Source of the DNA: Paracoccaceae bacterium
GTDB lineage: Bacteria > Pseudomonadota > Alphaproteobacteria > Rhodobacterales > Rhodobacteraceae
Reading direction: 5' to 3'
DNA length: 64,000 nucleotides
Assembly (NCBI GenBank): GCA_902602765.1
Contig: CACKSH010000002.1
Location: 1 to 64,000, forward strand
Shown: one piece after another, positions 1-64,000 of the stretch
How the letters are laid out: every line of letters begins with the position of its first letter
Position numbering within the stretch: position 1 is the stretch's first letter
The notes under the pieces: model-generated
Told to the model about the DNA's origin: nothing
The model's database searches: none
What the model saw: only the letters and a program-made list of their open reading frames with translations
Made by a program: the position numbers and the translations under genes

Positions 1-570
1 ACATAAAACCCATGACCCAGCCTCAGCTGCTATTTCTGCAATTCGAGCAAGCATTTCCTTGGCGATAAGTGACCCCGTTGGATTATTGGGATTTGTTAAT
101 GCAATTAGTTTTGTACCGGGCATAACAAGCTCTTTGAGCTCTTCTAAATCTGGCAACCAATTATTTTCTTCCCGCAACCTCAAAAAGTGCACATCGGCAC
201 CTATACTTTTTGGAATTGAAAAATGTTGCTGGTACGTTGGCACAACTGAAACCACGCGGTCGCCACTGTCGACTAGCGTTTTATGTACCAACATATTAGC
301 CCCTATCGTCCCATGAGTAACAAGCACATTTTCAAGAGTTTGTTTCTCGTACAAAGCAGCTATTGCTTTTCTGAGCCGATCAGAACCTTTAATCTCACCG
401 TAGGTCATTTTAAGGCTCAGTATTTCAGATAAATCTTTTTCATTCTTTCCCGTAATTTGGAACAGCTGATCAATTGTCAAACTTTCTACGCACGTCTCGG
501 CCAGATTGAATTCACATTTGGTTTCCCATTCATTCATCCACATTTCCACACCAAATGTATCGATTTTCAT
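1..570 (-). CDS. Class I/II aminotransferase, C-terminus cut by left edge
   Basis: The frame is open from an ATG at 570 to base 1, giving 190 residues of a PLP fold-type I aminotransferase. Visible family features are the ligand-loop region VLVTHGTIGANML near residue 90, a VVPTYQQHFSIPKS segment, and the hallmark LTNPNNPTG at about residue 170, whose Asn contacts PLP in this family. The catalytic lysine and the C-terminal domain lie outside the window. The N-terminus (EMWMNEWETKCEFNLAET) resembles small-molecule or amino-acid aminotransferases whose substrate cannot be told from sequence. It is transcribed leftward and separated by about 240 bp from the next gene, which is on the same strand. 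The fold assignment is firm; the substrate is unknown. Confidence 0.85.
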   Translation of the reverse strand, partial: MKIDTFGVEMWMNEWETKCEFNLAETCVESLTIDQLFQITGKNEKDLSEILSLKMTYGEIKGSDRLRKAIAALYEKQTLENVLVTHGTIGANMLVHKTLVDSGDRVVSVVPTYQQHFSIPKSIGADVHFLRLREENNWLPDLEELKELVMPGTKLIALTNPNNPTGSLIAKEMLARIAEIAAEAGSWVLC

Positions 571-811
571 TTTACGAACCTCACGTGCATTAGCGGTTGG
601 GTTTTATAAAAAAAATCCCCAATCATGTAACATTCTTATAGACAATAGTCTCGAACTTCTAACTGGTAAACCCATGGCACATCACTCTAGTTGCGATATT
701 CTTTCTGAACCTGTGAAAATTGGTCCTGTTACAGCAATGAACCGTTTTTTCAGATCCCACATCGCGACGGAATGTGAAGAAGCTTGTATGATAAATTTAT
801 CTTATTTTTTA

Positions 812-1591
812 TCAGAAAGGTTTGCGAGCACGAATGTGGTGTGGACAATGTTCGCCCGTTTTCAAAACAGTAACTAGTTTTGACCAAATATCCACTTGAT
901 GATCGATAAAATCTTTACCATGACGAGCTTGAAGTTCGGAGCGATTTGATCCTTTTAACCATTGCAGCTCTTTTTCGGCTTCATTAGCATACCAAGAATT
1001 TCTATTAACTAACTCAATATCTACGAAACCCGCTCTCTTCATAGCATTTTCATACCTGCTCGGTGAAGCCATAGCAAAATCAAGTCCCTCGGCCTTGATA
1101 TAATCCGCCATTTGCGGGGAAGGGTCATAATCGTGACTAATTAACCAATCAGATGCTGCAAATTGTCCACCTGGCTTGAGGATACGAAAAGTATCAAGCG
1201 CCATAGTATCTTTATCCGGTATATGAATTATTGAATCTTTTGAAAAAACAACATCAACTTCATTATTAGCAAATGGCAAGGGCCCAGGCTCAACTAATCT
1301 AATCGTAACTTTGTCGGAAAGACCATTTGCTTTAACTCGAACCATTGCAGCATCGCAAACAGGCTTTTCTACGTCAATGCCAATCACACCTTTAGCGTTA
1401 TACTCCTTAGCTAATAGTATTGCGCATGCACCCGAGCCACAGCCAATATCAATAACCAATTTACCATCAGCATTAACTCCTTGTAATACGCGACGTACCT
1501 CGTCAGCTCCACCCGGCGATAAAAAGCCATCGCCCCAAATATCCTCTAGAAATTCTATAACTTGTTGGTCGTAGAGTACTTCGTCGGACAA
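812..1591 (-). CDS. SAM-dependent methyltransferase (type 11 / PMT-like)
   Basis: A 259-residue class I methyltransferase. Motif I is VIDIGCGSGACAILL at about residues 46-60, followed by the acidic loop GIDVEKPV and motif IV VDVVFSKDSIIHIPDK near residue 115. The motif-IV wording and the SPGG segment upstream of motif I resemble phosphoethanolamine and small-amine N-methyltransferases, so a small polar substrate is likely but not proven. The start is a TTG at 1591: a GAGGGG ribosome-binding site lies 8 nt upstream and there is no competing ATG. A near-perfect 28-bp palindrome sits 20 bp upstream of the start, suggesting repression by a dimeric regulator. Substrate identity is open. Confidence 0.8.
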   Translation of the reverse strand: MSDEVLYDQQVIEFLEDIWGDGFLSPGGADEVRRVLQGVNADGKLVIDIGCGSGACAILLAKEYNAKGVIGIDVEKPVCDAAMVRVKANGLSDKVTIRLVEPGPLPFANNEVDVVFSKDSIIHIPDKDTMALDTFRILKPGGQFAASDWLISHDYDPSPQMADYIKAEGLDFAMASPSRYENAMKRAGFVDIELVNRNSWYANEAEKELQWLKGSNRSELQARHGKDFIDHQVDIWSKLVTVLKTGEHCPHHIRARKPF

Positions 1592-1610
1592 TAATTTCCC
1601 CTCACATTAA

Positions 1611-1638
1611 ATGTCTAAATTGAAATCAATTTAGACAT
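1611..1638. promoter_or_regulatory. Perfect 28-bp palindrome, probable operator
   Basis: Two 13-nt arms (ATGTCTAAATTGA and its exact reverse complement) are separated by 2 nt. The site lies between the TTG start of the methyltransferase (minus strand) and the upstream TRAP promoter region (plus strand). It has no T-tract or GC-rich stem, so a protein-binding operator is likelier than a terminator. Which regulator binds is unknown, and no regulator gene is adjacent. Confidence 0.6.
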
Positions 1639-2050
1639 ATAATGAGACGAAACAACTAAAAGCACCAGCCTAAATTACTTGGTGAATAAGATTGGGAAAA
1701 AGCTTATTAAAATGAGAAAAGACCTTGGATCAGCTATTGCTGAGCTTAATTTATTGAAAACCCTCTTCCCATAGATTAATGAAGCATCCCTCACCAATGT
1801 CCATGAAGCCAACTGATGCAGCAGCACAGGGTTGGCAAACTGTTCTTGTAGAACGAGATGGATTGTTTTCTGGCTTTGATACAAAGAGATTTTCAAGAGA
1901 ATCCAAAATTTTTCCCAAGTGAAGGTTAGAAAAATTAATTTAATGTGGAAATTTGCCGCACATTTTTTTCACGAAGAAAGCAATACAGTATTTGCAAATG
2001 TTGGCGTCATATTACCTTATGCGAGCATGATTCTATCAGGAGGATACTAA
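1639..2050. other. Intergenic region upstream of TRAP operon
   Basis: About 410 bp without a convincing gene. Short open frames exist on both strands (a 73-codon minus-strand frame at 1675-1896 and a 37-codon plus-strand frame starting near 1804), but neither shows recognisable family features. The last bases before 2051 contain AGGAGG a few bases from the dctP start, a strong ribosome-binding site. The promoter of the TRAP operon should lie here; no clear sigma-70 hexamers stood out. Confidence 0.4.
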
Positions 2051-3052
2051 ATGAAAATCATATTCGCTGCCACAGCAGCTTTGACCATAGCCTTATCAGG
2101 CAACGCGCTTCTAGCAGCTTGCGACGACGGAGAGATGGTTATTAAATTGTCACACGTAACCAATACCGATAAACACCCTAAAGGTATTGCGGCATCACTA
2201 CTTCAGCAACGCGTTAATGATGAAATGAACGGCAAAGCTTGTATGGAAGTTTACCCAAATTCAACACTTTATAATGATAATCAGGTTTTGGAAGCAATGC
2301 TACAAGGTGACGTACAAATGGCTGCACCATCGCTGTCAAAATTTGAACAGTTCACGAAAGTTTTTCGTATTTTTGACCTTCCATTTATGTTCAAAAACAT
2401 CAATGCAGTTGATGAATTTCAAAATTCCGATACTGGCCAAGCTATGAAAGAAAGTATGACACGCCGCGGATTACTAGGGCTTGCATTTTGGCATAATGGA
2501 ATGAAGCAAATGTCAGCTAACAAACCACTTGAAATGCCAACAGATGCGGATGGTCTAAAATTTCGTGTTCAAAACTCTGAAGTTCTAAAAGCACAAATGG
2601 CTGCACTTGGAGGCTCACCTCAGCCAATGGCGTTTTCTGAAGTATACGGCGCATTACAAACTGGCGTTGTGGATGGCCAAGAGAATACTTGGTCAAACAT
2701 TTATGGCAAAAAATTCTTCGAAGTTCAGGATGGCGTCACTGAAACAAATCACGGGATTATTGACTATATGCTAGTAACCTCAACAGATTGGTGGGATAGC
2801 TTAGACGCGGGAATGCGTGATCAACTTTCAAAAATCATTGCTGAAGTTACAGAAGCTAGAAATTCAGAATCTACGGCGGTCAATGAGTCTGCGAAACAAG
2901 AGATCATCAGCTCCGGCGGAGTAGTTCGTCAGTTGACATCGTCACAAAGAGACGCTTGGGTAGCTGCAATGATGCCAGTATGGGATCAGTTTAAAGGCGA
3001 CGTTGGTGAGGACAATATTGCTGCAGCGCAAGCAATAAATGCAAATCACTAG
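2051..3052 (+). CDS. TRAP transporter periplasmic solute-binding protein (DctP family)
   Basis: A 333-residue periplasmic binding protein of the DctP family, which delivers organic acids to a DctQM permease. Residues 1-22 form a signal peptide (MKIIF, hydrophobic core, ALLAAC). The mature part carries the conserved KFRVQNSEV segment, whose Arg binds the substrate carboxylate in this family, and the GALQTGVVDGQENTWSNIY signature at about residues 200-218. The start has AGGAGG close upstream. It is the first gene of dctPQM, followed by a hairpin at 3064-3100 that may raise its expression over the permease genes. The neighbouring zinc dehydrogenase and histidinol-dehydrogenase remnant resemble partners in sulfopropanediol loci, but the substrate is not readable from sequence. 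Confidence 0.92.
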   Translation: MKIIFAATAALTIALSGNALLAACDDGEMVIKLSHVTNTDKHPKGIAASLLQQRVNDEMNGKACMEVYPNSTLYNDNQVLEAMLQGDVQMAAPSLSKFEQFTKVFRIFDLPFMFKNINAVDEFQNSDTGQAMKESMTRRGLLGLAFWHNGMKQMSANKPLEMPTDADGLKFRVQNSEVLKAQMAALGGSPQPMAFSEVYGALQTGVVDGQENTWSNIYGKKFFEVQDGVTETNHGIIDYMLVTSTDWWDSLDAGMRDQLSKIIAEVTEARNSESTAVNESAKQEIISSGGVVRQLTSSQRDAWVAAMMPVWDQFKGDVGEDNIAAAQAINANH

Positions 3053-3063
3053 TTTGCTTACCT

Positions 3064-3100
3064 AAGAAACCCGGCCGTTGTCAAAATGGTCGGGCTTCTT
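3064..3100 (+). terminator. Intra-operon hairpin between dctP and dctQ
   Basis: An imperfect stem formed by AAGAAACCCGGCC and GGTCGGGCTTCTT around a loop of about 11 nt, without a strong T-tract. Located in the gap after the binding-protein gene, it probably acts as a partial terminator or as an mRNA-stabilising 3' structure, which would fit the need for more binding protein than permease. Confidence 0.55.
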
Positions 3101-3135
3101 GTATAAAAAGTATCTGTCGATAAAAGGATCTTATC

Positions 3136-3840
3136 ATGTCAAATCAAGGGTCCAGTTTTAAAAAAAGGGGTCGTCTTTCCCGAATTATCGATGAAATTGA
3201 AGAAACCATAATTGCAATTATTTTGGCGATGATGGTCATTATCACATTTATAAACGTAGTATTACGTTATGGTTTCAACTCTGGCCTCATTTGGGGCCTG
3301 GAAATGGTTACCTTTCTTTTTGCATGGTTGGTCTTACTAGGTATTAGCTATGGAGTTAAGAAAAAATTACATCTTGGCGTTGACGCATTAATAAATATCG
3401 TCTCGCCGCCGACTAAGCATACTTTAGCGTTAATAGTTGGTGTTTTATGTATTTTTTATGCATTTTTACTGCTTAAAGGTTCATGGGATTATTGGGCAAA
3501 TTTTGCAAATCTACCTCAGACAACTGGAAGATGGTTTCCAACAGGGTTAGAAGAGATGAAGAGAACCTCATACCGTTCATGGTATGAAGTTAATGATATT
3601 CATATGCCTACCTGGCTGCGATGGATAGAGCCATTAATAAATTCTGGCGAAGAGTATGAAAAAATACCACGGTTTATTCCCTACATTATGCTACCTGTAG
3701 GAAGCGCACTGCTGCTTCTACGTTTCACACAAGCTATGCTAAAAATAATAAAGGGCCAGCAAGATACCTTCATTGTTAGTCACGAGGCTGAAGATAAAGT
3801 CGAAAAGTTAAGAGAAGCCAAGAGTATAGAGAAAAGTTAA
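3136..3840 (+). CDS. TRAP transporter small permease (DctQ family)
   Basis: A 234-residue four-helix membrane protein of the DctQ type. Helices lie near residues 21-41, 53-72, 92-112 and 180-202, and the segment between helices 1 and 2 carries the usual NVVLRYGFNSGLIWGLEM motif of the family. It is longer than a typical DctQ (about 160-180 residues) because of a hydrophilic insert of roughly 55 residues between helices 3 and 4, a variant known in some TRAP systems. The stop codon overlaps the dctM start (TAATG), so translation is coupled. It works with the preceding binding protein and the following large permease in Na+-driven uptake. Confidence 0.88.
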   Translation: MSNQGSSFKKRGRLSRIIDEIEETIIAIILAMMVIITFINVVLRYGFNSGLIWGLEMVTFLFAWLVLLGISYGVKKKLHLGVDALINIVSPPTKHTLALIVGVLCIFYAFLLLKGSWDYWANFANLPQTTGRWFPTGLEEMKRTSYRSWYEVNDIHMPTWLRWIEPLINSGEEYEKIPRFIPYIMLPVGSALLLLRFTQAMLKIIKGQQDTFIVSHEAEDKVEKLREAKSIEKS

Positions 3841-5216
3841 TGGAAGTTGCTATCCTATTCTTCTTGGTTATTGCGATGCTTATAATCGGCGTTCCAATAG
3901 CTATATCTCTTGGTCTTTCTTCTATTATGTTTTTAGTAGTGCTAAGCGATACATCCCTCGCCTCAATTGCGCAGTCATTTTTCCAGGCAATGGCCGGGCA
4001 TTACACCCTATTGGCAATTCCATTTTTTATTCTTGCATCGTCATTTATGTCTACTGGTGGTGTCGCAAAAAGAATTATTCGCTTCTCCATAGCGATTGTT
4101 GGACATTTTCCTGGTGGACTTGCAATCGCAGGCGTTTTTGCATGTATGCTGTTCGCCGCCTTGTCAGGATCGTCCCCAGCCACAGTGGTAGCAATTGGTA
4201 CAATTGTAATAGCTGGAATGAGGCAGGTTGGATATTCCAAAGAATTTGCTGCCGGGGTTATTGCAAATGCAGGTACCTTGGGCATTTTAATTCCGCCATC
4301 AATTGTGATGGTGGTATATGCATCGGCCACAGACGTTTCTGTTGGACGAATGTTTCTTGCAGGAGTTATACCCGGATTACTCGCTGGCACAATGTTAATG
4401 GTGACAATCTATGTAATTGCAAAAATGCGGGGCTTACCAAAAGGCGATTGGTTAGGCTGGACTGAGGTTTTCGTTTCAGCAAGAGAAGCAATTTGGGGGC
4501 TTTTTCTAATAGTTATTATTCTTGGCGGTATATATGGGGGAATTTTCACACCAACAGAAGCCGCTGCAGTTGCATCCGTTTATGCATTTATTATTGCAGT
4601 TTTCGTTTACCGAGATATGGGACCACTTGCGGAAAGGGACGGAAAACCACGGCAAAGCTTAATACAGAACCCAACAGCATTAATAACAGCTTTTTTCCAT
4701 AAGGATACGAGAGATACCTTATTTGAAGCTGGAAAACTAACAGTTACATTGATGTTTATAATCGCCAACGCCCTTATACTAAAACATGTTTTAACTGATG
4801 AACAAATACCACAACAGATTGCTAGTGCGATGCTTTCTGCAGGGTTCGGCGCTATCATGTTTCTAGTGATCGTTAATATAATTTTACTGATTGGTGGTCA
4901 GTTCATGGAACCATCAGGATTAATCGTAATTGTAGCACCATTAGTATTTCCAATTGCAATCGAACTAGGAATTGACCCAATACATCTTGGAATTATCATG
5001 GTCGTAAATATGGAGATTGGTATGATTACTCCACCCGTTGGCTTAAACCTATTTGTTACGTCTGGTGTAGCTAGAATGCCCATGATGTCAGTTGTAAGAG
5101 CGGCCTTACCATTTTTGGGTGTCTTATTTATATTCTTGATTTTGATAACTTACGTTCCAATAATCTCTACATTTTTGCCAACATACTTCATGGGGCCTGA
5201 AATTATCACCAAATAA
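3840..5216 (+). CDS. TRAP transporter large permease (DctM family)
   Basis: A 458-residue polytopic membrane protein, about 12 helices, of the DctM/ion-transporter superfamily. Recognisable segments are LSGSSPATVVAIGTI near residues 108-122, GTLGILIPPSIVMVVYA near 145-161, and MEIGMITPPVGLNLFV near 390-405, the two Pro-containing loops that define the transport domain halves. It is slightly longer than standard (about 425) because of a cytoplasmic insert around residues 258-290. It is the last gene of dctPQM and ends 2 bp from the end of the convergent dehydrogenase gene at 5219. The substrate is probably an organic or sulfonic acid, inferred only from family. Confidence 0.92.
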   Translation: MEVAILFFLVIAMLIIGVPIAISLGLSSIMFLVVLSDTSLASIAQSFFQAMAGHYTLLAIPFFILASSFMSTGGVAKRIIRFSIAIVGHFPGGLAIAGVFACMLFAALSGSSPATVVAIGTIVIAGMRQVGYSKEFAAGVIANAGTLGILIPPSIVMVVYASATDVSVGRMFLAGVIPGLLAGTMLMVTIYVIAKMRGLPKGDWLGWTEVFVSAREAIWGLFLIVIILGGIYGGIFTPTEAAAVASVYAFIIAVFVYRDMGPLAERDGKPRQSLIQNPTALITAFFHKDTRDTLFEAGKLTVTLMFIIANALILKHVLTDEQIPQQIASAMLSAGFGAIMFLVIVNIILLIGGQFMEPSGLIVIVAPLVFPIAIELGIDPIHLGIIMVVNMEIGMITPPVGLNLFVTSGVARMPMMSVVRAALPFLGVLFIFLILITYVPIISTFLPTYFMGPEIITK

Positions 5217-5218
5217 AA

Positions 5219-6199
5219 TTATTTCCATGGCTCGAGAACTATTTTTGGTGCTGCAACTTTATTTCCAAGAAGATCTTGAAAGGATCTCTCACCTTCCGAA
5301 AGTGGACGCTTCTCGATCCAATCTAATAAACCTAGACGCCCAGCAAATAATGCTTCTGCAGTATCTTTAAAATCTTGCGCAGTATATGTGTAGGTTCCAA
5401 TAAAGGTTATTTCTTGAAGGGTGATACGCCTAATATCAAGACCATCAGTTTTATCCCCTAAACCCACGTGTGCAATGACCCCACCAGGGGACACCAGCTG
5501 TGATGCCACAGCGCGAGTTGATCCAAAGCCCACTGCATCAAAAACGATTGGAAATGAGCCCTCAGTTTTTACCACGACATTGGCATCTATATGTTCTTGC
5601 AAATATTCTCTGCGCAGCGGGTTGAACTCTGATATAACTATTTCATCAATCCCCATTGCCTTTAGCGCCAATGCAGTCGCCAAACCAATTGCTCCACCAC
5701 CAATTACTAAAGCCCTTTTCTCAATATTAGCGTCGATTGCATTGGTAGCTAATTTAGCAGTATGCCAACCGACAGCCATAGGCTCTACTAAAGCTGCTTT
5801 CTGTAGGTAATAATCACTTGGCACTGTAACCAAATTTTGTTCAGGCATAGTCACATATTGTGCAAATGCGCCTTCACGGGGCGGCATCGAAATAATTTCT
5901 CTATTCGGACAAATATTTTCTCTCCCGTTGCAACAAGCCCAACAGGTACCACATGAAATAAGGGGATTAATCGTAACCCGTTCACCATTTCTATCCCCTC
6001 CAGAGATAATTCCCGCAGCTTCATGACCTAAGATCAGCGGAGCTGGGCGTCTATCATCATGACCTAAATAGGCATGCATATCAGAACCACAAATTCCTAC
6101 TGCTTTGATTTTTATGAGAACGTTGTCTTGGCTCGGGATTGGATCTGGGACTTCACGATAAGAAACAGCTTTAGGACCATCGTAAATAAGTGCCTTCAT
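5219..6199 (-). CDS. Zinc-dependent alcohol dehydrogenase (MDR superfamily)
   Basis: A 326-residue medium-chain dehydrogenase. The catalytic-zinc Cys in GICGSDMH, the LGHEAAG histidine-glutamate motif, and the structural-zinc cysteines in ISCGTCWACCNGRENIC are all present. The coenzyme site is ALVIGGGAIGLATALALKAMG at about residues 165-185. It resembles sugar-alcohol or polyol dehydrogenases of the L-iditol/threonine type; the exact alcohol is unknown. The ATG overlaps the TGA of the short upstream frame (6196-6336) by ATGA. It converges with dctPQM, so the dehydrogenase may act on the compound imported by the TRAP system. Similar enzymes occur with HisD-like and TRAP genes in dihydroxypropanesulfonate catabolism; here that is only a suggestion. 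Confidence 0.88.
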   Translation of the reverse strand: MKALIYDGPKAVSYREVPDPIPSQDNVLIKIKAVGICGSDMHAYLGHDDRRPAPLILGHEAAGIISGGDRNGERVTINPLISCGTCWACCNGRENICPNREIISMPPREGAFAQYVTMPEQNLVTVPSDYYLQKAALVEPMAVGWHTAKLATNAIDANIEKRALVIGGGAIGLATALALKAMGIDEIVISEFNPLRREYLQEHIDANVVVKTEGSFPIVFDAVGFGSTRAVASQLVSPGGVIAHVGLGDKTDGLDIRRITLQEITFIGTYTYTAQDFKDTAEALFAGRLGLLDWIEKRPLSEGERSFQDLLGNKVAAPKIVLEPWK

Positions 6200-6336
6200 T
6201 TTGCAGCATACTCTATTACTTTTTCATCACCACCCTGTTCAACCTGACTTAAAATATGCTGCACAATTTTCTGACTTTTAGTATCGCTACTGCCTGAATG
6301 AAGAGGTGTTTTTTCAAAAAATCTTATGAGCATCAT
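6196..6336 (-). pseudogene. Truncated HisD-like (histidinol dehydrogenase family) remnant, 46 codons
   Basis: A short frame whose product has QKIVQHILSQVEQGGDEKVIEYAAK, the pattern of the N-terminal helix of histidinol-dehydrogenase-family proteins, where the family continues with an F-D-G-type segment. Here the frame stops exactly where the zinc dehydrogenase starts (ATGA overlap). Its own ATG overlaps the TAA of the upstream DUF475 gene (TAATG). It is therefore flanked by two coupling overlaps but lacks more than 350 residues of a functional HisD, including the zinc site. Most likely an internal deletion fused a HisD fragment to its neighbour. A functional small protein cannot be excluded. 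Confidence 0.5.
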
Positions 6337-7400
6337 TATATTCCTGCAACTGCTTTGACTGCAGCTTCATTTTTGTTGTGTTGAATTGATCGATAAAAGG
6401 CGAAACCAATCAGAGAAAATCCAATGCCACCTGTTATGAGTTCAGGAACATGAAATAATGATTGTAAGAACATGATAACAGAAAGGGCAAATATTGAATA
6501 AAAAGCTCCATGCTCAAGATAGCGAAATTCAGCAAGCGTGCCACGTTCTACTAACATTATAGTCATCGAGCGAACATACATTGCACCAATACCCAAACCT
6601 ATCGCGATCAAAAGGATATTAGTTGTGAGAGCAAAAGCCCCAATTACACCGTCAAAAGAAAAACTAGCATCGAGGACTTCAAGATATAAAAAAGCGCCTA
6701 AACCGCCACGAGTACCCATTGAAGTAGTAGACCCAGCGATGCCATCAAGATATTTACCCAAACCGTAAACCAGCATAAAAATTAGCAGGCCAAAAAGAGC
6801 AGACATTAGAAACGATGCATGCTTTGTTTCAGGTAAAAATTGGCATACGCCAATTATCATACACAGGACAATTACAATTTCAAAACCTCTAATAGAAGCA
6901 ACCTTGCGCAAACTTTTTTCAAGGCTAACAAACCAATCAACCGATTTCTCTTCGTCCACAAAAAATTTCAGGGCAACCATCATTAAAAAGGTACCACCAA
7001 AGGCTGATATTGGACCGTGGGCTTCTTCAATGATGTGTGAGTATTGATCAGCATCTGATAGGGCTAAATGCATTGCCGCAAAAGGATTGATCCATGCAAA
7101 AATTGCAACAATAGCGAGTGGAAAGATTATGCGCATACCGAATACAGCGATTAGGATTCCCCAAGTCAGAAATCTTCTTTGCCATATAGGTGTCATTTCT
7201 ACCAACTTGTTGGCATTAACGATCGCATTATCAAATGACAGAGCTATTTCCAGAGTTGCTAATATTCCACCAATAATCAGAAACCCTATCAACCCAGACA
7301 AAGTGCCGGTCGTCACCCAACCCAGCCAACCTGACAGCGTAAGCCCGATTACAGTAACTATTATTGGCCATTTTTGGTATGACAAAGCTGATCTAGTCAT
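6336..7400 (-). CDS. DUF475 / TerC-superfamily integral membrane protein
   Basis: A 354-residue polytopic membrane protein with about nine hydrophobic helices. The signature LEIALSFDNAIVNANKL at about residues 50-66 and EVLDASFSFDGVIGAFALT near 240-258 give the paired acidic SFDN/SFDG motifs of the TerC/DUF475 superfamily, thought to bind or move metal ions such as Mn2+ in related proteins. It ends with TAATG overlapping the HisD remnant. It starts 40 bp downstream of the transaldolase-like gene on the same strand, so the four minus-strand genes may be co-transcribed. Substrate and role in this organism are unknown; a metal exporter is the best guess from the family. Confidence 0.82.
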   Translation of the reverse strand: MTRSALSYQKWPIIVTVIGLTLSGWLGWVTTGTLSGLIGFLIIGGILATLEIALSFDNAIVNANKLVEMTPIWQRRFLTWGILIAVFGMRIIFPLAIVAIFAWINPFAAMHLALSDADQYSHIIEEAHGPISAFGGTFLMMVALKFFVDEEKSVDWFVSLEKSLRKVASIRGFEIVIVLCMIIGVCQFLPETKHASFLMSALFGLLIFMLVYGLGKYLDGIAGSTTSMGTRGGLGAFLYLEVLDASFSFDGVIGAFALTTNILLIAIGLGIGAMYVRSMTIMLVERGTLAEFRYLEHGAFYSIFALSVIMFLQSLFHVPELITGGIGFSLIGFAFYRSIQHNKNEAAVKAVAGI

Positions 7401-7440
7401 ACAGGTGACCTATAATCCAAAACCTAAGGGAACATTTATT

Positions 7441-8109
7441 TTAAATTTCAACTTTGGATGCAGCCTCATCAAACTCTCCAACTGCTTTGATCGTTAATTC
7501 ATTTTTTATAAGTTCTTCTGCAATATGAGGTGCAAGTGTAAAGTATGCGTGCCCTCGTGCTGCAAGAGTTATCATCTGCTCTACAGAACGAATAGATGCC
7601 ACAAGTATTTTACATCCGTTTGTCGAATAACTCGCAAAATCTTTCATTTCACACAAATGCTGAAAAGCGTCTAATCCAGACTCTTCCATTCTACCATAAT
7701 ACGGAGCTATGTACTCGGCCTCTATCGCGTCTGCTATAATGTATTGTTTAGAGTGATAGCATGCTGTCATTAGAATAGAGAGCCCCATCCTTTTCATTTC
7801 CGGCACCAATCTCAAACCTTCTTTTGTTAAAGGCACTTTAAGTACAAATTTTAAATTAAAGTTTTCAGCATCATCTTTTCGTTGCTTGGCAAAACTTATA
7901 GCCGTTTCATCACAGCTTGGAACCTGAACATGAAACTCTTTTACATTGAGTTTATCAGCTATGGCCATTTTTGAAGACCAATTTATATTTGGATAAAATA
8001 AACCAGCTCGTTCTGCCAAAATAGGATTTGTAGTGATACCGTAGAAAAGACCGGACGGCATCCACTCCTGCCATGATTCAACATCAAAAGAGTCCAAATA
8101 TAATTTCAC
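7441..8109 (-). CDS. Transaldolase / fructose-6-phosphate aldolase family protein
   Basis: About 222 residues from a GTG at 8109 (KLYLDSFDVESWQEW), the usual family beginning. A GGA ribosome-binding site lies 8 nt upstream, and the in-frame ATG at 8145 would add an unconserved extension. The (beta/alpha)8 barrel features visible are GITTNPIL near residue 25, the Schiff-base lysine in FVLKVPLTKEG, and ILMTACYHSKQYIIADA, AEYIAPYYGRMEESG and KILVASIRS, matching the small transaldolase/FSA group. These enzymes cleave or form C3-sugar C-C bonds through dihydroxyacetone or glyceraldehyde phosphate. It is probably co-transcribed with the DUF475 gene. Substrate is not resolved. Confidence 0.85.
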   Translation of the reverse strand: MKLYLDSFDVESWQEWMPSGLFYGITTNPILAERAGLFYPNINWSSKMAIADKLNVKEFHVQVPSCDETAISFAKQRKDDAENFNLKFVLKVPLTKEGLRLVPEMKRMGLSILMTACYHSKQYIIADAIEAEYIAPYYGRMEESGLDAFQHLCEMKDFASYSTNGCKILVASIRSVEQMITLAARGHAYFTLAPHIAEELIKNELTIKAVGEFDEAASKVEI

Positions 8110-8332
8110 GTAAAATTTCCAAAAAAAATCAAAATTGACGAGCAATACTGAATAACTTTAGTTAATTTAATTATGTTCCTCAAGTACCAGAGAGTACCAA
8201 GCTTTTATTTCGCTCTTGAACCTTTCCGATACGATTTTATATCGTTGGCAATGAAGTGGGCGTACACCGCTAGGTCAGCTAATAAAGCGGCTGTTATTTA
8301 TAAATTTTATCATCATTGCTCTTAATTTTAAA

Positions 8333-9049
8333 ATGAAAATAGACTGGCTTTCTTATTACTCACAGATACTGCAAACTCTCCTGCTGCCTATTCTATTATT
8401 TCAGGGCTGGAGGTTAAGGAAAAATATTATCGAACTTCCAGAAGCAACTGGAGACCGACAGGGGACTATTGGCACAGGACGTAAACTAGGAGTAATTTTT
8501 CTCGGAGATTCCTCCGCCTGTGGTGTTGGCGTTTCTCATTTAAACAAAGCTCTGTCTGGTGGACTTCTTAATATTTTAAGTCAGAAATATTCTTGTGATT
8601 GGAAAGTTTTTGCAAAGAGCAAATTAATGACTTCCGAACTTACGACCTTAATTTCGAAGGAAGAAAAAACAAATTTCGACATAGCAGTAGTGTGCGTTGG
8701 TATGAACGATATTACTGATGGGAAAAGTGTCAAAGCGTGGATGCGAGATATTTTAAACTTACGCAAAATCATAATCAATAAATACGATGTTTCAAAAATA
8801 ATATTCTCTGGTATCCCACCTGTCCATAAATTGAACCAAGTACCACATCCACTATTACATGTATTGGGCCTTAAAGCGTTTGTTTTTGGGAATGCTTTAA
8901 GGGAGTTTTGTGCAGACAACAACGAATGTTTCTTTATTGATATTAATTTGCCAGTATCGAACCAAACAATGGCAATTGATGGTTATCATCCGAATGAAGT
9001 TTTCTACCGTGCCTGGGCAGAGCGCATTAGTGAGTCTATATTTAAGTAA
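8333..9049 (+). CDS. SGNH/GDSL-type hydrolase
   Basis: A 238-residue serine esterase of the SGNH fold. Block I is VIFLGDSSACGVGV (nucleophile Ser in GDSS, near residue 63). Block III is VCVGMNDITDG, supplying the oxyanion Asn, and block V is AIDGYHPNEVFY near residue 222, with the catalytic Asp and His. An N-terminal hydrophobic stretch (residues 5-23) followed by basic residues looks like a signal anchor, so the enzyme may be membrane-attached. About 180 bp of upstream sequence carries its promoter; the gene starts with ATG. It stands alone. The natural substrate (lipid, acyl sugar or other ester) is unknown. Confidence 0.85.
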   Translation: MKIDWLSYYSQILQTLLLPILLFQGWRLRKNIIELPEATGDRQGTIGTGRKLGVIFLGDSSACGVGVSHLNKALSGGLLNILSQKYSCDWKVFAKSKLMTSELTTLISKEEKTNFDIAVVCVGMNDITDGKSVKAWMRDILNLRKIIINKYDVSKIIFSGIPPVHKLNQVPHPLLHVLGLKAFVFGNALREFCADNNECFFIDINLPVSNQTMAIDGYHPNEVFYRAWAERISESIFK

Positions 9050-9185
9050 ACATAAATATGTACAGGTTAATAACTTAAGACTAGCCAGATATATACCTTA
9101 TTAGACGCAGTATCAGAGAGCAAACGCCTATGTATACTTTCAAAGTTACGTTACTGCTCTATTTTGCTTTTATACGAGGGAAGCA

Positions 9186-9842
9186 ATGGTTCTTAACTTA
9201 AACTCTATACGAAAATCATACCGCACTAACGAAGGCAAAGTTTCCGTTCTAAATGATGTAAGCTTAACTCTTTTAGGAGGCGAGACACTTGCGCTGAGAG
9301 GTGAGTCGGGTAGTGGGAAAAGTACCCTTTTACACATTGCCGGTGCATTAGAGTTACCCGACGAAGGCAGCGTAGAAATAGCTGGCAAAGAGTTATCCAA
9401 AATGGATGATACTGGAAGAGCAGCCGTCAGGCGGACAGACATCGCAATAGTATTCCAACACTTTAATCTAATTCCATCTTTAAATGTTGCCGCAAACATC
9501 AATTTCCAAGCAAATTTGTCAGGGCCAGTAGACAAAATTAAATTAGAAAAAATTGTTTGTTCTCTTGGGTTATCCGACCAAATGGGAAAATATCCGGAAG
9601 CATTGTCTGGCGGACAACAACAAAGAGTCGCGATTGCTCGAGCATTAGTAACTGAGCCTAAACTTTTATTGGCCGATGAACCAACGGGAAACTTAGACGA
9701 ACATAGCGCACAATCTGTGCTTGAGCAAATGCTAACTTTGGTGGCAGAAACTAACACTGCCTTGATGATTGTAACTCACTCTCGAAATGTTGCAGCTAGA
9801 ATGGATAAACAGCTCCAATTAATAGGAGGACAGCTTAAGTGA
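9186..9842 (+). CDS. ABC transporter ATP-binding protein (LolD/MacB class)
   Basis: A 218-residue ATPase. Walker A is GESGSGKSTLLHIAG (about residues 39-53), the Q-loop is IVFQHFNLIPSL, the signature is LSGGQQQRVAIARAL (about 138-152), Walker B is LLLADEPTGNLD, and the H-loop is MIVTHS. DEPTGNLD and the short length are typical of the LolD/MacB/FtsE group that works with FtsX-type permeases rather than importers. A GAGGG site precedes the ATG. Its stop overlaps the GTG of the permease gene. With the two following genes it forms the recurring ATPase, FtsX-permease, AttH/CrtC-like triad, likely moving a lipid-like or hydrophobic compound across the inner membrane. Confidence 0.92.
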   Translation: MVLNLNSIRKSYRTNEGKVSVLNDVSLTLLGGETLALRGESGSGKSTLLHIAGALELPDEGSVEIAGKELSKMDDTGRAAVRRTDIAIVFQHFNLIPSLNVAANINFQANLSGPVDKIKLEKIVCSLGLSDQMGKYPEALSGGQQQRVAIARALVTEPKLLLADEPTGNLDEHSAQSVLEQMLTLVAETNTALMIVTHSRNVAARMDKQLQLIGGQLK

Positions 9843-12217
9843 TAGTTTCATGCCTTTTTACTCTTCTATCACATTGGTCTAGGAACCCATTGCAAATATT
9901 TGCTTATCTTTCAGGTGTTGCGCTGGCTACTGCGCTGTGGTCCGGAGTGCAGGCAATTAATCATGAAGCAAAGGTCAGCTATAGAGCTGCTGCACAGACT
10001 TTGGGCGAAGGTCAGTACGACTTAATTCAGCCCAAGCAAGATAAGACCATTTCAGTTGTCGATTATGTTAACCTCAGAAAATCAGGGTGGTTAGTATCTC
10101 CAGTAGTTGATGGATATTTAGATAACGTGCGATTATTGGGCATGGATCCATTAACCTTACCCTCATCTTTTCTGTTTGCTAATGCTAATCTTACTAATTC
10201 CATTAGTGGGAATGATTTTTTCGAATTACTAGTGACCAATGAAAATACCTCAAAAAACTTTGGACCAAATGTTGAAGTAATAATTGATAAAAATGTTGCG
10301 CCGGGTATAGCGGTAGGCGATATAAGTTTAGTTCAAAGATTAATTAACAAAAATAGCATTAGTTACCTGATTGTTAACCCTATACAACCTTTAGAACAAA
10401 CAAAATTAGAAGAAATCGCGCCTCATTTAGCAATAATTAATACTGAGCAAATGACCGATATCTCGCAGCTCACTGATAGTTTTCATTTAAACTTGTCAGC
10501 ATTTGGTTTGCTCAGCTTTGCAGTAGGTTTGTTTATTGTACATAGTACGATTGGCCTCGCTTTTGAGCAGCGACGGGCCATGATGCGTTCAATGAGATCT
10601 ATGGGAGTGTCACTACGAATACTGATTATCTCTGTTACAACTGAGATGATGATTTTAGCAATGATCGGTGCAATTTTCGGAATAGTTTTAGGCTACTTAA
10701 TCGCTGGTCTTTTACTACCAGATGTTGCGGCAACCTTACGAGGCCTATACGGCGCAAATATTTCTGGAACACTACAATCAAGACCAGACTGGTGGCTGTC
10801 AGGTTTGATAATTGCATTGCTCGGAACTGGTTTAGCAATGTCATCCCAAATTTGGCAAATAACTAAACTGCCCATTTTAGCCAGTGCAAAACCTAGGGCT
10901 TGGATGGTTGTTACCACTTCATATTTTACTTTGCAGATGAAGGCCTCTGTCGCGTTGCTCACTCTGGGCTCAATTTTTGCAATACTATTTGATGGACTAG
11001 TAGCCGGCTTTGCATTATTAGGTGCTCTACTCATTTCGGCTGCAATAGCACTACCGGCGTTTTTAGCATGGTGCCTGAGAAAACTTCAAAAATCTGCCAA
11101 TACTCCATTGTGGGACTGGTTCTGGGCTGACACACGACAGCAGTTACCAGGTTTAAGTCTTGCATTGATGGCCTTGTTACTTGCTGTATCAGCTAACATC
11201 GGGGTTTCAACTATGGTTTCAAGTTTCAGATTAACTTTTATCAGTTTTTTAGATCAACGTCTTGCACCAGAACTTTTTTTACAGGTAGCTAGTAAAGATC
11301 AAAGCTCCGAATTAAATAACTTTCTTTCTGAGCGTGGTATTGAAGTTTTGCCATTAATGTCCGTTGAAACAGTAATATCTAAGCAACCAGCTGAGCTCTT
11401 TGGCATCAAGATTGGAAATACTTATAGAGAGAATTGGCGTTTTCTCGATGCAGTTGAAAATCCATGGGATACAGTACAGTTGGGCAAAGCTATCATAGTT
11501 AATGAGCAATTTGCGCGCCGAGCAAATCTTTGGGTGAGTGATCGGGTTAATATTAGCCCTGATTTTACGCTACCAATTGCTGCTATCGTTGGAGACTATG
11601 GGAACCCTAAAGGCCAAGTCATAGTTAATGAAGAATTATTCAGTAATTTATTTCCCCAACTATACCCGGCTCGCTTTGGAATTAGGACCGATAACCCGGC
11701 TGAGCTGGAGTCTCAAATAATAAATCAAATCGGTATCGATAAAAATTCGATTATAGATCAAAAATCGTTAAAAGCATTTTCAATGGAAGTTTTTGAGAGA
11801 ACATTTCTTGTTACATCTGCCTTAAACGTTCTAACACTTGGAGTAGCAAGCTTCGCCATTTTAATGAGCTTACTCACCTTGGCTGACAGACGGATCCCAC
11901 AGCTTTCCCCAGTTTGGGCATTGGGACTTACACGGTCACAATTAGGAAAACTCGAGCTTGTCCGTGCAGTTTTACTTGCTTTATTCGTGGTTATTTTCTC
12001 TATACCGACAGGTTTGGTGCTCGCATGGGTACTGTTGAATGTGATCAACGTAAAAGCCTTCGGCTGGCAATTACCAATGTTTCTATTCCCATTTGAATAC
12101 CTTAAGCTTGGCTTATACGCGCTATGTGCTGCGTTTCTGGCGGCGACATGGCCCAGCCTAAGACTAATCAAAACGCCTCCAAGCGATTTATTGAAGGTTT
12201 TTGCGAGTGAACGTTAA
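9839..12217 (+). CDS. FtsX-like ABC permease, double-length
   Basis: A 792-residue permease with a GTG start overlapping the ATPase stop. It begins with a helix near residues 17-37 and a periplasmic domain. Two FtsX-type membrane blocks follow: residues 215-350 (with EQRRAMMRSMRSMGVSLRILI) and residues 650-785 (DRRIPQLSPVWALGLTRSQLGKLE, then VLLALFVVIFSIPTGLVLAWVLL). This double-block arrangement is the common form of DUF214-type permeases, which need only one polypeptide plus the ATPase. The final codons overlap the start of the AttH-like gene. Cargo is unknown; family members handle lipoproteins, lipids or hydrophobic metabolites. Confidence 0.88.
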   Translation: MIVSCLFTLLSHWSRNPLQIFAYLSGVALATALWSGVQAINHEAKVSYRAAAQTLGEGQYDLIQPKQDKTISVVDYVNLRKSGWLVSPVVDGYLDNVRLLGMDPLTLPSSFLFANANLTNSISGNDFFELLVTNENTSKNFGPNVEVIIDKNVAPGIAVGDISLVQRLINKNSISYLIVNPIQPLEQTKLEEIAPHLAIINTEQMTDISQLTDSFHLNLSAFGLLSFAVGLFIVHSTIGLAFEQRRAMMRSMRSMGVSLRILIISVTTEMMILAMIGAIFGIVLGYLIAGLLLPDVAATLRGLYGANISGTLQSRPDWWLSGLIIALLGTGLAMSSQIWQITKLPILASAKPRAWMVVTTSYFTLQMKASVALLTLGSIFAILFDGLVAGFALLGALLISAAIALPAFLAWCLRKLQKSANTPLWDWFWADTRQQLPGLSLALMALLLAVSANIGVSTMVSSFRLTFISFLDQRLAPELFLQVASKDQSSELNNFLSERGIEVLPLMSVETVISKQPAELFGIKIGNTYRENWRFLDAVENPWDTVQLGKAIIVNEQFARRANLWVSDRVNISPDFTLPIAAIVGDYGNPKGQVIVNEELFSNLFPQLYPARFGIRTDNPAELESQIINQIGIDKNSIIDQKSLKAFSMEVFERTFLVTSALNVLTLGVASFAILMSLLTLADRRIPQLSPVWALGLTRSQLGKLELVRAVLLALFVVIFSIPTGLVLAWVLLNVINVKAFGWQLPMFLFPFEYLKLGLYALCAAFLAATWPSLRLIKTPPSDLLKVFASER

Positions 12218-13244
12218 GCTTCTTATTTTATTGGTCTTTTTACCCTGTAATTTAATAGCCCAAAGTTTTTCAGGTCTAGGAAGTACAGCGGAAGGTTTTA
12301 CTAACCCTATACCAAATAAAAGTTTTAACTTTCCTTTGGACCATGGATCACACAACGAATATAGAGTAGAGTGGTGGTACCTCACGGCAAATTTAATAGG
12401 TGAGGACGGAATACCTTATGGTATTCAATGGACTCTTTTTCGCACAGCGCGCTCACCAACTGAAGGGAATAGTTGGCTTTCTAATCAGATATGGTTCGCC
12501 CATGCAGCGGTAACCACGCCCAAAGAACATTTTACCACAGAACGGTTTGCCCGAGGGGGAATTGGCCAAGCTGGCGTCAATGCTGAACCTTTTGAGGCTT
12601 GGATTGATGAATGGTCATTGCGTGGAGAGAATTTTGATGAATTAACCTTAAAAGCCACAGGATCAAATTTTTCTTACCGAATGTCTTTAGAAGCAAAAGG
12701 TCCAATAGTTTTTCATGGGGATAAAGGCTACTCAATAAAGTCTTCTGAGGGACAAGCAAGTTATTATTACTCTCAACCTTTTTTTGAGATAAAAGGCACT
12801 CTTACGCTTCCAGAGGGTACAATTAATGTAACGGGCAGTGCATGGCTGGACCGTGAGTGGTCATCTCAACCCCTTTCTGAAAATCAATCAGGATGGGATT
12901 GGTTTTCACTCTCTCTGGATAACGGAGCTAAATTAATGGGCTTTCAACTTCGTCAGACGGATGGTTCAACTTTCAGCTCTTCATCTTGGATTGAGCCAAA
13001 TGGTTCATTAACCTCATACGGAAACAAGGAATTTGTTGCGAAGCCACTTAATTTACACACCGTGGGAGAAAAAAAACTTCCAACTCATTGGCGATTGTTA
13101 CTCAAGGATAAAAATGTCGATTTAAACGTCAAAGCTATCAACCCAAATGCTTGGATGGACCTGTCAATCCCTTATTGGGAGGGTCCCGTAGAGATTTCCG
13201 GAAGTCATTCGGGAAGAGGGTATTTGGAAATGACTGGCTATTAA
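12207..13244 (+). CDS. AttH / CrtC-like lipocalin-fold protein, exported
   Basis: About 345 residues. I choose GTG at 12207 because a GAAGG site lies 9 nt upstream; a TTG at 12201 would place the site too close. Residues 1-19 (KLLILLVFLPCNLIAQS) form a signal peptide. The body carries FPLDHGSHNEYRVEWWYLTANL, IQWTLFRTA, FAHAAVT and GSAWLDREWSS, the hallmarks of the AttH/hydroxyneurosporene-synthase (CrtC-like) two-lipocalin family. It overlaps the permease 3' end and completes the ATPase-permease-AttH operon, so it probably binds or modifies the hydrophobic cargo in the periplasm. A carotenoid hydratase role is unlikely because no carotenoid genes are near. Confidence 0.85.
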   Translation: MNVKLLILLVFLPCNLIAQSFSGLGSTAEGFTNPIPNKSFNFPLDHGSHNEYRVEWWYLTANLIGEDGIPYGIQWTLFRTARSPTEGNSWLSNQIWFAHAAVTTPKEHFTTERFARGGIGQAGVNAEPFEAWIDEWSLRGENFDELTLKATGSNFSYRMSLEAKGPIVFHGDKGYSIKSSEGQASYYYSQPFFEIKGTLTLPEGTINVTGSAWLDREWSSQPLSENQSGWDWFSLSLDNGAKLMGFQLRQTDGSTFSSSSWIEPNGSLTSYGNKEFVAKPLNLHTVGEKKLPTHWRLLLKDKNVDLNVKAINPNAWMDLSIPYWEGPVEISGSHSGRGYLEMTGY

Positions 13245-13345
13245 AAGACACCCGTTTTCAAACGACATTGAAGTCGCAATTGGAAAAGATACTAAGAAGT
13301 CATAATTATATTTTCTAACCCAATTAAACCGAAGGGTCTTTTAAA

Positions 13346-14200
13346 ATGACGCAAGAACTAGATAAGATAGTATCTAAGTATCGCGACAAAGGGTTTGTTT
13401 CAGGGTTGCCTGTATTCTCGAGTACTGAAACGGGTGAAATACTAAATTACATAGAAGGACTTGAGGAAAAGCACAAAGAGGGTGCTGGCGGGCATTCCCT
13501 TAATCAATTTTTTCGCGTAAATGGGCACGTAGTTATTCCAAAGCTTGCCGAAATAGCACGTAACACAACTATCTTGGACATTATTGAAGCTTTACTTGGG
13601 CCTAATCTATTGGCTTGGTCAGTTGAATTATTCATTAAAGAACCAAACAGTGCAAAAACTGTTTCTTGGCATCAAGACATAACTTATTGGGGCATGGGTG
13701 AGACAGATGACGAAGTTACCGCTTGGCTTGCTTTGTCTGATGTGAGCATTGAAGCCGGCTGCATGCGCTTCATCCCAGGAAGCCACAAAGACGGCTTAGT
13801 CGAACATCGCGATACATTTGATAAAAACAACCTATTATCAAGAGGACAGGAAATTTCAAATGTGAAAGAAGAAGATGCTGAGTTCGGACCACTACTGCCT
13901 GGCGAAATATCTTTACACCATGGAAGATGCTTTCACGCCTCTGGTAAAAACAGATCCAAAAATAGGCGTATTGGGATAGCAATTCGATACGTGACACCAG
14001 AAGTCAGGGATCATGCCCCTGGACGTGATTGGGCGATGCCTGTAAGAGGCGAAATACCTAGGGGTGGTTGGGATTGCATTGCAGGACCTCGCGGTCTTTT
14101 TCATCCAAATGATTTAATGCTTTACAATCGCATTCTGTCTGGACAATCAAAGACACTTGCAGAAGGTGCTCGTAACCAAGTCAAACTTTATGGATCGTGA
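13346..14200 (+). CDS. Phytanoyl-CoA dioxygenase family Fe(II)/2-oxoglutarate oxygenase (PhnY-like context)
   Basis: A 284-residue PhyH-family oxygenase. The metal triad is visible as WHQD (His109, Asp111) and the distal His in CFHASG (about His197), followed by the 2-oxoglutarate-binding Arg in NRSKNRRIG. ALSDVSIEAGCMRFIPGSHKDG is a strong family signature. The gene is followed, with overlap, by an HD-domain oxygenase. A PhyH-type hydroxylase plus HD-type diiron oxygenase is the arrangement of PhnY/PhnZ, in which the first enzyme hydroxylates an aminophosphonate alpha carbon and the second cleaves the C-P bond. Sequence alone does not prove phosphonate as substrate; other hydroxylated acids are possible. 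Confidence 0.85.
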   Translation: MTQELDKIVSKYRDKGFVSGLPVFSSTETGEILNYIEGLEEKHKEGAGGHSLNQFFRVNGHVVIPKLAEIARNTTILDIIEALLGPNLLAWSVELFIKEPNSAKTVSWHQDITYWGMGETDDEVTAWLALSDVSIEAGCMRFIPGSHKDGLVEHRDTFDKNNLLSRGQEISNVKEEDAEFGPLLPGEISLHHGRCFHASGKNRSKNRRIGIAIRYVTPEVRDHAPGRDWAMPVRGEIPRGGWDCIAGPRGLFHPNDLMLYNRILSGQSKTLAEGARNQVKLYGS

Positions 14201-14834
14201 ACTGAAAAAGATGGATAAAAAAGTAAATTTTACTGCAATGAAGAACGGAACCCGCGAAGACTATCAACTTTTAGCGGAATTAGAAAAGCCATTCTTATCT
14301 CTTACCGCCGATAGAGTTCTAAACGAACTACGTGAAGCAGGAAATGCCACTCTTGAGGGGTATAAGATTACGCGTCTCGAGCATGGCTTACAATCAGGCA
14401 CTCGTGCAATGCGTGACGGAGCAGATATAGACTGGATTGTGGGGGCTCTTCTTCATGATATCGGTGACGGACTAGCACCTCAGAACCACGACCGTATGTC
14501 AGCGGAAGTTATTAGACCATTCGTCAGATGGGATGTTGCTTGGACAGTTGAACATCATGGCATTTTTCAAATGATATATTATGCCCATCATTACAATTGG
14601 GACCGCAATGCAAGAGACAAATTTCGTGATCATCCTCTTTTTAAGACGTGTGAGGAATTTTGTGAACGCTGGGATCAATCAAGTTTTGACCCCGACTACC
14701 CAACGGAACCATTAGAAACCTTTGAACCAATGGTAAGACAGGTCTTCAGTAGAAAGGCATATGATCCGGCAGTACTTCGTGAGGGATTTATATCATCTCT
14801 TACCAGAAAAGAAGAGAAAATGCGCTCCATATAG
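14190..14834 (+). CDS. HD-domain oxygenase (PhnZ/MIOX-like diiron family)
   Basis: About 214 residues from ATG 14190, which overlaps the dioxygenase stop; ATG 14211 is an alternative start and neither has a strong ribosome-binding site. Metal ligands visible are His65 in RLEHGLQSG, the HD pair His89-Asp90 in GALLHDIGD, His100 (QNHDRMSAEVI) and His122 (VEHHG). The spacing and the LEHGLQ / GAD / LLHDIGD pattern match mixed-valence diiron oxygenases such as PhnZ and myo-inositol oxygenase rather than nucleotide phosphohydrolases. The tight coupling to a 2-oxoglutarate oxygenase supports sequential hydroxylation and oxidative cleavage of one substrate, possibly an organophosphonate. Confidence 0.8.
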   Translation: MDRELKKMDKKVNFTAMKNGTREDYQLLAELEKPFLSLTADRVLNELREAGNATLEGYKITRLEHGLQSGTRAMRDGADIDWIVGALLHDIGDGLAPQNHDRMSAEVIRPFVRWDVAWTVEHHGIFQMIYYAHHYNWDRNARDKFRDHPLFKTCEEFCERWDQSSFDPDYPTEPLETFEPMVRQVFSRKAYDPAVLREGFISSLTRKEEKMRSI

Positions 14835-14990
14835 ATCAGTAAAAATAGGCGGACTAGGCTCCATATTATTTACGACATGTAATTCTCCTGTTAAATTTTT
14901 TCAAATTTTACCAGTGTACTTTGGCTTAGTTCTTTGCATATAGGATAGGTTATTCGACTATAGTGGCAAAATTCAAGGTATGGGGGAAAT

Positions 14991-15464
14991 ATGCAAATAT
15001 CCGAAAATGATCTTGCTGATGCAAGGCAATCTTGGGGTGATGGCCTGATTAAAATTTCACAAATATTCGAGAGTAGTGGTATAGATGAGGCCAAGTCCTT
15101 CGCAAGCAGTCTTACAGACGATCTTTATGGCTTTGATTTTGGTCCAATATTATTCAAACCAACATTAAGCGGTGGCGCTAAAACATTTCGACAAGATAAA
15201 GAAGGTACATTATCATATTTTGTTGGACAAAACCCAAATTACCCAAAAGATACTGGGTTTGGCCTTAAATATTGGAGAGATGTTCGATTTGATACTTCCA
15301 GCACATTTATTGCAGATACTGTCGCTATGTGGATGGGGTGGGTATCTTTTGAAGACAAAGATGGAAATATTACCAAAGTTGATAAAAGCTGGGGCTATAA
15401 AAAAGATTCCAAAGGTAATCTTAAGATCATCCTACACCACTCCTCCCTTCCATATAAAGACTAG
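14991..15464 (+). CDS. NTF2-like / CaMKII-association-domain-type protein
   Basis: A 157-residue soluble protein. The repeated pattern FKPTLSGGAKTFR, then a central WMGWVSFEDKDGNITKVDKSWGYKKDSKGNLKI, and the terminal ILHHSSLPY resemble the cone-shaped NTF2/SnoaL-like fold, in particular the group ending with HHSS. Such proteins act as small-molecule binding domains, isomerases or dimerising scaffolds. Sequence does not show catalytic residues with certainty. The start ATG at 14991 follows GGGGGAA. The gene is preceded by 156 bp of non-coding sequence and followed after 56 bp by the beta-glucosidase gene. Function unknown. Confidence 0.65.
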   Translation: MQISENDLADARQSWGDGLIKISQIFESSGIDEAKSFASSLTDDLYGFDFGPILFKPTLSGGAKTFRQDKEGTLSYFVGQNPNYPKDTGFGLKYWRDVRFDTSSTFIADTVAMWMGWVSFEDKDGNITKVDKSWGYKKDSKGNLKIILHHSSLPYKD

Positions 15465-15520
15465 CGCGCCTTACAAAAATGTGCCCTTTATTCTAAGAAA
15501 CTCCAAAATAATAATAGAAA

Positions 15521-16849
15521 ATGCCAATTAAATATTCTCGTAAAAATTTCCCAAAAGGATTTAAATTTGGAGCAGCAACCGCTGCTTATCAAATAGAGGG
15601 TTCAGAAAATGGAAACTGTGGAACCTCTCATTGGGATACCTTCTCTACGACACCTGGAAACGTACATAGTGGAGAAAACGGCTCTATTGCATGTGATCAT
15701 TTTCATCGTTTTGAAGAGGATTTAGATTTAGTGAAAGCTGGCGGGTTCGACTCCTATAGATTTTCCACATCTTGGGCTAGGGTAATGCCTGATGGTAAAA
15801 CAATAAACAAAGATGGTTTGGACTACTATGATCGTTTAGCGGATGCTATTTGCGAACGAAATTTACTGCCAAACCTTACGCTTTATCACTGGGAATTACC
15901 ATCTGCATTAGCTGATATCGGAGGCTGGGCAAATCGTGAAACAGCAAAACGATTTGTTGATCATACTAATGCTGTTATTAAATGTATTGGGGACCGCATG
16001 GACGCGGTCGCAACTATAAATGAGCCGTGGTGTGTAGCATGGTTAAGTTACTTCCTTGGACATCATGCGCCTGGTTTGAGAGATATAAGGGCTGCAGCTA
16101 GAGCTATGCATCATGTCTTACTTGCACATGGACTTTCAATTGATGCAATGCGTTCGTTGGGTACTTCGAATATTGGTGTTGTATTGAACCTTACTGAGGC
16201 TCATCCAGCGAGTAACAAGCTTTCTGATGTGAATGCAAAAGACCGCCTCGACGGAATTCATAATCGTTGGTTCCTGGACGCAATATTTAAAGGCGTATAC
16301 CCTCAAGATATTCTCAATAAACTTTATGAATTTATGCCAAAGAACTTTGAGGACGATATGAGCCTAATTTCTGAACCAATCGATTGGCTTGGCATAAATT
16401 ACTATACAAGAGGAATAGTAGCTGATGACCCAGCAGAGCCTTGGCCGTCTCTTAAAGATATTGAGGGGTCAATGGATAAGACCCAAATGGGTTGGGAAAT
16501 TTATCCAGAGGGTCTAAAAAACCTGCTAGTACGAGTGAGTAGAAATTATACAGGTAACTTACCCTTGCTAGTTACCGAAAATGGTATGGCGTGTGCAGAT
16601 GAAATACAGAATGAAATAGTCTACGACCCTAGTCGCATTGATTACATTTTCTCTCACCTCGCTGCTGCGCGAGCAGCCATTGACGAGGGTGTGAATTTGA
16701 AAGGATTTTTTTATTGGTCACTTCTTGATAATTTCGAATGGGCTTTTGGATATGAAAAACGTTTTGGAATAGTACACGTGGATTTTGAAACACAAAAGAG
16801 GACACCAAAAGCATCTTTTAATGAATGGGCTCAGTCTTTAAATTCCTAA
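15521..16849 (+). CDS. Glycoside hydrolase family 1 beta-glucosidase
   Basis: A 442-residue GH1 enzyme of full length. N-terminal FPKGFKFGAATAAYQIEGS is the family signature. The acid/base is Glu168 in TINEPW, and the nucleophile is Glu353 in VTENG. The glycone-binding residues in YHWELP (about 122) and WSLLDNFEWAFGYEKRFGIVHVDF (about 395) are present. There is no signal peptide, so it hydrolyses imported beta-glucosides or cellobiose-like disaccharides in the cytoplasm. No sugar transporter or regulator is adjacent. The start ATG at 15521 begins MPIKYSRKNFPKGF, as expected for the family. Confidence 0.93.
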   Translation: MPIKYSRKNFPKGFKFGAATAAYQIEGSENGNCGTSHWDTFSTTPGNVHSGENGSIACDHFHRFEEDLDLVKAGGFDSYRFSTSWARVMPDGKTINKDGLDYYDRLADAICERNLLPNLTLYHWELPSALADIGGWANRETAKRFVDHTNAVIKCIGDRMDAVATINEPWCVAWLSYFLGHHAPGLRDIRAAARAMHHVLLAHGLSIDAMRSLGTSNIGVVLNLTEAHPASNKLSDVNAKDRLDGIHNRWFLDAIFKGVYPQDILNKLYEFMPKNFEDDMSLISEPIDWLGINYYTRGIVADDPAEPWPSLKDIEGSMDKTQMGWEIYPEGLKNLLVRVSRNYTGNLPLLVTENGMACADEIQNEIVYDPSRIDYIFSHLAAARAAIDEGVNLKGFFYWSLLDNFEWAFGYEKRFGIVHVDFETQKRTPKASFNEWAQSLNS

Positions 16850-16949
16850 AAATTTATATTCACTTACACTTTACCGAGCAAAGCGAAGATACATAAAATA
16901 AAAGTCGCTATACAGAAATATAAAGACCGCAAGGAGAATTAGGTATCCA

Positions 16950-17678
16950 ATGGAGAATTATGAGATTACAAAACTCGGCGATGGAGTGTCTCGAATTCGT
17001 GAGAAATTCATCTCTGCTGACTGGCGATGTAATATCTGGCATATAAAGGGCCGAGACCGAGACTTAGTGATCGACACAGGATTTGGGCTTACATCTCTCA
17101 CAGCAGCTATTACAGAAATATCGGATCGGCCAATAATTGCATTATGTACACATAGCCACCATGACCACGCTGGAGGATTATGCCAGTTTGAAAAAAGATG
17201 TGGACATCATTTAGAGTCAAAAATTTTTGCCGAACCATCCAGAGAAACTATTGTTGCGGACCTCCTAGATGCATCGGTCATTTGCAAATCACCCTTTGAG
17301 GGGTTTGATATTGACACGTGGTGTTATCAACCTGCACCTTTAACTGGACTGTTAGATGATGGTGATGTGATTGACCTTGGTAATCGTCATTTTCACATCG
17401 TTCATGTGCCGGGGCATTCACCAGGATCAGTTGCTGTTTTTGAACCAAAAACTGGGATTATTCTGACAGGGGATGCAATCTATGACGGTATACTTTACGA
17501 TCATCTGTTTCACTCTGTTCCAGACCACCTAATACAAAGCCTCAATAAAATACTTTCGCTGGATATCAGTGTCGTCCACGCCGGTCATTTCAATAGTTTT
17601 GATAAGGCGCGAGCAAAGGTAATTGTTGATGAATACCTTGATGGAAAGCGAAGCATGCTTTGCCCTGCCCCTAGTTAG
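16950..17678 (+). CDS. Metallo-beta-lactamase-fold hydrolase (glyoxalase II-like)
   Basis: A 242-residue MBL-fold protein. The metal motif THSHHDHAGG near residues 71-80 supplies the H-x-H-x-D-H ligands. The third His is in VHVPGHSPGS, the bridging Asp in ILTGDAIYDG, and the last His in VVHAGHFNSF. It has the length of stand-alone thioesterase/lactonase-type MBL enzymes. The ATG follows GGAG within the AAGGAGAATTAGGTATCCA leader. It precedes the first GcvT-like demethylase by about 130 bp and may be the first gene of that transcription unit. A role in hydrolysing a thioester or lactone in onium catabolism is inferred from location only. Confidence 0.82.
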   Translation: MENYEITKLGDGVSRIREKFISADWRCNIWHIKGRDRDLVIDTGFGLTSLTAAITEISDRPIIALCTHSHHDHAGGLCQFEKRCGHHLESKIFAEPSRETIVADLLDASVICKSPFEGFDIDTWCYQPAPLTGLLDDGDVIDLGNRHFHIVHVPGHSPGSVAVFEPKTGIILTGDAIYDGILYDHLFHSVPDHLIQSLNKILSLDISVVHAGHFNSFDKARAKVIVDEYLDGKRSMLCPAPS

Positions 17679-17838
17679 TATTCAATAATGAATACTTTCT
17701 AAATATTGACAGCAAAATGTTATATTTTTAATTAAAATATAAATTTAACTGTTCAATGGTAAGTTTTTAATCCATTGTAAAATTTCGAATAAGATATATT
17801 TCGAGAACTTGGAAATGTTGCCGATAGGGAGAGATAAA

Positions 17839-19005
17839 ATGGTAAATTTGCAGGAAGAAAAAGATCTCGAGAACACAGTTTCAATCAGCGCAAGACGTTA
17901 TGATGAGTCTCCATTTATCGAACGTCATGATACAAAAAACATGGTTCGTGGTGTATATGCAGGAAGGTTCTTTGCTGTTTACAATGGCGAAGATTATCTG
18001 GCCAAATATTGGACGCTGCGCAGAAAAGCACTGATATTCGACGTGCCCGAAAAGCCAGTAGAGATTTCTGGCCCTGATGCCATTCCTTTTCTTGATAAAA
18101 TTCTGACCCGCAGAGTTTCTACGATTAAAGAGGGTCGTGGTTATTACGCACTAGCCTGTACCCCTAAAGGTGGGATTTTTATGGATGGTGTATTGTTCAA
18201 ACTGAGTGACAATCGCTTCTGGTATGTTCAGGCAGATGGACCGTTTGAGACATGGCTAATGGCCCACAGCGATGGATTTGATGTTAAAATTACTGATCCT
18301 CACTCGCGAGTACTGCAGGTTCAAGGCCCTGCTTCGATTGATATTATGAACTCAGCGTCGTCGGGACTGATTAACGAAAATATGAAGTACTATCAGTCTG
18401 GGTATTTTGATTTGGGGGGACAGACACTATATGTCTCACGTTCAGGATTTACTAATGAACTTGGTTTCGAAATTTACTGCGACGGTAAGCAGACAGATCA
18501 TCTCCGGCTTTGGGACCACCTGATGGAGACAGGAGCCCCATATGGGTTGGAGTTTTCATCAACCCGTGCCATGACCATCCGTCGAATTGAAGGTGGCATC
18601 CTCGGCAACACTACCGATATGGATACAACAATGACCCCTTTTGAAGCAGGTCTAGGTAATTTCGTGGATATGGAAAAGGGCAATTTTATCGGTCGCTCTG
18701 CTTTGTTACAGGCAGACAAACGGACTATTCTATTGGGACTAACCTGCAGCACAGCTACTCCCACATCAGGGAGCCAAATCCTTGATGGAGAAACTCAGGT
18801 GGGCCATATTACTGCAGGAGTTCCATCTCCAACGCTAGGACTAGGAATCGGTTACGCTCGGTTTTTTAAGCCTGGAGAATGGCCTGGTCGCACATTGGTC
18901 CTAAAACTACCAGATGGCAGTCAACATTCATGCACAATCGTAGAAACTCCATTCTTTGATAAAGATTATCATATTGTCCGAGGCATCAATCGCTCTATCC
19001 CTTAG
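17839..19005 (+). CDS. GcvT/DmdA-family aminomethyltransferase-like demethylase (copy 1)
   Basis: About 388 residues from the ATG at 17839, chosen because AGGGAG precedes it at good distance (upstream in-frame ATG 17815 and TTG 17809 lack one). The GcvT folate-binding fold is shown by GPDAIPFLDKILTRRV, GGIFMDGVLFKLSDNRFWYVQAD, LQVQGPAS, SRSGFTNELGFEIYC and the C-terminal barrel FIGRSALLQ. Such proteins transfer a methyl or aminomethyl group to tetrahydrofolate; DmdA (DMSP) and dimethylglycine or sarcosine demethylases are relatives. The second copy at 28743 is closely similar. It converges on the ALDH gene with only 12 bp between. Nearby onium transport genes suggest demethylation of a betaine-, choline-, TMAO- or sulfonium-type compound. 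Confidence 0.82.
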   Translation: MVNLQEEKDLENTVSISARRYDESPFIERHDTKNMVRGVYAGRFFAVYNGEDYLAKYWTLRRKALIFDVPEKPVEISGPDAIPFLDKILTRRVSTIKEGRGYYALACTPKGGIFMDGVLFKLSDNRFWYVQADGPFETWLMAHSDGFDVKITDPHSRVLQVQGPASIDIMNSASSGLINENMKYYQSGYFDLGGQTLYVSRSGFTNELGFEIYCDGKQTDHLRLWDHLMETGAPYGLEFSSTRAMTIRRIEGGILGNTTDMDTTMTPFEAGLGNFVDMEKGNFIGRSALLQADKRTILLGLTCSTATPTSGSQILDGETQVGHITAGVPSPTLGLGIGYARFFKPGEWPGRTLVLKLPDGSQHSCTIVETPFFDKDYHIVRGINRSIP

Positions 19006-19017
19006 GACCTGTTTTGT

Positions 19018-20448
19018 TCAGTCAAGGCCATGAAGAGTCTTCGTCTCCAGATAGTCCTCAAGACCCATCAAACCACCTTCGCGACCATTGCCTGATTGTT
19101 TGTAACCGCCAAAAGGAGTACCGTATTCAATTCCAGCACCATTAATATGAACAGCACCAGCTTTAAGCCGCGCTGCTACCCGTTCCTTACGTTCTGTATC
19201 ACCAGTCTGCAAATACGCAGCAAGTCCATAAGGTGTGTCATTGGCAATGGCAATGGCCTCACTTTCATCCTCAAAAGGGATTATTACGAGAACAGGACCA
19301 AATATTTCTTCCTGGGCAATTCGCATATCATTTGAAACATCTGAAAAGATTGTTGGTTTAACAAACCAACCCTTATCAATTCCCTCTGGTTTACCTATAC
19401 CTCCCGCCAGCAATGTTGCGCCTTCGTCGATCCCAACCTTGATCATCCTTTGAACTCGCTCGTATTGAATCTTATCAAATAAAGGACCGATATGATCACC
19501 TTCATCGGCCGGGTCGCCGACGTCTGTTTCTTCCGCTGCTCGCTTTGCGATTTTAACGACATCATCATAGCAGGCGCGTTCAACCAACAATCTAGTAGGC
19601 GCATCGCAGGATTGGCCAGTATTGAACATGCACTCTTCGACAGAGGCATTAACCCGTTCCTCAAGATCACAATCCGCAAAAACAAGATTTGGTGACTTTC
19701 CGCCAAGTTCAAGTGTCACACGCTTTACGGTGTCAGCGGCATCACAAGTTACAGCAGTACCAGCTCGGGTTGAGCCAGTGAATGACATCATCTGAATATC
19801 GGGGTGACGGGATAATGCCGCTCCAACCACAGGACCCTCACCATTAATAAGATTAAAGACCCCTTCAGGGTACCCTGCCTCATTTAAAATTTCTGCATAA
19901 ATCATGGCAGAGACAGGGGTGTGTTCACTCGGTTTTAAAATACAGGTACAACCGGTTGCCAATGCCGGCAGAACCTTCAAAGTAATTTGGTTTATGGGCC
20001 AGTTCCATGGCGTGATTAATCCACACACGCCAACTGGTTCATGGACCATAATATCCCCGTTCGTTAACTTGGTCCGCTCATTGTGCTCTTCAAGCGCATC
20101 GATAAAACCCTGGAGATGCCCAATTGCGGCATCGGCTTGAGAACTCCTGGCCATTGTTATCGGTGCACCCATCTCCATTCGCATAGCCTGAGCTAAATCC
20201 TCTATGCGGCGTTCTGTGATAACCATTACACTTTTTAAAAGATCTAGCCGATCCATCTTAGTAGTTTGGGAAAATTGATCAAACGCTGCACTTGCAGCTT
20301 CTACTGCAACATCAACATCGCTTGCATTTCCAAGCGCAACGGTCCCAATTTGTTCCTCTGTTGCAGGGTTAATCACCAGCATAGTTTGATCCGAGATCGG
20401 ATCGACCCATTCACCGTTTATAAAAAATCTTTTTAGGTTTTCCATCAT
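19018..20448 (-). CDS. Aldehyde dehydrogenase (betaine-aldehyde-dehydrogenase-like)
   Basis: A 476-residue NAD(P)-dependent aldehyde dehydrogenase with all catalytic residues: Asn149 in ITPWNWP, Glu247 in TLELGGKSP and Cys281 in NTGQSCDAPT. The coenzyme-binding FTGSTRAG at 223-230 and the C-terminal GTPFGGYKQSGNGREGG are normal. It oxidises an aldehyde such as betaine aldehyde or a related amino- or methylthio-aldehyde; specificity cannot be read. It lies directly downstream (13 bp) of the ABC permease on the same strand, so it is probably the last gene of the importer operon and processes the imported compound after alcohol oxidation by the GMC enzyme at 26.7 kb. Confidence 0.9.
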   Translation of the reverse strand: MMENLKRFFINGEWVDPISDQTMLVINPATEEQIGTVALGNASDVDVAVEAASAAFDQFSQTTKMDRLDLLKSVMVITERRIEDLAQAMRMEMGAPITMARSSQADAAIGHLQGFIDALEEHNERTKLTNGDIMVHEPVGVCGLITPWNWPINQITLKVLPALATGCTCILKPSEHTPVSAMIYAEILNEAGYPEGVFNLINGEGPVVGAALSRHPDIQMMSFTGSTRAGTAVTCDAADTVKRVTLELGGKSPNLVFADCDLEERVNASVEECMFNTGQSCDAPTRLLVERACYDDVVKIAKRAAEETDVGDPADEGDHIGPLFDKIQYERVQRMIKVGIDEGATLLAGGIGKPEGIDKGWFVKPTIFSDVSNDMRIAQEEIFGPVLVIIPFEDESEAIAIANDTPYGLAAYLQTGDTERKERVAARLKAGAVHINGAGIEYGTPFGGYKQSGNGREGGLMGLEDYLETKTLHGLD

Positions 20449-20461
20449 TGTTAACTTTCAT

Positions 20462-22534
20462 TTAATCTATCTGAAGATCTAAATCTTTTTGTCTCTTATA
20501 GCTCCACGCCTGGGTCATCCTATCTGCGGTCATCGCAATAATTGCGAGCCCAATTCCAGCTATGAGGCCTAAACCAAAGTTGCCATCACTCAACCCAATA
20601 TAAACAATTTGCTCAAGTCCATTGGTTCCAACTAGTGCAGCGATCACAAGCATAGCGATCCCGTACATTATTGTTTGATTCAGCCCAAGCATCATAACTG
20701 GCAGGGCCAAGGGTATTTTTACTGTCCAAAGCAGCTGCTGCTTTGAGCAACCCATCATCTTGGCCGCCTCGATCACGCCCTCTGGAAGATTTCGCAATCC
20801 ATGCTCTGTATAGCGGATAGCAGGGACTATCGCATAAGCGATAATAGCAAGCAGGGCGGTAAATTCACCAATTTTAAAAATCATCACAAAAGGGATCAAG
20901 ATTACAAACAATGGCATAGTTTGAAGGGTGTCATTTATTGGCCGCAAGATCGCCGAGACCGTTGAATTATGCGCAGCCCAGATCCCAAGCCCAGAACCAA
21001 AGAGAAATGAAAGGATCACAGCAATACCACACAAATAGAGAGATAACATCGCTTCAGGCCAGATACCACTTACGACAAGAAAGCAAAGGCCAAAGAATGT
21101 ACCAATAGCGAGAGTTAATCCGCCAAGTCTCCATGCAATGTATGTATAGATAATCATAATTGCCGGCCATGGCATTTTTGTAAGGCCAATAAAAAAGAAA
21201 ATCGCAAACAGTAAAATCATGAAACCAAGCTGCATGTTAAATCGAGTGCCACACCAGATAGAAACGCCAGTCAACACGATTGCATAGCTAAATGAATGCC
21301 ATGTCTGCAATTCAAAACCCCAAGTGAATGGGCTGACAGAACCCTGAAGACCAATTTTAGCTGGTAGCATAATAAAAAAGAAAGCCATGGTTTTTATAGT
21401 CTCAATTGCTGCACGGTAATTTATTATAATGTACTCAAGGCCTTCATTCATTCCGCGTGCAGGATTTATTTCGAGCTCCCGTGGCCACATATCAAGAGCA
21501 GGTATAAACCTAGAGAGTAAAAAGAATATAGCGGCTCCGGCAATTGCTATTAAACTATAACGCCATGAAGCCATGCTACTTCTCGGTTGATAAGTACTTG
21601 AATTTTTAGCGAAACCATAGGTGGCCCGGTCGATCAGTATAGCCATAAGAGCAATCACCAATCCAGCAAGCAAACTTTCGCCAAATTGAGCCTTACGGAT
21701 TTGTGAAAGAACTTCCCAGCCTATATCTGCCGTTCCACCGATAATTGACGCTATAATTACCATACTAAGCGATGCCATAGTTGTCTGATTTACACCCAGA
21801 AGAAGCTGCCTTTTTGTGCTTGGAATACGAACCTGCCAAAATAACTGGCGGTTTGTAGCACCCGACATAAGGCCCGACTCAATGACCTCAGCAGGAACTC
21901 GGCCAAGCCCAACTAGCACATTTCTTGCCATAGGCGGGAAGGAATAAAGAATGCTAGCAATAAGTCCAACAACGGTACCGAAACCAAACAGCATCAATAT
22001 CAATAAAAGATAGGCAAAAGCCGGAACAGTTTGGAATATATCTAGCATCGGAATGATTATTCTTTTGGCAGCCTGTGAATGAAACGCCCAAACACCAAAA
22101 CCAAAACCTATTAGCACAGCAAGAGGAACGGAAATGGCTACAAGTGAGAGTGTATTCATACTTTCAGACCAGTAACCTATGAAAACCATATACATACAAG
22201 ATATGAGCGCAAACACAGTAAGTCGCCAACCTGCTGCAATAAAAGCAAACACACAAATTAAGAAACTTACGACGGACCAGGGCAATGATTGTAAAACAAA
22301 GCGAACGCCATCAATAGGCCATTCGAGCAGCCATGACACACCCATGAAGAACCAGCCAAAATAGGTAATCAGAAAACCCATTCCTAAATTTAGCCAATGA
22401 TCAAATGGAATTATCAGCTCTTTTGGATATGTCGACAGCCATTTAAGGTGATCTTGTAAGAAAATTAATACCAGTGTGGACAAAATAATAAATAACCATG
22501 AGAAAAATCCTCGATCCACCTTCAGCTTCATCAC
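20462..22534 (-). CDS. ABC transporter permease, two fused OpuAB/ProW-type domains
   Basis: A 690-residue inner-membrane permease made of two BPD-type transport units in tandem. The ATPase-contact loops are ESGLMSGATNRQLFWQVRIPST (about residues 215-236) and EAAKMMGCSKQQLLWTVKIPLA (about 590-611). Each is followed by LLGVNQTTMASLSMVIIASIIGG and MLGLNQTIMYGIAMLVIAALVG, the NQT repeat typical of glycine betaine/choline/TMAO permeases. Fusion of both halves is found in marine TMAO-type (TmoW-like) systems. Its start overlaps the ATPase stop by 4 bp. It works with the ATPase (22531) and binding protein (23777). Confidence 0.9.
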   Translation of the reverse strand: MMKLKVDRGFFSWLFIILSTLVLIFLQDHLKWLSTYPKELIIPFDHWLNLGMGFLITYFGWFFMGVSWLLEWPIDGVRFVLQSLPWSVVSFLICVFAFIAAGWRLTVFALISCMYMVFIGYWSESMNTLSLVAISVPLAVLIGFGFGVWAFHSQAAKRIIIPMLDIFQTVPAFAYLLLILMLFGFGTVVGLIASILYSFPPMARNVLVGLGRVPAEVIESGLMSGATNRQLFWQVRIPSTKRQLLLGVNQTTMASLSMVIIASIIGGTADIGWEVLSQIRKAQFGESLLAGLVIALMAILIDRATYGFAKNSSTYQPRSSMASWRYSLIAIAGAAIFFLLSRFIPALDMWPRELEINPARGMNEGLEYIIINYRAAIETIKTMAFFFIMLPAKIGLQGSVSPFTWGFELQTWHSFSYAIVLTGVSIWCGTRFNMQLGFMILLFAIFFFIGLTKMPWPAIMIIYTYIAWRLGGLTLAIGTFFGLCFLVVSGIWPEAMLSLYLCGIAVILSFLFGSGLGIWAAHNSTVSAILRPINDTLQTMPLFVILIPFVMIFKIGEFTALLAIIAYAIVPAIRYTEHGLRNLPEGVIEAAKMMGCSKQQLLWTVKIPLALPVMMLGLNQTIMYGIAMLVIAALVGTNGLEQIVYIGLSDGNFGLGLIAGIGLAIIAMTADRMTQAWSYKRQKDLDLQID

Positions 22535-23616
22535 TTTGTTACCTTGACCTTGGCAGGGGGCACACTGCTGCCATTTGCGAGCGCTTTAAGAACACCAGTA
22601 GCCGTTGCAATTCCAAGTACTGAGCCATCTTCAGCTTCCACCGCAACACCATTTTTGTTCTTAGCCAGATATCCAAGAAGACTATCAATCTGCGTATCGG
22701 CAGATACTCGACCCAGTCCTTTGAGCGATCCTGAAGTTTCCTGACATACATCTGATGCACATAGAACAGACTCCCACGGAACATCTGTTGTAAATTCTTT
22801 TACATAATCATCGACAGGGTTCAGGATCAAATCAACCGGACGGCCAATTTGAACGATCATTCCATCACGCATTATTGCCATTCGGTCAGCTAAGCGAAGC
22901 GCTTCTTGAAAATCATGAGTTATAAAAACAATTGATTTTTGAAGTTTTGACTGGATTCGTAAAAACTCATCCTGCATTTTTTTACGGATCAATGGATCAA
23001 GAGCCGAGAATGGTTCATCAAGTAACCAAATATCTGGCTCCACTGCAAGTGATCTGGCAATACCGACGCGCTGCTGTTGACCACCCGATAATTCATTTGG
23101 GAAATTACTTTCTCGGCCCTGCAAACCTACGAGTTCGATAACCCTTTCAGCTTGCGAGTAACGTTCTACCTTTTCAATACCCTGAAGTTTCAACGGGAAT
23201 GCTATATTATCAATCACGTTAAGATGCGGCATAAGGCCAAAGCTCTGAAATACCATTCCCATTTTATGACGACGAATTTCGATCAATTCATCAGCAGATT
23301 TTTCAAGTAAGTTCTCACCATCTAGAATGATATCGCCAGCTGTTGGTTCAACCAGCCTTGAAAGGCAACGGACAATTGTAGACTTACCAGAGCCAGAGAG
23401 GCCCATGATGACAAAAATTTCTCCAGCATAGACGTCAAAGCTCACATCAGCATTTGCCACAATATGATCACTTTGCAGGATTTTATTTACATGTCCCTGC
23501 AGGTCGTCAACTTTGCCACCCTGGTCCATAAAAAATGAGTCAGAATTGTCACCATAAATTTTCCATACATTGCGACATGAGAGCTTTACATCTCGACCAC
23601 CATCATGATTTCCCAT
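22531..23616 (-). CDS. ABC transporter ATP-binding protein, OpuAA/ProV class with CBS region
   Basis: About 361 residues from ATG 23616, preceded by GGGAGG at 9 nt (a GTG at 23649 lies upstream but has no site). Walker A is GLSGSGKSTIVRCLS, the signature is LSGGQQQRVGIARSL, Walker B is IWLLDEPFSALDPLI and the H-loop is FITHD. N-terminal to Walker A is the insert with FFMDQGGKVDDLQ typical of ProV/OpuAA ATPases. The C-terminal 70 residues (VSADTQIDSLLGYLAKNKNG) look like a degenerate CBS unit, the module that senses ionic strength in osmoprotectant systems. Fits the onium-compound importer with the adjacent permease and binding protein. Confidence 0.92.
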   Translation of the reverse strand: MGNHDGGRDVKLSCRNVWKIYGDNSDSFFMDQGGKVDDLQGHVNKILQSDHIVANADVSFDVYAGEIFVIMGLSGSGKSTIVRCLSRLVEPTAGDIILDGENLLEKSADELIEIRRHKMGMVFQSFGLMPHLNVIDNIAFPLKLQGIEKVERYSQAERVIELVGLQGRESNFPNELSGGQQQRVGIARSLAVEPDIWLLDEPFSALDPLIRKKMQDEFLRIQSKLQKSIVFITHDFQEALRLADRMAIMRDGMIVQIGRPVDLILNPVDDYVKEFTTDVPWESVLCASDVCQETSGSLKGLGRVSADTQIDSLLGYLAKNKNGVAVEAEDGSVLGIATATGVLKALANGSSVPPAKVKVTK

Positions 23617-23776
23617 GCGGCATCCTCCCAATAATTTTTGCTCCACCAATAGAGTCGCTTATACTCGACTGCACATAGATCAACCTATAATAATATTTGC
23701 ACAATATTAAAAATCATCACTAGAAGCAACGAACGGCAGAGTAACCCGCCGTTCGAATAAACTCTAAATGAGCAGA

Positions 23777-24724
23777 CTACATAGCAGCTTCGATCCAAGG
23801 CTTCCAAAGTGCCTCATTCGTTTTTAACCACTCTTGCGCAACGTCTTCGACATCACGTCCATTGTTATCAACTTCAAAAATAGCCCAATTCTCATCCGCA
23901 TTAGTCAATTTAAAATTTGAAACCATTTTAAACGCAGCCGGCCATTTGTCTTCAAACCCGCCCCAGACTACTTTGTGAACAGCGGCCTGTTGAAAGCCAC
24001 ACGCGGTATCTTTTTGTTGAGTTTCTTCAACACATTCACCGTCCGCTGGATTCCATTCGACAAAGTTAAGATCGAGATCAGCAAAAATCCAGTGTGGTTG
24101 CCAAATCATCATTAGGATCGGGTCCTTTGCTGCATAAGCTGACTTCAATTCAGCCATCATAGCGCCCTCGCTACCACCAGGAATAGGCTCGAGCGGCATC
24201 TCAAGGCTCGCAACTAGATCACGCGAGCGTGTTCCCCAGTCTGCTGGATAAGTGATGACCCGACCATTGGGGAATGTTGCAGCGGTTGCAAACGCCTGCT
24301 GGCACTCATAAAGTGCCATGTAGTTGGGCAGACCTGGACATTTCTCTTCCATATATGGTGGGTATACCCAACCCTCTTTAGGATCGAGGCCTAAATCACC
24401 GACTACTACAATATCCCCTTTATCGACAAAGTTAGGATACAGATCCCCAACGTTGTTGGTCCAAACTTCAGTCTGAAGATGAAGATTACCCTGAGCGATT
24501 CCTGGATGCTGCGGTAATGCACCAGCGCTAACATATTCGATGTTATAGCCCATTTCCTTGAGCAATTCGCCTACCACTTCTGTAGAAAATAGCTGGCCAG
24601 TCCAATCATTTTTGATCACTTTGATTGGATCAGACGACTCCGGTACGTTTCCCGCTAAAGCCACTCCATTGAGAAAAGCAACTATTGAAGCGGCAAATGC
24701 CGCAAGTTTAAATTTTCTTAACAT
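23777..24724 (-). CDS. ABC transporter substrate-binding protein, OpuAC-type (glycine betaine/choline/TMAO class)
   Basis: A 315-residue periplasmic protein with a signal peptide (residues 1-24, ending VALAGN). The OpuAC fold is shown by IKNDWTGQLFSTEVVGELL, an LQTEVWTNN segment, YPADWGTRSRDL and ILMMIWQPHWIFADLDLNFVEW. Many tryptophans occur (VWTNN, DWGTRS, MIWQPHW, FVEWNP, VVWGGF), as needed for the aromatic box that holds a trimethylammonium-like head group. The length and extra C-terminal WLKTNEALWKPWIEAAM resemble TMAO- and choline-binding members. It is the first gene of the importer operon and diverges from the BetI-like regulator. Which onium is bound is not readable. Confidence 0.88.
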   Translation of the reverse strand: MLRKFKLAAFAASIVAFLNGVALAGNVPESSDPIKVIKNDWTGQLFSTEVVGELLKEMGYNIEYVSAGALPQHPGIAQGNLHLQTEVWTNNVGDLYPNFVDKGDIVVVGDLGLDPKEGWVYPPYMEEKCPGLPNYMALYECQQAFATAATFPNGRVITYPADWGTRSRDLVASLEMPLEPIPGGSEGAMMAELKSAYAAKDPILMMIWQPHWIFADLDLNFVEWNPADGECVEETQQKDTACGFQQAAVHKVVWGGFEDKWPAAFKMVSNFKLTNADENWAIFEVDNNGRDVEDVAQEWLKTNEALWKPWIEAAM

Positions 24725-24835
24725 TATTCCTCCCTTTCAATACAATTCGACGCTACATCTTAAAATGATGCAAAACTTTCCTGTGGAATATAAACTGTCT
24801 CTTAGAAAGTTTTATAAGTCAATAGTGTTGAGTTG

Positions 24836-24876
24836 ACCTCCTAAGTTAGTATAGTTAACCTCTTAAGTTAGTATAG
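24836..24876. promoter_or_regulatory. Tandem 19-bp direct repeats, 22-bp period, in divergent promoter region
   Basis: Two copies of ACCTCyTAAGTTAGTATAG start at 24836 and 24858, differing by one base. The 22-bp period equals two DNA turns. They lie between the divergent binding-protein gene (start 24724) and the BetI-like regulator (start 24919), about 45 bp upstream of the latter, and are the obvious candidate operator for that TetR-family protein. Confidence 0.6.
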
Positions 24877-24918
24877 CTATCCGTGAGACGAGTTCATAAC
24901 TTGGGTGATACTAAATAA

Positions 24919-25590
24919 ATGCAAGCGCGATCAATTAGTTCAATCAGGCGTTCAGAGCTTTCACAAGCAGCATTTGAAGCGGTAATTAGATACGGTTTGC
25001 GCGGCACCACACTTGAAAAGGTCGGTGAAATAGCCGGCGTATCAAAAGGCGTGGTTCTTCATCACTTTAAGGACAAGAGCGCATTACTTGAGGCTGTTTT
25101 TAGGCGCTCAAATTCATTATTGAATATTTCTCTTCTGCGCCTCTATCGTCACACTGAAAGTCCATATGAAAGATTTTGGGCCATTGCTTACGCAAACTTT
25201 TCAGAAACTATTTACAATCGGGAGGTCTGCCAAGCCTGGGTATCACTTCTGGCAGAAGTTCCCCATAATGCCATGTGTCAAAGGGTACAGGCAGCAAACA
25301 ATGCTCGTATTAAAAGTAATTTATCGCATGAACTAAAGCATTTTCTTTTGGGGAATAGAGTATCCGAAGTCGCAAACCTTCTAGGCACTTTAATTGACGG
25401 AATATGGGTGCGTGCTGGATTATTTGCTATTACACCTGATTGTGAAAAGGCACTCGATGAATTTGAGTTTACTACCCTCTATCTTTTAGAAGCATCATCA
25501 GAACAGCAAAAATATCACAGAGCTGCTCGCGAGAAAATCAAAACCATCGCTAAGATCGCCCTCAGTCCAGAACTATTTCAGCCTAAATAA
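24919..25590 (+). CDS. TetR-family transcriptional regulator, BetI-like
   Basis: A 223-residue repressor. The N-terminal helix-turn-helix reads TTLEKVGEIAGVSKGVVLHHFKDKSALLEAV at about residues 27-57, ending with the TetR signature HHFKDK. The ligand domain has FWAIAYANFSETIYNREVCQAWVSLLAEV and LIDGIWVRAGL, closely following BetI, the choline-responsive repressor of bet genes. Its divergence from the onium importer and its position near the choline-dehydrogenase-like gene support control by choline or a similar onium compound. Tandem repeats at 24836-24876 are its likely binding site. It ends 8 bp from the convergent EamA gene. Confidence 0.88.
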   Translation: MQARSISSIRRSELSQAAFEAVIRYGLRGTTLEKVGEIAGVSKGVVLHHFKDKSALLEAVFRRSNSLLNISLLRLYRHTESPYERFWAIAYANFSETIYNREVCQAWVSLLAEVPHNAMCQRVQAANNARIKSNLSHELKHFLLGNRVSEVANLLGTLIDGIWVRAGLFAITPDCEKALDEFEFTTLYLLEASSEQQKYHRAAREKIKTIAKIALSPELFQPK

Positions 25591-25598
25591 GTGTTTCC

Positions 25599-26510
25599 TT
25601 AGTAAGCAGAGCGACTCTTGCTAGAGCGATTTCTAATAATCTCAGACAATGGTTCAAGCACACTTGCAGATATTATTAAGATAATACCAAGGCTCTCTCT
25701 AATACCGAACGGTTCATTAGCAAATAGCGCGGCTGTGATAGACCCAAAGATTATCTCAGTCATCATCAGCAAGCCAACAAGGCCAGGGCTGACATACTTC
25801 GGGCCCCACAATGATGCAAAAGCCCCAGGGATAACAAAAACGGCCATAAAAGCGAAAAGCCAGGGGAGAACACCAAATATCTTTTCAAATGATGGAAGTT
25901 GGTTGGAAGCCAAAAAAGAACAAAAAATAAGAGAAGCAATCATGCTCCAGAAAAAAAATCCGATTGTCATATCCACTGCTGAATGCCCTTCATGCTTGCG
26001 TATACGAATGGTAGCAATCGCCCATATAATCCCAGAAAGAATACCTAACCAATCACCAACATTCTTAGGGATGGGAAAATTTTGCCCCAAACCAAAAATG
26101 ATCAACATTCCCATTACTGCAAGAATTATGGCGATAATGCGCTGCCACGTAATGGTTTCATTAAGAATTATGGCTGCCAATAATGTGCTCCAAATGGGTG
26201 TCAAATAGAAGAGGAGCATTGCGCGAACAACATCAGTGTAAAGAAAGGCAAGAGTGTAACAGAGCAAGGCAACACCGGAAAGAATAGCAGTAATTTGAAG
26301 GCTAATGCCTCCGGTTTTTATCGATTTAAATCGCAGGATCGTTACTGGCAAAAGAAGTATCGTAGGAACAGCAAACCAAATTGCCGAACTCCACAAACCA
26401 TGAATACCAGCATCATTAATCGCTCTCACCGGTATCCAGAATATTCCCCAGATAGCTCCAGCATATAGACAGGCGAAGCGAGCCAAGGCTATTGTTGACC
26501 ATTTTTCCAT
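25599..26510 (-). CDS. EamA/DMT-family transporter
   Basis: About 303 residues from ATG 26510 (MEKWSTIALARFACLYAGAIWG); an ATG at 26546 would add a polar extension. Ten hydrophobic segments in two EamA halves are seen. The first half has LLFYLTPIWSTLLAAIILNETITWQRIIAIILAVMGMLII, and the second has GLVGLLMMTEIIFGSITAALFANEPFGIRESLGIILII, both with the E-x2-4 helix pattern of drug/metabolite transporters. It may export or import a metabolite of the surrounding onium pathway, but the family covers many substrates. The gene diverges from the GMC oxidoreductase with about 170 bp between them. Confidence 0.82.
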   Translation of the reverse strand: MEKWSTIALARFACLYAGAIWGIFWIPVRAINDAGIHGLWSSAIWFAVPTILLLPVTILRFKSIKTGGISLQITAILSGVALLCYTLAFLYTDVVRAMLLFYLTPIWSTLLAAIILNETITWQRIIAIILAVMGMLIIFGLGQNFPIPKNVGDWLGILSGIIWAIATIRIRKHEGHSAVDMTIGFFFWSMIASLIFCSFLASNQLPSFEKIFGVLPWLFAFMAVFVIPGAFASLWGPKYVSPGLVGLLMMTEIIFGSITAALFANEPFGIRESLGIILIISASVLEPLSEIIRNRSSKSRSAY

Positions 26511-26678
26511 TAAACATTCATGCCTGTCTGCAAATCTTATTAACACTAACTATTGGTAAGTTAATTGTCAAAGGGTCAGTTTTGCATTAGTCTTACCTAA
26601 ATAATGAGAAATTATTAACTTCTATTTTTTAAATTACGAGGCAAATGATGGATTTTAAGATAATTTGGAAGAGTACTG

Positions 26679-28334
26679 ATGGAGTATGAGTATATAATTG
26701 TTGGTGCCGGTTCAGCTGGATGTGTGCTTGCAAATCGCCTTACTGACGATGGCAGGCATCGTGTTCTCCTCATTGAAGCTGGACCAAAAAATAATGCCTT
26801 GTCTCTTAAAATTCCGGCGGCAGTCCTTAAAAATCTTCAAAGTACAAAATATAACTGGGCCTATCAAGGTGAGCCCGAACCCGAATTGGGGGGACGCGTC
26901 ATTACGCATGACCGTGGCAAAACATTGGGTGGGTCTTCATCTATAAACGGGCTATGTTTCATTCGTGGTCATGCATTGGATTTTGAAGGATGGCGACAGT
27001 CTGGATGCGAAGGCTGGGGCTATGCCGATGTCCTACCATATTTCAAGCGTCTCGAAAATTACTCCGGAGGTGAGAGTGAATATCGGGGTGGAGATGGTCC
27101 TTTAGCAGTTCATAGACCCAAACCACAAAACCCACTTTATAAAGCGTTTATCGAGGCTGGCAGAGACGCAGGTTACCAGACTACTGATGATATTTGCGGG
27201 TATCGCCAAGAAGGGTTTGGTGTTTTTGATATGAGCATTGAAAATGGGGAGAGAAATAGTACGGCCAAAGCTTATCTTGACCCAGCTAGACCAAGAAAAA
27301 ATCTTACAGTTATAACCAATACGCAAGTTCAGAAAATTCTTTTCAATGGCAATGAAGCGACCGGTATTAGCTACAAGAAGGCAGATGGAGAAATCATTAA
27401 AGTTGATGCGTTGAAAGAAGTCATCCTAAGTGCAGGTGCCGTCGGCAGTCCACAACTGTTAATGCTCTCTGGAGTGGGCCCTGCTTCACATCTTAAAGAC
27501 CATGGCATCTCCATCATAGCAGATATGCCTGGTGTCGGCCAAAATCTCAATGATCATCCTGATTTTGTTCTCAAATATAAGTGCCTTGAGCCTGTTTCTA
27601 TTTGGCCACAGACACGGCTCGTCGGGCGAACCTTAGCAGGGATACGCTGGCTCTTACGGCGTGATGGAATTTGCGCTTCAAACCAATTTGAAGCCGTAGC
27701 CTGCGTTCGATCAGCCGCAGGAGTTGAATATCCTGATATTCAGTTAACAATCTCACCTGCCGCAGTTGATGATCAGACATGGACGCCCCTGCCAGAACAT
27801 GCGTTTCAGATCCATGTTGGCCTTATGCGTAACTTTAGTAGAGGCAACATCACCCTTCGCGATTCTGATCCCGCATCAGCACCACGCATTCTGGCGAATT
27901 ATATGAAGGACCCTCGTGATCGTGATCTTTTGCTTAAAGGTATTAGAATTGTGCGCGAAATCGCAAACCAACCTGCTTTCAAGCCATTTTGTGGCGAAGA
28001 GATTTATCCTGGCGTTGCCGCTCAAACCGATAATGAATTAAACGTTTGTCTTGACGAAAAACTTAATACACAGTGGCATCTTTCTGGAACCGCTCGTATG
28101 GGTGACAGTAATAATCGTGAGGCAGTGGTCGACCCTCATGGGAAGGTTCATGGCCTATCTAAGCTGAGAATAGTGGACGCATCTATTATGCCTGCGGCAA
28201 CCAACGGGAACACTAACAGTCCAACCATAATGATCGCAGAGAAACTAAGCGACTCTATTCTTGGCAGAACTCCATTGCCGCGCACAGAGGTCCCAGTATG
28301 GCAAAACAAAAATTATGAAACTTGCCAGCGTTGA
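26679..28334 (+). CDS. GMC-family oxidoreductase, choline-dehydrogenase-like
   Basis: A 551-residue FAD enzyme. The N-terminal dinucleotide fold is YIIVGAGSAGCVLANRLTDD, the second GMC signature is GKTLGGSSSINGLCFIRGH near residue 82, the PS00624-like motif is ILSAGAVGSPQLLMLSGVGP, and the C-terminus has the active His in QWHLSGTARMG (about 467) and the partner residue in NGNTNSPTIMIAEK. Typical BetA relatives have the same length and oxidise primary alcohols such as choline. It begins the plus-strand run GMC, VOC, GcvT, BisC-like, CoA-lyase with gaps of 22 bp or less, strongly suggesting one operon. Substrate: an onium alcohol is plausible. Confidence 0.9.
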   Translation: MEYEYIIVGAGSAGCVLANRLTDDGRHRVLLIEAGPKNNALSLKIPAAVLKNLQSTKYNWAYQGEPEPELGGRVITHDRGKTLGGSSSINGLCFIRGHALDFEGWRQSGCEGWGYADVLPYFKRLENYSGGESEYRGGDGPLAVHRPKPQNPLYKAFIEAGRDAGYQTTDDICGYRQEGFGVFDMSIENGERNSTAKAYLDPARPRKNLTVITNTQVQKILFNGNEATGISYKKADGEIIKVDALKEVILSAGAVGSPQLLMLSGVGPASHLKDHGISIIADMPGVGQNLNDHPDFVLKYKCLEPVSIWPQTRLVGRTLAGIRWLLRRDGICASNQFEAVACVRSAAGVEYPDIQLTISPAAVDDQTWTPLPEHAFQIHVGLMRNFSRGNITLRDSDPASAPRILANYMKDPRDRDLLLKGIRIVREIANQPAFKPFCGEEIYPGVAAQTDNELNVCLDEKLNTQWHLSGTARMGDSNNREAVVDPHGKVHGLSKLRIVDASIMPAATNGNTNSPTIMIAEKLSDSILGRTPLPRTEVPVWQNKNYETCQR

Positions 28335-28356
28335 TGTTTAATTAAGGAGTGAAGTA

Positions 28357-28743
28357 ATGATTGCGTATGTAATGGTTGGGACAAACGATCTGGAGAGGGC
28401 AGTCAAATTTTATGATCTATTAATGCCTAAGATGAATATGGTTCGTGTAGAAACGGATAAAGACTTTGCTGCATACGCTCCCAAAAGTAAGCCTGAAAAA
28501 ATTGAATTTTATGTTACTAAACCATTTGATAGTAACCGCGCAAACTCTGGAAACGGCACTATGATTGCCCTTGCAGTAGAAACCATCCAAATTGTTGCTG
28601 ACTGTCATAAGGCCGGCATTGATGCAGGAGGAAAAGACGAGGGGGCTCCAGGTTTTCGTCCAGCACATGGAAAAATATACTATGCCTATCTTCGAGATCT
28701 TGACGGAAACAAACTTTGTTTCGTGCATGAACAAGAGTTTTAA
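28357..28743 (+). CDS. VOC-family (glyoxalase/bleomycin-resistance fold) protein
   Basis: A 128-residue vicinal-oxygen-chelate protein. The two beta-alpha-beta-beta-beta units begin at MIAYVMVGTNDLERAVKFYDLL and MIALAVETIQIVADCHKAG. The C-terminal YAYLRDLDGNKLCFVHE has the DxDGN turn and metal-binding Glu of the fold. Such proteins are lyases, dioxygenases or isomerases, or bind small molecules. Located between the choline-dehydrogenase-like enzyme and the second GcvT-like demethylase, its stop overlaps the next start (TAATG), so it is translationally coupled to that pathway. Reaction unknown. Confidence 0.82.
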   Translation: MIAYVMVGTNDLERAVKFYDLLMPKMNMVRVETDKDFAAYAPKSKPEKIEFYVTKPFDSNRANSGNGTMIALAVETIQIVADCHKAGIDAGGKDEGAPGFRPAHGKIYYAYLRDLDGNKLCFVHEQEF

Positions 28744-29957
28744 TGATGAGTATGCCTGAGCTGCCATTCCTTAAGTTCGACGCCGTTCATTCTGTTTATA
28801 CAGGTAGCAAGGCGTTATCACCTTTCCATGAATGCTATGCTAATAAAGATACCATCCTGCGACTAGCAGCTGGTCGCTTCTTTGCCCATTATAATGGTGA
28901 AGATATCGAGGAGGCATATTGGGCATTACGTAATAGAGCCGCACTTTTTGATGTCCCAGAAAGGCCAGTGGAATTAAGCGGACCAGATGTTATTGGATTT
29001 CTAGATCAAATTTTTACTCGCCAGAGCGATCACCTTAAAGTTGGTAGTGGGCATTATACACTAGCCTGCAATTACAATGGTGGCCTATTTATGGACGGTA
29101 TTTTGTTTCGCCTCGGTGAGAAAAAGTTTTGGTTCGTACATCCCGATGGTGATCTCGATACCTGGTTTCTGGCTCATAGTCACAATTATAATGTATCAAT
29201 TTCCGACCCACAATCGCGCGTCCTTCAGGTGCAAGGACCAAAATCCCTTGCGATCATAAATACAGCGACAAATGGCAGTGTCGACCAGACCATGGGGTAT
29301 TTTAAGGCTGGCATTTTTACCATTGGGGGACAGTCCGTACTAATATCTAGAACAGGATGGACCGGTGAATTAGGGTATGAAATATACACTCTTGGCCAAA
29401 ATACAGACTACAAACGTTTATGGAAAGAGCTAATCCATTCTGGCAAAAAATATGGTATGGTTTTCAGTAGCATGCAGGCTATGAATATCCGCAGAATAGA
29501 GGCAGGTATTCTTGATAGCGGCAGTGATTTTGATGCAAGCATGGCACCTGGTGAAGCTGGGCTTCACAGATTTGTCGATAAAAATAAAAAATATTTCATA
29601 GGCCACGAAGCCATTAACAAAAGGAATAAAGACAAACGAATTCATGGGGTATTAACTGGAGGTTATATACCTAAGAGTGGTGATCTTGTTCATGATGGCA
29701 AAAACGCTTTAGGGTATGTAACGACGGGCGCCTATTCTCCAGCGTTCGAAGCAGGAATTGGTTATGTCAGATTCAACATTGCGGAGGACCGGATAGGAAA
29801 AAATTATTATATTGGCGCTTTGGAGAGCTCAAAGAATAATTGTACGATTGTTGCTTTACCTTTTTACGATAAGAATAAGAAGAAACCCAAAATGGCAAAC
29901 CTTGACTTAAAGGAAAGTATAACGCTTGATATTATTCAAAAATCTGGGATGAATTAA
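28743..29957 (+). CDS. GcvT/DmdA-family demethylase (copy 2)
   Basis: A 404-residue paralogue of the protein at 17839, with the same blocks: GRFFAHYNGEDIEEAYWALRN, GPDVIGFLDQIFTRQ, GGLFMDGILFRLGEKKFWFV, SRVLQVQGPKS, SRTGWTGELGYEIY and a C-terminal FIGHEAI barrel. It has a Lys/Asn-rich tail. The start overlaps the VOC stop, and the next gene begins after 2 bp, so it lies in the core of the operon. The first copy is in a different transcription unit about 10 kb away. The pair may remove successive methyl groups, as happens with multi-methylated onium compounds; that is inference. Confidence 0.85.
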   Translation: MMSMPELPFLKFDAVHSVYTGSKALSPFHECYANKDTILRLAAGRFFAHYNGEDIEEAYWALRNRAALFDVPERPVELSGPDVIGFLDQIFTRQSDHLKVGSGHYTLACNYNGGLFMDGILFRLGEKKFWFVHPDGDLDTWFLAHSHNYNVSISDPQSRVLQVQGPKSLAIINTATNGSVDQTMGYFKAGIFTIGGQSVLISRTGWTGELGYEIYTLGQNTDYKRLWKELIHSGKKYGMVFSSMQAMNIRRIEAGILDSGSDFDASMAPGEAGLHRFVDKNKKYFIGHEAINKRNKDKRIHGVLTGGYIPKSGDLVHDGKNALGYVTTGAYSPAFEAGIGYVRFNIAEDRIGKNYYIGALESSKNNCTIVALPFYDKNKKKPKMANLDLKESITLDIIQKSGMN

Positions 29958-29959
29958 GT

Positions 29960-32263
29960 ATGGGCCTCACTAGTTCACATTGGGGAGTTTACGAGTTTGT
30001 CGTCAAAAATGGGCGCCTTTCAGAACTTAATCCCTTTAGCCATGATCCTGATCCATCCCCAATTGGTCCGTCGATAATTGACTTGCTTGAGGATCGTACA
30101 AGGATAACCAAACCTGCAGCACGTGAGAGTTGGCTGGATGGTGGCCCAGGGACAGCAACACATAAACGCGGGAGTGACCGTTTCGTTACATTGAGTTGGG
30201 ATGAAGCAGAAAAACTTGTAGCAAAGGAATTAGAGCGCGTTATCAAGACGAAGGGAAATCAAGCAATTTATGCCGGATCATACGGTTGGGCAAGTGCGGG
30301 CCGTTTTCATCATGCTCAAAGCCAAGTTCACCGTTTCCTAAATTCAATCGGCGGGTATACCTCCTCAAAAAACACCTATAGTTATGCTGCCGCAGAAGTC
30401 ATCATCCCCCATGTTTTAGGCGGTAATTTAATGGAATTATTAACTCTGCAAACCAGCTGGCAATCTGTTTGCGAAAATACTGAGTTAATGGTGGCTTTTG
30501 GGGGATTGCCTGCGTTTAACAGTCAGATCAGCAACGGCGGAACCGGTGCACATATCCAACGTCTTGGCGCAATAAAGGCCGCCGCCGCTGGAACAAAATT
30601 TGTGAATCTTTCCCCACGTCGCTCTGATGTGAAATCAGATATTGACGAAGATTGGTATAATCTGCGACCGAATACAGATGTCGCTGTAATGTTGGCTATG
30701 GCTTATCATTTACTTGTTGAAGATTTGCATGATGGCTATTTTCTCGATAAATACACTGTTGGATTTGAGATATTCCAAGCATATCTACTTGGACAAAAAG
30801 ATGGGGTCCCAAAAACTCCCGCCTGGGCCGCTAGTATTAGCGGTATGGCTGAGGCAGACATCATTTCGCTAACTAGAGAGATGACTAGTAAACGCACCAT
30901 GTTAACAGTAAGCTGGTCGCTAACTCGCCAGCAATATGGAGAGCAGCCTTTTTGGGCAGCAACGGCCCTAGCTGCAATGCTTGGTCAAATGGGCAAACCT
31001 GGCGGTGGAATAGCTTATGGCTATACCATTACAAATTACCTTGGCAACAATGTTTTCAAAATGCCTTATGCTCCCCTACCTCAGAAAAAAAATTCAATTG
31101 CTGATTTCATTCCAGTTGCAAGGGTGAGCGATATGTTACTGAACCCAGGTCAGAAATTTGATTATGATGGCAAAGAATATATTTATCCAGACATTGATCT
31201 GATCTACTGGGCAGGAGGCAACCCATTTCATCATCACCAAAATATTACTCGCTTGAGGAAAGCATGGGAGAAACCTTCAACAGTTATTGTCAATGAATGG
31301 TGTTGGAATGCTCTCGCACGCCATGCCGATATAATCCTTCCCTGCACCACCACTCTCGAACGACAAGATATTGGAATGACGCCTCGTGATCCTTTTGTAA
31401 TTTCAATGGATAAAGCCATTGAACCTATCGGTGAAGCTAGGAATGATTACGATATTTTCGCTGGAATAGCTCGTAACTTGGATACCGAATACGCTTTTAC
31501 CGAAGGCCGTTCTGCGGAAGATTGGCAAGAATGGATCTGGGAACAGTCACGTGAGCGAGCGGCAAAATTAAATGTTAAAATGCCCGATTATCAAAGCTTT
31601 CGTAAAACTGGCTTCTATAAATCACCAGAATTAAATGAAGATCGTATTTTCCTTTCAGATTTTTTTAATGATCCTGATACAAATCCTTTAAAAACCCCTA
31701 GTGGCAAAATTGAAATATTTTCTGAGACAATTGATAGTTTTGATTATGATAATTGTCCTGGTCATCCAACCTGGATGGAGCCAGCTGAATGGCTTGGTGC
31801 AAAGAATAAAACCTATCCACTGCATTTGATCTCAAATCAGCCTAGGACAAAACTTCATTCACAAATGGATAACGGGGCATTAAGTTCTTCTATTAAGATA
31901 AAAGGCCACCAACCATTAGAGATGAACCCCGTTGATGCAAAAGCTCGTGGTATTACTGAAGGTGATATTGTTAAGGTATTCAATGGAAGAGGAGCTTGTC
32001 TTTGCGGGGCTAACATTACAAATGATGTAATGCCAGGAGTAGTTATTATCAGCACTGGCTCGTGGTATGACCCCGTTGACCCAGCTGATCCTAACAGCAT
32101 GTGTAAACATGGGAACCCTAATGTACTTTCACCAGATATAGGAACCTCAAAACTTGGCCAAGGCCCTGCTGCTCATAGCTGTCTTGCCGAAATCGAATTG
32201 TATGAAGGTCCCGCTCAAAATATAACTGCGTTTAACCCACCAGAAATTATAAAAAAGAAATAG
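29960..32263 (+). CDS. BisC/TorZ-like molybdopterin S- or N-oxide reductase, cytoplasmic
   Basis: A 767-residue member of the DMSO-reductase family that follows biotin sulfoxide reductase (BisC) from end to end: SSHWGVYE at the N-terminus, FVTLSWDEA, IYAGSYGWASAGRFHHA, GGYTSSKNTYSYAAAE with the likely molybdenum-ligand Ser141, LAAMLGQMGKPGGGIAYGY, YWAGGNPFHHHQN, HADIILPCTTTLERQD, and the C-terminal SNQPRTKLHSQMDN domain. No N-terminal Tat signal and no iron-sulfur cysteine motif exist, so it acts in the cytoplasm with bis-MGD only. It lies in an operon with demethylase and dehydrogenase genes, which is unusual; it may reduce the sulfoxide or N-oxide form of the imported compound. Confidence 0.88.
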   Translation: MGLTSSHWGVYEFVVKNGRLSELNPFSHDPDPSPIGPSIIDLLEDRTRITKPAARESWLDGGPGTATHKRGSDRFVTLSWDEAEKLVAKELERVIKTKGNQAIYAGSYGWASAGRFHHAQSQVHRFLNSIGGYTSSKNTYSYAAAEVIIPHVLGGNLMELLTLQTSWQSVCENTELMVAFGGLPAFNSQISNGGTGAHIQRLGAIKAAAAGTKFVNLSPRRSDVKSDIDEDWYNLRPNTDVAVMLAMAYHLLVEDLHDGYFLDKYTVGFEIFQAYLLGQKDGVPKTPAWAASISGMAEADIISLTREMTSKRTMLTVSWSLTRQQYGEQPFWAATALAAMLGQMGKPGGGIAYGYTITNYLGNNVFKMPYAPLPQKKNSIADFIPVARVSDMLLNPGQKFDYDGKEYIYPDIDLIYWAGGNPFHHHQNITRLRKAWEKPSTVIVNEWCWNALARHADIILPCTTTLERQDIGMTPRDPFVISMDKAIEPIGEARNDYDIFAGIARNLDTEYAFTEGRSAEDWQEWIWEQSRERAAKLNVKMPDYQSFRKTGFYKSPELNEDRIFLSDFFNDPDTNPLKTPSGKIEIFSETIDSFDYDNCPGHPTWMEPAEWLGAKNKTYPLHLISNQPRTKLHSQMDNGALSSSIKIKGHQPLEMNPVDAKARGITEGDIVKVFNGRGACLCGANITNDVMPGVVIISTGSWYDPVDPADPNSMCKHGNPNVLSPDIGTSKLGQGPAAHSCLAEIELYEGPAQNITAFNPPEIIKKK

Positions 32264-32272
32264 GAAAGAGCA

Positions 32273-33133
32273 ATGACTGAAAATACTTCCATACAACCAC
32301 GTCGAAGTTTTATTTTCGTACCAGGACTTAGGCCAGACATGTTTCCCAAAGCCGTTACTAGTGGAGTTGATATGGTCTGTGTGGAGTTGGAAGATGGCAT
32401 CGCGCCGAAAGACAAGGCTGATGCGCGAAAAAAAGCATTAGCACTTTTTAATGAACCACATTCTGATGATGGTGTTGAGCGCATTGTACGCATCAACTCA
32501 ATGCGTGAAAAATTTGGTATCGAAGATGTGAATGCAATTCTTTCTGCAAAAATACCCCCTCCCGCCTTAATGATGCCAAAGGTGCGCAGTCCAGATGAAG
32601 TTATAATATTGGATCAGCTGTTATCTGAAGCGGGGCATGATACCCGCCTTCATGTCATCATTGAGACTAATGAGGGATTAGAAGCCGCTTATGAAATCGC
32701 CCACTCTAGTGATAGGATGGATGCTATGTTTTTTGGGGCTATTGACATGGCACCTGAATTACGTTGTGACATGGCCTGGGAACCTTTACTTTATGCACGG
32801 TCAAAGGTAGTCCACGCAGCCGCTAGTGCGGGTCTTGACGTTATAGACGTTCCTTTTCTTGATTTAGATGACCTTGATGGTATGCGAGTTGCTGCCGAAC
32901 AAGCACGTATGCTTGGCTTTTCTGGAAAGGGCTCAATACATCCAAAGCAAATCCCTATCCTAAATGAAATATTCACGCCGTCTGCAGACCAGATTTCTCG
33001 TGCAAGAAGAACCATCGCTGAATTTGAAAAAGCAGATACTGGTCTAGTTGTGATTGACGGAAAATTAATCGAAAAACCTGTATTGAGGGAAATGTATAGA
33101 ATGGTAAGCATCGCTGATAGAATGGGGCTTTAA
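32273..33133 (+). CDS. CoA-ester lyase of the HpcH/HpaI-citrate lyase beta family
   Basis: A 286-residue TIM-barrel lyase. The family features are RRSFIFVPGLRPDMFPKA (CoA/Arg region), CVELEDGIAPKDKADAR with the metal-binding Glu-Asp, IVRINSM, LHVIIETNEGLEAAYEIA, and GFSGKGSIHPKQIPILNEIF, the usual ending before the C-terminal lid. Related enzymes are malyl-CoA, citramalyl-CoA and (3S)-malyl-CoA lyases or thioesterases. It is 9 bp after the molybdoenzyme with a GGAAAGAG site and ends the operon. It would split or form a C-C bond of a CoA intermediate, for example a hydroxyacyl-CoA, late in the pathway. Confidence 0.88.
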   Translation: MTENTSIQPRRSFIFVPGLRPDMFPKAVTSGVDMVCVELEDGIAPKDKADARKKALALFNEPHSDDGVERIVRINSMREKFGIEDVNAILSAKIPPPALMMPKVRSPDEVIILDQLLSEAGHDTRLHVIIETNEGLEAAYEIAHSSDRMDAMFFGAIDMAPELRCDMAWEPLLYARSKVVHAAASAGLDVIDVPFLDLDDLDGMRVAAEQARMLGFSGKGSIHPKQIPILNEIFTPSADQISRARRTIAEFEKADTGLVVIDGKLIEKPVLREMYRMVSIADRMGL

Positions 33134-33255
33134 TCCTCTCTTAATAACTATTCAAGTAAACTGAATTTACAATTAAATAGATTTTAGTTGCTGAATACGC
33201 GGAGATAATTCACAATGAGATTAATATTTTTCTATTACAACGTGGGAAACATCAG

Positions 33256-34491
33256 TTGACAAAAATATCCGAAATGCCCGCTGTCGGCCGACACTTTATG
33301 TCAAATCTCGAGCTTACAGTTCCAACTAATGATTCATGGACAGACCCAGTTCCAGCCAATAAGAGGCGTGTATCCATCGTTTCGACAGCAGCCGTATCAC
33401 GGCGGGGAGACAAGCCATTTTCTTGGCTTGCAAAGGACTCCAGGACCTTTCACAAAACTGAACGTGACTTGGTAATGACACACGTTGCTGTAGAGTTTGA
33501 CAGATCTGCGTGGCAACAAGACCTAAATACAATTATACCGCTCGATAGACTAGAAGAAATGGCAGCAGACGGAGAAATTTCTTCAGTTGCGGAAGAGCAT
33601 TATTCTTTCATGGGCGCAGCAGATCCTGTGACGATGGAAAAATCAGCGCGAGCAGCTGCGGCTAAAATGAAGCAGGAAGGTGTGAACACGGTTTTTTTAA
33701 TACCTATATGACCGTTTTGCACGCGCGCCGTGTGCGGGCTGGCTCATTATTTTGAATCAGAGGGTTTATCGACAATACTAGTAGGTTTTGTACGAGAACA
33801 CATTGAGGTAATTCGCCCCCCTCGTTCTTTGTTCTTAGATTTCCCAATGGGAAGGGGCATGGGTAAGCCTAACGACCCGGAATTTCAGAAAAAAGTAATT
33901 CGCGCAGCGTTCAAATTACTGGAGGCAAGCAGCGGCCCGATCATCGACGATTTCCCCGAAATTATTCCTGTAAAGGAAGGGCGCATGGGCTATGCGCTAC
34001 CACCCCAGCTCGTTCTGAGTGTCGATGACATTGGCGATGTAGATATTGTTTTATCCGAGGTTAGAAACGAAATGGAGGCTCTAAGACCAGATTACGCTGC
34101 CGCAATTGCAGCGCGGGGGCGCACAACAGTTGGAGCCAGCGGACTTGCAATTGAGGAGTTAGCGCCCTTCGTAGTCAGTTTTCTCGAAGGAGAAATTCCA
34201 AAAAGCCCTAGAAAAGGCATGCCTGCAATTCCACTTCTGAAACTAGTAGTGGAGGATCTGGAAGCCTACTACACCGAGACACGCACCCACCGCGACAGTA
34301 TTGACGACTTAGAACTAATGGGAGAATGGTTTTGGGAAAAAACCAAAGCCGGGCGGCTTCTTCTATTGCTGGAAGCTGTATCTATCGCCTCTGAAAATAA
34401 GGTTATGCTTCAGATTGTCGAGATGTCCCTGATGGCCCCTCGTTTTTGGTCTGACGGTCCGTTGCCGGGAACGTCAGCAGCAGGCTGGTGA
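33256..34491 (+). CDS. PrdB/GrdB-family selenoprotein with in-frame UGA (selenocysteine)
   Basis: Two open frames, 33256-33708 and 33712-34491, are in the same phase with one TGA between (33709-33711). The TGA falls exactly at the redox site of the glycine/betaine/sarcosine/proline-reductase selenoprotein-B family: TVFLIPI-U-PFCTRAVCGL forms a UxxC motif, preceded by the family blocks AVSRRGDKPFSWL and PLDRLEEMAADGEISSVAEEHYSFMG and followed by PPRSLFLDFPMGRGMGKPND. Reading the TGA as Sec gives about 411 residues, Sec152 from TTG 33256 (or Sec146 from ATG 33274). A hairpin lies just after the UGA (33719-33735), and selD, selA, selB and tRNA-Sec are next door. The reduced substrate in this probably aerobic bacterium is unknown. 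Confidence 0.9.
33719..33735 (+). promoter_or_regulatory. Candidate bacterial SECIS hairpin
   Basis: GCACGC pairs with GTGTGC (one G-U pair) around a 5-nt loop GCGCC, starting 8 nt after the UGA. The position inside the reading frame right after UGA, and a G in the apical loop, match bacterial SECIS elements recognised by SelB. The stem is short, and outer pairs are only partly present. Confidence 0.6.
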
Positions 34492-34710
34492 GGCCAAGAC
34501 GACATTGCCGAAATAAATAGCAAATCAGGAATGTTCAGTCTAAAAATATCTTGGCTTTATTTGACAGACGAACTTTTACTATTGCGTATTGTTACAACAC
34601 ACTGGCAAGATATCTGCAATCCCATGCTAGAGGATTGCAAAGATAGACGACTTCAACTGTTATGATTTAAAATTAGTTCAGTTTTAAAGCGCTGCGAAAG
34701 GTTAAAGACA

Positions 34711-35775
34711 ATGTCCAAAATACCTTCTCTGACCAGCATGGCAAAATCGGCGGGATGTGCTGCAAAGATTGCACAAACTGATCTCGCCCACGCGCTGGCC
34801 TATCTTCCCAAAGCGGATGATCCTAATTTATTAGTGGACCACGCCGGATCTGATGACGCTGCAGTTTACCGACTTTCCGCTGAACTAGCGCTAGTGGAGA
34901 CCGTCGATATTTTCCCACCAATTGTTGATGATCCATTTGATTATGGACGGATTGCGGCAACCAATGCCCTTAGTGATATCTATGCTATGGGTGCAAAGCC
35001 GATTAGTGCCCTCAGCTTTGTTAGTTGGCCGGTTGAAGTATTAGGCACAGATCGGCTTGGTGCCGTTTTGAAAGGCGCAGCCAGTATTTGTAGCAAAGCT
35101 GGAATTTCGATTGCAGGTGGCCATTCAATTGTTGATAACGAGCCAAAATTTGGCCTCTTTGTGACAGGCTTAGTGCATCCAGATAAAATCATCGATAATA
35201 CTGGCGTAAAAGAAGGTGATTATTTGGTCTTAACCAAAAAGATTGGCACGGGTGTATTAACTACAGCTGCCAAACGAGGATACCTATCCCCTGACAGATT
35301 AGATGAGGCCGTCCTGTCAATGACCACTCTAAATGACACTGCAGCCTCAGTGATGATGGAGAATAATATAACCTCTGCTACGGATATAACCGGGTTCGGT
35401 CTGCTTGGACATCTTGGCAATATGCTTAAAGCATCCTCAATTACTAATCAAAAAAAACTTGGTGCCAAACTGTTCTATTCTGAAATACCCCTCTTCGAAG
35501 GTTTAGAAGATCTCCTTAGTAAAGGCCTTTGTCCGTCAGGCAGTAAGCGGAATCTCGAAAGTGCAGCTCCACTAACAACATTTTCGGGTGACATTAGCCA
35601 CGACTATCAACTCTTGTTAGCAGATGCGCAGACCTCTGGTGGCTTACTGATGTCGGTACCAAAAGCCCAGCTCAAGACACTTTTGACCGGCCTTAGAAAT
35701 CGCGTTGTACCTTGCGCAGTAATTGGCCAAGTTATACAGACTGAAGAAGCAGCTCAGATACAGGTCGAAAGCTAA
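34711..35775 (+). CDS. selD: Selenide, water dikinase
   Basis: A 354-residue SelD, the enzyme that makes selenophosphate from selenide and ATP for both selenocysteine and selenouridine synthesis. The active-site loop near the N-terminus is KSAGCAAKI with Cys16, so this is the Cys and not the Sec form. LLVDHAGSDDAAVYRL, DIFPPIVDDPFDYGRIAATNALSDIYAMGAKPISAL, and IAGGHSIVDNEPKFGL are the AIR-synthase-type ATP and metal sites. The C-terminal QLLLADAQTSGGLLMSV is standard. ATG follows AAAGGTTAAAGAC. It lies 219 bp after the selenoprotein gene on the same strand and converges with the tRNA-Sec/selBA genes. Confidence 0.95.
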   Translation: MSKIPSLTSMAKSAGCAAKIAQTDLAHALAYLPKADDPNLLVDHAGSDDAAVYRLSAELALVETVDIFPPIVDDPFDYGRIAATNALSDIYAMGAKPISALSFVSWPVEVLGTDRLGAVLKGAASICSKAGISIAGGHSIVDNEPKFGLFVTGLVHPDKIIDNTGVKEGDYLVLTKKIGTGVLTTAAKRGYLSPDRLDEAVLSMTTLNDTAASVMMENNITSATDITGFGLLGHLGNMLKASSITNQKKLGAKLFYSEIPLFEGLEDLLSKGLCPSGSKRNLESAAPLTTFSGDISHDYQLLLADAQTSGGLLMSVPKAQLKTLLTGLRNRVVPCAVIGQVIQTEEAAQIQVES

Positions 35776-35853
35776 CACTGTAAAGGCCGTTAACAGGCTA
35801 ATAACCAGTTTCTTCTCAAGTTAAGTTTTTGACACAAAATCTATAGAAATATT

Positions 35854-35949
35854 TGGCGAAAGAGCGTGGGAGTCGAACCCACCAGAGACGTGGTACGCCT
35901 CTCACTAGATTTGAAGTCTAGGCGCCCCACCAGGGTGCGATCCTCTTCC
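35854..35949 (-). tRNA. selC: tRNA-Sec (anticodon UCA)
   Basis: A 96-nt tRNA with features unique to tRNA-Sec: UCA anticodon in the loop ACTTCAAAT flanked by a CTAGA/TCTAG stem, a long variable arm (GAGAGGCGTACC-ACGTCTC), T-arm GTGGG-TTCGACT-CCCAC, and an encoded GCCA 3' end. The acceptor stem has seven clear pairs (GGAAGAG with CTCTTTC, one G-U), and the eighth position, expected paired in bacterial tRNA-Sec, is G opposite G. The D stem also has one mismatch. It lies just downstream of selB on the same strand. Confidence 0.93.
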
Positions 35950-35957
35950 ACATATTC

Positions 35958-37883
35958 TTATTTCTTACCCAAAACATTTGACATAGGCTGCCGCAAGCGA
36001 CGCAAGTCACCCACACGTGTAGTAAAGCCCACCTGATCAAAATATTCCAGCACATCTATAATAAAATTTCGGCCCATTCTTACCTCGTCTCGAAAATCGC
36101 TTGTTGAAAATAGCCCGTCCACTGATTTAGACGCTAATTTCTCTGCCGTGATTTTAAGAGTTGTTACTAAAGTTGAAGGTACGTAGCGATTTTTTCCCAC
36201 TGGGATAAAATCACCGAGCTTTACACCAATTTTCAAGGTCTTTTCGAGTACAGAAACTTCAGTGCCAATTTGGTGAGCTGCCTGCTGTAGACTTGGAGGA
36301 GTTCCACCATCTGGCGCTAGAATATTTGCCGCGATTGTTAGAATAGCTTTTTCTTGCTCAGAAAAGTGAATATTATGTGATGGTAAATAAAACCGGCTAC
36401 CATTTACGCAAATTCGCTTTTCAGAAATCATTATTTTTAGCGCTAGCTTCAGGCTATCTTCCTCAAAAAAGACCCCAAGTTGTACCTTTATGTCCTTAAT
36501 ACTTGCCCCAATCGATTTTGGTTTACTTCTATGAATACTTCCTACCGCACTCAGAATTAGGGCCATTAATTCGCGCCAACGAGACTCACAAAAAATTCGC
36601 TCTTTTGGAGCATCTCCTACCCGCAATAATCCTAATGAAACTATCATTGCATCTATTTGATCAGATGGGAGATTGTGTGAGATTGCAAATGGCTGCAACT
36701 GCACACCACTTTCGCTATGCGTTGCTAATGCTTGAAGGACCACCGCTGTGTTTTCTTTATTCATGGCTTTTAAGATAGCAATGCGACTCGGTTTAGCCCG
36801 GCCTCGTTTAAATGAGAATGGATCGATTATATGCCCACCTGCAATTGTACGTTGCGCAGATTGATCGCGCAGAACAAAGCGGTCTCCACAAAGAGCAAAT
36901 GCATCATGAGGCAGGACCAGTTGGGCTAAGCCACTTGCTCCTGGTGGAATGTTTCCACCTGACAAAACGGCCACCCTTGCTGGCAAATGATCTGATCCGA
37001 TGTGCAAGTGTGTTGGGGTCCAATGTTTTAAGGGTTTGGTTTCGGTTTTTAACACTTGCAAATTAACATCCATACGTCTTGTCGGGACATGTAGGTCGGA
37101 ATGCGCTAGCCATGTGCCACGCTTTATAGATTTTTCACCTACACCACGCCCAACGATGCTCAGCGCGCAGCGTTCACCAGCCTTTGCGCTGGCACGTATT
37201 TGGTTGTGAACCCGTATCTCACGGACACGGACAGAAGCTCCATTTGATAAGAGCGTCAAACTCTCCGCACTATGAACGGTTCCGGAGAATATCATCCCGG
37301 TCACAATCAAACCCACCCCTTTTAAATTAAAAGCTCGATCAATGGCCATTCTGAAGTAACCGCGAACTACCTTAGGTTTTCGAAATTTAGCACGGAACGT
37401 TAGCTCTTCTTTCAGAGCCTCAATACCAATTCCTTTTGGAGCACAAACGGGATAAATTGCATGGTCCCGATTTCCCTGTTCTTTAAGAAAGTTATTGACC
37501 TGCTTGCTAACCGCTGACAGTTCATCTGGTGCCACACGATCAATCTTGGTCAATACAATTAAAATATTTCTGATACCAAGTAGATCGAGTATAGCAAGAT
37601 GCTCACGCGTTTGAGGCATTACACCATCATCTGCTGCTATTACCAAAAGACCCAAATCAATTCCGGCTACACCCGCCAACATATTGCGAATAAACTTCTC
37701 GTGTCCAGGGACATCAACAAACCCTAGGACCTCACCGTCTGACAGAATGTTGTAGGCGAACCCAAGATCTACCGTTAGCCCACGCGCCTTTTCTTCTGGC
37801 AAACGATCTGTATTGGTACCCGTCAGTGCTTTTATTAACTCAGTCTTACCGTGGTCCACATGCCCAGATGTTGCAACAATCAT
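35958..37883 (-). CDS. selB: Selenocysteine-specific elongation factor
   Basis: A 641-residue SelB. The GTPase domain has GHVDHGKTELIKALTG (G1), DVPGHEKFIRNMLAG (G3) and VLTKIDRVAPDEL (G4), close to EF-Tu. Domains II and III follow to about residue 345 (GDRFVLRDQSAQRTIAGG). The C-terminal 290 residues contain winged-helix repeats that bind the SECIS hairpin, for example KLGDFIPVGKNRYVPSTLVTTLKI and LFSTSDFRDEVRMGRNFIIDVLEYFDQVGFTTRVGDLRRL. The start overlaps the selA stop by ATGA, so selA and selB are coupled. It delivers Sec-tRNA to UGA in the neighbouring selenoprotein mRNA. Confidence 0.95.
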   Translation of the reverse strand: MIVATSGHVDHGKTELIKALTGTNTDRLPEEKARGLTVDLGFAYNILSDGEVLGFVDVPGHEKFIRNMLAGVAGIDLGLLVIAADDGVMPQTREHLAILDLLGIRNILIVLTKIDRVAPDELSAVSKQVNNFLKEQGNRDHAIYPVCAPKGIGIEALKEELTFRAKFRKPKVVRGYFRMAIDRAFNLKGVGLIVTGMIFSGTVHSAESLTLLSNGASVRVREIRVHNQIRASAKAGERCALSIVGRGVGEKSIKRGTWLAHSDLHVPTRRMDVNLQVLKTETKPLKHWTPTHLHIGSDHLPARVAVLSGGNIPPGASGLAQLVLPHDAFALCGDRFVLRDQSAQRTIAGGHIIDPFSFKRGRAKPSRIAILKAMNKENTAVVLQALATHSESGVQLQPFAISHNLPSDQIDAMIVSLGLLRVGDAPKERIFCESRWRELMALILSAVGSIHRSKPKSIGASIKDIKVQLGVFFEEDSLKLALKIMISEKRICVNGSRFYLPSHNIHFSEQEKAILTIAANILAPDGGTPPSLQQAAHQIGTEVSVLEKTLKIGVKLGDFIPVGKNRYVPSTLVTTLKITAEKLASKSVDGLFSTSDFRDEVRMGRNFIIDVLEYFDQVGFTTRVGDLRRLRQPMSNVLGKK

Positions 37884-39304
37884 CCGACTTTTAAGCCCTT
37901 CAAGTTTTCAACAAAGCCCTTTTCGTCTTCGAGACACCTAAGGTCGAACCAAAGCGCATCACCAGAAATACGGCCAATCACTGGAATTTGTAGTTTCCGA
38001 AAGGCCTGTGCAAGATTTTCCAGAGTTTTGCCGGAACGTCGAAGATCAGGCCGTGCTATCTTAAGCGCAGCGCTTTGCAGCCTGTCGACCGGCAATGCTC
38101 CGCTGCCCACCTGGCTATATGTTTGTTCAACTGTAACTTTACATAGTTCTAAGCACTCCTGAAGTACCTTGGCCAGACGATGCGCCAGCTTTTCAATTTC
38201 GACAGGGTCACGCGTAAGTAGGCGTAACGTCGGTAACTCTTCAGCCAAACGTTTGGTGTCAGTATACAGGCAAAGCACAGCCTGGAGGGCAGCCAAAGTA
38301 ACTTTGTCAGGCCGCATAGCCCGAGTCATAGGGCTTCGCTTAATCTTTTCTATCAAATCACAGCGACCAGCAATTATCCCTGACTGTGGTCCCCCAAGAA
38401 GCTTGTCACCACTAAAGGTCACCAGATCAGCGCCAGATTTCAATGCATCAGAGACAGTTGTTTCATAGGGAAGGTTATAAGGCTCCAAGTCAATAAGTGT
38501 GCCACTGCCCAAATCTATAATGAAGGGTAAGTCGTGATTATGCGCAATCCTAGAGAGCTCTCTCTCTGAAACACTTTTGGTGAACCCTTTAATCTCGAAG
38601 TTACTGGTATGAACCTTCATTATTAACGCAGTCTTTGAACTAATTACTGACTCAAAATCTGCTTCGTTCGTGCGATTGGTTGTACCAACCTCAACTAGCT
38701 TACAACCTGCGCGGGCCATGATATCCGGCATTCGGAAAGATCCACCAATTTCAATCAACTCACCGCGTGAAACAGGGACCTCCTTGCGACGCGCTAAGCA
38801 GTTTAGCATCAACAAAACAGCAGCGGCGTTATTGTTGACGACAAGCGCAGCTTCTGCCCCAGTCAATTGGCATATCAAAATTTCCGCATGCTTATGTCGA
38901 TCACCACGTTTACCTGTTTTTAAATCAAATTCTACATTGCTTGCGCCTCGGGCAACATTAACCATTGCCTGTATTGCAGATTCAGGTAGAGGGGCGCGGC
39001 CGAGGTTGGTATGCAGTACTGTACCTGTTAGATTATAAACTGGGCGAATCGATGGAAGTAAAACGCGCTCTGTCTCTTCCAAAACTGATTGTAAGAGCGC
39101 AGCCATATTCGTAGATGCACCGGCCAATATACTCTGGCGTACATTTATCAAGACGCTTTGAACGCATCGCGTGACCAAATCCACACCATGCATGCTAACC
39201 AGTTTTTGCACTGATGGAGTATTCAAAAGAATATTCACTGATGGAATTTTTTTTGGCGCGTCGATTATTGTCATTTCGATTTCATTTGGCAATCTGCTAC
39301 TCAT
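37880..39304 (-). CDS. selA: L-seryl-tRNA(Sec) selenium transferase
   Basis: A 474-residue PLP enzyme that converts Ser-tRNA(Sec) to Sec-tRNA(Sec) with selenophosphate. Family motifs are RPVYNLTGTVLHTNLGRAPLP near residue 87, GASNVEFDLKTGKRGDRH near 120, VVNNNAAAVLLML near 155, and the PLP lysine Lys301 in TFSGDKLLGGPQSGI. Length is normal for bacterial SelA. First gene of the selA-selB-selC run; selD is convergent, so all four genes for selenocysteine insertion lie within about 4.6 kb. It diverges from the SBP56 gene with a 316-bp gap. Confidence 0.95.
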   Translation of the reverse strand: MSSRLPNEIEMTIIDAPKKIPSVNILLNTPSVQKLVSMHGVDLVTRCVQSVLINVRQSILAGASTNMAALLQSVLEETERVLLPSIRPVYNLTGTVLHTNLGRAPLPESAIQAMVNVARGASNVEFDLKTGKRGDRHKHAEILICQLTGAEAALVVNNNAAAVLLMLNCLARRKEVPVSRGELIEIGGSFRMPDIMARAGCKLVEVGTTNRTNEADFESVISSKTALIMKVHTSNFEIKGFTKSVSERELSRIAHNHDLPFIIDLGSGTLIDLEPYNLPYETTVSDALKSGADLVTFSGDKLLGGPQSGIIAGRCDLIEKIKRSPMTRAMRPDKVTLAALQAVLCLYTDTKRLAEELPTLRLLTRDPVEIEKLAHRLAKVLQECLELCKVTVEQTYSQVGSGALPVDRLQSAALKIARPDLRRSGKTLENLAQAFRKLQIPVIGRISGDALWFDLRCLEDEKGFVENLKGLKVG

Positions 39305-39620
39305 TTTTATTTTATATATTCTTTAATGCCAGAAATAAGTTTCATAATCCCCTACTTTAGAAATACTAAAGCACGAAATTTCAGAATCTTTTACAAGACT
39401 AATTCAATACCTATCATTCAGTAAATCAAAATTTGAAGATTGGTTATTTGGTGAGAATCGAAGTTTGTGTTATTCGTTCAAATATAGAAGACTGGGAGCT
39501 CGCTAAAATATTTAACTAGAGAGTAAGAGCTGCCATCTTACTATGCTCTGTGGCTGAGATTGGGGAAATCACAGCTGCAGTGTAAATAACTCTTTTAAGG
39601 GATAAAATGGGGAGAACAAT
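39305..39620. other. Divergent intergenic region selA / SBP56
   Basis: A 316-bp AT-rich stretch that must hold both promoters. The SBP56 side ends with GGGGAGAACAAT, a strong ribosome-binding site. I see no further gene, repeat or clear operator. Confidence 0.4.
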
Positions 39621-41027
39621 ATGAATAAACCAATGAAACCAGATCCTACTTTTCATGCATCGCCTATACTTGCGATGCGGGCACCAGTGGAAAATTTTGC
39701 ATTTACAATTATGCTTGGTAAAGACACATCACATCATGATGGCTTGGCAGTAATTGATTTAAGAAAAGATTCTAAAACCTATGGTGAAATCGTTCATCAA
39801 GTAATAGCACCAACAATCGGAGATGAATTTCATCACTTTGGGTGGAACGCCTGCTCTTCATCGTTGTCTCCACTTTCTGGACATGCTTTTCTAGAGCGAC
39901 GCTACCTAATTGTACCAGGTATAAGATCAAGCCGCATCTATATATTTGATGTCAAAGACCCGCTTAAGGCAAAAATTCACAAGGTTATAGAACCAGAGGA
40001 AGTATTCGAAAAAACCGGTTACTCAAGACCGCACACGATACATTGTGGGCCAGAAGGTATTTATGTCTCAACACTCGGTGGATCTGGGGAAGACGGAACT
40101 GACTCCCCACCAGGTATCTTTATAATGGACTGTGAAACTTTTGATATAATTGGTATTTATGAACTGGACCGTGGCGAACAGGATAAACATTACGACTTCT
40201 GGTGGAACCTGCCACAAAATTACATGGTAAGCTCGGAGTGGGGACTTCCCCCTCAATTCGAAAATGGTGTCGTGCCAGAAGACTTAGTAGGTGGTAAATA
40301 TGGACACAAAATCCATTTCTGGGATCTGAGAGCTCGTAAAAACATTCAAACGATTGATTTGGGTGAAAATTACCAAATGGCTCTTGAAATCAGACCTGCA
40401 CACGACCCAACAAAATCTTATGGCTTCTGTGGTGCAGTTGCTGATAATACCAACCTGCAAGGTGCAGTCTTTACTTGGTGGCGTGACGAGGACGGCAAAT
40501 GGCAAGCGAAGAAAACTATTGCAATTGACCCAAGACCAGAAGACCCAGAAGATCTTCCAGAAATCATAAAAGGTTTTGGAGCCGTACCAGTATTAATAAC
40601 AGATATTGATCTAAGCCTTGATGATAAATATCTCTACGTTGCGTGCTGGGGTATTGGAGAAATGCACCAATATGATGTTTCAGATCCATTCAATCCTGTT
40701 CTGGCAGGAAAAGTTGAGTTGGGTGGCATCGCCAAAGAAACAAAACATCCAAATGGTAAAGATTTTGTCTATGGGCCACAGATGGTTGAAGTCAGCCGTG
40801 ATGGGAAACGTGTCTATTGGACTAATTCCCTGTATTCGACTTGGGATGACCAATTTTATCCCCATCAAGAGGGAGGACAAATGGTCATGGCAAATGTTGG
40901 TGAAAATGGTGGTCTAACTATAGATCCCGATTTTTATGTAAATTTTCCTGAGAACATGCGTGCCCACCAAATTAGACTAGAGGGCGGGGATTGCTCTACA
41001 GATAGCTTCTGTTATCCATCAGTTTAG
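39621..41027 (+). CDS. Selenium-binding protein 56 family, probable methanethiol oxidase
   Basis: A 468-residue SBP56 protein, the family of bacterial methanethiol oxidase (MtoX) and human SELENBP1, which convert methanethiol to formaldehyde, sulfide and hydrogen peroxide. It shows the seven-bladed features GDEFHHFGWNACSSS, RPHTIHCGPEGIYVSTLG, HYDFWWNLPQNYMVSSEWG, LDDKYLYVACWGIGEMHQYDV and the C-terminal MRAHQIRLEGGDCSTDSFCYPSV. The histidines and the Cys in WNACSS are the expected copper or active-site residues. No signal peptide is seen. It would process methanethiol if a methylated sulfur compound is demethylated by the nearby DmdA-like proteins. A membrane protein gene follows at once. 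Confidence 0.9.
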   Translation: MNKPMKPDPTFHASPILAMRAPVENFAFTIMLGKDTSHHDGLAVIDLRKDSKTYGEIVHQVIAPTIGDEFHHFGWNACSSSLSPLSGHAFLERRYLIVPGIRSSRIYIFDVKDPLKAKIHKVIEPEEVFEKTGYSRPHTIHCGPEGIYVSTLGGSGEDGTDSPPGIFIMDCETFDIIGIYELDRGEQDKHYDFWWNLPQNYMVSSEWGLPPQFENGVVPEDLVGGKYGHKIHFWDLRARKNIQTIDLGENYQMALEIRPAHDPTKSYGFCGAVADNTNLQGAVFTWWRDEDGKWQAKKTIAIDPRPEDPEDLPEIIKGFGAVPVLITDIDLSLDDKYLYVACWGIGEMHQYDVSDPFNPVLAGKVELGGIAKETKHPNGKDFVYGPQMVEVSRDGKRVYWTNSLYSTWDDQFYPHQEGGQMVMANVGENGGLTIDPDFYVNFPENMRAHQIRLEGGDCSTDSFCYPSV

Positions 41028-41045
41028 AAATTGGAAGCTACTTCA

Positions 41046-41708
41046 ATGGCGGCCCTGTGGTGGGCTGTCATCCTTTCGGGTGCCTATCATGGCCTAAATC
41101 CTGGTATGGGTTGGCCACTTGCTGTTTCGGCTGCGCTCATGGAACGCAAAGCTGTTGCTATGCCAAAAGCGTTATTACTCTTAACTACTGGACACTTGTT
41201 GGCGATGATTGCGATTTTATTGCCGTTTTCTCTGATGATCTGGCTCATAGAAAGAGAATATGAGATAAGGTTAATTGCTAGTTTTATAGTAATAGGCATG
41301 GGTATCTATTTGCTCATCAACTCGAAACATCCAAGATATCTAGCTCGTATTCATCCAGCGAAATTAGGCTTGTGGTCATTCTTATCCGCCATCGCACATG
41401 GTGCCGCACTGATGCTAGTCCCGATTTATTTAGGAATTTGTCAGATTGCAGAAGATAACGGGAGTACGGAAAATTCAGGGCACCTCGCAGCCCAAAATTT
41501 AATGTCAAATGATTTGTTTACAGCGCTAGGAGTATCGTTAGTACATACGGTTTCAATGGGACTTGCAGGCGCATTTTTGGCAATTCTTGTATATTTTTGG
41601 CTTGGGCTCAAATTTATTTCACAAGCGTGGTTTAATTTGGATAAGATTTGGGCATGCAGTCTGATACTTGTCGGAGCATTTGGTCTTTATTTTAACGGTA
41701 CCCATTAA
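41046..41708 (+). CDS. Six-helix membrane protein with NicO-like HGLNPG motif
   Basis: About 220 residues from ATG 41046, preceded by GGAAG at 9 nt (a TTG at 41031 is a weaker choice). Six hydrophobic helices are predicted. Helix 1 ends with AYHGLNPGMGWPLAVS, resembling the histidine-containing H-x-L-x-P-G motif of nickel/cobalt (NicO/RcnA-type) and HupE-like transporters, and helix 4 has FLSAIAHGAALMLVP with a second His. It follows the SBP56 gene closely and is probably co-transcribed. SBP56 enzymes use a metal (copper is reported for methanethiol oxidase), so a metal supply role is attractive but unproven. Confidence 0.6.
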   Translation: MAALWWAVILSGAYHGLNPGMGWPLAVSAALMERKAVAMPKALLLLTTGHLLAMIAILLPFSLMIWLIEREYEIRLIASFIVIGMGIYLLINSKHPRYLARIHPAKLGLWSFLSAIAHGAALMLVPIYLGICQIAEDNGSTENSGHLAAQNLMSNDLFTALGVSLVHTVSMGLAGAFLAILVYFWLGLKFISQAWFNLDKIWACSLILVGAFGLYFNGTH

Positions 41709-41850
41709 TTAAACTAATCTAGCAATTGAAATCAGGCCACTTACCCAAGACAGGTTTTATGATGCGTTGCTCTACCTCTACGACCTCTATTAAGAACCAA
41801 AACTAACCCTAAAATAAATGGTGCTTTATTAATAGTTTCAGAAAGATATA

Positions 41851-43308
41851 TTAATTTTCATTGCGGACTGAAAGCTGTGATGTCTCAAATAACCAAGCTA
41901 TGTTATTATCTTCAAGTGGGGTTGGATAATCCCCAGTAAAGCAATGATCTGTAAATGCTGGATTGGTGTCATCACGGCCTTTTTCGTGTCCCATTGCTCT
42001 ATAAAGTCCATCAACTGATAGGAAAGATAAACTATCAGCACCAATGTATGTAGCCATTTCCTTCTCTGACTTCAGTGAAGCTAACAATTGTGCCTTTTCT
42101 GGAGTATCAATACCATAAAAGTCTGGATATTTAATTGGTGGAGAAGCAATTTTCATATGAACTTCTCGAGCACCAGCTTGACGCATCAATTCCACTATTT
42201 TCACTGATGTCGTGCCGCGCACAATCGAGTCGTCAATTAGCACAACTTTTTTACCACTTACCGCATTTCTGTTAATGTTATGCTTGAGTTTGACACCAAA
42301 ATCACGTGTTGATTGCTGTGGCTCAATGAAAGTCCTGCCCACGTAATGGTTTCTAATTATTCCTAATTCGAAAGGTAGTCCCGCAGCTTCAGCATAACCT
42401 AAGGCAGCTGGTACCCCGCTGTCTGGTACTGGAACAACTATATCGGCAGAACAGGGTGCTTCAGCAGCAAGCTCATGACCAAAGTTTTTGCGGCATTCAT
42501 AAATACTCTTCTCTCCAAAAACACTATCTGGCCGCGCAAAGTAGATATATTCAAAAATACATGGTCTTTTTTTCATTGCAGGGAACGGCTTTATACTTTC
42601 TACGTTTCCACCAGAGATCACGACTACCTCTCCATTCTCCACCTCTCGAACAAACTTTGCTCCGATAATATCTAATGCGCATGTTTCAGAAGATAATATG
42701 AATTGGTCTTCAAGCTTGCCTAAAATAAGTGGACGTATACCCAGAGGATCTCTGGCACCTATTAATTTGTCATCTGTCAAAGCAACTAATGCATAGGCAC
42801 CATCAATTTGTCTTAACGCATCAACAAAACGATTGATTGCTCCATTACTTTTCGAACGAGCTATCAACTGGAGGAGTACCTCTGTATCAGATGTTGATTG
42901 AAAAATAGCTCCACTCTGGACCAATTCATTTCGTAATTTTAAGGCATTTGTTAAATTACCATTATGTGCAATTGCAAACCCGCCCACGGAGAGATCAGCA
43001 AATAGTGGCTGAACATTTCTCAACGCTGGCTCGCCTGTTGTCGAATATCTTACATGGCCCATGGCCATTTGACCTTGCATTCTTTCTATTACTCGCTTTT
43101 TCGTGAAGTGATCACTTACGAGACCAATACGTCTTTCTGAATGGAACCTTTTACCATCAAAACTAACGATACCCGCCGCTTCTTGACCTCGATGCTGTAA
43201 AGCATGTAATCCCAGAGCTGTTACCGCTGCAGCTTCTTCATGGCCAGAAATACCAAATACGCCACATTCTTCGCGCAATTTATCATCTGCTTCGTCCCAA
43301 AGATACAT
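41851..43308 (-). CDS. purF: Amidophosphoribosyltransferase
   Basis: About 485 residues from ATG 43308 (MYLWDEADDKLREEC); ATG 43320 is the alternative. First step of purine synthesis: PRPP plus glutamine to phosphoribosylamine. The class-II glutaminase nucleophile is the Cys in REECGVFGISG, exposed after propeptide cleavage. HALQHRGQEAAGI, MGHVRYSTTGEP and the PRPP-binding VVLIDDSIVRGTTSVKIVELMRQAGA are full and normal. C-terminus ends with short GDYPTPL. It stands alone on the minus strand, flanked by intergenic gaps of 140 and 230 bp, with no pur neighbours. Confidence 0.96.
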   Translation of the reverse strand: MYLWDEADDKLREECGVFGISGHEEAAAVTALGLHALQHRGQEAAGIVSFDGKRFHSERRIGLVSDHFTKKRVIERMQGQMAMGHVRYSTTGEPALRNVQPLFADLSVGGFAIAHNGNLTNALKLRNELVQSGAIFQSTSDTEVLLQLIARSKSNGAINRFVDALRQIDGAYALVALTDDKLIGARDPLGIRPLILGKLEDQFILSSETCALDIIGAKFVREVENGEVVVISGGNVESIKPFPAMKKRPCIFEYIYFARPDSVFGEKSIYECRKNFGHELAAEAPCSADIVVPVPDSGVPAALGYAEAAGLPFELGIIRNHYVGRTFIEPQQSTRDFGVKLKHNINRNAVSGKKVVLIDDSIVRGTTSVKIVELMRQAGAREVHMKIASPPIKYPDFYGIDTPEKAQLLASLKSEKEMATYIGADSLSFLSVDGLYRAMGHEKGRDDTNPAFTDHCFTGDYPTPLEDNNIAWLFETSQLSVRNEN

Positions 43309-43541
43309 TACAATCCTCATAATTTAGGTTTATGGGAAGACTAATTAACATTAGCCCTGTCATCAGACTGAATACAAGCAACATCAGCAGATAATCTGTT
43401 TAAAAAGCAAGTCAAACTATTGAAAACTGACATTTCTTGAAAAAGCTAATTCCCCAAAATCCTAGTACAATAAAAAAAATTACAAGGAGAACCAAAGGTG
43501 CAACGATAAAATATCGGGAGTCGACAAAAGCAATGCTCCGA

Positions 43542-44327
43542 TCAATCGGTTAGAGCAAAAACAAAGTCCTTGAGCTCTTCTGCGACGATCTCGCCAGCTT
43601 CGAGCAAAAGCGAATGCTTTAGATCCTGCAGGATCACCAGTTTAGCATCATCAAGGGCATCTGCAATTTCTTCGTTGAGACGCGGAGGACAGCCGCCATC
43701 AAATTCACCCGTAAGCACCAGCGACGGAACCTTGATTTCACCCAACCATGGTGACATTTCTGTGGTTGCATAAATCCGAAAGACATTCAGAAAAACGTCA
43801 GCATTGGTGCCGATCACCTGATCAAGACGGCGGTGGACAATATCAGGGTGATTTTTAATAAAATAGTCCGTAAACCAGCGATCAGTTAATGTTTCCAGCA
43901 CATTTGGAATACCACGATCTTCCATGGCTTTAACAACCGCCATTACTTTGGTGCAATCATCTGGCGTTCTGAACGCCGCGGTTGAAAGCAACCCTAAAGA
44001 CAGCACATGATCAGGATATGCCCTTGCATAGGCAGGACCAATCATGCCGCCAAGGGAATGGCCAGCAAAGTGTGCCTTTTCAAAACCGGTTTCTTGTCTG
44101 ATATATTCAAGGTCTTGAACCAAATCATCAAGGCCAAATTCCCCATCAGGCAAAGGTGATTCCCCATGGCCACGCAGATCATAAGTCACCACTGTGAAAA
44201 ATGGCGTCAAAATCGGCATCAGTTTCGCCCAAGTATTTCGTGCCGCACCAATCCCATGGATCAGAAATAGTGGCGGCCCCTCCCCTTCAATAGAACAAGC
44301 ACATGGAATAAAGGCCGGTTTGGCCAT
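43542..44327 (-). CDS. Alpha/beta-fold hydrolase
   Basis: A 261-residue alpha/beta hydrolase. The oxyanion loop is LFLIHGIGAARNTW, the nucleophile elbow is FAGHSLGGMIGPAYA (Ser near 97), the acidic residue is in VLTGEFDGGCPPRLNEEIADAL, and the His is in LQDLKHSLLLEA. It resembles 3-oxoadipate enol-lactonase and homoserine-lactone-type esterases. Its ATG overlaps the tautomerase stop (TAATG), making it the third gene of a flavin monooxygenase, tautomerase, hydrolase operon that looks like a ring- or lactone-degradation module. Substrate unknown. Confidence 0.85.
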   Translation of the reverse strand: MAKPAFIPCACSIEGEGPPLFLIHGIGAARNTWAKLMPILTPFFTVVTYDLRGHGESPLPDGEFGLDDLVQDLEYIRQETGFEKAHFAGHSLGGMIGPAYARAYPDHVLSLGLLSTAAFRTPDDCTKVMAVVKAMEDRGIPNVLETLTDRWFTDYFIKNHPDIVHRRLDQVIGTNADVFLNVFRIYATTEMSPWLGEIKVPSLVLTGEFDGGCPPRLNEEIADALDDAKLVILQDLKHSLLLEAGEIVAEELKDFVFALTD

Positions 44328-44521
44328 TAGCTTTTGTCGCGATCAGCAAAAGCGATACCGCCGCGCCCCCATTCATCTTGGCTAACATCTGTAAGGATCA
44401 CATTAACTGACTCAGGACTTGCACCTGTGGCACGACAAAACCCATCAGTGACCTCACTGATGATTTTGCGCTTTTGATCACGATCACGACCTTCAAACAT
44501 TTCAACACGGATGATTGGCAT
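44327..44521 (-). CDS. 4-oxalocrotonate tautomerase family protein
   Basis: A 64-residue tautomerase. The mature protein starts with Pro (MPIIRVEMFEGRD), the catalytic N-terminal base of the family, and ends with a short beta-hairpin ADRDKS. GFCRATGASPESVNVILTDVSQDEWGRGG matches the helix-strand-loop pattern of 4-OT, including a Trp near residue 52. Subunits of this size form hexamers in the cytoplasm. It lies between the LLM flavin enzyme (15 bp upstream) and the hydrolase it overlaps, so it probably isomerises an unsaturated keto acid made in that pathway. Confidence 0.88.
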   Translation of the reverse strand: MPIIRVEMFEGRDRDQKRKIISEVTDGFCRATGASPESVNVILTDVSQDEWGRGGIAFADRDKS

Positions 44522-44536
44522 ATAACCCTCTCTAAT

Positions 44537-45580
44537 TTATTCAGCGGCTAATGTTGGCTCGGATGAAAAGTGAGGCATGACATCTTGGGCAAACTGTTCA
44601 ATCGCCTCGAGCGTTTCACTAGCCTCAAGCCCAAAATTTAGATTTAAAATCACGCGATCAATGCCCAATTCTGCATAAGGCACCAATTTATCTATCACTT
44701 CTTCAGATGTACCGATTAAAAGGCTGGCGCCTAATTCTTCGATTGGGGTCTTACAGGGCAAAGGTTTAATCATGCCATTTTCGACAATACCAGGGCCGTC
44801 TGCGTAAACATTGTTGAAGCGGCCATAATAATGATGGGCGACCTTAACCTTACGTTGTTTTTCTTTTTGACTGCTGGCCATATGGGCAACACGAGAGAGA
44901 GTCAGCGTCACTTCCCCATCTTTCGCCCCCATCTCATCTTTTGCTTTATTGAAAGCGTTGACCTGATCAAGCAGCAATTGATTATTGCCAGATAAAGGCG
45001 TGGTTTGAATATGAAAGCCGCGCTTGGTGCAATGATAAATGCCTTCAGGGTTCATCACTGCCATCATCATCGGCGGTCCACCTGGGCGAACAGGGCGCGG
45101 CATGATAGTTAAAGGATCAAATTGATAGTATTTCCCGTTCCAGGAAACTTCTTCTTGAGTTAATAACGCCCGCAAGACTTCCAGAGATTCATTAAAGCGA
45201 TCTTGGGTTTCCTCCATCGGTACGCCAAAGCGTTCCATCTCATAGGGAAAGGCACCGCGTCCAACACCAAGCAATAAACGGCCTTCTGTGAATATATCAG
45301 CAACCACAACCTCACCTGCATAAATACGCATATCATGTAGTGGCAACACCACAATTGAGGTCATGATATTGAGCTGGTTGGTCATCGCAGCAATTTTAAC
45401 CGCAAACTGCAATGGCGCCGGCATCATTAGGCAATTCATTAAATGATGTTCTGTTATGGAAACAGCGTCAAAGCCAAGGCGATCTGCCAAAACAGCCTGA
45501 TCAAGCATATCCTGATAAACGCGATCACCACCGTAATCCTTGCTGGGGTAATCGGCCGATAATTGAATACTAAACTTCAT
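44537..45580 (-). CDS. LLM-class flavin-dependent monooxygenase
   Basis: About 347 residues from ATG 45580, which has GAGGG at 6 nt; ATG 45598 lies upstream in a weaker context. A bacterial-luciferase-type TIM barrel: MKFSIQLSADYPSKDYGG, LGFDAVSITEHHLMNCLMMPAPLQFA, TSIVVLPLHDMRIYAGEVVVADIFTEGRLLLGVGRGAFPYEMERFG, and ASLLIGTSEEVIDKLVPYAELGIDRVILNLNFG. Such enzymes use FMNH2 and oxygen to oxidise aldehydes, alkanesulfonates, nitriloacetate-like compounds or ketones. First gene of the three-gene operon with tautomerase and hydrolase; no flavin reductase is adjacent. Confidence 0.87.
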   Translation of the reverse strand: MKFSIQLSADYPSKDYGGDRVYQDMLDQAVLADRLGFDAVSITEHHLMNCLMMPAPLQFAVKIAAMTNQLNIMTSIVVLPLHDMRIYAGEVVVADIFTEGRLLLGVGRGAFPYEMERFGVPMEETQDRFNESLEVLRALLTQEEVSWNGKYYQFDPLTIMPRPVRPGGPPMMMAVMNPEGIYHCTKRGFHIQTTPLSGNNQLLLDQVNAFNKAKDEMGAKDGEVTLTLSRVAHMASSQKEKQRKVKVAHHYYGRFNNVYADGPGIVENGMIKPLPCKTPIEELGASLLIGTSEEVIDKLVPYAELGIDRVILNLNFGLEASETLEAIEQFAQDVMPHFSSEPTLAAE

Positions 45581-45797
45581 GATACCCTCATCATGCATAA
45601 ATAACTGAAAAAGAAAATATTTTGATCATTCTGTCAATTTATAAATACCGCTAGTTTTTTTGGTTTTTCTAACATTGCCCATGCCTTTCAATTTTATCAA
45701 TAGAGTAAATATACCTAAAAAGCCTGATAGATCTTCGGTTTTCAGATCTTGCAACCAGCCCCAGTAACTTTAGTTTGAGGTCCGCATAGCTGGCAGG

Positions 45798-47468
45798 TTA
45801 CTCAACCGTGCGCGTCGCGGCCTGCGCGCAGAAACACGAGGCCGCAATGGGCCCATCGGAGCGCGCCTGCGCCAGATCCAGCCTCTGGCGAACCTGGACG
45901 ATCTCGACAGTTTCGCCGCGCGCCTTTAGGCAGTCATGCAGACCCTTCAACGCCCAGACGTTATCCGGGTGTACAGTTGCGCGTGCAAGTTGACCGCCAA
46001 GGCCAAGATCCTCGCGGAACACCATCTCGGCCTCGTCCGTGTGACCCTGTTCCAACAGCAGTGCGCCAAGTGCATGACGGACCGGCTGCATCCAGCCCCA
46101 AGGCTCGTCATAGGGCAGGCCGTCCTCTAAGCTGATGGCCCGACGCAAGGCAACATAGGCCTCGTCGTACTTTGCCTGACGATAGAGGATCTCGCCGCGC
46201 ACCATCTCTGACCCGATAGCCAGAAGATCCACCACTTTGTTGTTGTGCAATGTACGGCTTTCCGGCACGCGTTCGATTGCGACGTGATAAAGTGACTCCT
46301 CTGCCAGTGCAGCATCCACCTCACCAAGGGCAGCATGACCAATAGCGCGGGCATAATGAACGTGTGCCGCCTTCGTGCAGTACAGGTCCGGATCATCGGG
46401 CAATTCCAGCTGGGTCGCTTCCCGCCAGCGACCGAAGCGGACAAGAACATGTGGACCAAAACTCAAGTAGCTTTCGAAGTAATCCGCCATCGGTGGACTT
46501 TCCCTGCGCAACATCTCCTCTGGAGTGGTCTGTGCCATCCCCTGTACAGCACGCATGGCCGGCTCAAACTGGCCCAAAAACATCGCACCGTAGATCACGA
46601 AATGGTAATTGTGCTGCCGGTAGCCCGTATAGATGTTGAACGCGCCCCGCTTCTCATAGAACTTTAGGTCGGCCTCTACCGCCGCCTCATTCCAGTCCAC
46701 CACGTTCTGGTAATGCCCGCACAAAATGTCGATGTGCGTTGGCATGTGAATAAGGTGCCCGGCATCGGGCACCAGCCGGCGCAACGCATCACCAGCCTTC
46801 AGCGCCTTTTCCGGAAAGGGAGACATTTCCATAAGGTGAACGTAGAGATGCAGCAGGCCAGGATGATGCATGGCTGACGGATCGCCTTCCAGCGCCTCTT
46901 CCAAAACCGTTTGCGCTTCGACCGTCCGCGCTCCCTCGGCAGGTTGACCACTGGCCAGATCCCACATTTTCCAAGGCGTCAGGTTCAAAAGCGACTCGGC
47001 AAAGACCGTACGCACCTCGTGGCTTTCCGAATGGGAGGCAAACACGTCGCGCATGGCATCCGCGAAATCGGTATTCCATGCTTTCATCGCTTCAGGGTCC
47101 AGAGGGTCTGGCTGAGGGTGACGCGCGGGCAGAGCGTGGATCAGTGCGGCCTCCCATCCTGTAACACCATCAATCAGATCAAGCGCCTTGCACGCATGAG
47201 CATACCCGGCCCATGCGGCTGCCGCACGGCCGGCATAATCGAACAGATCCCATGGCATGTTGTAATTTGGCCCTGAAGCGTATCCTGCCCCCCAATGGGC
47301 CATGGCACATTTCGGATCGGCATCAATGGCGCGTTCAAAACATTTGACGGCCTCTTCGTGGTTATAGCCGTATGTCCATAAAATCCCTCGGTCGAACCAT
47401 GTCTGGGCCTCGGTCGACTGCGTTGTAATCGGAAGGCTGTACCCGCCCAGATCGAAATACGTATCCAT
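45798..47468 (-). CDS. Tetratricopeptide-repeat protein, GC-rich, likely transferred
   Basis: About 556 residues from ATG 47468 (MDTYFDLGGYSLPIT), preceded by GGGG at 5 nt; the upstream ATG at 47534 has no such site. TPR-like helical repeats are seen: TWFDRGILWTYGYNHEEAVKCFERAIDADPKCAMAHWGAGYA near residues 25-66, AVEADLKFYEKRGAFNIYTGYRQHNYHFVIYGAMFLGQF near 280, and VRHALGALLLEQGHTDEAEMVFREDL near 490. Base composition is clearly GC-richer than the preceding genes. No catalytic motif is seen and no signal peptide. It lies at the start of the accretion zone next to tRNA-derived repeats. Function unknown; scaffold for protein binding is the usual TPR role. Confidence 0.75.
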   Translation of the reverse strand: MDTYFDLGGYSLPITTQSTEAQTWFDRGILWTYGYNHEEAVKCFERAIDADPKCAMAHWGAGYASGPNYNMPWDLFDYAGRAAAAWAGYAHACKALDLIDGVTGWEAALIHALPARHPQPDPLDPEAMKAWNTDFADAMRDVFASHSESHEVRTVFAESLLNLTPWKMWDLASGQPAEGARTVEAQTVLEEALEGDPSAMHHPGLLHLYVHLMEMSPFPEKALKAGDALRRLVPDAGHLIHMPTHIDILCGHYQNVVDWNEAAVEADLKFYEKRGAFNIYTGYRQHNYHFVIYGAMFLGQFEPAMRAVQGMAQTTPEEMLRRESPPMADYFESYLSFGPHVLVRFGRWREATQLELPDDPDLYCTKAAHVHYARAIGHAALGEVDAALAEESLYHVAIERVPESRTLHNNKVVDLLAIGSEMVRGEILYRQAKYDEAYVALRRAISLEDGLPYDEPWGWMQPVRHALGALLLEQGHTDEAEMVFREDLGLGGQLARATVHPDNVWALKGLHDCLKARGETVEIVQVRQRLDLAQARSDGPIAASCFCAQAATRTVE

Positions 47469-47627
47469 TGCATCCCCTACCGGCCCCATTGGGAGCGATC
47501 GAAATTTCATTATAAAGCAAAAAACTTTCCCCAAGCAGAAAGTATTTTACAGAGGTTTCGCACACCGATCAACTGTTATCAACACATCCAATCAGGTTGA
47601 AACGATACAATCTAGCCTTGGTAACCA

Positions 47628-47749
47628 GGTCACAAATTGGTAACACGCTGGTCACATACTCTTTGATAAGTACACATGATATGGCGTCTTCTAAATCCAC
47701 CATAAATTAGGTGTGATATATAAACTAAGTCTATTTCATTGAGAACTTT
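47628..47749. repeat. Element-end repeat, decayed copy (pairs with 53213-53334)
   Basis: This 122-bp block aligns base for base, without net gaps, to 53213-53334. It begins with three degenerate 11-bp units (GGTCACAAATT, GGTAACACGCT, GGTCACATACT) and ends directly at the tRNA-Met 3'-end remnant, as the other copy does. Shared inner words include ACATGATAT and ATTAGGTGTGAT. It looks like the right end of an old integrated element. Confidence 0.75.
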
Positions 47750-47801
47750 TGGTAGCGGAGAAGGGACTTGAACCCCCAACACGCCGATTATGCTTCCGCT
47801 G
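47750..47801 (-). repeat. Decayed tRNA-Met 3'-end copy (old att site)
   Basis: A 52-bp match to the 3' half of the tRNA-Met at 62452-62528 with a few substitutions (AGAAGGG for AGGAGGG, CCCAAC for CCCGAC, TGCTTC for TGATTC). It includes the encoded CCA and the T-arm. It overlaps the last few codons of the FAD oxidoreductase. It marks an older integration event at the same tRNA. Confidence 0.75.
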
Positions 47802-48744
47802 ACAAGGACGAGTCCAAGGTGCGCAGGACATTGGCCGCGATGTCTACACCCGATCGCCAAGCATCTTGCACTTTGGCACCACGACACCAGTCACCGCCTG
47901 CCCAAAGCATTCCATCTTTTAGAAATGACCTACCTAGGGGTGTCTCCACCAGTCCATAGCGCCAAACTTGCAAGCCCGCGTGGCAAAGTTTGGCAGAAAC
48001 GACGCCTAGTTCGGAACAAAGCAGGTCAACCATTCGCCTTTTGGTCTCTGACCGATCAGCATCAATATTTGCGGCACTCCAGTCGGGGTTTGCCTGAGCA
48101 ACCCATGTTTGATACGCCGTAGACCGACCCGGTTTTGTATCGTTTTGCGCAATCCAGGTTAGCAAAGCGTTCGCATCACGTCGTGTCAAAAAGGGCGCAG
48201 GTGTGTCGCGGTTGAAAGCAGCCATCAAGGTCAAGCAAGGACGCATTACAACATCTGAAGACCGCTGAACGAGCGGGTGTGTCTCGCCCAAAATAGATGC
48301 AAGTTGGGGTGCCGGGACTGTGATGATCACATGCGAGGCCGCTGTTTTGCCAGCGTCTGTCTCAATCTGAAAAAGACCGCAGCGCGCCCTTACCGTCGTC
48401 ACGCGTGTGTTCAAAGTAACGTCTAGACCATTCGCTAAGGCCCTCGGTAACGCCGCCATGCCAGGCACACCAACGATGCGGCTGGTTCCATCTCCCAGGT
48501 GCCACGCATCCACAGCTCCCTTTCCTAGCGCCGCGGGAGCAGCGGCGTCCTCACTTCGATCAAGGTATTGAGCACCATGGTCGAACGTAATGGTCTTGCC
48601 AGCGACAGTCGTCCGTCTTGTTGCCATACGCCCACCAATACCACGCCCCTTGTCGATCAAACGTACAGGTACACCTTCCGCTTGTAGTGCTCTAGCGCAG
48701 GCAATCCCTGACATGCCTGCGCCGATAACAACGACGTCACTCAT
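47788..48744 (-). CDS. FAD/NAD(P)-dependent oxidoreductase, renalase-like
   Basis: About 318 residues from ATG 48744 (MSDVVVIGAGMSGIACARALQAEG), which starts exactly at the dinucleotide fold and overlaps the preceding gene's stop. GRGIGGRMATRR follows near residue 33 as the second FAD contact, and the C-terminal GMLWAGGDWCRGAKVQDAWRSGVDIA binds the FAD pyrophosphate. This is the renalase/amine-oxidase-like group. The last residues come from tRNA-derived att sequence (47750-47801), so the C-terminus may have been altered by integration. GC-rich. Coupled to a photolyase-like gene, so a light or redox role is possible; substrate unknown. Confidence 0.82.
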   Translation of the reverse strand: MSDVVVIGAGMSGIACARALQAEGVPVRLIDKGRGIGGRMATRRTTVAGKTITFDHGAQYLDRSEDAAAPAALGKGAVDAWHLGDGTSRIVGVPGMAALPRALANGLDVTLNTRVTTVRARCGLFQIETDAGKTAASHVIITVPAPQLASILGETHPLVQRSSDVVMRPCLTLMAAFNRDTPAPFLTRRDANALLTWIAQNDTKPGRSTAYQTWVAQANPDWSAANIDADRSETKRRMVDLLCSELGVVSAKLCHAGLQVWRYGLVETPLGRSFLKDGMLWAGGDWCRGAKVQDAWRSGVDIAANVLRTLDSSLSAEA

Positions 48745-49979
48745 GTCAACCCAATGTCTTGGAGAATAGAGGGGATCTGTTTTCTCACCTTTAAAAACCC
48801 AGCAGTAGCATGGGGCCAAATTGCGCTATCCCAGTCCCTGCGCCATTCAACCAAGTTTATTCCAGCTTCATCTAAGTCTCGCTTTGCGTCGAGTATCCAA
48901 TCCCTTGTTGGACCGGTAGGAATGTATGGGGTTGCAATTTGTGTAGCGCCTGCTCGAGAGGCCCAGCGACCTAAATCACTGGGCACGCCCGCCCTAAACT
49001 CTGTTGTTTTCAGACCGGTCCGCAATGCAGTGTCCCGCAGCGCACCCTGTTCAAATTCCTCGATCAGTTGGGCAACAGGCCGTGGCGACCGCAGGTGGCT
49101 CGTTGCAAGCGTTGCACATCCGACAAAATTCAATGAGCCTAGGTCAAAATCTTCTGGTCGGCAGTCTTCCTCAGTGACAAGAAGGACCGTCGGACGGTTT
49201 GGATCGGGGGCGTGCGGTTTTCGGATTGGCATTACGCTTGGCAGGCCTTCAGGTTCTTCACTTTCAAGACCTGCGACGACTTCAGCAAGCTCTCCTGGGC
49301 GCGGATTAAAACGGTTGTTGGTGAACTTCGCGATATTCCAGCCTTGGGCGTGATAGGGTTTACCGCGTGTGTGCAGGCCGGCCACCCAGCGCCATCCCAG
49401 CGTATTTGATGCAGCATCGCCGTCGAGGAGATGTGTGAAAAAGAAGTCCGCACCCAACCGCCATGGTAGTTCAAGCGTGAAGATCCAAATTGAGGCAAAC
49501 CACATTCGGGCATGGTTATGAAGGTAACCAGTCTCAACCAATTCTTCAGCCCAGCTGTCAAAATAATTGAGGCCTGATTGTCCTGCTTCGGCAGCTTCTA
49601 CACGCCTGCGAAGGCTACGATCACGATCCAAGACCGCTAAATCTCTAATCAATCCCTCTCGGTACTGGTCCCATACCACCGGACGCCTTTCCATCCATCC
49701 TTTAAAGTAGGCACGCCAAATAACCTCCTGAATGAACTTCTCCGCTCCCTCAGCTCCATGCTCAAGTACTGCGGTTGCAACTGCATCTTGTTCGAGCACA
49801 AGACGTCGTCTCAGGTATGGAGAGAGCATCGACACATCACGGTGGTTGCTTTCCCCGCGATCATAATTGCGGCCGTTGGTATACCGTTTGCCCATGCGCG
49901 GAGCGAAGTCCTGAAGGATAGCCTCCCCAGTTGCTCGTGTTGAAGCATTTAGTTTTTTGTCGGAATGCTGAAGCAGCAT
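48741..49979 (-). CDS. Photolyase/cryptochrome FAD-domain protein with permuted domain order
   Basis: A 412-residue protein. Residues about 10-245 are the FAD-binding helical domain of photolyases: YTNGRNYDRGESNHRDVSMLSPYLRRRLV, FIQEVIWRAYFKGWMERRP, TGYLHNHARMWFASIWIFTLELPWRLGADFFFTHLLDGDAASNTLGWRWVAGLHT with the N-H-A-R-M-W and D-x-D-x-A-x-N motifs that hold FAD. No N-terminal antenna domain precedes it; instead residues 255-405 (RPTVLLVTEEDCRPEDF, ATQIATPYIPTGPTRDWI) look like an alpha/beta domain placed after it. It may repair DNA or sense light. The gene is GC-rich and is followed by the FAD oxidoreductase gene with a 4-bp overlap. Confidence 0.78.
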   Translation of the reverse strand: MLLQHSDKKLNASTRATGEAILQDFAPRMGKRYTNGRNYDRGESNHRDVSMLSPYLRRRLVLEQDAVATAVLEHGAEGAEKFIQEVIWRAYFKGWMERRPVVWDQYREGLIRDLAVLDRDRSLRRRVEAAEAGQSGLNYFDSWAEELVETGYLHNHARMWFASIWIFTLELPWRLGADFFFTHLLDGDAASNTLGWRWVAGLHTRGKPYHAQGWNIAKFTNNRFNPRPGELAEVVAGLESEEPEGLPSVMPIRKPHAPDPNRPTVLLVTEEDCRPEDFDLGSLNFVGCATLATSHLRSPRPVAQLIEEFEQGALRDTALRTGLKTTEFRAGVPSDLGRWASRAGATQIATPYIPTGPTRDWILDAKRDLDEAGINLVEWRRDWDSAIWPHATAGFLKVRKQIPSILQDIGLT

Positions 49980-50124
49980 GGCTCTTACCTTCTAATTGGT
50001 CACAAAAAGTATGCTGAAATGCTGGTTTGTCAAATTGGAAGGCAGTCAATGAACTGGAGAAAGATGCGACTAATCACCTTTTCGGAGGGTTGACCATCCA
50101 CTAAGATGTTCTAGCTCCACTGCA

Positions 50125-50484
50125 ATGAATGAAACGGACAGTTCACAGGGACCTTCGAGCTTGGAAATGGACGGGAAAAACATGCATGATTTAGTCAACT
50201 CTTACCTTCACCTGACAAAGGAAGTCCTTCCATCTTTGGCGCGAAGTAGCAGACAGGATTGGCCAGTTCGCGAGGATCATTGTTTTCAGCGCATCGTTTT
50301 GGACACAATTTGTAACGGCGTTTGGTATGAACATGTGGATCGTCCCGCTTACAAGAACCTTACACACAACGAAGTGCAACGTGCGGTCGATCTTTGCTAT
50401 GAAATTGCCGAAGGTAATGCTGACCTTCGTCAGCTGAATAACCAGTCACTGATCTGGCGCGGTAAAAGATCAGCGCAGACTTAG
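50125..50484 (+). CDS. Small conserved-looking protein of unknown function
   Basis: A 119-residue product. The central block REDHCFQRIVLDTICNGVWYEHVDRPAYKNLTHNEVQRAVDLCYEIAEGNADLRQLNNQSLIWRGK has the feel of a conserved alphaproteobacterial domain found alone or attached to acetyltransferases, but I cannot assign a family with certainty. No membrane helix or signal peptide. It diverges from the photolyase-like gene (146 bp apart) and may be in the same transferred block. The ATG at 50125 has no strong ribosome-binding site; ATG 50167 or 50182 are alternatives. Confidence 0.55.
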   Translation: MNETDSSQGPSSLEMDGKNMHDLVNSYLHLTKEVLPSLARSSRQDWPVREDHCFQRIVLDTICNGVWYEHVDRPAYKNLTHNEVQRAVDLCYEIAEGNADLRQLNNQSLIWRGKRSAQT

Positions 50485-50573
50485 ACAGCGTTTTAAAAAT
50501 CGTCTGGATGGCAAACTTTATCTATATCCAGCGAATTATATCGATTTACCAAATAACTGAGAGCACTGGTAGT

Positions 50574-50594
50574 TTTGGGTAGCGGTAGAGGGGA
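50574..50594. repeat. Possible fourth, strongly decayed tRNA-Met 3'-end copy
   Basis: GGTAGCGGTAGAGGGGACTGG resembles the tRNA-Met 3' end as written on the plus strand (GGTAGCGGAGGAGGGACTTG), with one inserted T and three substitutions, and sits after a T-run as the other copies do. No similarity extends further. Could be chance. Confidence 0.3.
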
Positions 50595-50609
50595 CTGGTC
50601 TATTACGCC

Positions 50610-51653
50610 TTAGTTGAACTGCCCAATCAAAGTTTCAGCAGTTTTGGAAAGTGTACTATCAGAAAGATCTGACAATTCAATACTATGGACAGTGGTATCT
50701 TTAATATCTGTATATTTTGCATACCGAGGGTCGTAGTGTTTAGTTATAAGACCTATTGCTAATTTCTTCCACTCACCTAATTCCACGTGCCCCAACCATT
50801 CTGTAATCTGTTTACGATTGTGATAAGGAAGTAGCCTATTTATAAGCTCGCATAAGGTAACTTTATCATGTGTAAGATCGGTGTAAGTTTTGCAAAGAAA
50901 ATCGCTACGTGCTTCTAAAGTACTGGTGACTTGGAACCTAGGCGCGGCTCTCATCGAAGCCCATAAAGATGGAGGAATTAATCGCTCCCCGATCTTGCTA
51001 CTCTCTGCTTCAATAAAGGTAATTTTGGCAGGGTTAAGCGATGATAGTTTAGATGAGATACGACTTTCAAACATTTTTTGTGTCGGTTGGTCCAAACAAA
51101 TACCGCCAAATAGTGAACCCCGATGGGTGGCAATTCCCTCCAAGTCAAGGATTTGTGCCCCTTTTGCAGCAAGTTGGTGCAATAATGCGGTCTTAGCGGT
51201 TCCAGTGCTACCTCCGATTAACATCAGGCGATGTAGAAGTGGTCTGTCGTAGAGTGCCTTTACTACCTCGCGGCGATAACTTCGATAACCACCCTCCAGT
51301 AGTTGCACTCGCCAGCCTACTTGCTCGAGGATTGTAGCAAATGCACCAGATCTTTGCCCGCCACGCCAACAATAAATCAGTGGTTGCCAGCCACCATCTT
51401 TGGCCGCGAGAGGGCCTTGGAGGTGATTGGCGGCATTCAAAGCTACTAATGCAGCACCTTTTTTGCGAGCCATAAAAGGGTTTCGTTTGTAAACAGTTCC
51501 TATTTCGGCGCGTTGTGTATCGTCTAACACTGGGAGATTGATCGCACCAGGAATATGGTCGTCGGCGTACTCTGCTGGAGCACGAACGTCGATGATAGTA
51601 TCTGCAGTAAATTCCTTAAGACTTTCTAAAGAGTTGAGGATTACCAGGTTCAT
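50610..51653 (-). CDS. mnmH: tRNA 2-selenouridine synthase
   Basis: A 347-residue MnmH (YbbB/SelU), which replaces sulfur by selenium at the wobble 2-thiouridine of Lys, Glu and Gln tRNAs, using selenophosphate from SelD. The rhodanese domain has TIIDVRAPAEYADDHIPGAINLPV and the catalytic Cys95 in YCWRGGQRSGAF. The P-loop is IGGSTGTAKTALLHQL near residues 146-161, followed by ILDLEGIATHRGSLFGG. Length is standard. It is separated from selD by 15 kb and lies between tRNA-derived repeats, so it may have been brought in or moved with an element. Codon use is like the AT-rich host. Confidence 0.93.
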   Translation of the reverse strand: MNLVILNSLESLKEFTADTIIDVRAPAEYADDHIPGAINLPVLDDTQRAEIGTVYKRNPFMARKKGAALVALNAANHLQGPLAAKDGGWQPLIYCWRGGQRSGAFATILEQVGWRVQLLEGGYRSYRREVVKALYDRPLLHRLMLIGGSTGTAKTALLHQLAAKGAQILDLEGIATHRGSLFGGICLDQPTQKMFESRISSKLSSLNPAKITFIEAESSKIGERLIPPSLWASMRAAPRFQVTSTLEARSDFLCKTYTDLTHDKVTLCELINRLLPYHNRKQITEWLGHVELGEWKKLAIGLITKHYDPRYAKYTDIKDTTVHSIELSDLSDSTLSKTAETLIGQFN

Positions 51654-52176
51654 GCCATTCCTATGTTCATTAGCAGTATTGGTTACCTTGTTTCTGGAGA
51701 TGAGCCAAGTAGATTACGATATATGAGGACTCAGTTAATTAAATGTATTTCTGGTTGTTTCAAGCGAATAGGGTCAGGACGTGTTTACAAATTTTAATAT
51801 GGACCACCTAATTTAGATTTAATCATGCTGGATAGCGACATTTTGGACCCTTGTTTTATGCCTCTGCACGATGAGCTGTTTTTATAAAGCCATCCCTCAA
51901 TTATTTGCTAAAGTACCTCCGCCCTAAACAAAACCATCCCACAATTGATCTATAACTTTGGCTCTAAAGGGCCGAGGCCCAAGTCGCCCCTAGATATTGG
52001 GACCCCGGTCCTTGGTCCTGCGCCTCTATGCTTTCCGTCAGTACCGCGTTTGCCATTGCGTCAAATTCTTTGCAGTTGTGCAGCCGGAATATTCATTGTC
52101 TATACTATTGTTAAAACAGATCCTATACGGACGTTTGCAAAAAAGCCGTCAATCTGGTGGCATTAGGAAGGAAAGA
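51654..52176. other. Intergenic region mnmH / Gfo-Idh gene
   Basis: About 520 bp with no supported gene. The plus-strand frame of the oxidoreductase stays open upstream to 51997, but that part (residues such as YAFRQYRVCHCVKF) is not like the family and is better read as non-coding. AGGAAGGAAAG just before 52177 gives the ribosome-binding site. No tRNA, repeat or clear operator was seen. Confidence 0.4.
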
Positions 52177-53148
52177 GTGTTGGCTATCAAGACAGCAATT
52201 ATTGGCTTGGGTATCATGGGTCAACGAATGCTTAAGCAAATGACTCTTCATCCTGAATTTATGGTCGACACGATCTGGGACCCAAATTCTGCCGCCTGTC
52301 AAAACGCGCAAAAACTGGCACCCGATGCTCTGATAGCCTCTAATGCCGAAGCGGCGTTCAGCAATGTTGATTTGGTATATCTTGCCTGCCCTCCTGCGCC
52401 ACGCAAAGCTTATGCTCTGGCGGCATCAGCGCAGGGCAAAGCCGTTTTTCTAGAGAAACCGTTGGGCGTAGATGTAGCTGAAAGCTGTATATTGGTGCGT
52501 GAATTAACGGCTGCTGGCGTGCCGAGCGCAGTGAACTTTACCCAAGCGGCTGGGCGAGCGCTCACGGATGTTTCAGCAGGGTCTAAAGTTGGTGCATTGG
52601 GTGATTTGATAGGCGTCGACATTATCGTGACCTATCCGCATTGGCCGCGCGCATGGCAACAGACGGCAGACTGGTTACGGTTTCGCGATGAGGGCGGAAT
52701 GACTCGCGAAGTGATTTCACATTTTCTATTTTTGAGCGAACGTATCTTAGGGCCGCTTGAATTAGTCTGGGCAGAGCCAGAATATCCTGCGCAAGGGGAT
52801 TTGTGCGAAACCCATGTTGCCGCGCGGTTGGAAAATGGTGCGGGCCTACCCGTGACGATCATGGGCAGTGTTGGTGGCGCGCAGCCTGATCGCCAAGAGG
52901 TCACGATAAAGGGCTCCAAAACGAGCCGAAGGATTTCAGAATTTGTCATCGACACCGTGTCATCGGGCGGTCGATTTGAACCCTCGTCCTCAGACCCGAC
53001 GGATACGCGCGCGACAGGGTTGCAGGCGCAATTGGATGACTTTGTTCTTTTGATGAATGGCAAACCGAACCGCCTCGCCACGATACAAGAGGCGCTTCGT
53101 GTGCAAATCTTGATCGAGGGCATTTTGTCAGGCCAGCGCGCGAAGTGA
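52177..53148 (+). CDS. Gfo/Idh/MocA-family NAD(P)-dependent oxidoreductase
   Basis: About 323 residues from GTG 52177, directly after AGGAAGGAAAG. The Rossmann motif is TAIIGLGIMGQRMLKQM, and the conserved EKP motif (AVFLEKPLGVDVAES) near residue 90 carries the catalytic lysine of the family. The C-terminal sheet domain includes GGMTREVISHFLFLSERILGP, where the His is the usual catalytic partner. Such enzymes oxidise or reduce sugars, inositols or amino-sugar derivatives. GC-rich compared with mnmH. It lies just left of the element-end repeat at 53213 and is probably cargo of an older island. Substrate unknown. Confidence 0.87.
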   Translation: MLAIKTAIIGLGIMGQRMLKQMTLHPEFMVDTIWDPNSAACQNAQKLAPDALIASNAEAAFSNVDLVYLACPPAPRKAYALAASAQGKAVFLEKPLGVDVAESCILVRELTAAGVPSAVNFTQAAGRALTDVSAGSKVGALGDLIGVDIIVTYPHWPRAWQQTADWLRFRDEGGMTREVISHFLFLSERILGPLELVWAEPEYPAQGDLCETHVAARLENGAGLPVTIMGSVGGAQPDRQEVTIKGSKTSRRISEFVIDTVSSGGRFEPSSSDPTDTRATGLQAQLDDFVLLMNGKPNRLATIQEALRVQILIEGILSGQRAK

Positions 53149-53212
53149 TCAATATCTTAACGGAGGCATACTATTACACAGAACATGCTAAGCGCATCGT
53201 CCACACATTCAC

Positions 53213-53334
53213 GGTCACACGCTGGTCACACGCTGGTCACACACACTTTGACAAACAAACATGATATAGCATATTCTAAATTTACCATTAATTAGGTGTG
53301 ATTAATAAATTTGGTCTATTTCTTTGGCATTTTT
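53213..53334. repeat. Element-end repeat with three tandem 11-bp units
   Basis: Three head-to-tail copies of GGTCACACGCT (the third reads GGTCACACACA) start at 53213, 53224 and 53235, followed by sequence ending at the tRNA-Met 3'-end copy. The block of 122 bp matches 47628-47749. The core word GTCAC also occurs in the arm repeats of the newer island (TTGTCACTT, TTGTCACTC). It is likely a recombinase or excisionase binding array. Confidence 0.75.
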
Positions 53335-53401
53335 TGGTAGCGGAGGAGGGACTTGAACCCCCGACACGCGGATTATGATTCCGCTGCTCTAACCACCTGA
53401 G
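53333..53401 (-). repeat. Left attachment repeat (tRNA-Met 3' fragment)
   Basis: Identical over 69 bp to 62450-62518. It covers the tRNA 3' end with CCA, T arm, variable loop, anticodon arm and D arm; identity stops at G53401, where the intact gene continues to its 5' acceptor strand. It cannot fold as a full tRNA. Confidence 0.92.
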
Positions 53402-53442
53402 GTAACTGATTTTCTTCACTTTTTGAACCTATAACAACTCTG

Positions 53443-53462
53443 TTGTCACTTCTTTGTCACTT
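53443..53462. promoter_or_regulatory. Left arm-type repeats TTGTCACTT x2
   Basis: Two TTGTCACTT copies start at 53443 and 53454, 11 bp apart (one DNA turn), between the left repeat and the integrase start. The same 11-bp spacing of TTGTCACTC recurs at the right end (62328, 62339). They are likely arm sites for integrase or Xis, also overlapping the integrase promoter or leader. Confidence 0.6.
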
Positions 53463-53474
53463 AAGGAGGCTTAA

Positions 53475-54449
53475 GTGGCAACTTTCAGAAAGCGAAATGC
53501 AAAGTGGCAAGCGATTGTCAGACACAAGTCATTTGGAACCCTGGCCAAAACATTTCCGAGCAAACTACTCGCTCAACAATGGTCAAGAGAACAAGAACTT
53601 AGATTAGCCAATGGGAGTTTTGGCAAATTTTTACCAGATGGTGTGGATTTAAAAGAACTGCTTATAAAATATCGTGACACTGTCACTCCCCAAAACCGAG
53701 GACAAGCAGCAGAGCATAGGCGGATAAACCGATTACTATCTGACCCAATTAGCACCACTCAGATAAGCCAATTGAGCTCGCAACTACTGGCAAACTTTCG
53801 TGACCGGAGACTTAAAGACGGCGTAAGAGCAAGCCAGTATGACTTGGTAATCATTCGCCATTGTATAAAAGTTGCGATCGGTGAATGGGGCTTGTTGCTT
53901 GAGAGCAATCCAGCAGATCGGATAACGCTGCCACCCTCACCAAAACCCAGAGAGAGACGCTTAAAACAGTTTGAATTCGATAGATTAAAAGCGGCATCTA
54001 AACGAACGACAAATCAAAATGTCTGGCCTGTGGTCATGTTTGCCATTGAGACCGGTATGAGACGCGGCGAAATACTGAGCCTCAAGTGGGAGAGCATTTG
54101 CTTCGACAGTCAAATTGCTTCATTGGCACATACCAAAAATGGCTCATCAAGGAACGTGCCGCTATCCTCAAGGGCTTTGTGTGTGCTGTCCGAGCAAAGA
54201 GAAAGGGGGACTGCTCTCCCCTTTCCAATTAATGATAATGCCTTTCGTCTTGCTTGGGACCGACTTCTAGCTCGGGCCGGCATTACAGATTTGAGATTTC
54301 ATGATTTACGGCATGAAGCTATCAGCCGATTCTTCGAACAAGGTCTGTCAATTGCTGAGGTCGCTGCGATATCAGGGCATAAAGACCCCCGAATGCTCTT
54401 TCGATATACCCACCTGGATGCAATCCAAATAGCAAAAAAACTGAGATAG
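53475..54449 (+). CDS. Tyrosine site-specific integrase
   Basis: A 324-residue phage-type integrase with GTG start after AAGGAGG. The core-binding domain is residues about 55-150. Catalytic residues are Arg196 in ETGMRRGEIL, Lys221, His276 and Arg279 in FHDLRHE, His302 in SGHKDP and the nucleophile Tyr311 in FRYTHLDA. It lies directly inside the left att copy and reads into the island, the usual position for tRNA-targeting integrases. It should recombine within the shared tRNA sequence. Intact, so the element may still be able to excise with the AlpA-like factor at the right end. Confidence 0.95.
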   Translation: MATFRKRNAKWQAIVRHKSFGTLAKTFPSKLLAQQWSREQELRLANGSFGKFLPDGVDLKELLIKYRDTVTPQNRGQAAEHRRINRLLSDPISTTQISQLSSQLLANFRDRRLKDGVRASQYDLVIIRHCIKVAIGEWGLLLESNPADRITLPPSPKPRERRLKQFEFDRLKAASKRTTNQNVWPVVMFAIETGMRRGEILSLKWESICFDSQIASLAHTKNGSSRNVPLSSRALCVLSEQRERGTALPFPINDNAFRLAWDRLLARAGITDLRFHDLRHEAISRFFEQGLSIAEVAAISGHKDPRMLFRYTHLDAIQIAKKLR

Positions 54450-54668
54450 GGACTACCTAAAAGTTCAATTTTTTACCCCAACTAACTGTCTAAGATTGTT
54501 TATAAATATTGATTGGTGTAGCCTTTTAGTAATCGTTTGCGTGAAACACTGTGCTGATGAAAATCGGCTCTGTGGTTTGATAGGGGGCGGGGCACCTCAC
54601 CGGCTTATGTATCTTTAGGTTTTGTTACCTCCCCTTCCTGTCTCTATCGCAGAGCAATATTTGGAAAT

Positions 54669-55295
54669 GTGAGGCGATCCTTGGCCGGAATAGTCTATCT
54701 GCTTACCAACCCTGCAATGCCAGGATTGGTAAAAATTGGAAAAACAACCAGAGACGACCCCAAAGTTCGTATGAGCGAGCTTTATTCCACTGGTGTGCCT
54801 GTCCCATTCGAATGCGTGAAGGCTGTAAAGGTAGAAGACGAAGCCGCGATAGAGTCTGCTCTCCACACAGCTTTTGGGCCAAGCCGCATTAATAGCCAGA
54901 GAGAATTTTTCGAAATTGATGCTGTCCAAGCTTCAGTTCTGCTTGATCAACTTGGGACTGAAGATGTGACGCCACAAATCAATGCTGAGAACGAGACGAT
55001 AGACAAACAATCTCGAGACGCGGCGAAGAGGCTAATATCACGCCGCCCCAATCTGAATTTTGACGAAATGTCCATTCCGCCAGGCTCTATTCTTCAATCC
55101 ACAAATACAGAAGATACCGTCGAAGTCTCTGGGCCAAAGAAAGTAATTTTCCGTGGCACTGAAATGTCACTCACCCGAGCGACACGAGATTTACTGGGAT
55201 TAAGCTATTCAGTGCAGCCAACCCCACACTGGCGGTTTAATGGGGAGCTGCTCCAAGAGATATACAACCGAACATACGTTGAGCTTGACGAATAA
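54669..55295 (+). CDS. GIY-YIG (T5orf172-type) protein with C-terminal RAMA-like domain
   Basis: A 208-residue protein with GTG start. Residues 7-95 form a GIY-YIG nuclease-like domain of the T5orf172 kind: GIVYLLTNPAMPGLVKIGKT, then RMSELYSTGVPVPFECVKAV, the E-x-x-LH segment AAIESALHTAFGPSRI and REFFEI. The C-terminal part, VIFRGTEMSLTRATRDLLGLSY, PTPHWRFNGELLQEIYNRTY, resembles the small DNA-modification-associated domain often called RAMA. It ends one base before the hsdR start, so it is probably co-transcribed with the type I system and may contribute to defence. Activity is not certain. Confidence 0.72.
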   Translation: MRRSLAGIVYLLTNPAMPGLVKIGKTTRDDPKVRMSELYSTGVPVPFECVKAVKVEDEAAIESALHTAFGPSRINSQREFFEIDAVQASVLLDQLGTEDVTPQINAENETIDKQSRDAAKRLISRRPNLNFDEMSIPPGSILQSTNTEDTVEVSGPKKVIFRGTEMSLTRATRDLLGLSYSVQPTPHWRFNGELLQEIYNRTYVELDE

Positions 55296-57737
55296 ATGGA
55301 CAAAAAATCTCTCAGCGAACGTGATATCTGCACCAAATTTATCAGCCCCGCGCTGGTCGAAGCCGGTTGGGATGCAATGTCACAAATTCGAGAAGAGGTC
55401 ACCATTACCAAAGGCCGCATCACAGTTCGCGGTAAGCTTGTTTCAAGAGGCAAAGCGAAACGCGCTGATTATGTCCTCTACTACAAAAGTAAAATTCCCA
55501 TCGCCATTGTGGAAGCTAAAGACAACAACCACGCCGTAGGGGACGGTATCCAGCAAGCCATAGGCTATGCAGAGTCTTTGGATGTGCCTTTTGCTTTTTC
55601 ATCAAATGGTGATGGCTTCGTTTTCCACGACCTTTCCGGAAGCACTTCTACACCGGAATTGAATCTCGGATTAGATGAATTCCCCTCCCCTGAAGAACTG
55701 TGGTCGCGCTATCGTGCATGGAAAGGACTGACAACGGCTGAAGAGCCAACGTTCCTCCAAGATTACTATGACGACGGTAGCGGTAAGGAACCACGATACT
55801 ACCAAATGACGGCAATCAATCGCGTCATGGAGGCGATAGCAAAAGGCCAAGATCGACTGTTGCTCGTTATGGCTACGGGCACGGGCAAGACCTACACAGC
55901 CTTCCAAATCATTTGGCGTTTGTGGAAGGCAGGGAAGAAAAAACGCATTTTGTTTCTGGCTGACCGGAACGTGCTTATAGACCAAACCATGGTTAATGAC
56001 TTCCGCCCTTTTGGCGGAGCTATGGCCAAACTCTCAACCCGCTCAAAAGTTATTGAACGCGATGACGGCAGCACGGAAGAGATAACGACGGCCATCGGGA
56101 AAAAGAGACGTATCGATACCGCCTATGAGATTTATCTGGGACTCTATCAAGCCATCACAGGGCCAGAGGAAAAGAAGAAACTGTTCAAAGAATTCTCGCC
56201 TGACTTCTTTGATTTGATTGTGATTGACGAGTGCCATCGCGGAAGTGCCGCTGAAGACTCCGCATGGCGTGAAATCCTAGAGCACTTCTCCTCAGCGACC
56301 CAAATTGGCCTCACAGCAACGCCCAAAGAAACTAAATATATCTCAAACATCGATTACTTCGGTGAGCCGGTATACACCTACTCACTCAAGCAGGGTATCG
56401 AAGACGGCTTCCTGGCCCCTTATAAAGTTGTGAAGGTTCATATTGACCGCGATGTCGAAGGTTATAGACCAGAGGCAGGGCAGCTAGATAGAGATGGCGA
56501 AGAGGTCGAAGATCGCGAATACAACACTAAAGACTTTGACCGCACACTTGTCTTGGATGAGCGCACTAAGCTCGTCGCCAAGAAAATCTCTGACTTCTTG
56601 CGAGAGAGTGGTGACCCTTATCAGAAGTCCATTATTTTCTGTGTCGACCAAGAGCATGCGGGCCGCATGCGACAGGCTCTTATCAATGAAAATTCAAAAT
56701 TGGTAGCGGAGAATTCACGCTACGTAATGCGTATAACGGGCAATGATAAAGAAGGCCAAGAACAGCTCGATAATTTCATAGACCCAGAGTCAAAATACCC
56801 GGTCTTGGTAACAACTTCGCGGCTGCTCTCAACGGGTGTAGATGCTCAGACATGCCGTTTGATCGTGCTTGATCGTGAAGTGAATTCGATGACTGAGTTC
56901 AAACAAATCGTTGGACGTGGCACTCGTGTTCATGAAGATACCAATAAACTATATTTCACATTGATCGATTTTAGAGGCGCAACCAGTCATTTTGCTGACC
57001 CAGACTTTGATGGTGATCCTGTTCAAATATATCAACCAGGGCCAGATGACCCGATAGACCCACCAGAGCCACCCATCGGCGGCGAAGACGGCCCAGATAA
57101 CCCATCAGTACCAGGAGGCGATGATGGCGGCGGTGGCATAACATTTAATCCTCCGTCTGGTGGTGGCAAAATCAAAAAGGTGTATGTCGATGGCGTAAGC
57201 GCGACTATCGTCACCGAGCGTGTGCAATACCTCGACGCAGACGGAAAGCTTGTCACGGAGTCTTTGCGGGACTTTACCAAACGTGTGCTGACGAAGCATT
57301 TTGCCAGCTTGGATGATTTCATCCATCGCTGGGAAGCATCAAAGCGGAAGGCTGCTTTGCTAGAAGAACTTGAAGCTGAAGGCTTACCTCTTGAGTTAAT
57401 AGCCAGCGAACTCGGCAAGGAACTAGACCCATTTGACCTCGTTTGCCATGTGGCTTTTGATAGAAAACCTCTCACCCGCCGTGAGCGCGCTGAGAACGTC
57501 AAGAAACGCAATGTCTTCACAAAATATGGTGAGCAAGCCAAAGCCGTATTGGACGCACTGCTCGCTAAATACGCTGATGAAGGCGTCATGAATCTTGATG
57601 ACGCCAATGTCTTGCGCATTGCACCATTTAGTGAGTTGGGAACACCGCTCCAGCTAGTAAAAACGTTTGGCGGTAAAGATGAATTTGAAAAGGCTGTGCA
57701 GGAACTGCAAGCGGAACTATATAAAGAAGCAATGTAA
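55296..57737 (+). CDS. hsdR: Type I restriction enzyme, R (translocase/nuclease) subunit
   Basis: An 813-residue HsdR. The N-terminal PD-(D/E)xK nuclease reads RADYVLYYKSKIPIAIVEAKDNN (D, E, K near residues 54-75). The SF2 motor has Walker A MATGTGKTYTAFQI near 193-206, motif II VIDECHRGS near 310, motif III GLTATP near 340 and motif VI region IVGRGTRVHEDT near 545. A Pro/Gly/Asp-rich linker (PDDPIDPPEPPIGGEDGPD) near 590 precedes the C-terminal HsdM-binding part. With hsdM and hsdS it cuts unmethylated DNA. Starts right after the GIY-YIG gene and 2 bp before hsdM. Confidence 0.95.
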   Translation: MDKKSLSERDICTKFISPALVEAGWDAMSQIREEVTITKGRITVRGKLVSRGKAKRADYVLYYKSKIPIAIVEAKDNNHAVGDGIQQAIGYAESLDVPFAFSSNGDGFVFHDLSGSTSTPELNLGLDEFPSPEELWSRYRAWKGLTTAEEPTFLQDYYDDGSGKEPRYYQMTAINRVMEAIAKGQDRLLLVMATGTGKTYTAFQIIWRLWKAGKKKRILFLADRNVLIDQTMVNDFRPFGGAMAKLSTRSKVIERDDGSTEEITTAIGKKRRIDTAYEIYLGLYQAITGPEEKKKLFKEFSPDFFDLIVIDECHRGSAAEDSAWREILEHFSSATQIGLTATPKETKYISNIDYFGEPVYTYSLKQGIEDGFLAPYKVVKVHIDRDVEGYRPEAGQLDRDGEEVEDREYNTKDFDRTLVLDERTKLVAKKISDFLRESGDPYQKSIIFCVDQEHAGRMRQALINENSKLVAENSRYVMRITGNDKEGQEQLDNFIDPESKYPVLVTTSRLLSTGVDAQTCRLIVLDREVNSMTEFKQIVGRGTRVHEDTNKLYFTLIDFRGATSHFADPDFDGDPVQIYQPGPDDPIDPPEPPIGGEDGPDNPSVPGGDDGGGGITFNPPSGGGKIKKVYVDGVSATIVTERVQYLDADGKLVTESLRDFTKRVLTKHFASLDDFIHRWEASKRKAALLEELEAEGLPLELIASELGKELDPFDLVCHVAFDRKPLTRRERAENVKKRNVFTKYGEQAKAVLDALLAKYADEGVMNLDDANVLRIAPFSELGTPLQLVKTFGGKDEFEKAVQELQAELYKEAM

Positions 57738-57739
57738 AA

Positions 57740-59197
57740 ATGTCGGTAAGCAACTCAATCAAAATCATTCAAAATATTATGCGCAAAGACACGGGCATCG
57801 ATGGTGATGCCCAGCGTATTGGCCAGTTATGCTGGATGTTCTTTCTTAAAATTCTGGATGACCAAGACCAAGAATTAGAGCTGCTGCGCAGCGATTATAT
57901 ATCGCCTGTGCCAGCTGAATTTCAGTGGCGAAACTGGGCTGCTGACCCAGAAGGCATCACCGGAGAGGGGTTACTGGATTTCATAAATGATGAGCTGTTT
58001 CCAAAACTGAAGGAATTGCCCATCGAAGGCACTAATGCAGCCCGTCGGCGTGTTGTTCGGAATGTGTTTCGTGACGCCTTAAATTTTATGAAGTCAGGTC
58101 AGCTGATACGCCAGGTCATCAACAAAGTCAGCGAGATCGATTTCAATGACCTCAGCCAGCGCAGTCATTTTGGCGAAGTGTATGAAAAGATTTTGAATGA
58201 TCTGCAAAATGCTGGAAACGCGGGGGAATATTACACACCGCGTGCCGTCACGCAGTTTATGGTGGACCGCATTGACCCAAAACCGGGGGAAAGCCTGTTT
58301 GATCCAGCTTGCGGAACGGGTGGCTTTCTGACATGCGCCATACGGCACATGCGCGATCATTATGTGAGAAGGCCAGAGCAGGAAGCGGAAATGCAATCAG
58401 CTCTGCGTGCGGTCGAGAAAAAGCCTTTACCCCATATACTCTGCACAACCAACATGCTGCTGCATGGTGTAGAAGACCCCAGCTTTGTGCGCCATGACAA
58501 CACATTGGCGCGTCCCTATATCAGCTGGGAGCAAAAAGACCGCGTTGATATTGTCCTGACCAACCCACCTTTTGGCGGCAAAGAAGAAGACGGAACTGAA
58601 AATAACTTCCCATCTAATTTTCGCACCAAAGAAACAGCCGATTTATTTCTGGCACTCATTATTAGGCTTTTGAAAAAAGATGGTCGTGCCGCGGTGGTTT
58701 TGCCGGATGGCACCATGTTTGGTGACGGCATCAAAAATGCGCTGAAAGAACATTTGCTGGAAGAGTGCAACCTACACACCATCGTGCGCTTACCAAATTC
58801 TGTCTTTAAGCCTTATGCCTCTATCGGCACAAATCTGCTGTTCTTTGAAAAAGGTGGGCCGACCAAAGACATCTGGTTTTATGAACATCGCGTGGTAGAA
58901 GGGCAAAAAGCCTATTCGATGACCAAACCCATCCGTTTTGCCTATTTCCAAGACTGCATCGACTGGTGGGGCGGAGAAAAGCGTGAAAGCCGCATGGAAA
59001 CCGAACTGGCGTGGAAAGTCAGCATCGATGAAGTGAAAGAGCGTGACTTCAACCTCGATATCAAAAACCCAAACACTGTTGAAGCAGAATTGGAAGACCC
59101 AGAAACCCTACTAGCCAAATTGCAGGAAGCAGAAGCCGAAACCGCCGCCTTGAGGGACAAGCTCAAATCCATTCTTTCAGAGGCTTTGGCACGATGA
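57740..59197 (+). CDS. hsdM: Type I restriction-modification, DNA methyltransferase M subunit
   Basis: A 485-residue N6-adenine methyltransferase. The N-terminal helical domain begins NSIKIIQNIMRKDTGIDGDAQRIGQLCWMFFLKILDD. SAM-binding motif I is FDPACGTGGFLTCAI near residue 187, and the catalytic motif IV is NPPFGG near 275. The C-terminal coiled tail ETLLAKLQEAEAETAALRDKLKSIL contacts HsdS. Its stop overlaps the hsdS start by 4 bp. Two HsdM copies with one HsdS methylate both strands of the target and protect host DNA. Confidence 0.96.
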   Translation: MSVSNSIKIIQNIMRKDTGIDGDAQRIGQLCWMFFLKILDDQDQELELLRSDYISPVPAEFQWRNWAADPEGITGEGLLDFINDELFPKLKELPIEGTNAARRRVVRNVFRDALNFMKSGQLIRQVINKVSEIDFNDLSQRSHFGEVYEKILNDLQNAGNAGEYYTPRAVTQFMVDRIDPKPGESLFDPACGTGGFLTCAIRHMRDHYVRRPEQEAEMQSALRAVEKKPLPHILCTTNMLLHGVEDPSFVRHDNTLARPYISWEQKDRVDIVLTNPPFGGKEEDGTENNFPSNFRTKETADLFLALIIRLLKKDGRAAVVLPDGTMFGDGIKNALKEHLLEECNLHTIVRLPNSVFKPYASIGTNLLFFEKGGPTKDIWFYEHRVVEGQKAYSMTKPIRFAYFQDCIDWWGGEKRESRMETELAWKVSIDEVKERDFNLDIKNPNTVEAELEDPETLLAKLQEAEAETAALRDKLKSILSEALAR

Positions 59198-60765
59198 CCC
59201 CAGAGCAATTTGAAGAGATTTTTGAAAAGTTGAAAGACCAAGAGAATTTTCTGCCTTCATTGCGGTCTATGATATTGGATTTAGGAACAAGGGGACTATT
59301 GGAAGAACAAACTACTGAACTTGAGTCTGCTAAGGAATTATTTCAAAGAATCCAATCAGATAGGAATAAAAAACAAAAAATAAGAAGCAAAAAAATAAAT
59401 GAAGGGATGGATGAACCTTTCAACCTACCAAGTAATTGGAAATGGGTGCGGTTAGGTGAAGTATTCATCAACCATGGCCAAAAACAGCCAGACAATGATT
59501 TTCTCTACATTGATGTCAGTGGAATCAATAAAGCTCACGGAAGTATTAAAGAGTTAAAAAAACTTGCCCCAGGGGATGCACCAAGCCGAGCTAGAAAAAT
59601 TGTAAAGCGTGGCGACGTTATTTATTCCTGCGTTCGCCCAAACTTACTAAATATTGCTGTTGTAAATGAAACTGTAGAGACCGAACTCATTGCCAGTACA
59701 GCTTTTGCTGTTCTTTGTGGGAACGGCCACATTCTGCCAAATTATACTTGGATGGTCCTTCGTTCACCGTACCTGACTTCTATTGTGGACAACCTGCAAC
59801 GCGGTCAGGCTTATCCTGCGATCAACGATAAAGATTTTTACAGTCTTCCTTTTCCGCTTCCACCCCTCGAAGAACAGAAGCGCATAGTGGCCAAAGTCGA
59901 CGAGCTCATGGCCCTTTGCGATGAGCTGGAAAATACTCACAAGAAAACAAATCGCACTAAGCTTACCTATCTAAAAAGCGTTACACAGCATATTTGCGAT
60001 AGCGCACCAGGCGGTGATAAGCAGGATAGCTTATCCTCAGCCTTTGAAAGGGCTCCAAGAAACGCGGAAGGAATTCAAGAACTAAAAAAAGTCTGCATTA
60101 ACTTCGGGATTTATATGGATCAGCAATCTGAAGAAGAAAACGGCAAATTCTTTGACAAAATGCAAGAACACACAGACAAAATGAAAGCTGACAAAGCCTT
60201 ACCCAAATCTTTTTCAATTCAACAGTCAGAGTCAGAGCTGTTCTCCTCAATTGCCTGTTTATCGTTGGGCAGTGTCACATTCATAGAGAAAGGAAAAACA
60301 GGTATCAAAAGTGCTGAGCCTGGAGAGTATCCATTAGTCGTAACTGCAGCAGAACGGCAAACTTGTAAGAGTTATGACTTTGAAACTAAGGCAGCAATTG
60401 TGCCATTAGTATCATCTACAGGGCATGGCCATGCCTCTATACAGAGATTACATTATCAATCTGGAAAGTTTGCTCTGGGAACGATATTGGCTGCAATTGC
60501 GCCCTTTGACGAAGGACTATTTTCATCCCGTTTTATCTATGAATATTTAAACACATTCAAAGAAGAGTTACTGGTTTCTAAAATGACTGGCACGGCAAAC
60601 GTAACGCTTTCAGTTTCAAAAATTTCTGAAGTGCCAATTCCTATGGTTAGTCCACGGACCCAAAAATGGATTTGTGATTTTTGTGAAACTTGTGACCAAA
60701 TTGAAATCAGTTTCCACGAAGAAGAGAATATTAAAGCTAAGCTTCTGAAAACACTGGTGGCGTAA
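59194..60765 (+). CDS. hsdS: Type I restriction-modification, specificity S subunit
   Basis: A 523-residue HsdS with two target-recognition domains. TRD1 spans about residues 75-225 (LPSNWKWVRLGEVFINHG, then GQAYPAINDKDFYSLPFPLPPLEEQKRIVAKVDELMALCDELE, the conserved junction helix). TRD2 spans about 340-505 (LSLGSVTFIEKGKTG ... TGTANVTLSVSKISEVPIPMV). A long middle linker with a Lys-rich helix (residues 285-335) separates them. The target sequence cannot be deduced. The N-terminus overlaps hsdM. A 9-bp stem hairpin at 60771-60797 follows the stop codon. Confidence 0.93.
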   Translation: MTPEQFEEIFEKLKDQENFLPSLRSMILDLGTRGLLEEQTTELESAKELFQRIQSDRNKKQKIRSKKINEGMDEPFNLPSNWKWVRLGEVFINHGQKQPDNDFLYIDVSGINKAHGSIKELKKLAPGDAPSRARKIVKRGDVIYSCVRPNLLNIAVVNETVETELIASTAFAVLCGNGHILPNYTWMVLRSPYLTSIVDNLQRGQAYPAINDKDFYSLPFPLPPLEEQKRIVAKVDELMALCDELENTHKKTNRTKLTYLKSVTQHICDSAPGGDKQDSLSSAFERAPRNAEGIQELKKVCINFGIYMDQQSEEENGKFFDKMQEHTDKMKADKALPKSFSIQQSESELFSSIACLSLGSVTFIEKGKTGIKSAEPGEYPLVVTAAERQTCKSYDFETKAAIVPLVSSTGHGHASIQRLHYQSGKFALGTILAAIAPFDEGLFSSRFIYEYLNTFKEELLVSKMTGTANVTLSVSKISEVPIPMVSPRTQKWICDFCETCDQIEISFHEEENIKAKLLKTLVA

Positions 60766-60770
60766 GTTCC

Positions 60771-60797
60771 GCGCAGGGGACCAGAAGGCCCCTGCGC
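60771..60797 (+). terminator. GC-rich hairpin after hsdS
   Basis: A perfect 9-bp stem GCGCAGGGG / CCCCTGCGC with a 9-nt loop starts 6 bp after the hsdS stop. No T-run follows, so it may work as a bidirectional or stabilising 3' structure between the convergent hsd and RepA-like genes. Confidence 0.55.
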
Positions 60798-60898
60798 GTG
60801 GTCTAAACACCTGAAGTGACTCATCTATTTATTTTTTTGAACCCGTTTTTGGGTAGGGACAAAGGACAGGCTGTCCCATAAGCTTGTCTCATCATGGT

Positions 60899-61945
60899 CT
60901 ATTCCTCTTGCTCAAAGTCAATTTTAGGCTCAACACACTGATATTTGCCCTTTTCGGGCCTTATTAGGACGCCTTGGTTAACAAGATTGCTTAAACAGCG
61001 GTTCACGGTTTTTGGTGATACTTTAATACCCACATCAAGAACCTGTTCGACGATTTCCGACGTGCCCATCACAGAGCCATTTATGATGTCAGGTAACGTT
61101 TCTTCCAGTTGCTGACGCATAGTTAAGACTGGCGCAGTTTCCGCGAATTCGAGCAATCCACCGTCGACAAGCTCAAGAGCAAGTGACGTAATTGGCTGTC
61201 CTTCGTCGTCAAATCCCATTGTATCGCTAAGGTCTATAACCACAGCTTCTAGAGCAATTGGTTGAGCAGGCTCATCATCCTTTGGTGGCTTGGCGTCGCA
61301 GTGCAATTTAAACTTCATGTTCTGGCCATTTTTTATCTCAAGGCCAAGATCGACCGCACCGTTCAAAGAACTATGCCCTCTGGCACCACCAGTGCCCGTT
61401 TTTGCTGGGTGATGCAGCACCAGAACCGCTGCATTAAATCGGGCGATGATTGCCGTTATGCCTTTAACGAAATCAGACATGTCCCTGGCTGCATTTTCGT
61501 CACCATCCAGTGATCTGTTCAGTGTATCCACAACAATAAAGTCAACCTGGCCGACCCTTGCCGCATACTCATCAAGCGCAGTCACAAGCCTCTCGACAGC
61601 ATCAGTTTGGTTGATATGTAACGGCTCTAGAATGAAGCCAAAGGTGCTGGGATCAATTTCGACACTGTTATGCGACTCCCAAGCACAGAGCCGTTTCTCG
61701 ATGCCTGACTGACCTTCTGCCATGATGTAAACCACATTCCCTTGCCTCACTGGCTTGCCATGAAAAGGTATGCCTGAACTAACGCAGCAAGCCATATTCA
61801 GGGCAACGAATGTCTTTTTGTTAGACGGTTGCGCCACCAGGCTGACAAAGCCACCTTCGGGAATAATGCGCGAAATGAGGTAGCTTGGCGGCTTGCGCTT
61901 TTTTACCTCATCACGGGTCAGGATGCGTAACGTATGATCTGTCAT
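60899..61945 (-). CDS. RepA-like AAA/RecA-fold ATPase
   Basis: A 348-residue protein. Residues about 20-230 are a RecA-like ATPase of the plasmid RepA/KaiC type. The P-loop is degenerate, LVAQPSNKKTFVALNMAC (ends KKTF instead of GKT/S). VVYIMAEGQSGIEKRLCAWE follows, Walker B is VDFIVVDTLNRSLDGDENAARDMSDFV, and AAVLVLHHPAKTG carries the sensor His. The C-terminal 80 residues look like a winged helix (SPKTVNRCLSNLVNQGVLIRPEKGKYQCV). It may assist replication of the excised element or regulate it. It lies downstream of the AlpA-like gene with a hairpin between them. Confidence 0.8.
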   Translation of the reverse strand: MTDHTLRILTRDEVKKRKPPSYLISRIIPEGGFVSLVAQPSNKKTFVALNMACCVSSGIPFHGKPVRQGNVVYIMAEGQSGIEKRLCAWESHNSVEIDPSTFGFILEPLHINQTDAVERLVTALDEYAARVGQVDFIVVDTLNRSLDGDENAARDMSDFVKGITAIIARFNAAVLVLHHPAKTGTGGARGHSSLNGAVDLGLEIKNGQNMKFKLHCDAKPPKDDEPAQPIALEAVVIDLSDTMGFDDEGQPITSLALELVDGGLLEFAETAPVLTMRQQLEETLPDIINGSVMGTSEIVEQVLDVGIKVSPKTVNRCLSNLVNQGVLIRPEKGKYQCVEPKIDFEQEE

Positions 61946-61955
61946 GGCCCGCTAA

Positions 61956-61979
61956 GGGCTGGGCTTAAAGGCCCAGCCC
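61956..61979 (-). terminator. Hairpin between AlpA-like and RepA-like genes
   Basis: A perfect 9-bp stem GGGCTGGGC / GCCCAGCCC with a 6-nt loop. It overlaps the last codons of the AlpA-like frame and sits 10 bp before the RepA-like start, so it probably attenuates transcription or hides the translation start. Confidence 0.5.
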
Positions 61980-62153
61980 CTCCCCTCCGCGACAGTCGCG
62001 TAAAAAATCTTCTAAATCCGTCCGGTGATAGCGAATAGCACCGCCAATACGGTAATAGAGCGGTCCGCGCTCCTGAACGCGCCAGTGACGCAGTGTTGCA
62101 GGCTGAAGATCGAGAAACTCAGCCGCTTCTCTTTCCGTTAAAAGTTGTCTCAT
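61965..62153 (-). CDS. AlpA-family excisionase / helix-turn-helix regulator
   Basis: About 62 residues from ATG 62153, which has AAGGAGA at 5 nt; the longer frame upstream to 62213 has no ribosome-binding site. A MerR/AlpA winged HTH is plain: LLTEREAAEFLDLQPATLRHWRVQERGPLYYRIGGAIRYHRTDLEDFL. AlpA-like proteins activate integrase expression or act as Xis, so this one probably controls excision of the island. It is adjacent to the right-end repeats. The last residues GLGL are encoded inside a hairpin. Confidence 0.9.
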   Translation of the reverse strand: MRQLLTEREAAEFLDLQPATLRHWRVQERGPLYYRIGGAIRYHRTDLEDFLRDCRGGEGLGL

Positions 62154-62327
62154 GATTGTCTCCTTTGGTTGCATCATGTGAAGTGACAAGGCGTCACAAA
62201 CACACAATCTCATGCACCCTCAGGAGCGGTCGTCCCTATCAAACAACTTTTTTCGATATTTTTTAATGAGGCTTCCAGCCATTGGAACTGCCAATTATGG
62301 CTATGCAACCGGCCTAGCTATTCTGGC

Positions 62328-62360
62328 TTGTCACTCATTTGTCACTCCTATGAGTGACAA
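62328..62360. promoter_or_regulatory. Right arm-type repeats TTGTCACTC, two direct and one inverted
   Basis: TTGTCACTC starts at 62328 and 62339 (11 bp apart), with an inverted copy GAGTGACAA at 62352-62360. The second and third form a perfect 9-bp inverted repeat with a 4-bp centre. They mirror the TTGTCACTT pair beside the integrase. Likely Int/Xis arm sites. Confidence 0.6.
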
Positions 62361-62451
62361 TTCACCAATGGCGGTCTATGTATAAGCAGTGAGACGCGTA
62401 ACCGACACAGGCTGTGTTCAGCAGAAATGTTCGGGTTTATGTGAAGAAATT

Positions 62452-62528
62452 TGGTAGCGGAGGAGGGACTTGAACCCCCGACACGCGGATTATGATTCCG
62501 CTGCTCTAACCACCTGAGCTACTCCGCC
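62452..62528 (-). tRNA. tRNA-Met (anticodon CAU), island integration target
   Basis: A 77-nt cloverleaf with encoded CCA. The acceptor strands GGCGGAG and CTCCGCT pair, with A-CCA after them. The anticodon arm is GCGGA-ATCATAA-TCCGC giving CAU; the T arm is GGGGG-TTCAAGT-CCCTC. The sequence matches the elongator Met type of alphaproteobacteria; a lysidine-modified Ile tRNA with CAU is less likely. Its 3' part is the right att site of the island. Confidence 0.93.
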
Positions 62529-62604
62529 ATTAACGCGCTTGGAGTAAGAGTTTTAAATGAATACGTCAAGCTCATATTCGATGTTTTTATGTATTGTATT
62601 TTAT

Positions 62605-63558
62605 TCAATTATTTACCATTTGACAAAGTAGCTCAAACATTATCGAAGCTCCCAAAAATGCGGTATTACCAGTTGCATCGAAAGGTGGGCTGACTTCTAC
62701 CATATCTGAACCAACAATATTCAGACCTTTGAGCTCTCTAACAACCTGCAAAGCTTGAAAACTATTTGGACCACCCACTTCAGGCGTACCAGTGCCAGGT
62801 GCAAATGTAGGATCCACAAAATCAATATCATAAGAAACATAAGTTTCCTGATCACCCACAATTTCTCTAACTTCTTGCATAAGCTCTGATAAATCTCTGT
62901 TAAAAAATTCCTCAATACGAACAATACGTATCCCTACGGACATGGCAAAATCTACATCCTCACTATCATACTGAGTGCCACGGATTCCAATTTGTACGAC
63001 GCGTTTTGGATCAAGCAGATTTTCCTCTACCGCTCTTCGAAAAGGTGTACCATGAGTATATTTCGTGCCATTAAAGTAGCTATTAAATAGATCCGTATGA
63101 CTGTCAAAATGGACCATTCCAATAGGCCCTTTTTTTGCCACCGCTCGTAAAACAGGTAAAGATACAAGATGGTCACCACCTACGGTCAGTGGCTTTATAC
63201 CAGCAGCCATGACTGTGTCGTAAAACTTGGTAATTCGGTCCATTGAGTCGTGTATATCCGCAGGATTAGGCCCAACATCTCCCAAATCTGCAATATTTTT
63301 TATTTCGAAAGGACGCGTTCCAAAAACTGGATGCTGTGCTCTAATCATAGTTGACGCATCTCTTACTTGCCTTGGACCATGACGCGGGCCGGGTCTGTTA
63401 GTCGTTCCACTATCCCAAGGCACACCTATTAAACCGATATCAACATCATCAAAACGCGGGTGGTCAACTGGTACATTTGGTAACCGCATAAATGTCGGTA
63501 CTCCTGCGAACCTGGGCAGATCAAATCCGGATACAGGTTTAAAAAAAGAGTTTAGCAC
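62605..63558 (-). CDS. Agmatinase / ureohydrolase family protein
   Basis: A 317-residue manganese ureohydrolase. Ligands are seen in LTVGGDHLVSLPVLRAV (His), MVHFDSHTDLFNSYF (Asp-x-His-x-Asp) and SYDIDFVDPTFAPGTGTPEVGG (Asp-x-Asp), with the C-terminal SDMVEVSPPFDATGNTAFLGA. DVGPNPADIHDSMDRITKF is the agmatinase/guanidinobutyrase style. It hydrolyses agmatine or another guanidino compound to urea and an amine; exact substrate unclear. It lies outside the island, 76 bp from the tRNA. The M17 peptidase gene upstream is on the same strand. Confidence 0.9.
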   Translation of the reverse strand: MLNSFFKPVSGFDLPRFAGVPTFMRLPNVPVDHPRFDDVDIGLIGVPWDSGTTNRPGPRHGPRQVRDASTMIRAQHPVFGTRPFEIKNIADLGDVGPNPADIHDSMDRITKFYDTVMAAGIKPLTVGGDHLVSLPVLRAVAKKGPIGMVHFDSHTDLFNSYFNGTKYTHGTPFRRAVEENLLDPKRVVQIGIRGTQYDSEDVDFAMSVGIRIVRIEEFFNRDLSELMQEVREIVGDQETYVSYDIDFVDPTFAPGTGTPEVGGPNSFQALQVVRELKGLNIVGSDMVEVSPPFDATGNTAFLGASIMFELLCQMVNN

Positions 63559-63673
63559 TGAATATTCCTTTATCTGACTTCTAAGTCACTAAGTTACACA
63601 TTATATTTCTCTGCAATATTACAAAATATAAAATGGTCGACCAAATCAATTTATATTTAAATAACATTGAAAT

Positions 63674-64000
63674 TTAAATTGAAAGCAACTTATCAAGCGC
63701 CATTAAAATAGCACGAGGACCTTGGGTTAGCCCCCCCTTGGGGCCTAATACACTAGAGTTCTGTTGCCAAGAATATATATCAAAGTGAATATATTTTTCC
63801 GGATTTTTAACAAATCTTCTCAAAAAAAGTGCCGCTGTTATTGATCCGGCAAATCCTCCAGCTGGAGCATTATCGAGATCGGCAATTTGAGGTTCAATAA
63901 GCTTATCGTACGGATCCCAAAAAGGCATTCGCCACACGGGATCCATGGCCGCTACCGAAGCTTCAGATATCGCACTAGCGTCACTATCGAGGCCGGCGTA
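63674..64000 (-). CDS. Leucyl aminopeptidase (M17) family, N-terminus cut by right edge
   Basis: The frame is open from base 64000 to a stop at 63674, giving the last 108 residues. The segment VWRMPFWDPYDKLIEPQIADLDNAPAGGFAGSITAALFLRRFV matches the C-terminal end of the M17 catalytic domain, where the Arg and Leu-Asp-Asn stretch lie near the active site and G-x-x-x-A-A-L-F-L-R is strongly conserved. YIHFDIYSWQQ is the usual terminal helix-strand. The zinc-binding residues are outside the window. Cytosolic peptide turnover is the family role. Confidence 0.85.
   Translation of the reverse strand, partial: YAGLDSDASAISEASVAAMDPVWRMPFWDPYDKLIEPQIADLDNAPAGGFAGSITAALFLRRFVKNPEKYIHFDIYSWQQNSSVLGPKGGLTQGPRAILMALDKLLSI

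Follow-up and report, generated by a model that had tools for sequence, protein, structure and literature searches.

The locus raises two questions: whether two open reading frames (ORFs) of one phase, separated by a UGA codon, encode a single selenocysteine (Sec)-containing protein, and what such a protein does in a bacterium for which an aerobic life was thought probable. The window, i.e., the whole stretch of 64,000 nucleotides that was analysed, derives from a Paracoccaceae bacterium, and a first reading made from the letters alone (the sequence-only reading) had described the gene as a PrdB/GrdB-family selenoprotein gene, divided by a UGA at a redox-active UxxC motif and lying next to an onium catabolic operon, with the Sec machinery beside it. 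The gene, its parts and the sel genes beside it are as follows:

33256 to 34491, + strand: selenoprotein gene, 411 codons, TTG start, UGA as putative Sec codon 152, final TGA stop
33316 to 33924, + strand: PrdB-like domain, residues 21-223 (TIGR04483 88.3 bits, PF07355 30.7 bits, alignment with Peptoclostridium acidaminophilum PrdB)
33709 to 33711, + strand: in-frame UGA, predicted Sec152 of the motif UPFC
33723 to 33739, + strand: predicted SECIS hairpin, stem 33723-33728 with 33734-33739, loop CGUGU 33729-33733
33931 to 34488, + strand: C-terminal helical domain, residues 226-411, seen only in the type-1 subfamily defined below
34711 to 35775, + strand: selD (TIGR00476 360 bits, cut-off 125; no in-frame UGA)
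35858 to 35949, - strand: tRNA-Sec gene selC (Rfam 70.4 bits; ARAGORN 35854-35949)
35958 to 37883, - strand: selB (TIGR00475 418 bits, cut-off 242)
37880 to 39304, - strand: selA (TIGR00474 574 bits, cut-off 268)

The frame 33256-34491 holds a single internal TGA (coding part 33256-34488; translation ...LIPIUPFCTRAVCG...), and translation table 11 yields two ORFs in one phase with 151 and 253 aa, as the sequence-only reading had stated. The search of a genome collection yielded 31 relatives (L002-L032), and the UGA is found at the identical codon in all 30 that span the site, namely the 29 loci L002-L030 and the remote relative L032 with 32% identity; L031, whose sequence begins past the site, is left out of this count. 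Homologues with Cys at this position, which the earlier reading had left to be looked for, were found six times, and none of them has a stop at the site. H76, H115, Sec/Cys152, C155, R190, and D334 are invariant over 29 aligned type-1 rows (L101 left out), and all 29 rows carry the UxxC motif if Cys is counted as Sec, so the placement of the UGA at the presumed redox-active position was borne out. Purifying selection acts on both gene halves to a similar degree: dN/dS against L002, L007, and L005 is 0.087, 0.097, and 0.098 5' of the UGA and 0.126, 0.098, and 0.056 3' of it, with dS being saturated on one side or both in the comparisons with L009, L017, and L024. The range of 0.056-0.126 speaks against a downstream half that is never translated, the outcome that would have spoken against a selenoprotein.

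A hairpin just after the UGA had been proposed as well, and its stem starts 11 bases past the UGA with one G-G mismatch in the window's copy. Among 28 full-length close genes (the window's and those of 27 relatives), 131 four- or six-fold degenerate codons encode an invariant amino acid, and the only five of them that use a single codon across all genes, 156, 157, 158, 159, and 161, lie directly 3' of the UGA. Moreover, among more distant homologues, the peptides following the UGA differ between type-1 proteins (UPxCTRAV) and their type-2 paralogues (UPx(C/D)HQTV), while a stem with a CGUGN loop is kept at equal distance from the UGA in both. In a covariation test with 32 of 39 Sec sequences, near-duplicates being left out, double changes were found in five of seven pairs with 47 cells in total, the covariation score was 0.526 compared with 0.173 after shuffling, and 84.8% of the cells can pair compared with 65.9% for shuffled and 61.2% for the best slid control; the outermost pair is formed in only 10/32 sequences, and pair 17-29 fails in 8/32, including the window. 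The loop CGTG occurs in 38 of 39 Sec genes and in none of six Cys genes, and the mean number of paired positions among the six inner pairs is 5.62 in the 39 Sec genes compared with 3.83 in the six Cys genes; since many of the sequences are related, these counts are not independent events, and since two of the six Cys homologues pair five of six stem positions, the stem alone is no marker of Sec genes.

The hairpin is thus supported by conservation and covariation and not by its folding energy, which is ordinary in the window (z about -0.5; -2.87 in L032, -1.71 and -0.07 in two others) and was dropped as support for a SECIS element in favour of covariation. For the window sequence, the fold of lowest energy is also a different one from the conserved pairing with the loop CGUGU. 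A SECIS model (R1) applied to the window's genome gave one site with E 2.6e-10 and the next with E 2.4 (150 of 170 candidates scored); because the model was trained on the same family, this single site leaves room for other selenoproteins.

A plain stop, with the downstream ORF being a gene of its own or a relic, could draw on the GTG at 33730 as a possible start of the second ORF. Against it stand the conservation of the UGA, the frozen synonymous sites, the covarying hairpin, the dN/dS values, the restriction of the loop to Sec genes, and the Cys homologues, which continue through the UGA site, and we give this explanation a negligible probability. The split-looking gene most likely makes one selenocysteine-containing protein, and a decoding of UGA 152 as Sec by means of the hairpin and the adjoining SelA/B/C/D machinery is strongly supported by the comparison of sequences.

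This machinery is complete, as had been noticed from the sequence alone: selD, tRNA-Sec, selB, and selA were all identified or lie over their cut-offs. At class level, a PrdB-like match was found in 36 of 289 alphaproteobacterial genomes, and SelB is over cut-off in 26 of the 28 genomes with a UGA-type homologue compared with none of the eight with non-UGA matches only, among which the match of G071 holds an internal TAG and that of G230 is short and ends before the site. Two genomes depart from this pattern: G011 (77% complete), with a UGA-type gene and SelD and with SelB not over cut-off, and G264 (100% complete), in which a contig of 6 kb carries a type-1 gene with UGA and both SelB and SelD are not over cut-off; this gene (L077:1347-2771) is a contamination or a relic. 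Other genes of the window also touch on selenium. A tRNA 2-selenouridine synthase (MnmH/SelU, 422 bits, cut-off 266) at 50610-51653 represents a second use of selenophosphate. Directly past selA, 39621-41705 holds the gene of an SBP56-family selenium-binding/methanethiol-oxidase-like protein (Pfam SBP56 565 bits; MtoX model 116 compared with a cut-off of 650), followed by a 225-aa ORF without family match; an SBP56-family gene lies near the sel cluster in no relative, the flanks of the closest relatives stopping short of that place.

The assignment to the PrdB/GrdB family holds at the level of the superfamily and not of its curated members. The protein scores 30.7 bits with PF07355 (gathering cut-off 22), the match being confined to profile positions 275-344 of 347, and aligns with P. 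acidaminophilum PrdB with Sec at the matching position, whereas it stays below the cut-offs of the PrdB model TIGR04483 (88.3 compared with 300 bits) and of TIGR01918 (33.3 compared with 65.45 bits); none of the 289 alphaproteobacterial genomes passes the PrdB cut-off. At class level, 38 retrieved regions together with two plasmid loci supplied 23 type-1 genes, of which 21 have Sec and two have Cys, and 19 type-2 genes, of which 15 have Sec and four have Cys. All 33 type-1 rows of a 53-row tree share a single branch with support 100/99, with PrdB and L032 flagged by the tree tool as long branches. A profile built from residues 226-411 recognises 22 of 23 type-1 genes at class level and neither PrdB nor any of the 19 type-2 genes; L029 and L032 match as well, being among the sequences of the profile. 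The sole type-1 miss, L101, was extracted at 280 aa, and the ORF that follows it falls into one cluster with the selenoprotein's C-terminal half. The window protein combines the UPxCTRAV-like motif, the C-terminal helical domain and a place in the one tree group, and judged by these sequence features it is a member of a distinct two-domain subfamily (type 1) of the PrdB/GrdB superfamily that is neither curated PrdB nor GrdB. Asp takes the place of the second UxxC residue, Cys, in some type-2 paralogues, so the chemistry of the superfamily need not depend on a Sec-Cys pair.

The C-terminal domain of about 185 residues matches no Pfam family in the window protein, and no relatives of it were detected. 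An AlphaFold model of this domain alone is helical (pLDDT 79; best Z 4.6, best Foldseek E 0.54), and the model of the whole protein (pLDDT 75.8) matches generic Rossmann-like folds over about residues 31-250 (best Foldseek E 0.009, Z 8.5). Neither set of structural matches gave a functional clue, and a sequence search of solved structures gave nothing below E 0.6; such weak matches of predicted models are no proof that the folds are new. Phage records gave no match, ten stretches of viral contigs matched a pattern and none was a relative, and in a 244-genome sample of the window's order a match at E 1e-40 was found only in the window's own genome.

Could the protein act, as the name given in earlier marine surveys suggests, as the selenoprotein subunit in a reductase complex for D-proline, glycine or betaine? 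It is homologous to PrdB across nearly the full length of the latter, and this is outweighed by the score of 88 compared with 300 bits, by the failure of any of the 289 genomes to pass the cut-off, and by the extra domain, which is absent from the compared PrdB. Moreover, PF09338 (GrdE/PrdA) and PF04723 (GrdA) were found in none of 23 type-1 genomes, including the 82%-complete assembly of the window, while the control, a P. acidaminophilum plasmid, gave three matches and one match, respectively. PF09338 is a family that we take to cover PrdA, and its third control match adjoins prdB. The earlier remark that no partner subunits are visible in the window therefore extends to the window's assembly and to 22 other genomes with the same subfamily. 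COX1, which also argues against such a complex, was found in 10 of 11 genomes tested, i.e., in all nine other type-1 genomes and in the Roseovarius genome of L028 (control plasmid left out); the proposed aerobic life is thus indicated for the relatives, whereas in the window's own 82%-complete assembly COX1 was not found. A subunit of one of these complexes is therefore a very improbable identity for the protein.

We instead regard it as probable that the type-1 protein is a Sec-containing, stand-alone reductase and the usual selenoprotein of the sel island. Judged by its expected chemistry, it would most likely act alone on a small molecule: the selenolate of Sec152 might attack or reduce the substrate, Cys155 could resolve the adduct by forming a selenenyl sulfide, and the enzyme would be reset by a dithiol of the cell, such as thioredoxin or a lipoyl protein. 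Neither a pyruvoyl subunit nor a GrdA carrier would be involved, both being absent from the genomes searched.

The sequence-only reading had called the gene stand-alone, which holds for partner subunits and misses its main context, since sel genes are its usual neighbours. Of the 31 loci from the first relative search, 30 have sel genes adjoining the selenoprotein gene; in the remaining one, L019, the contig stops 2 bases past the match, and the preceding 4.6 kb hold no sel gene. Which sel gene lies closest varies: selD in the window's group, an oxidoreductase-selD fusion in Roseovarius, selA in L032 and the class-level loci L085 and L088, and selB in others. In G261 and G102 the Roseovarius fusions score above the selD cut-off, but a related NCBI model is named 'fusion_not_SelD', so they may or may not act as SelD. 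At class level, sel genes lie near 9 of 21 Sec type-1 genes in six families and near none of the 2 Cys type-1 and 19 type-2 genes (Fisher p 0.0014 for 9/21 compared with 0/19, kinship ignored). The 12 Sec type-1 genes without a sel gene in the examined stretch, five of these stretches having less than 2 kb on one side, show that membership in the island is not universal, and type-1 genes away from sel genes have mixed neighbours. Type-2 paralogues are neighboured by LLM-class (luciferase-like) oxidoreductases in 7 of 15 loci and by class III CoA-transferases in 5 of 15, one of each being confirmed by family; L068, L070, and other type-2 loci come from alphaproteobacterial genomes in which as many as six PrdB-like matches occur, the majority having UGA.

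By gene order and neighbourhood, the type-1 gene appears as the usual selenoprotein member of a Sec-decoding island in several groups of Alphaproteobacteria, and it is likely to be a main reason for the upkeep of the island, a role reported elsewhere for Sec-formate dehydrogenase. It may be the main client, other selenoproteins having been sought only as FdhA, SelW, and SelD: the FdhA model gave 26 matches in 14 of 15 genomes, none holding a stop codon, and SelW was matched in 5 of 15 genomes, each time with UGA, and not in the window's assembly. Several type-1 genomes carry further PrdB-like paralogues.

Such a position among sel genes might also mean that the protein serves selenium metabolism itself, by delivery of selenium to SelD or by sensing, and its adjoining of selD, selB or selA in differently ordered clusters of several families fits this idea. 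However, 12 of the 21 class-level Sec type-1 genes have no sel gene nearby, and Cys type-1 proteins are encoded in G143 (100% complete) and G137 (83%), where SelB and SelD are not over cut-off, so the work of the protein seems independent of selenium metabolism. We consider a selenium-metabolic role improbable. In a single case, the Cys gene of G143, the gene of a TauD-family dioxygenase follows the type-1 gene at a distance of 9 bases.

Another neighbour bears on the question how a reductase acting alone would be supplied with electrons. A GcvH-like gene or its remnant occurs in the sel clusters of 11 relatives, and this lipoyl carrier paralogue could be a dedicated redox partner. It lies directly after the selenoprotein gene in the six loci L014, L016, L017, L018, L021, and L027, five of them labelled SAR116, and after selA in L005, L008, L009, L011, and L028, the copy of L028 passing the gcvH cut-off. 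A second, stop-free GcvH elsewhere in the genome was found for L008, L009, L016, L017, and L028, i.e., for five of the eight searched genomes that gave a match, those of L011 and L021 being left out of the search; no other GcvH was found in the genomes of L005 and L018, and the genome of L027 gave none. However, the gene is absent from the window's cluster, the cluster copy of L018 is the sole GcvH found in that assembly and may be the ordinary one, and the copies of L005 (one TGA, one TAG; L005:16071-16430) and L014 (four TAA; L014:11304-11600) are decayed and that of L027 is fragmented, with the selenoprotein intact in these loci. Sister lineages hold a stop-free copy at the place of the two decayed genes, and the genome of L014 has an intact GcvH elsewhere. 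Because of the decayed copies a dedicated GcvH partner is not favoured, and we hold it to be quite improbable.

The substrate of the proposed reductase may be sought upstream of the gene, where genes of an onium-type module are found:

17809 to 25590, mixed strands: rest of the module as a whole
17809, + strand: GcvT-family gene, no subfamily cut-off passed among the lists shown
19018, - strand: aldehyde dehydrogenase gene, no subfamily cut-off passed among the lists shown
20462 to 24724, - strand: ProW-, ProV-, and ProX-like transporter; the ATP-binding protein passes the ProV cut-off, the ProX- and ProW-like proteins none
24919, + strand: BetI-like regulator gene, passing one of two BetI cut-offs
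26679 to 33133, + strand: part of the module adjoining the selenoprotein gene, a facultative neighbour
26679 (start), + strand: choline dehydrogenase-like GMC gene, passing the choline dehydrogenase subfamily cut-off
28357, + strand: small ORF without family match
28743, + strand: GcvT-family gene, no subfamily cut-off passed among the lists shown
29960, + strand: BisC/TorA-type molybdoenzyme gene, no subfamily cut-off passed among the lists shown
32273, + strand: HpcH/CitE-like lyase gene, no subfamily cut-off passed among the lists shown

Since most of these proteins pass no subfamily cut-off, the substrate of the module itself is not fixed by family matches. When 52 ORFs of the window were used as queries (at least 45% identity, near the sel cluster of the 31 relatives), the recurring ORFs besides the selenoprotein and sel genes were those of the module, save ORF 45798 in L012 (45%). 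The module is found near the sel island in 9 of 31 relatives and in four layouts: it is collinear in L002, L003, L004, and L007, in L024 the sel island has the orthologue of the BetI-like regulator gene on one side and that of the GMC gene on the other, in L026 and L031 it adjoins the 17809/19018 pair, and in L008 and L009 a CitE-like gene lies near it. In the examined stretch of the other 22 relatives and beside the class-level type-1 genes, no module gene with at least 45% identity was found, several flanks being short and the threshold being strict for remote genomes. The neighbouring onium catabolic operon of the sequence-only reading is thus a recurrent neighbour in 9 of the 31 relatives and missing from the examined stretch of 22.

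In keeping with this recurrence, by which nearly all recurring ORFs near the relatives' sel cluster stem from the module, the protein could be the reductase of the onium pathway, cleaving a choline-, betaine- or sulfonium-derived compound of the module like a betaine reductase without GrdA and GrdE. The lack of module genes near 22 of 31 relatives and near class-level type-1 genes argues against it, and the relatives with the module are related lineages, so part of the linkage may be shared ancestry; we judge this role unlikely. For the window's lineage, our best guess for the substrate of the stand-alone reductase would be a product of the adjoining choline/betaine-type module. The boldest form of the proposal, which we consider rather unlikely in its entirety, is that the protein, a single polypeptide without a pyruvoyl group, acts in aerobic ocean bacteria as a selenol reductase for the reductive cleavage of betaines and other onium compounds, and that it is the client for which the UGA = Sec code would be kept and passed on as an island where formate dehydrogenase does without Sec.

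Elsewhere in the window, 53475-61945 holds an integrase-family gene, a T5orf172-domain protein, a type I restriction-modification set (HsdR-, HsdM-, and HsdS-like) and an AAA_25 protein, near a tRNA-Met at 62452, and looks like an integrated defence island. The stretch 46001-50000, with a GC content of about 0.54 compared with 0.39-0.48 in other 2-kb steps, encodes a TPR-repeat protein and a protein with a photolyase FAD-binding domain and is possibly foreign.

How does the protein relate to what is known? No account of the two-domain subfamily or of its sel linkage was found in the open literature, including the parts covered of PMC13188914, PMC9312934, PMC5029168, PMC12013277, and PMC8124441, most subscription papers being outside the scope. 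Two ocean surveys, in the parts that treat PrdB, described 42 'PrdB' selenoprotein genes for the Sargasso Sea (2005, PMC1088965) and 235 'PrdB' selenoproteins for GOS (2008, PMC2398784); these rank there among the most abundant selenoproteins and are filed as proline reductase. The earlier statement that the role is undescribed thus holds for the subfamily, of which we found no account, and has to be qualified by these reports: marine Sec-containing 'PrdB' is already known, and it is the two-domain subfamily and its sel linkage that were not found described. The marine proteins share with type 1 the UxxC motif, pfam07355 in the GOS table and abundance in seawater, whereas the two-domain architecture, the linkage to sel islands and the missing partners are not mentioned in the survey parts on PrdB. 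They probably include the type-1 group. Proteins labelled PrdB had thus been filed under an anaerobic proline reductase; on the evidence above, the window protein is a different one with two domains, and the partners of that reductase are missing from the genomes searched. The substrate would help to explain why such bacteria pay for selenocysteine, and Roseovarius aestuarii KCTC 22174 (L028) is a named strain that carries the gene.

Compared with the curated families, type 1 shares with PrdB (TIGR04483) homology over most of PrdB and Sec at the matching position, and it differs by the additional 185-residue domain, by the lack of any PrdA found and by 88 instead of 300 bits; the motif reads UGTC in P. 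acidaminophilum PrdB and UPFC in the window protein. With GrdB/GrdF/GrdH (PF07355, TIGR01918), it shares the C-terminal end of PF07355, whereas the TIGR01918 cut-off is missed, no GrdA or GrdE was found, and type-1 relatives have COX1. The closest parallel in genomic context is given by the selABC-fdhA islands of Proteobacteria, in which Sec genes cluster with the gene of a client selenoprotein and for which joint transfer was proposed (PMC1794560). The type-1 gene is likewise clustered with sel genes as a client. The FdhA-model matches in the 15 genomes examined (14 with matches) hold no UGA, and the place in the sel cluster that is reported elsewhere for formate dehydrogenase (PMC1794560) is held here, in several families, by the type-1 PrdB-like protein.
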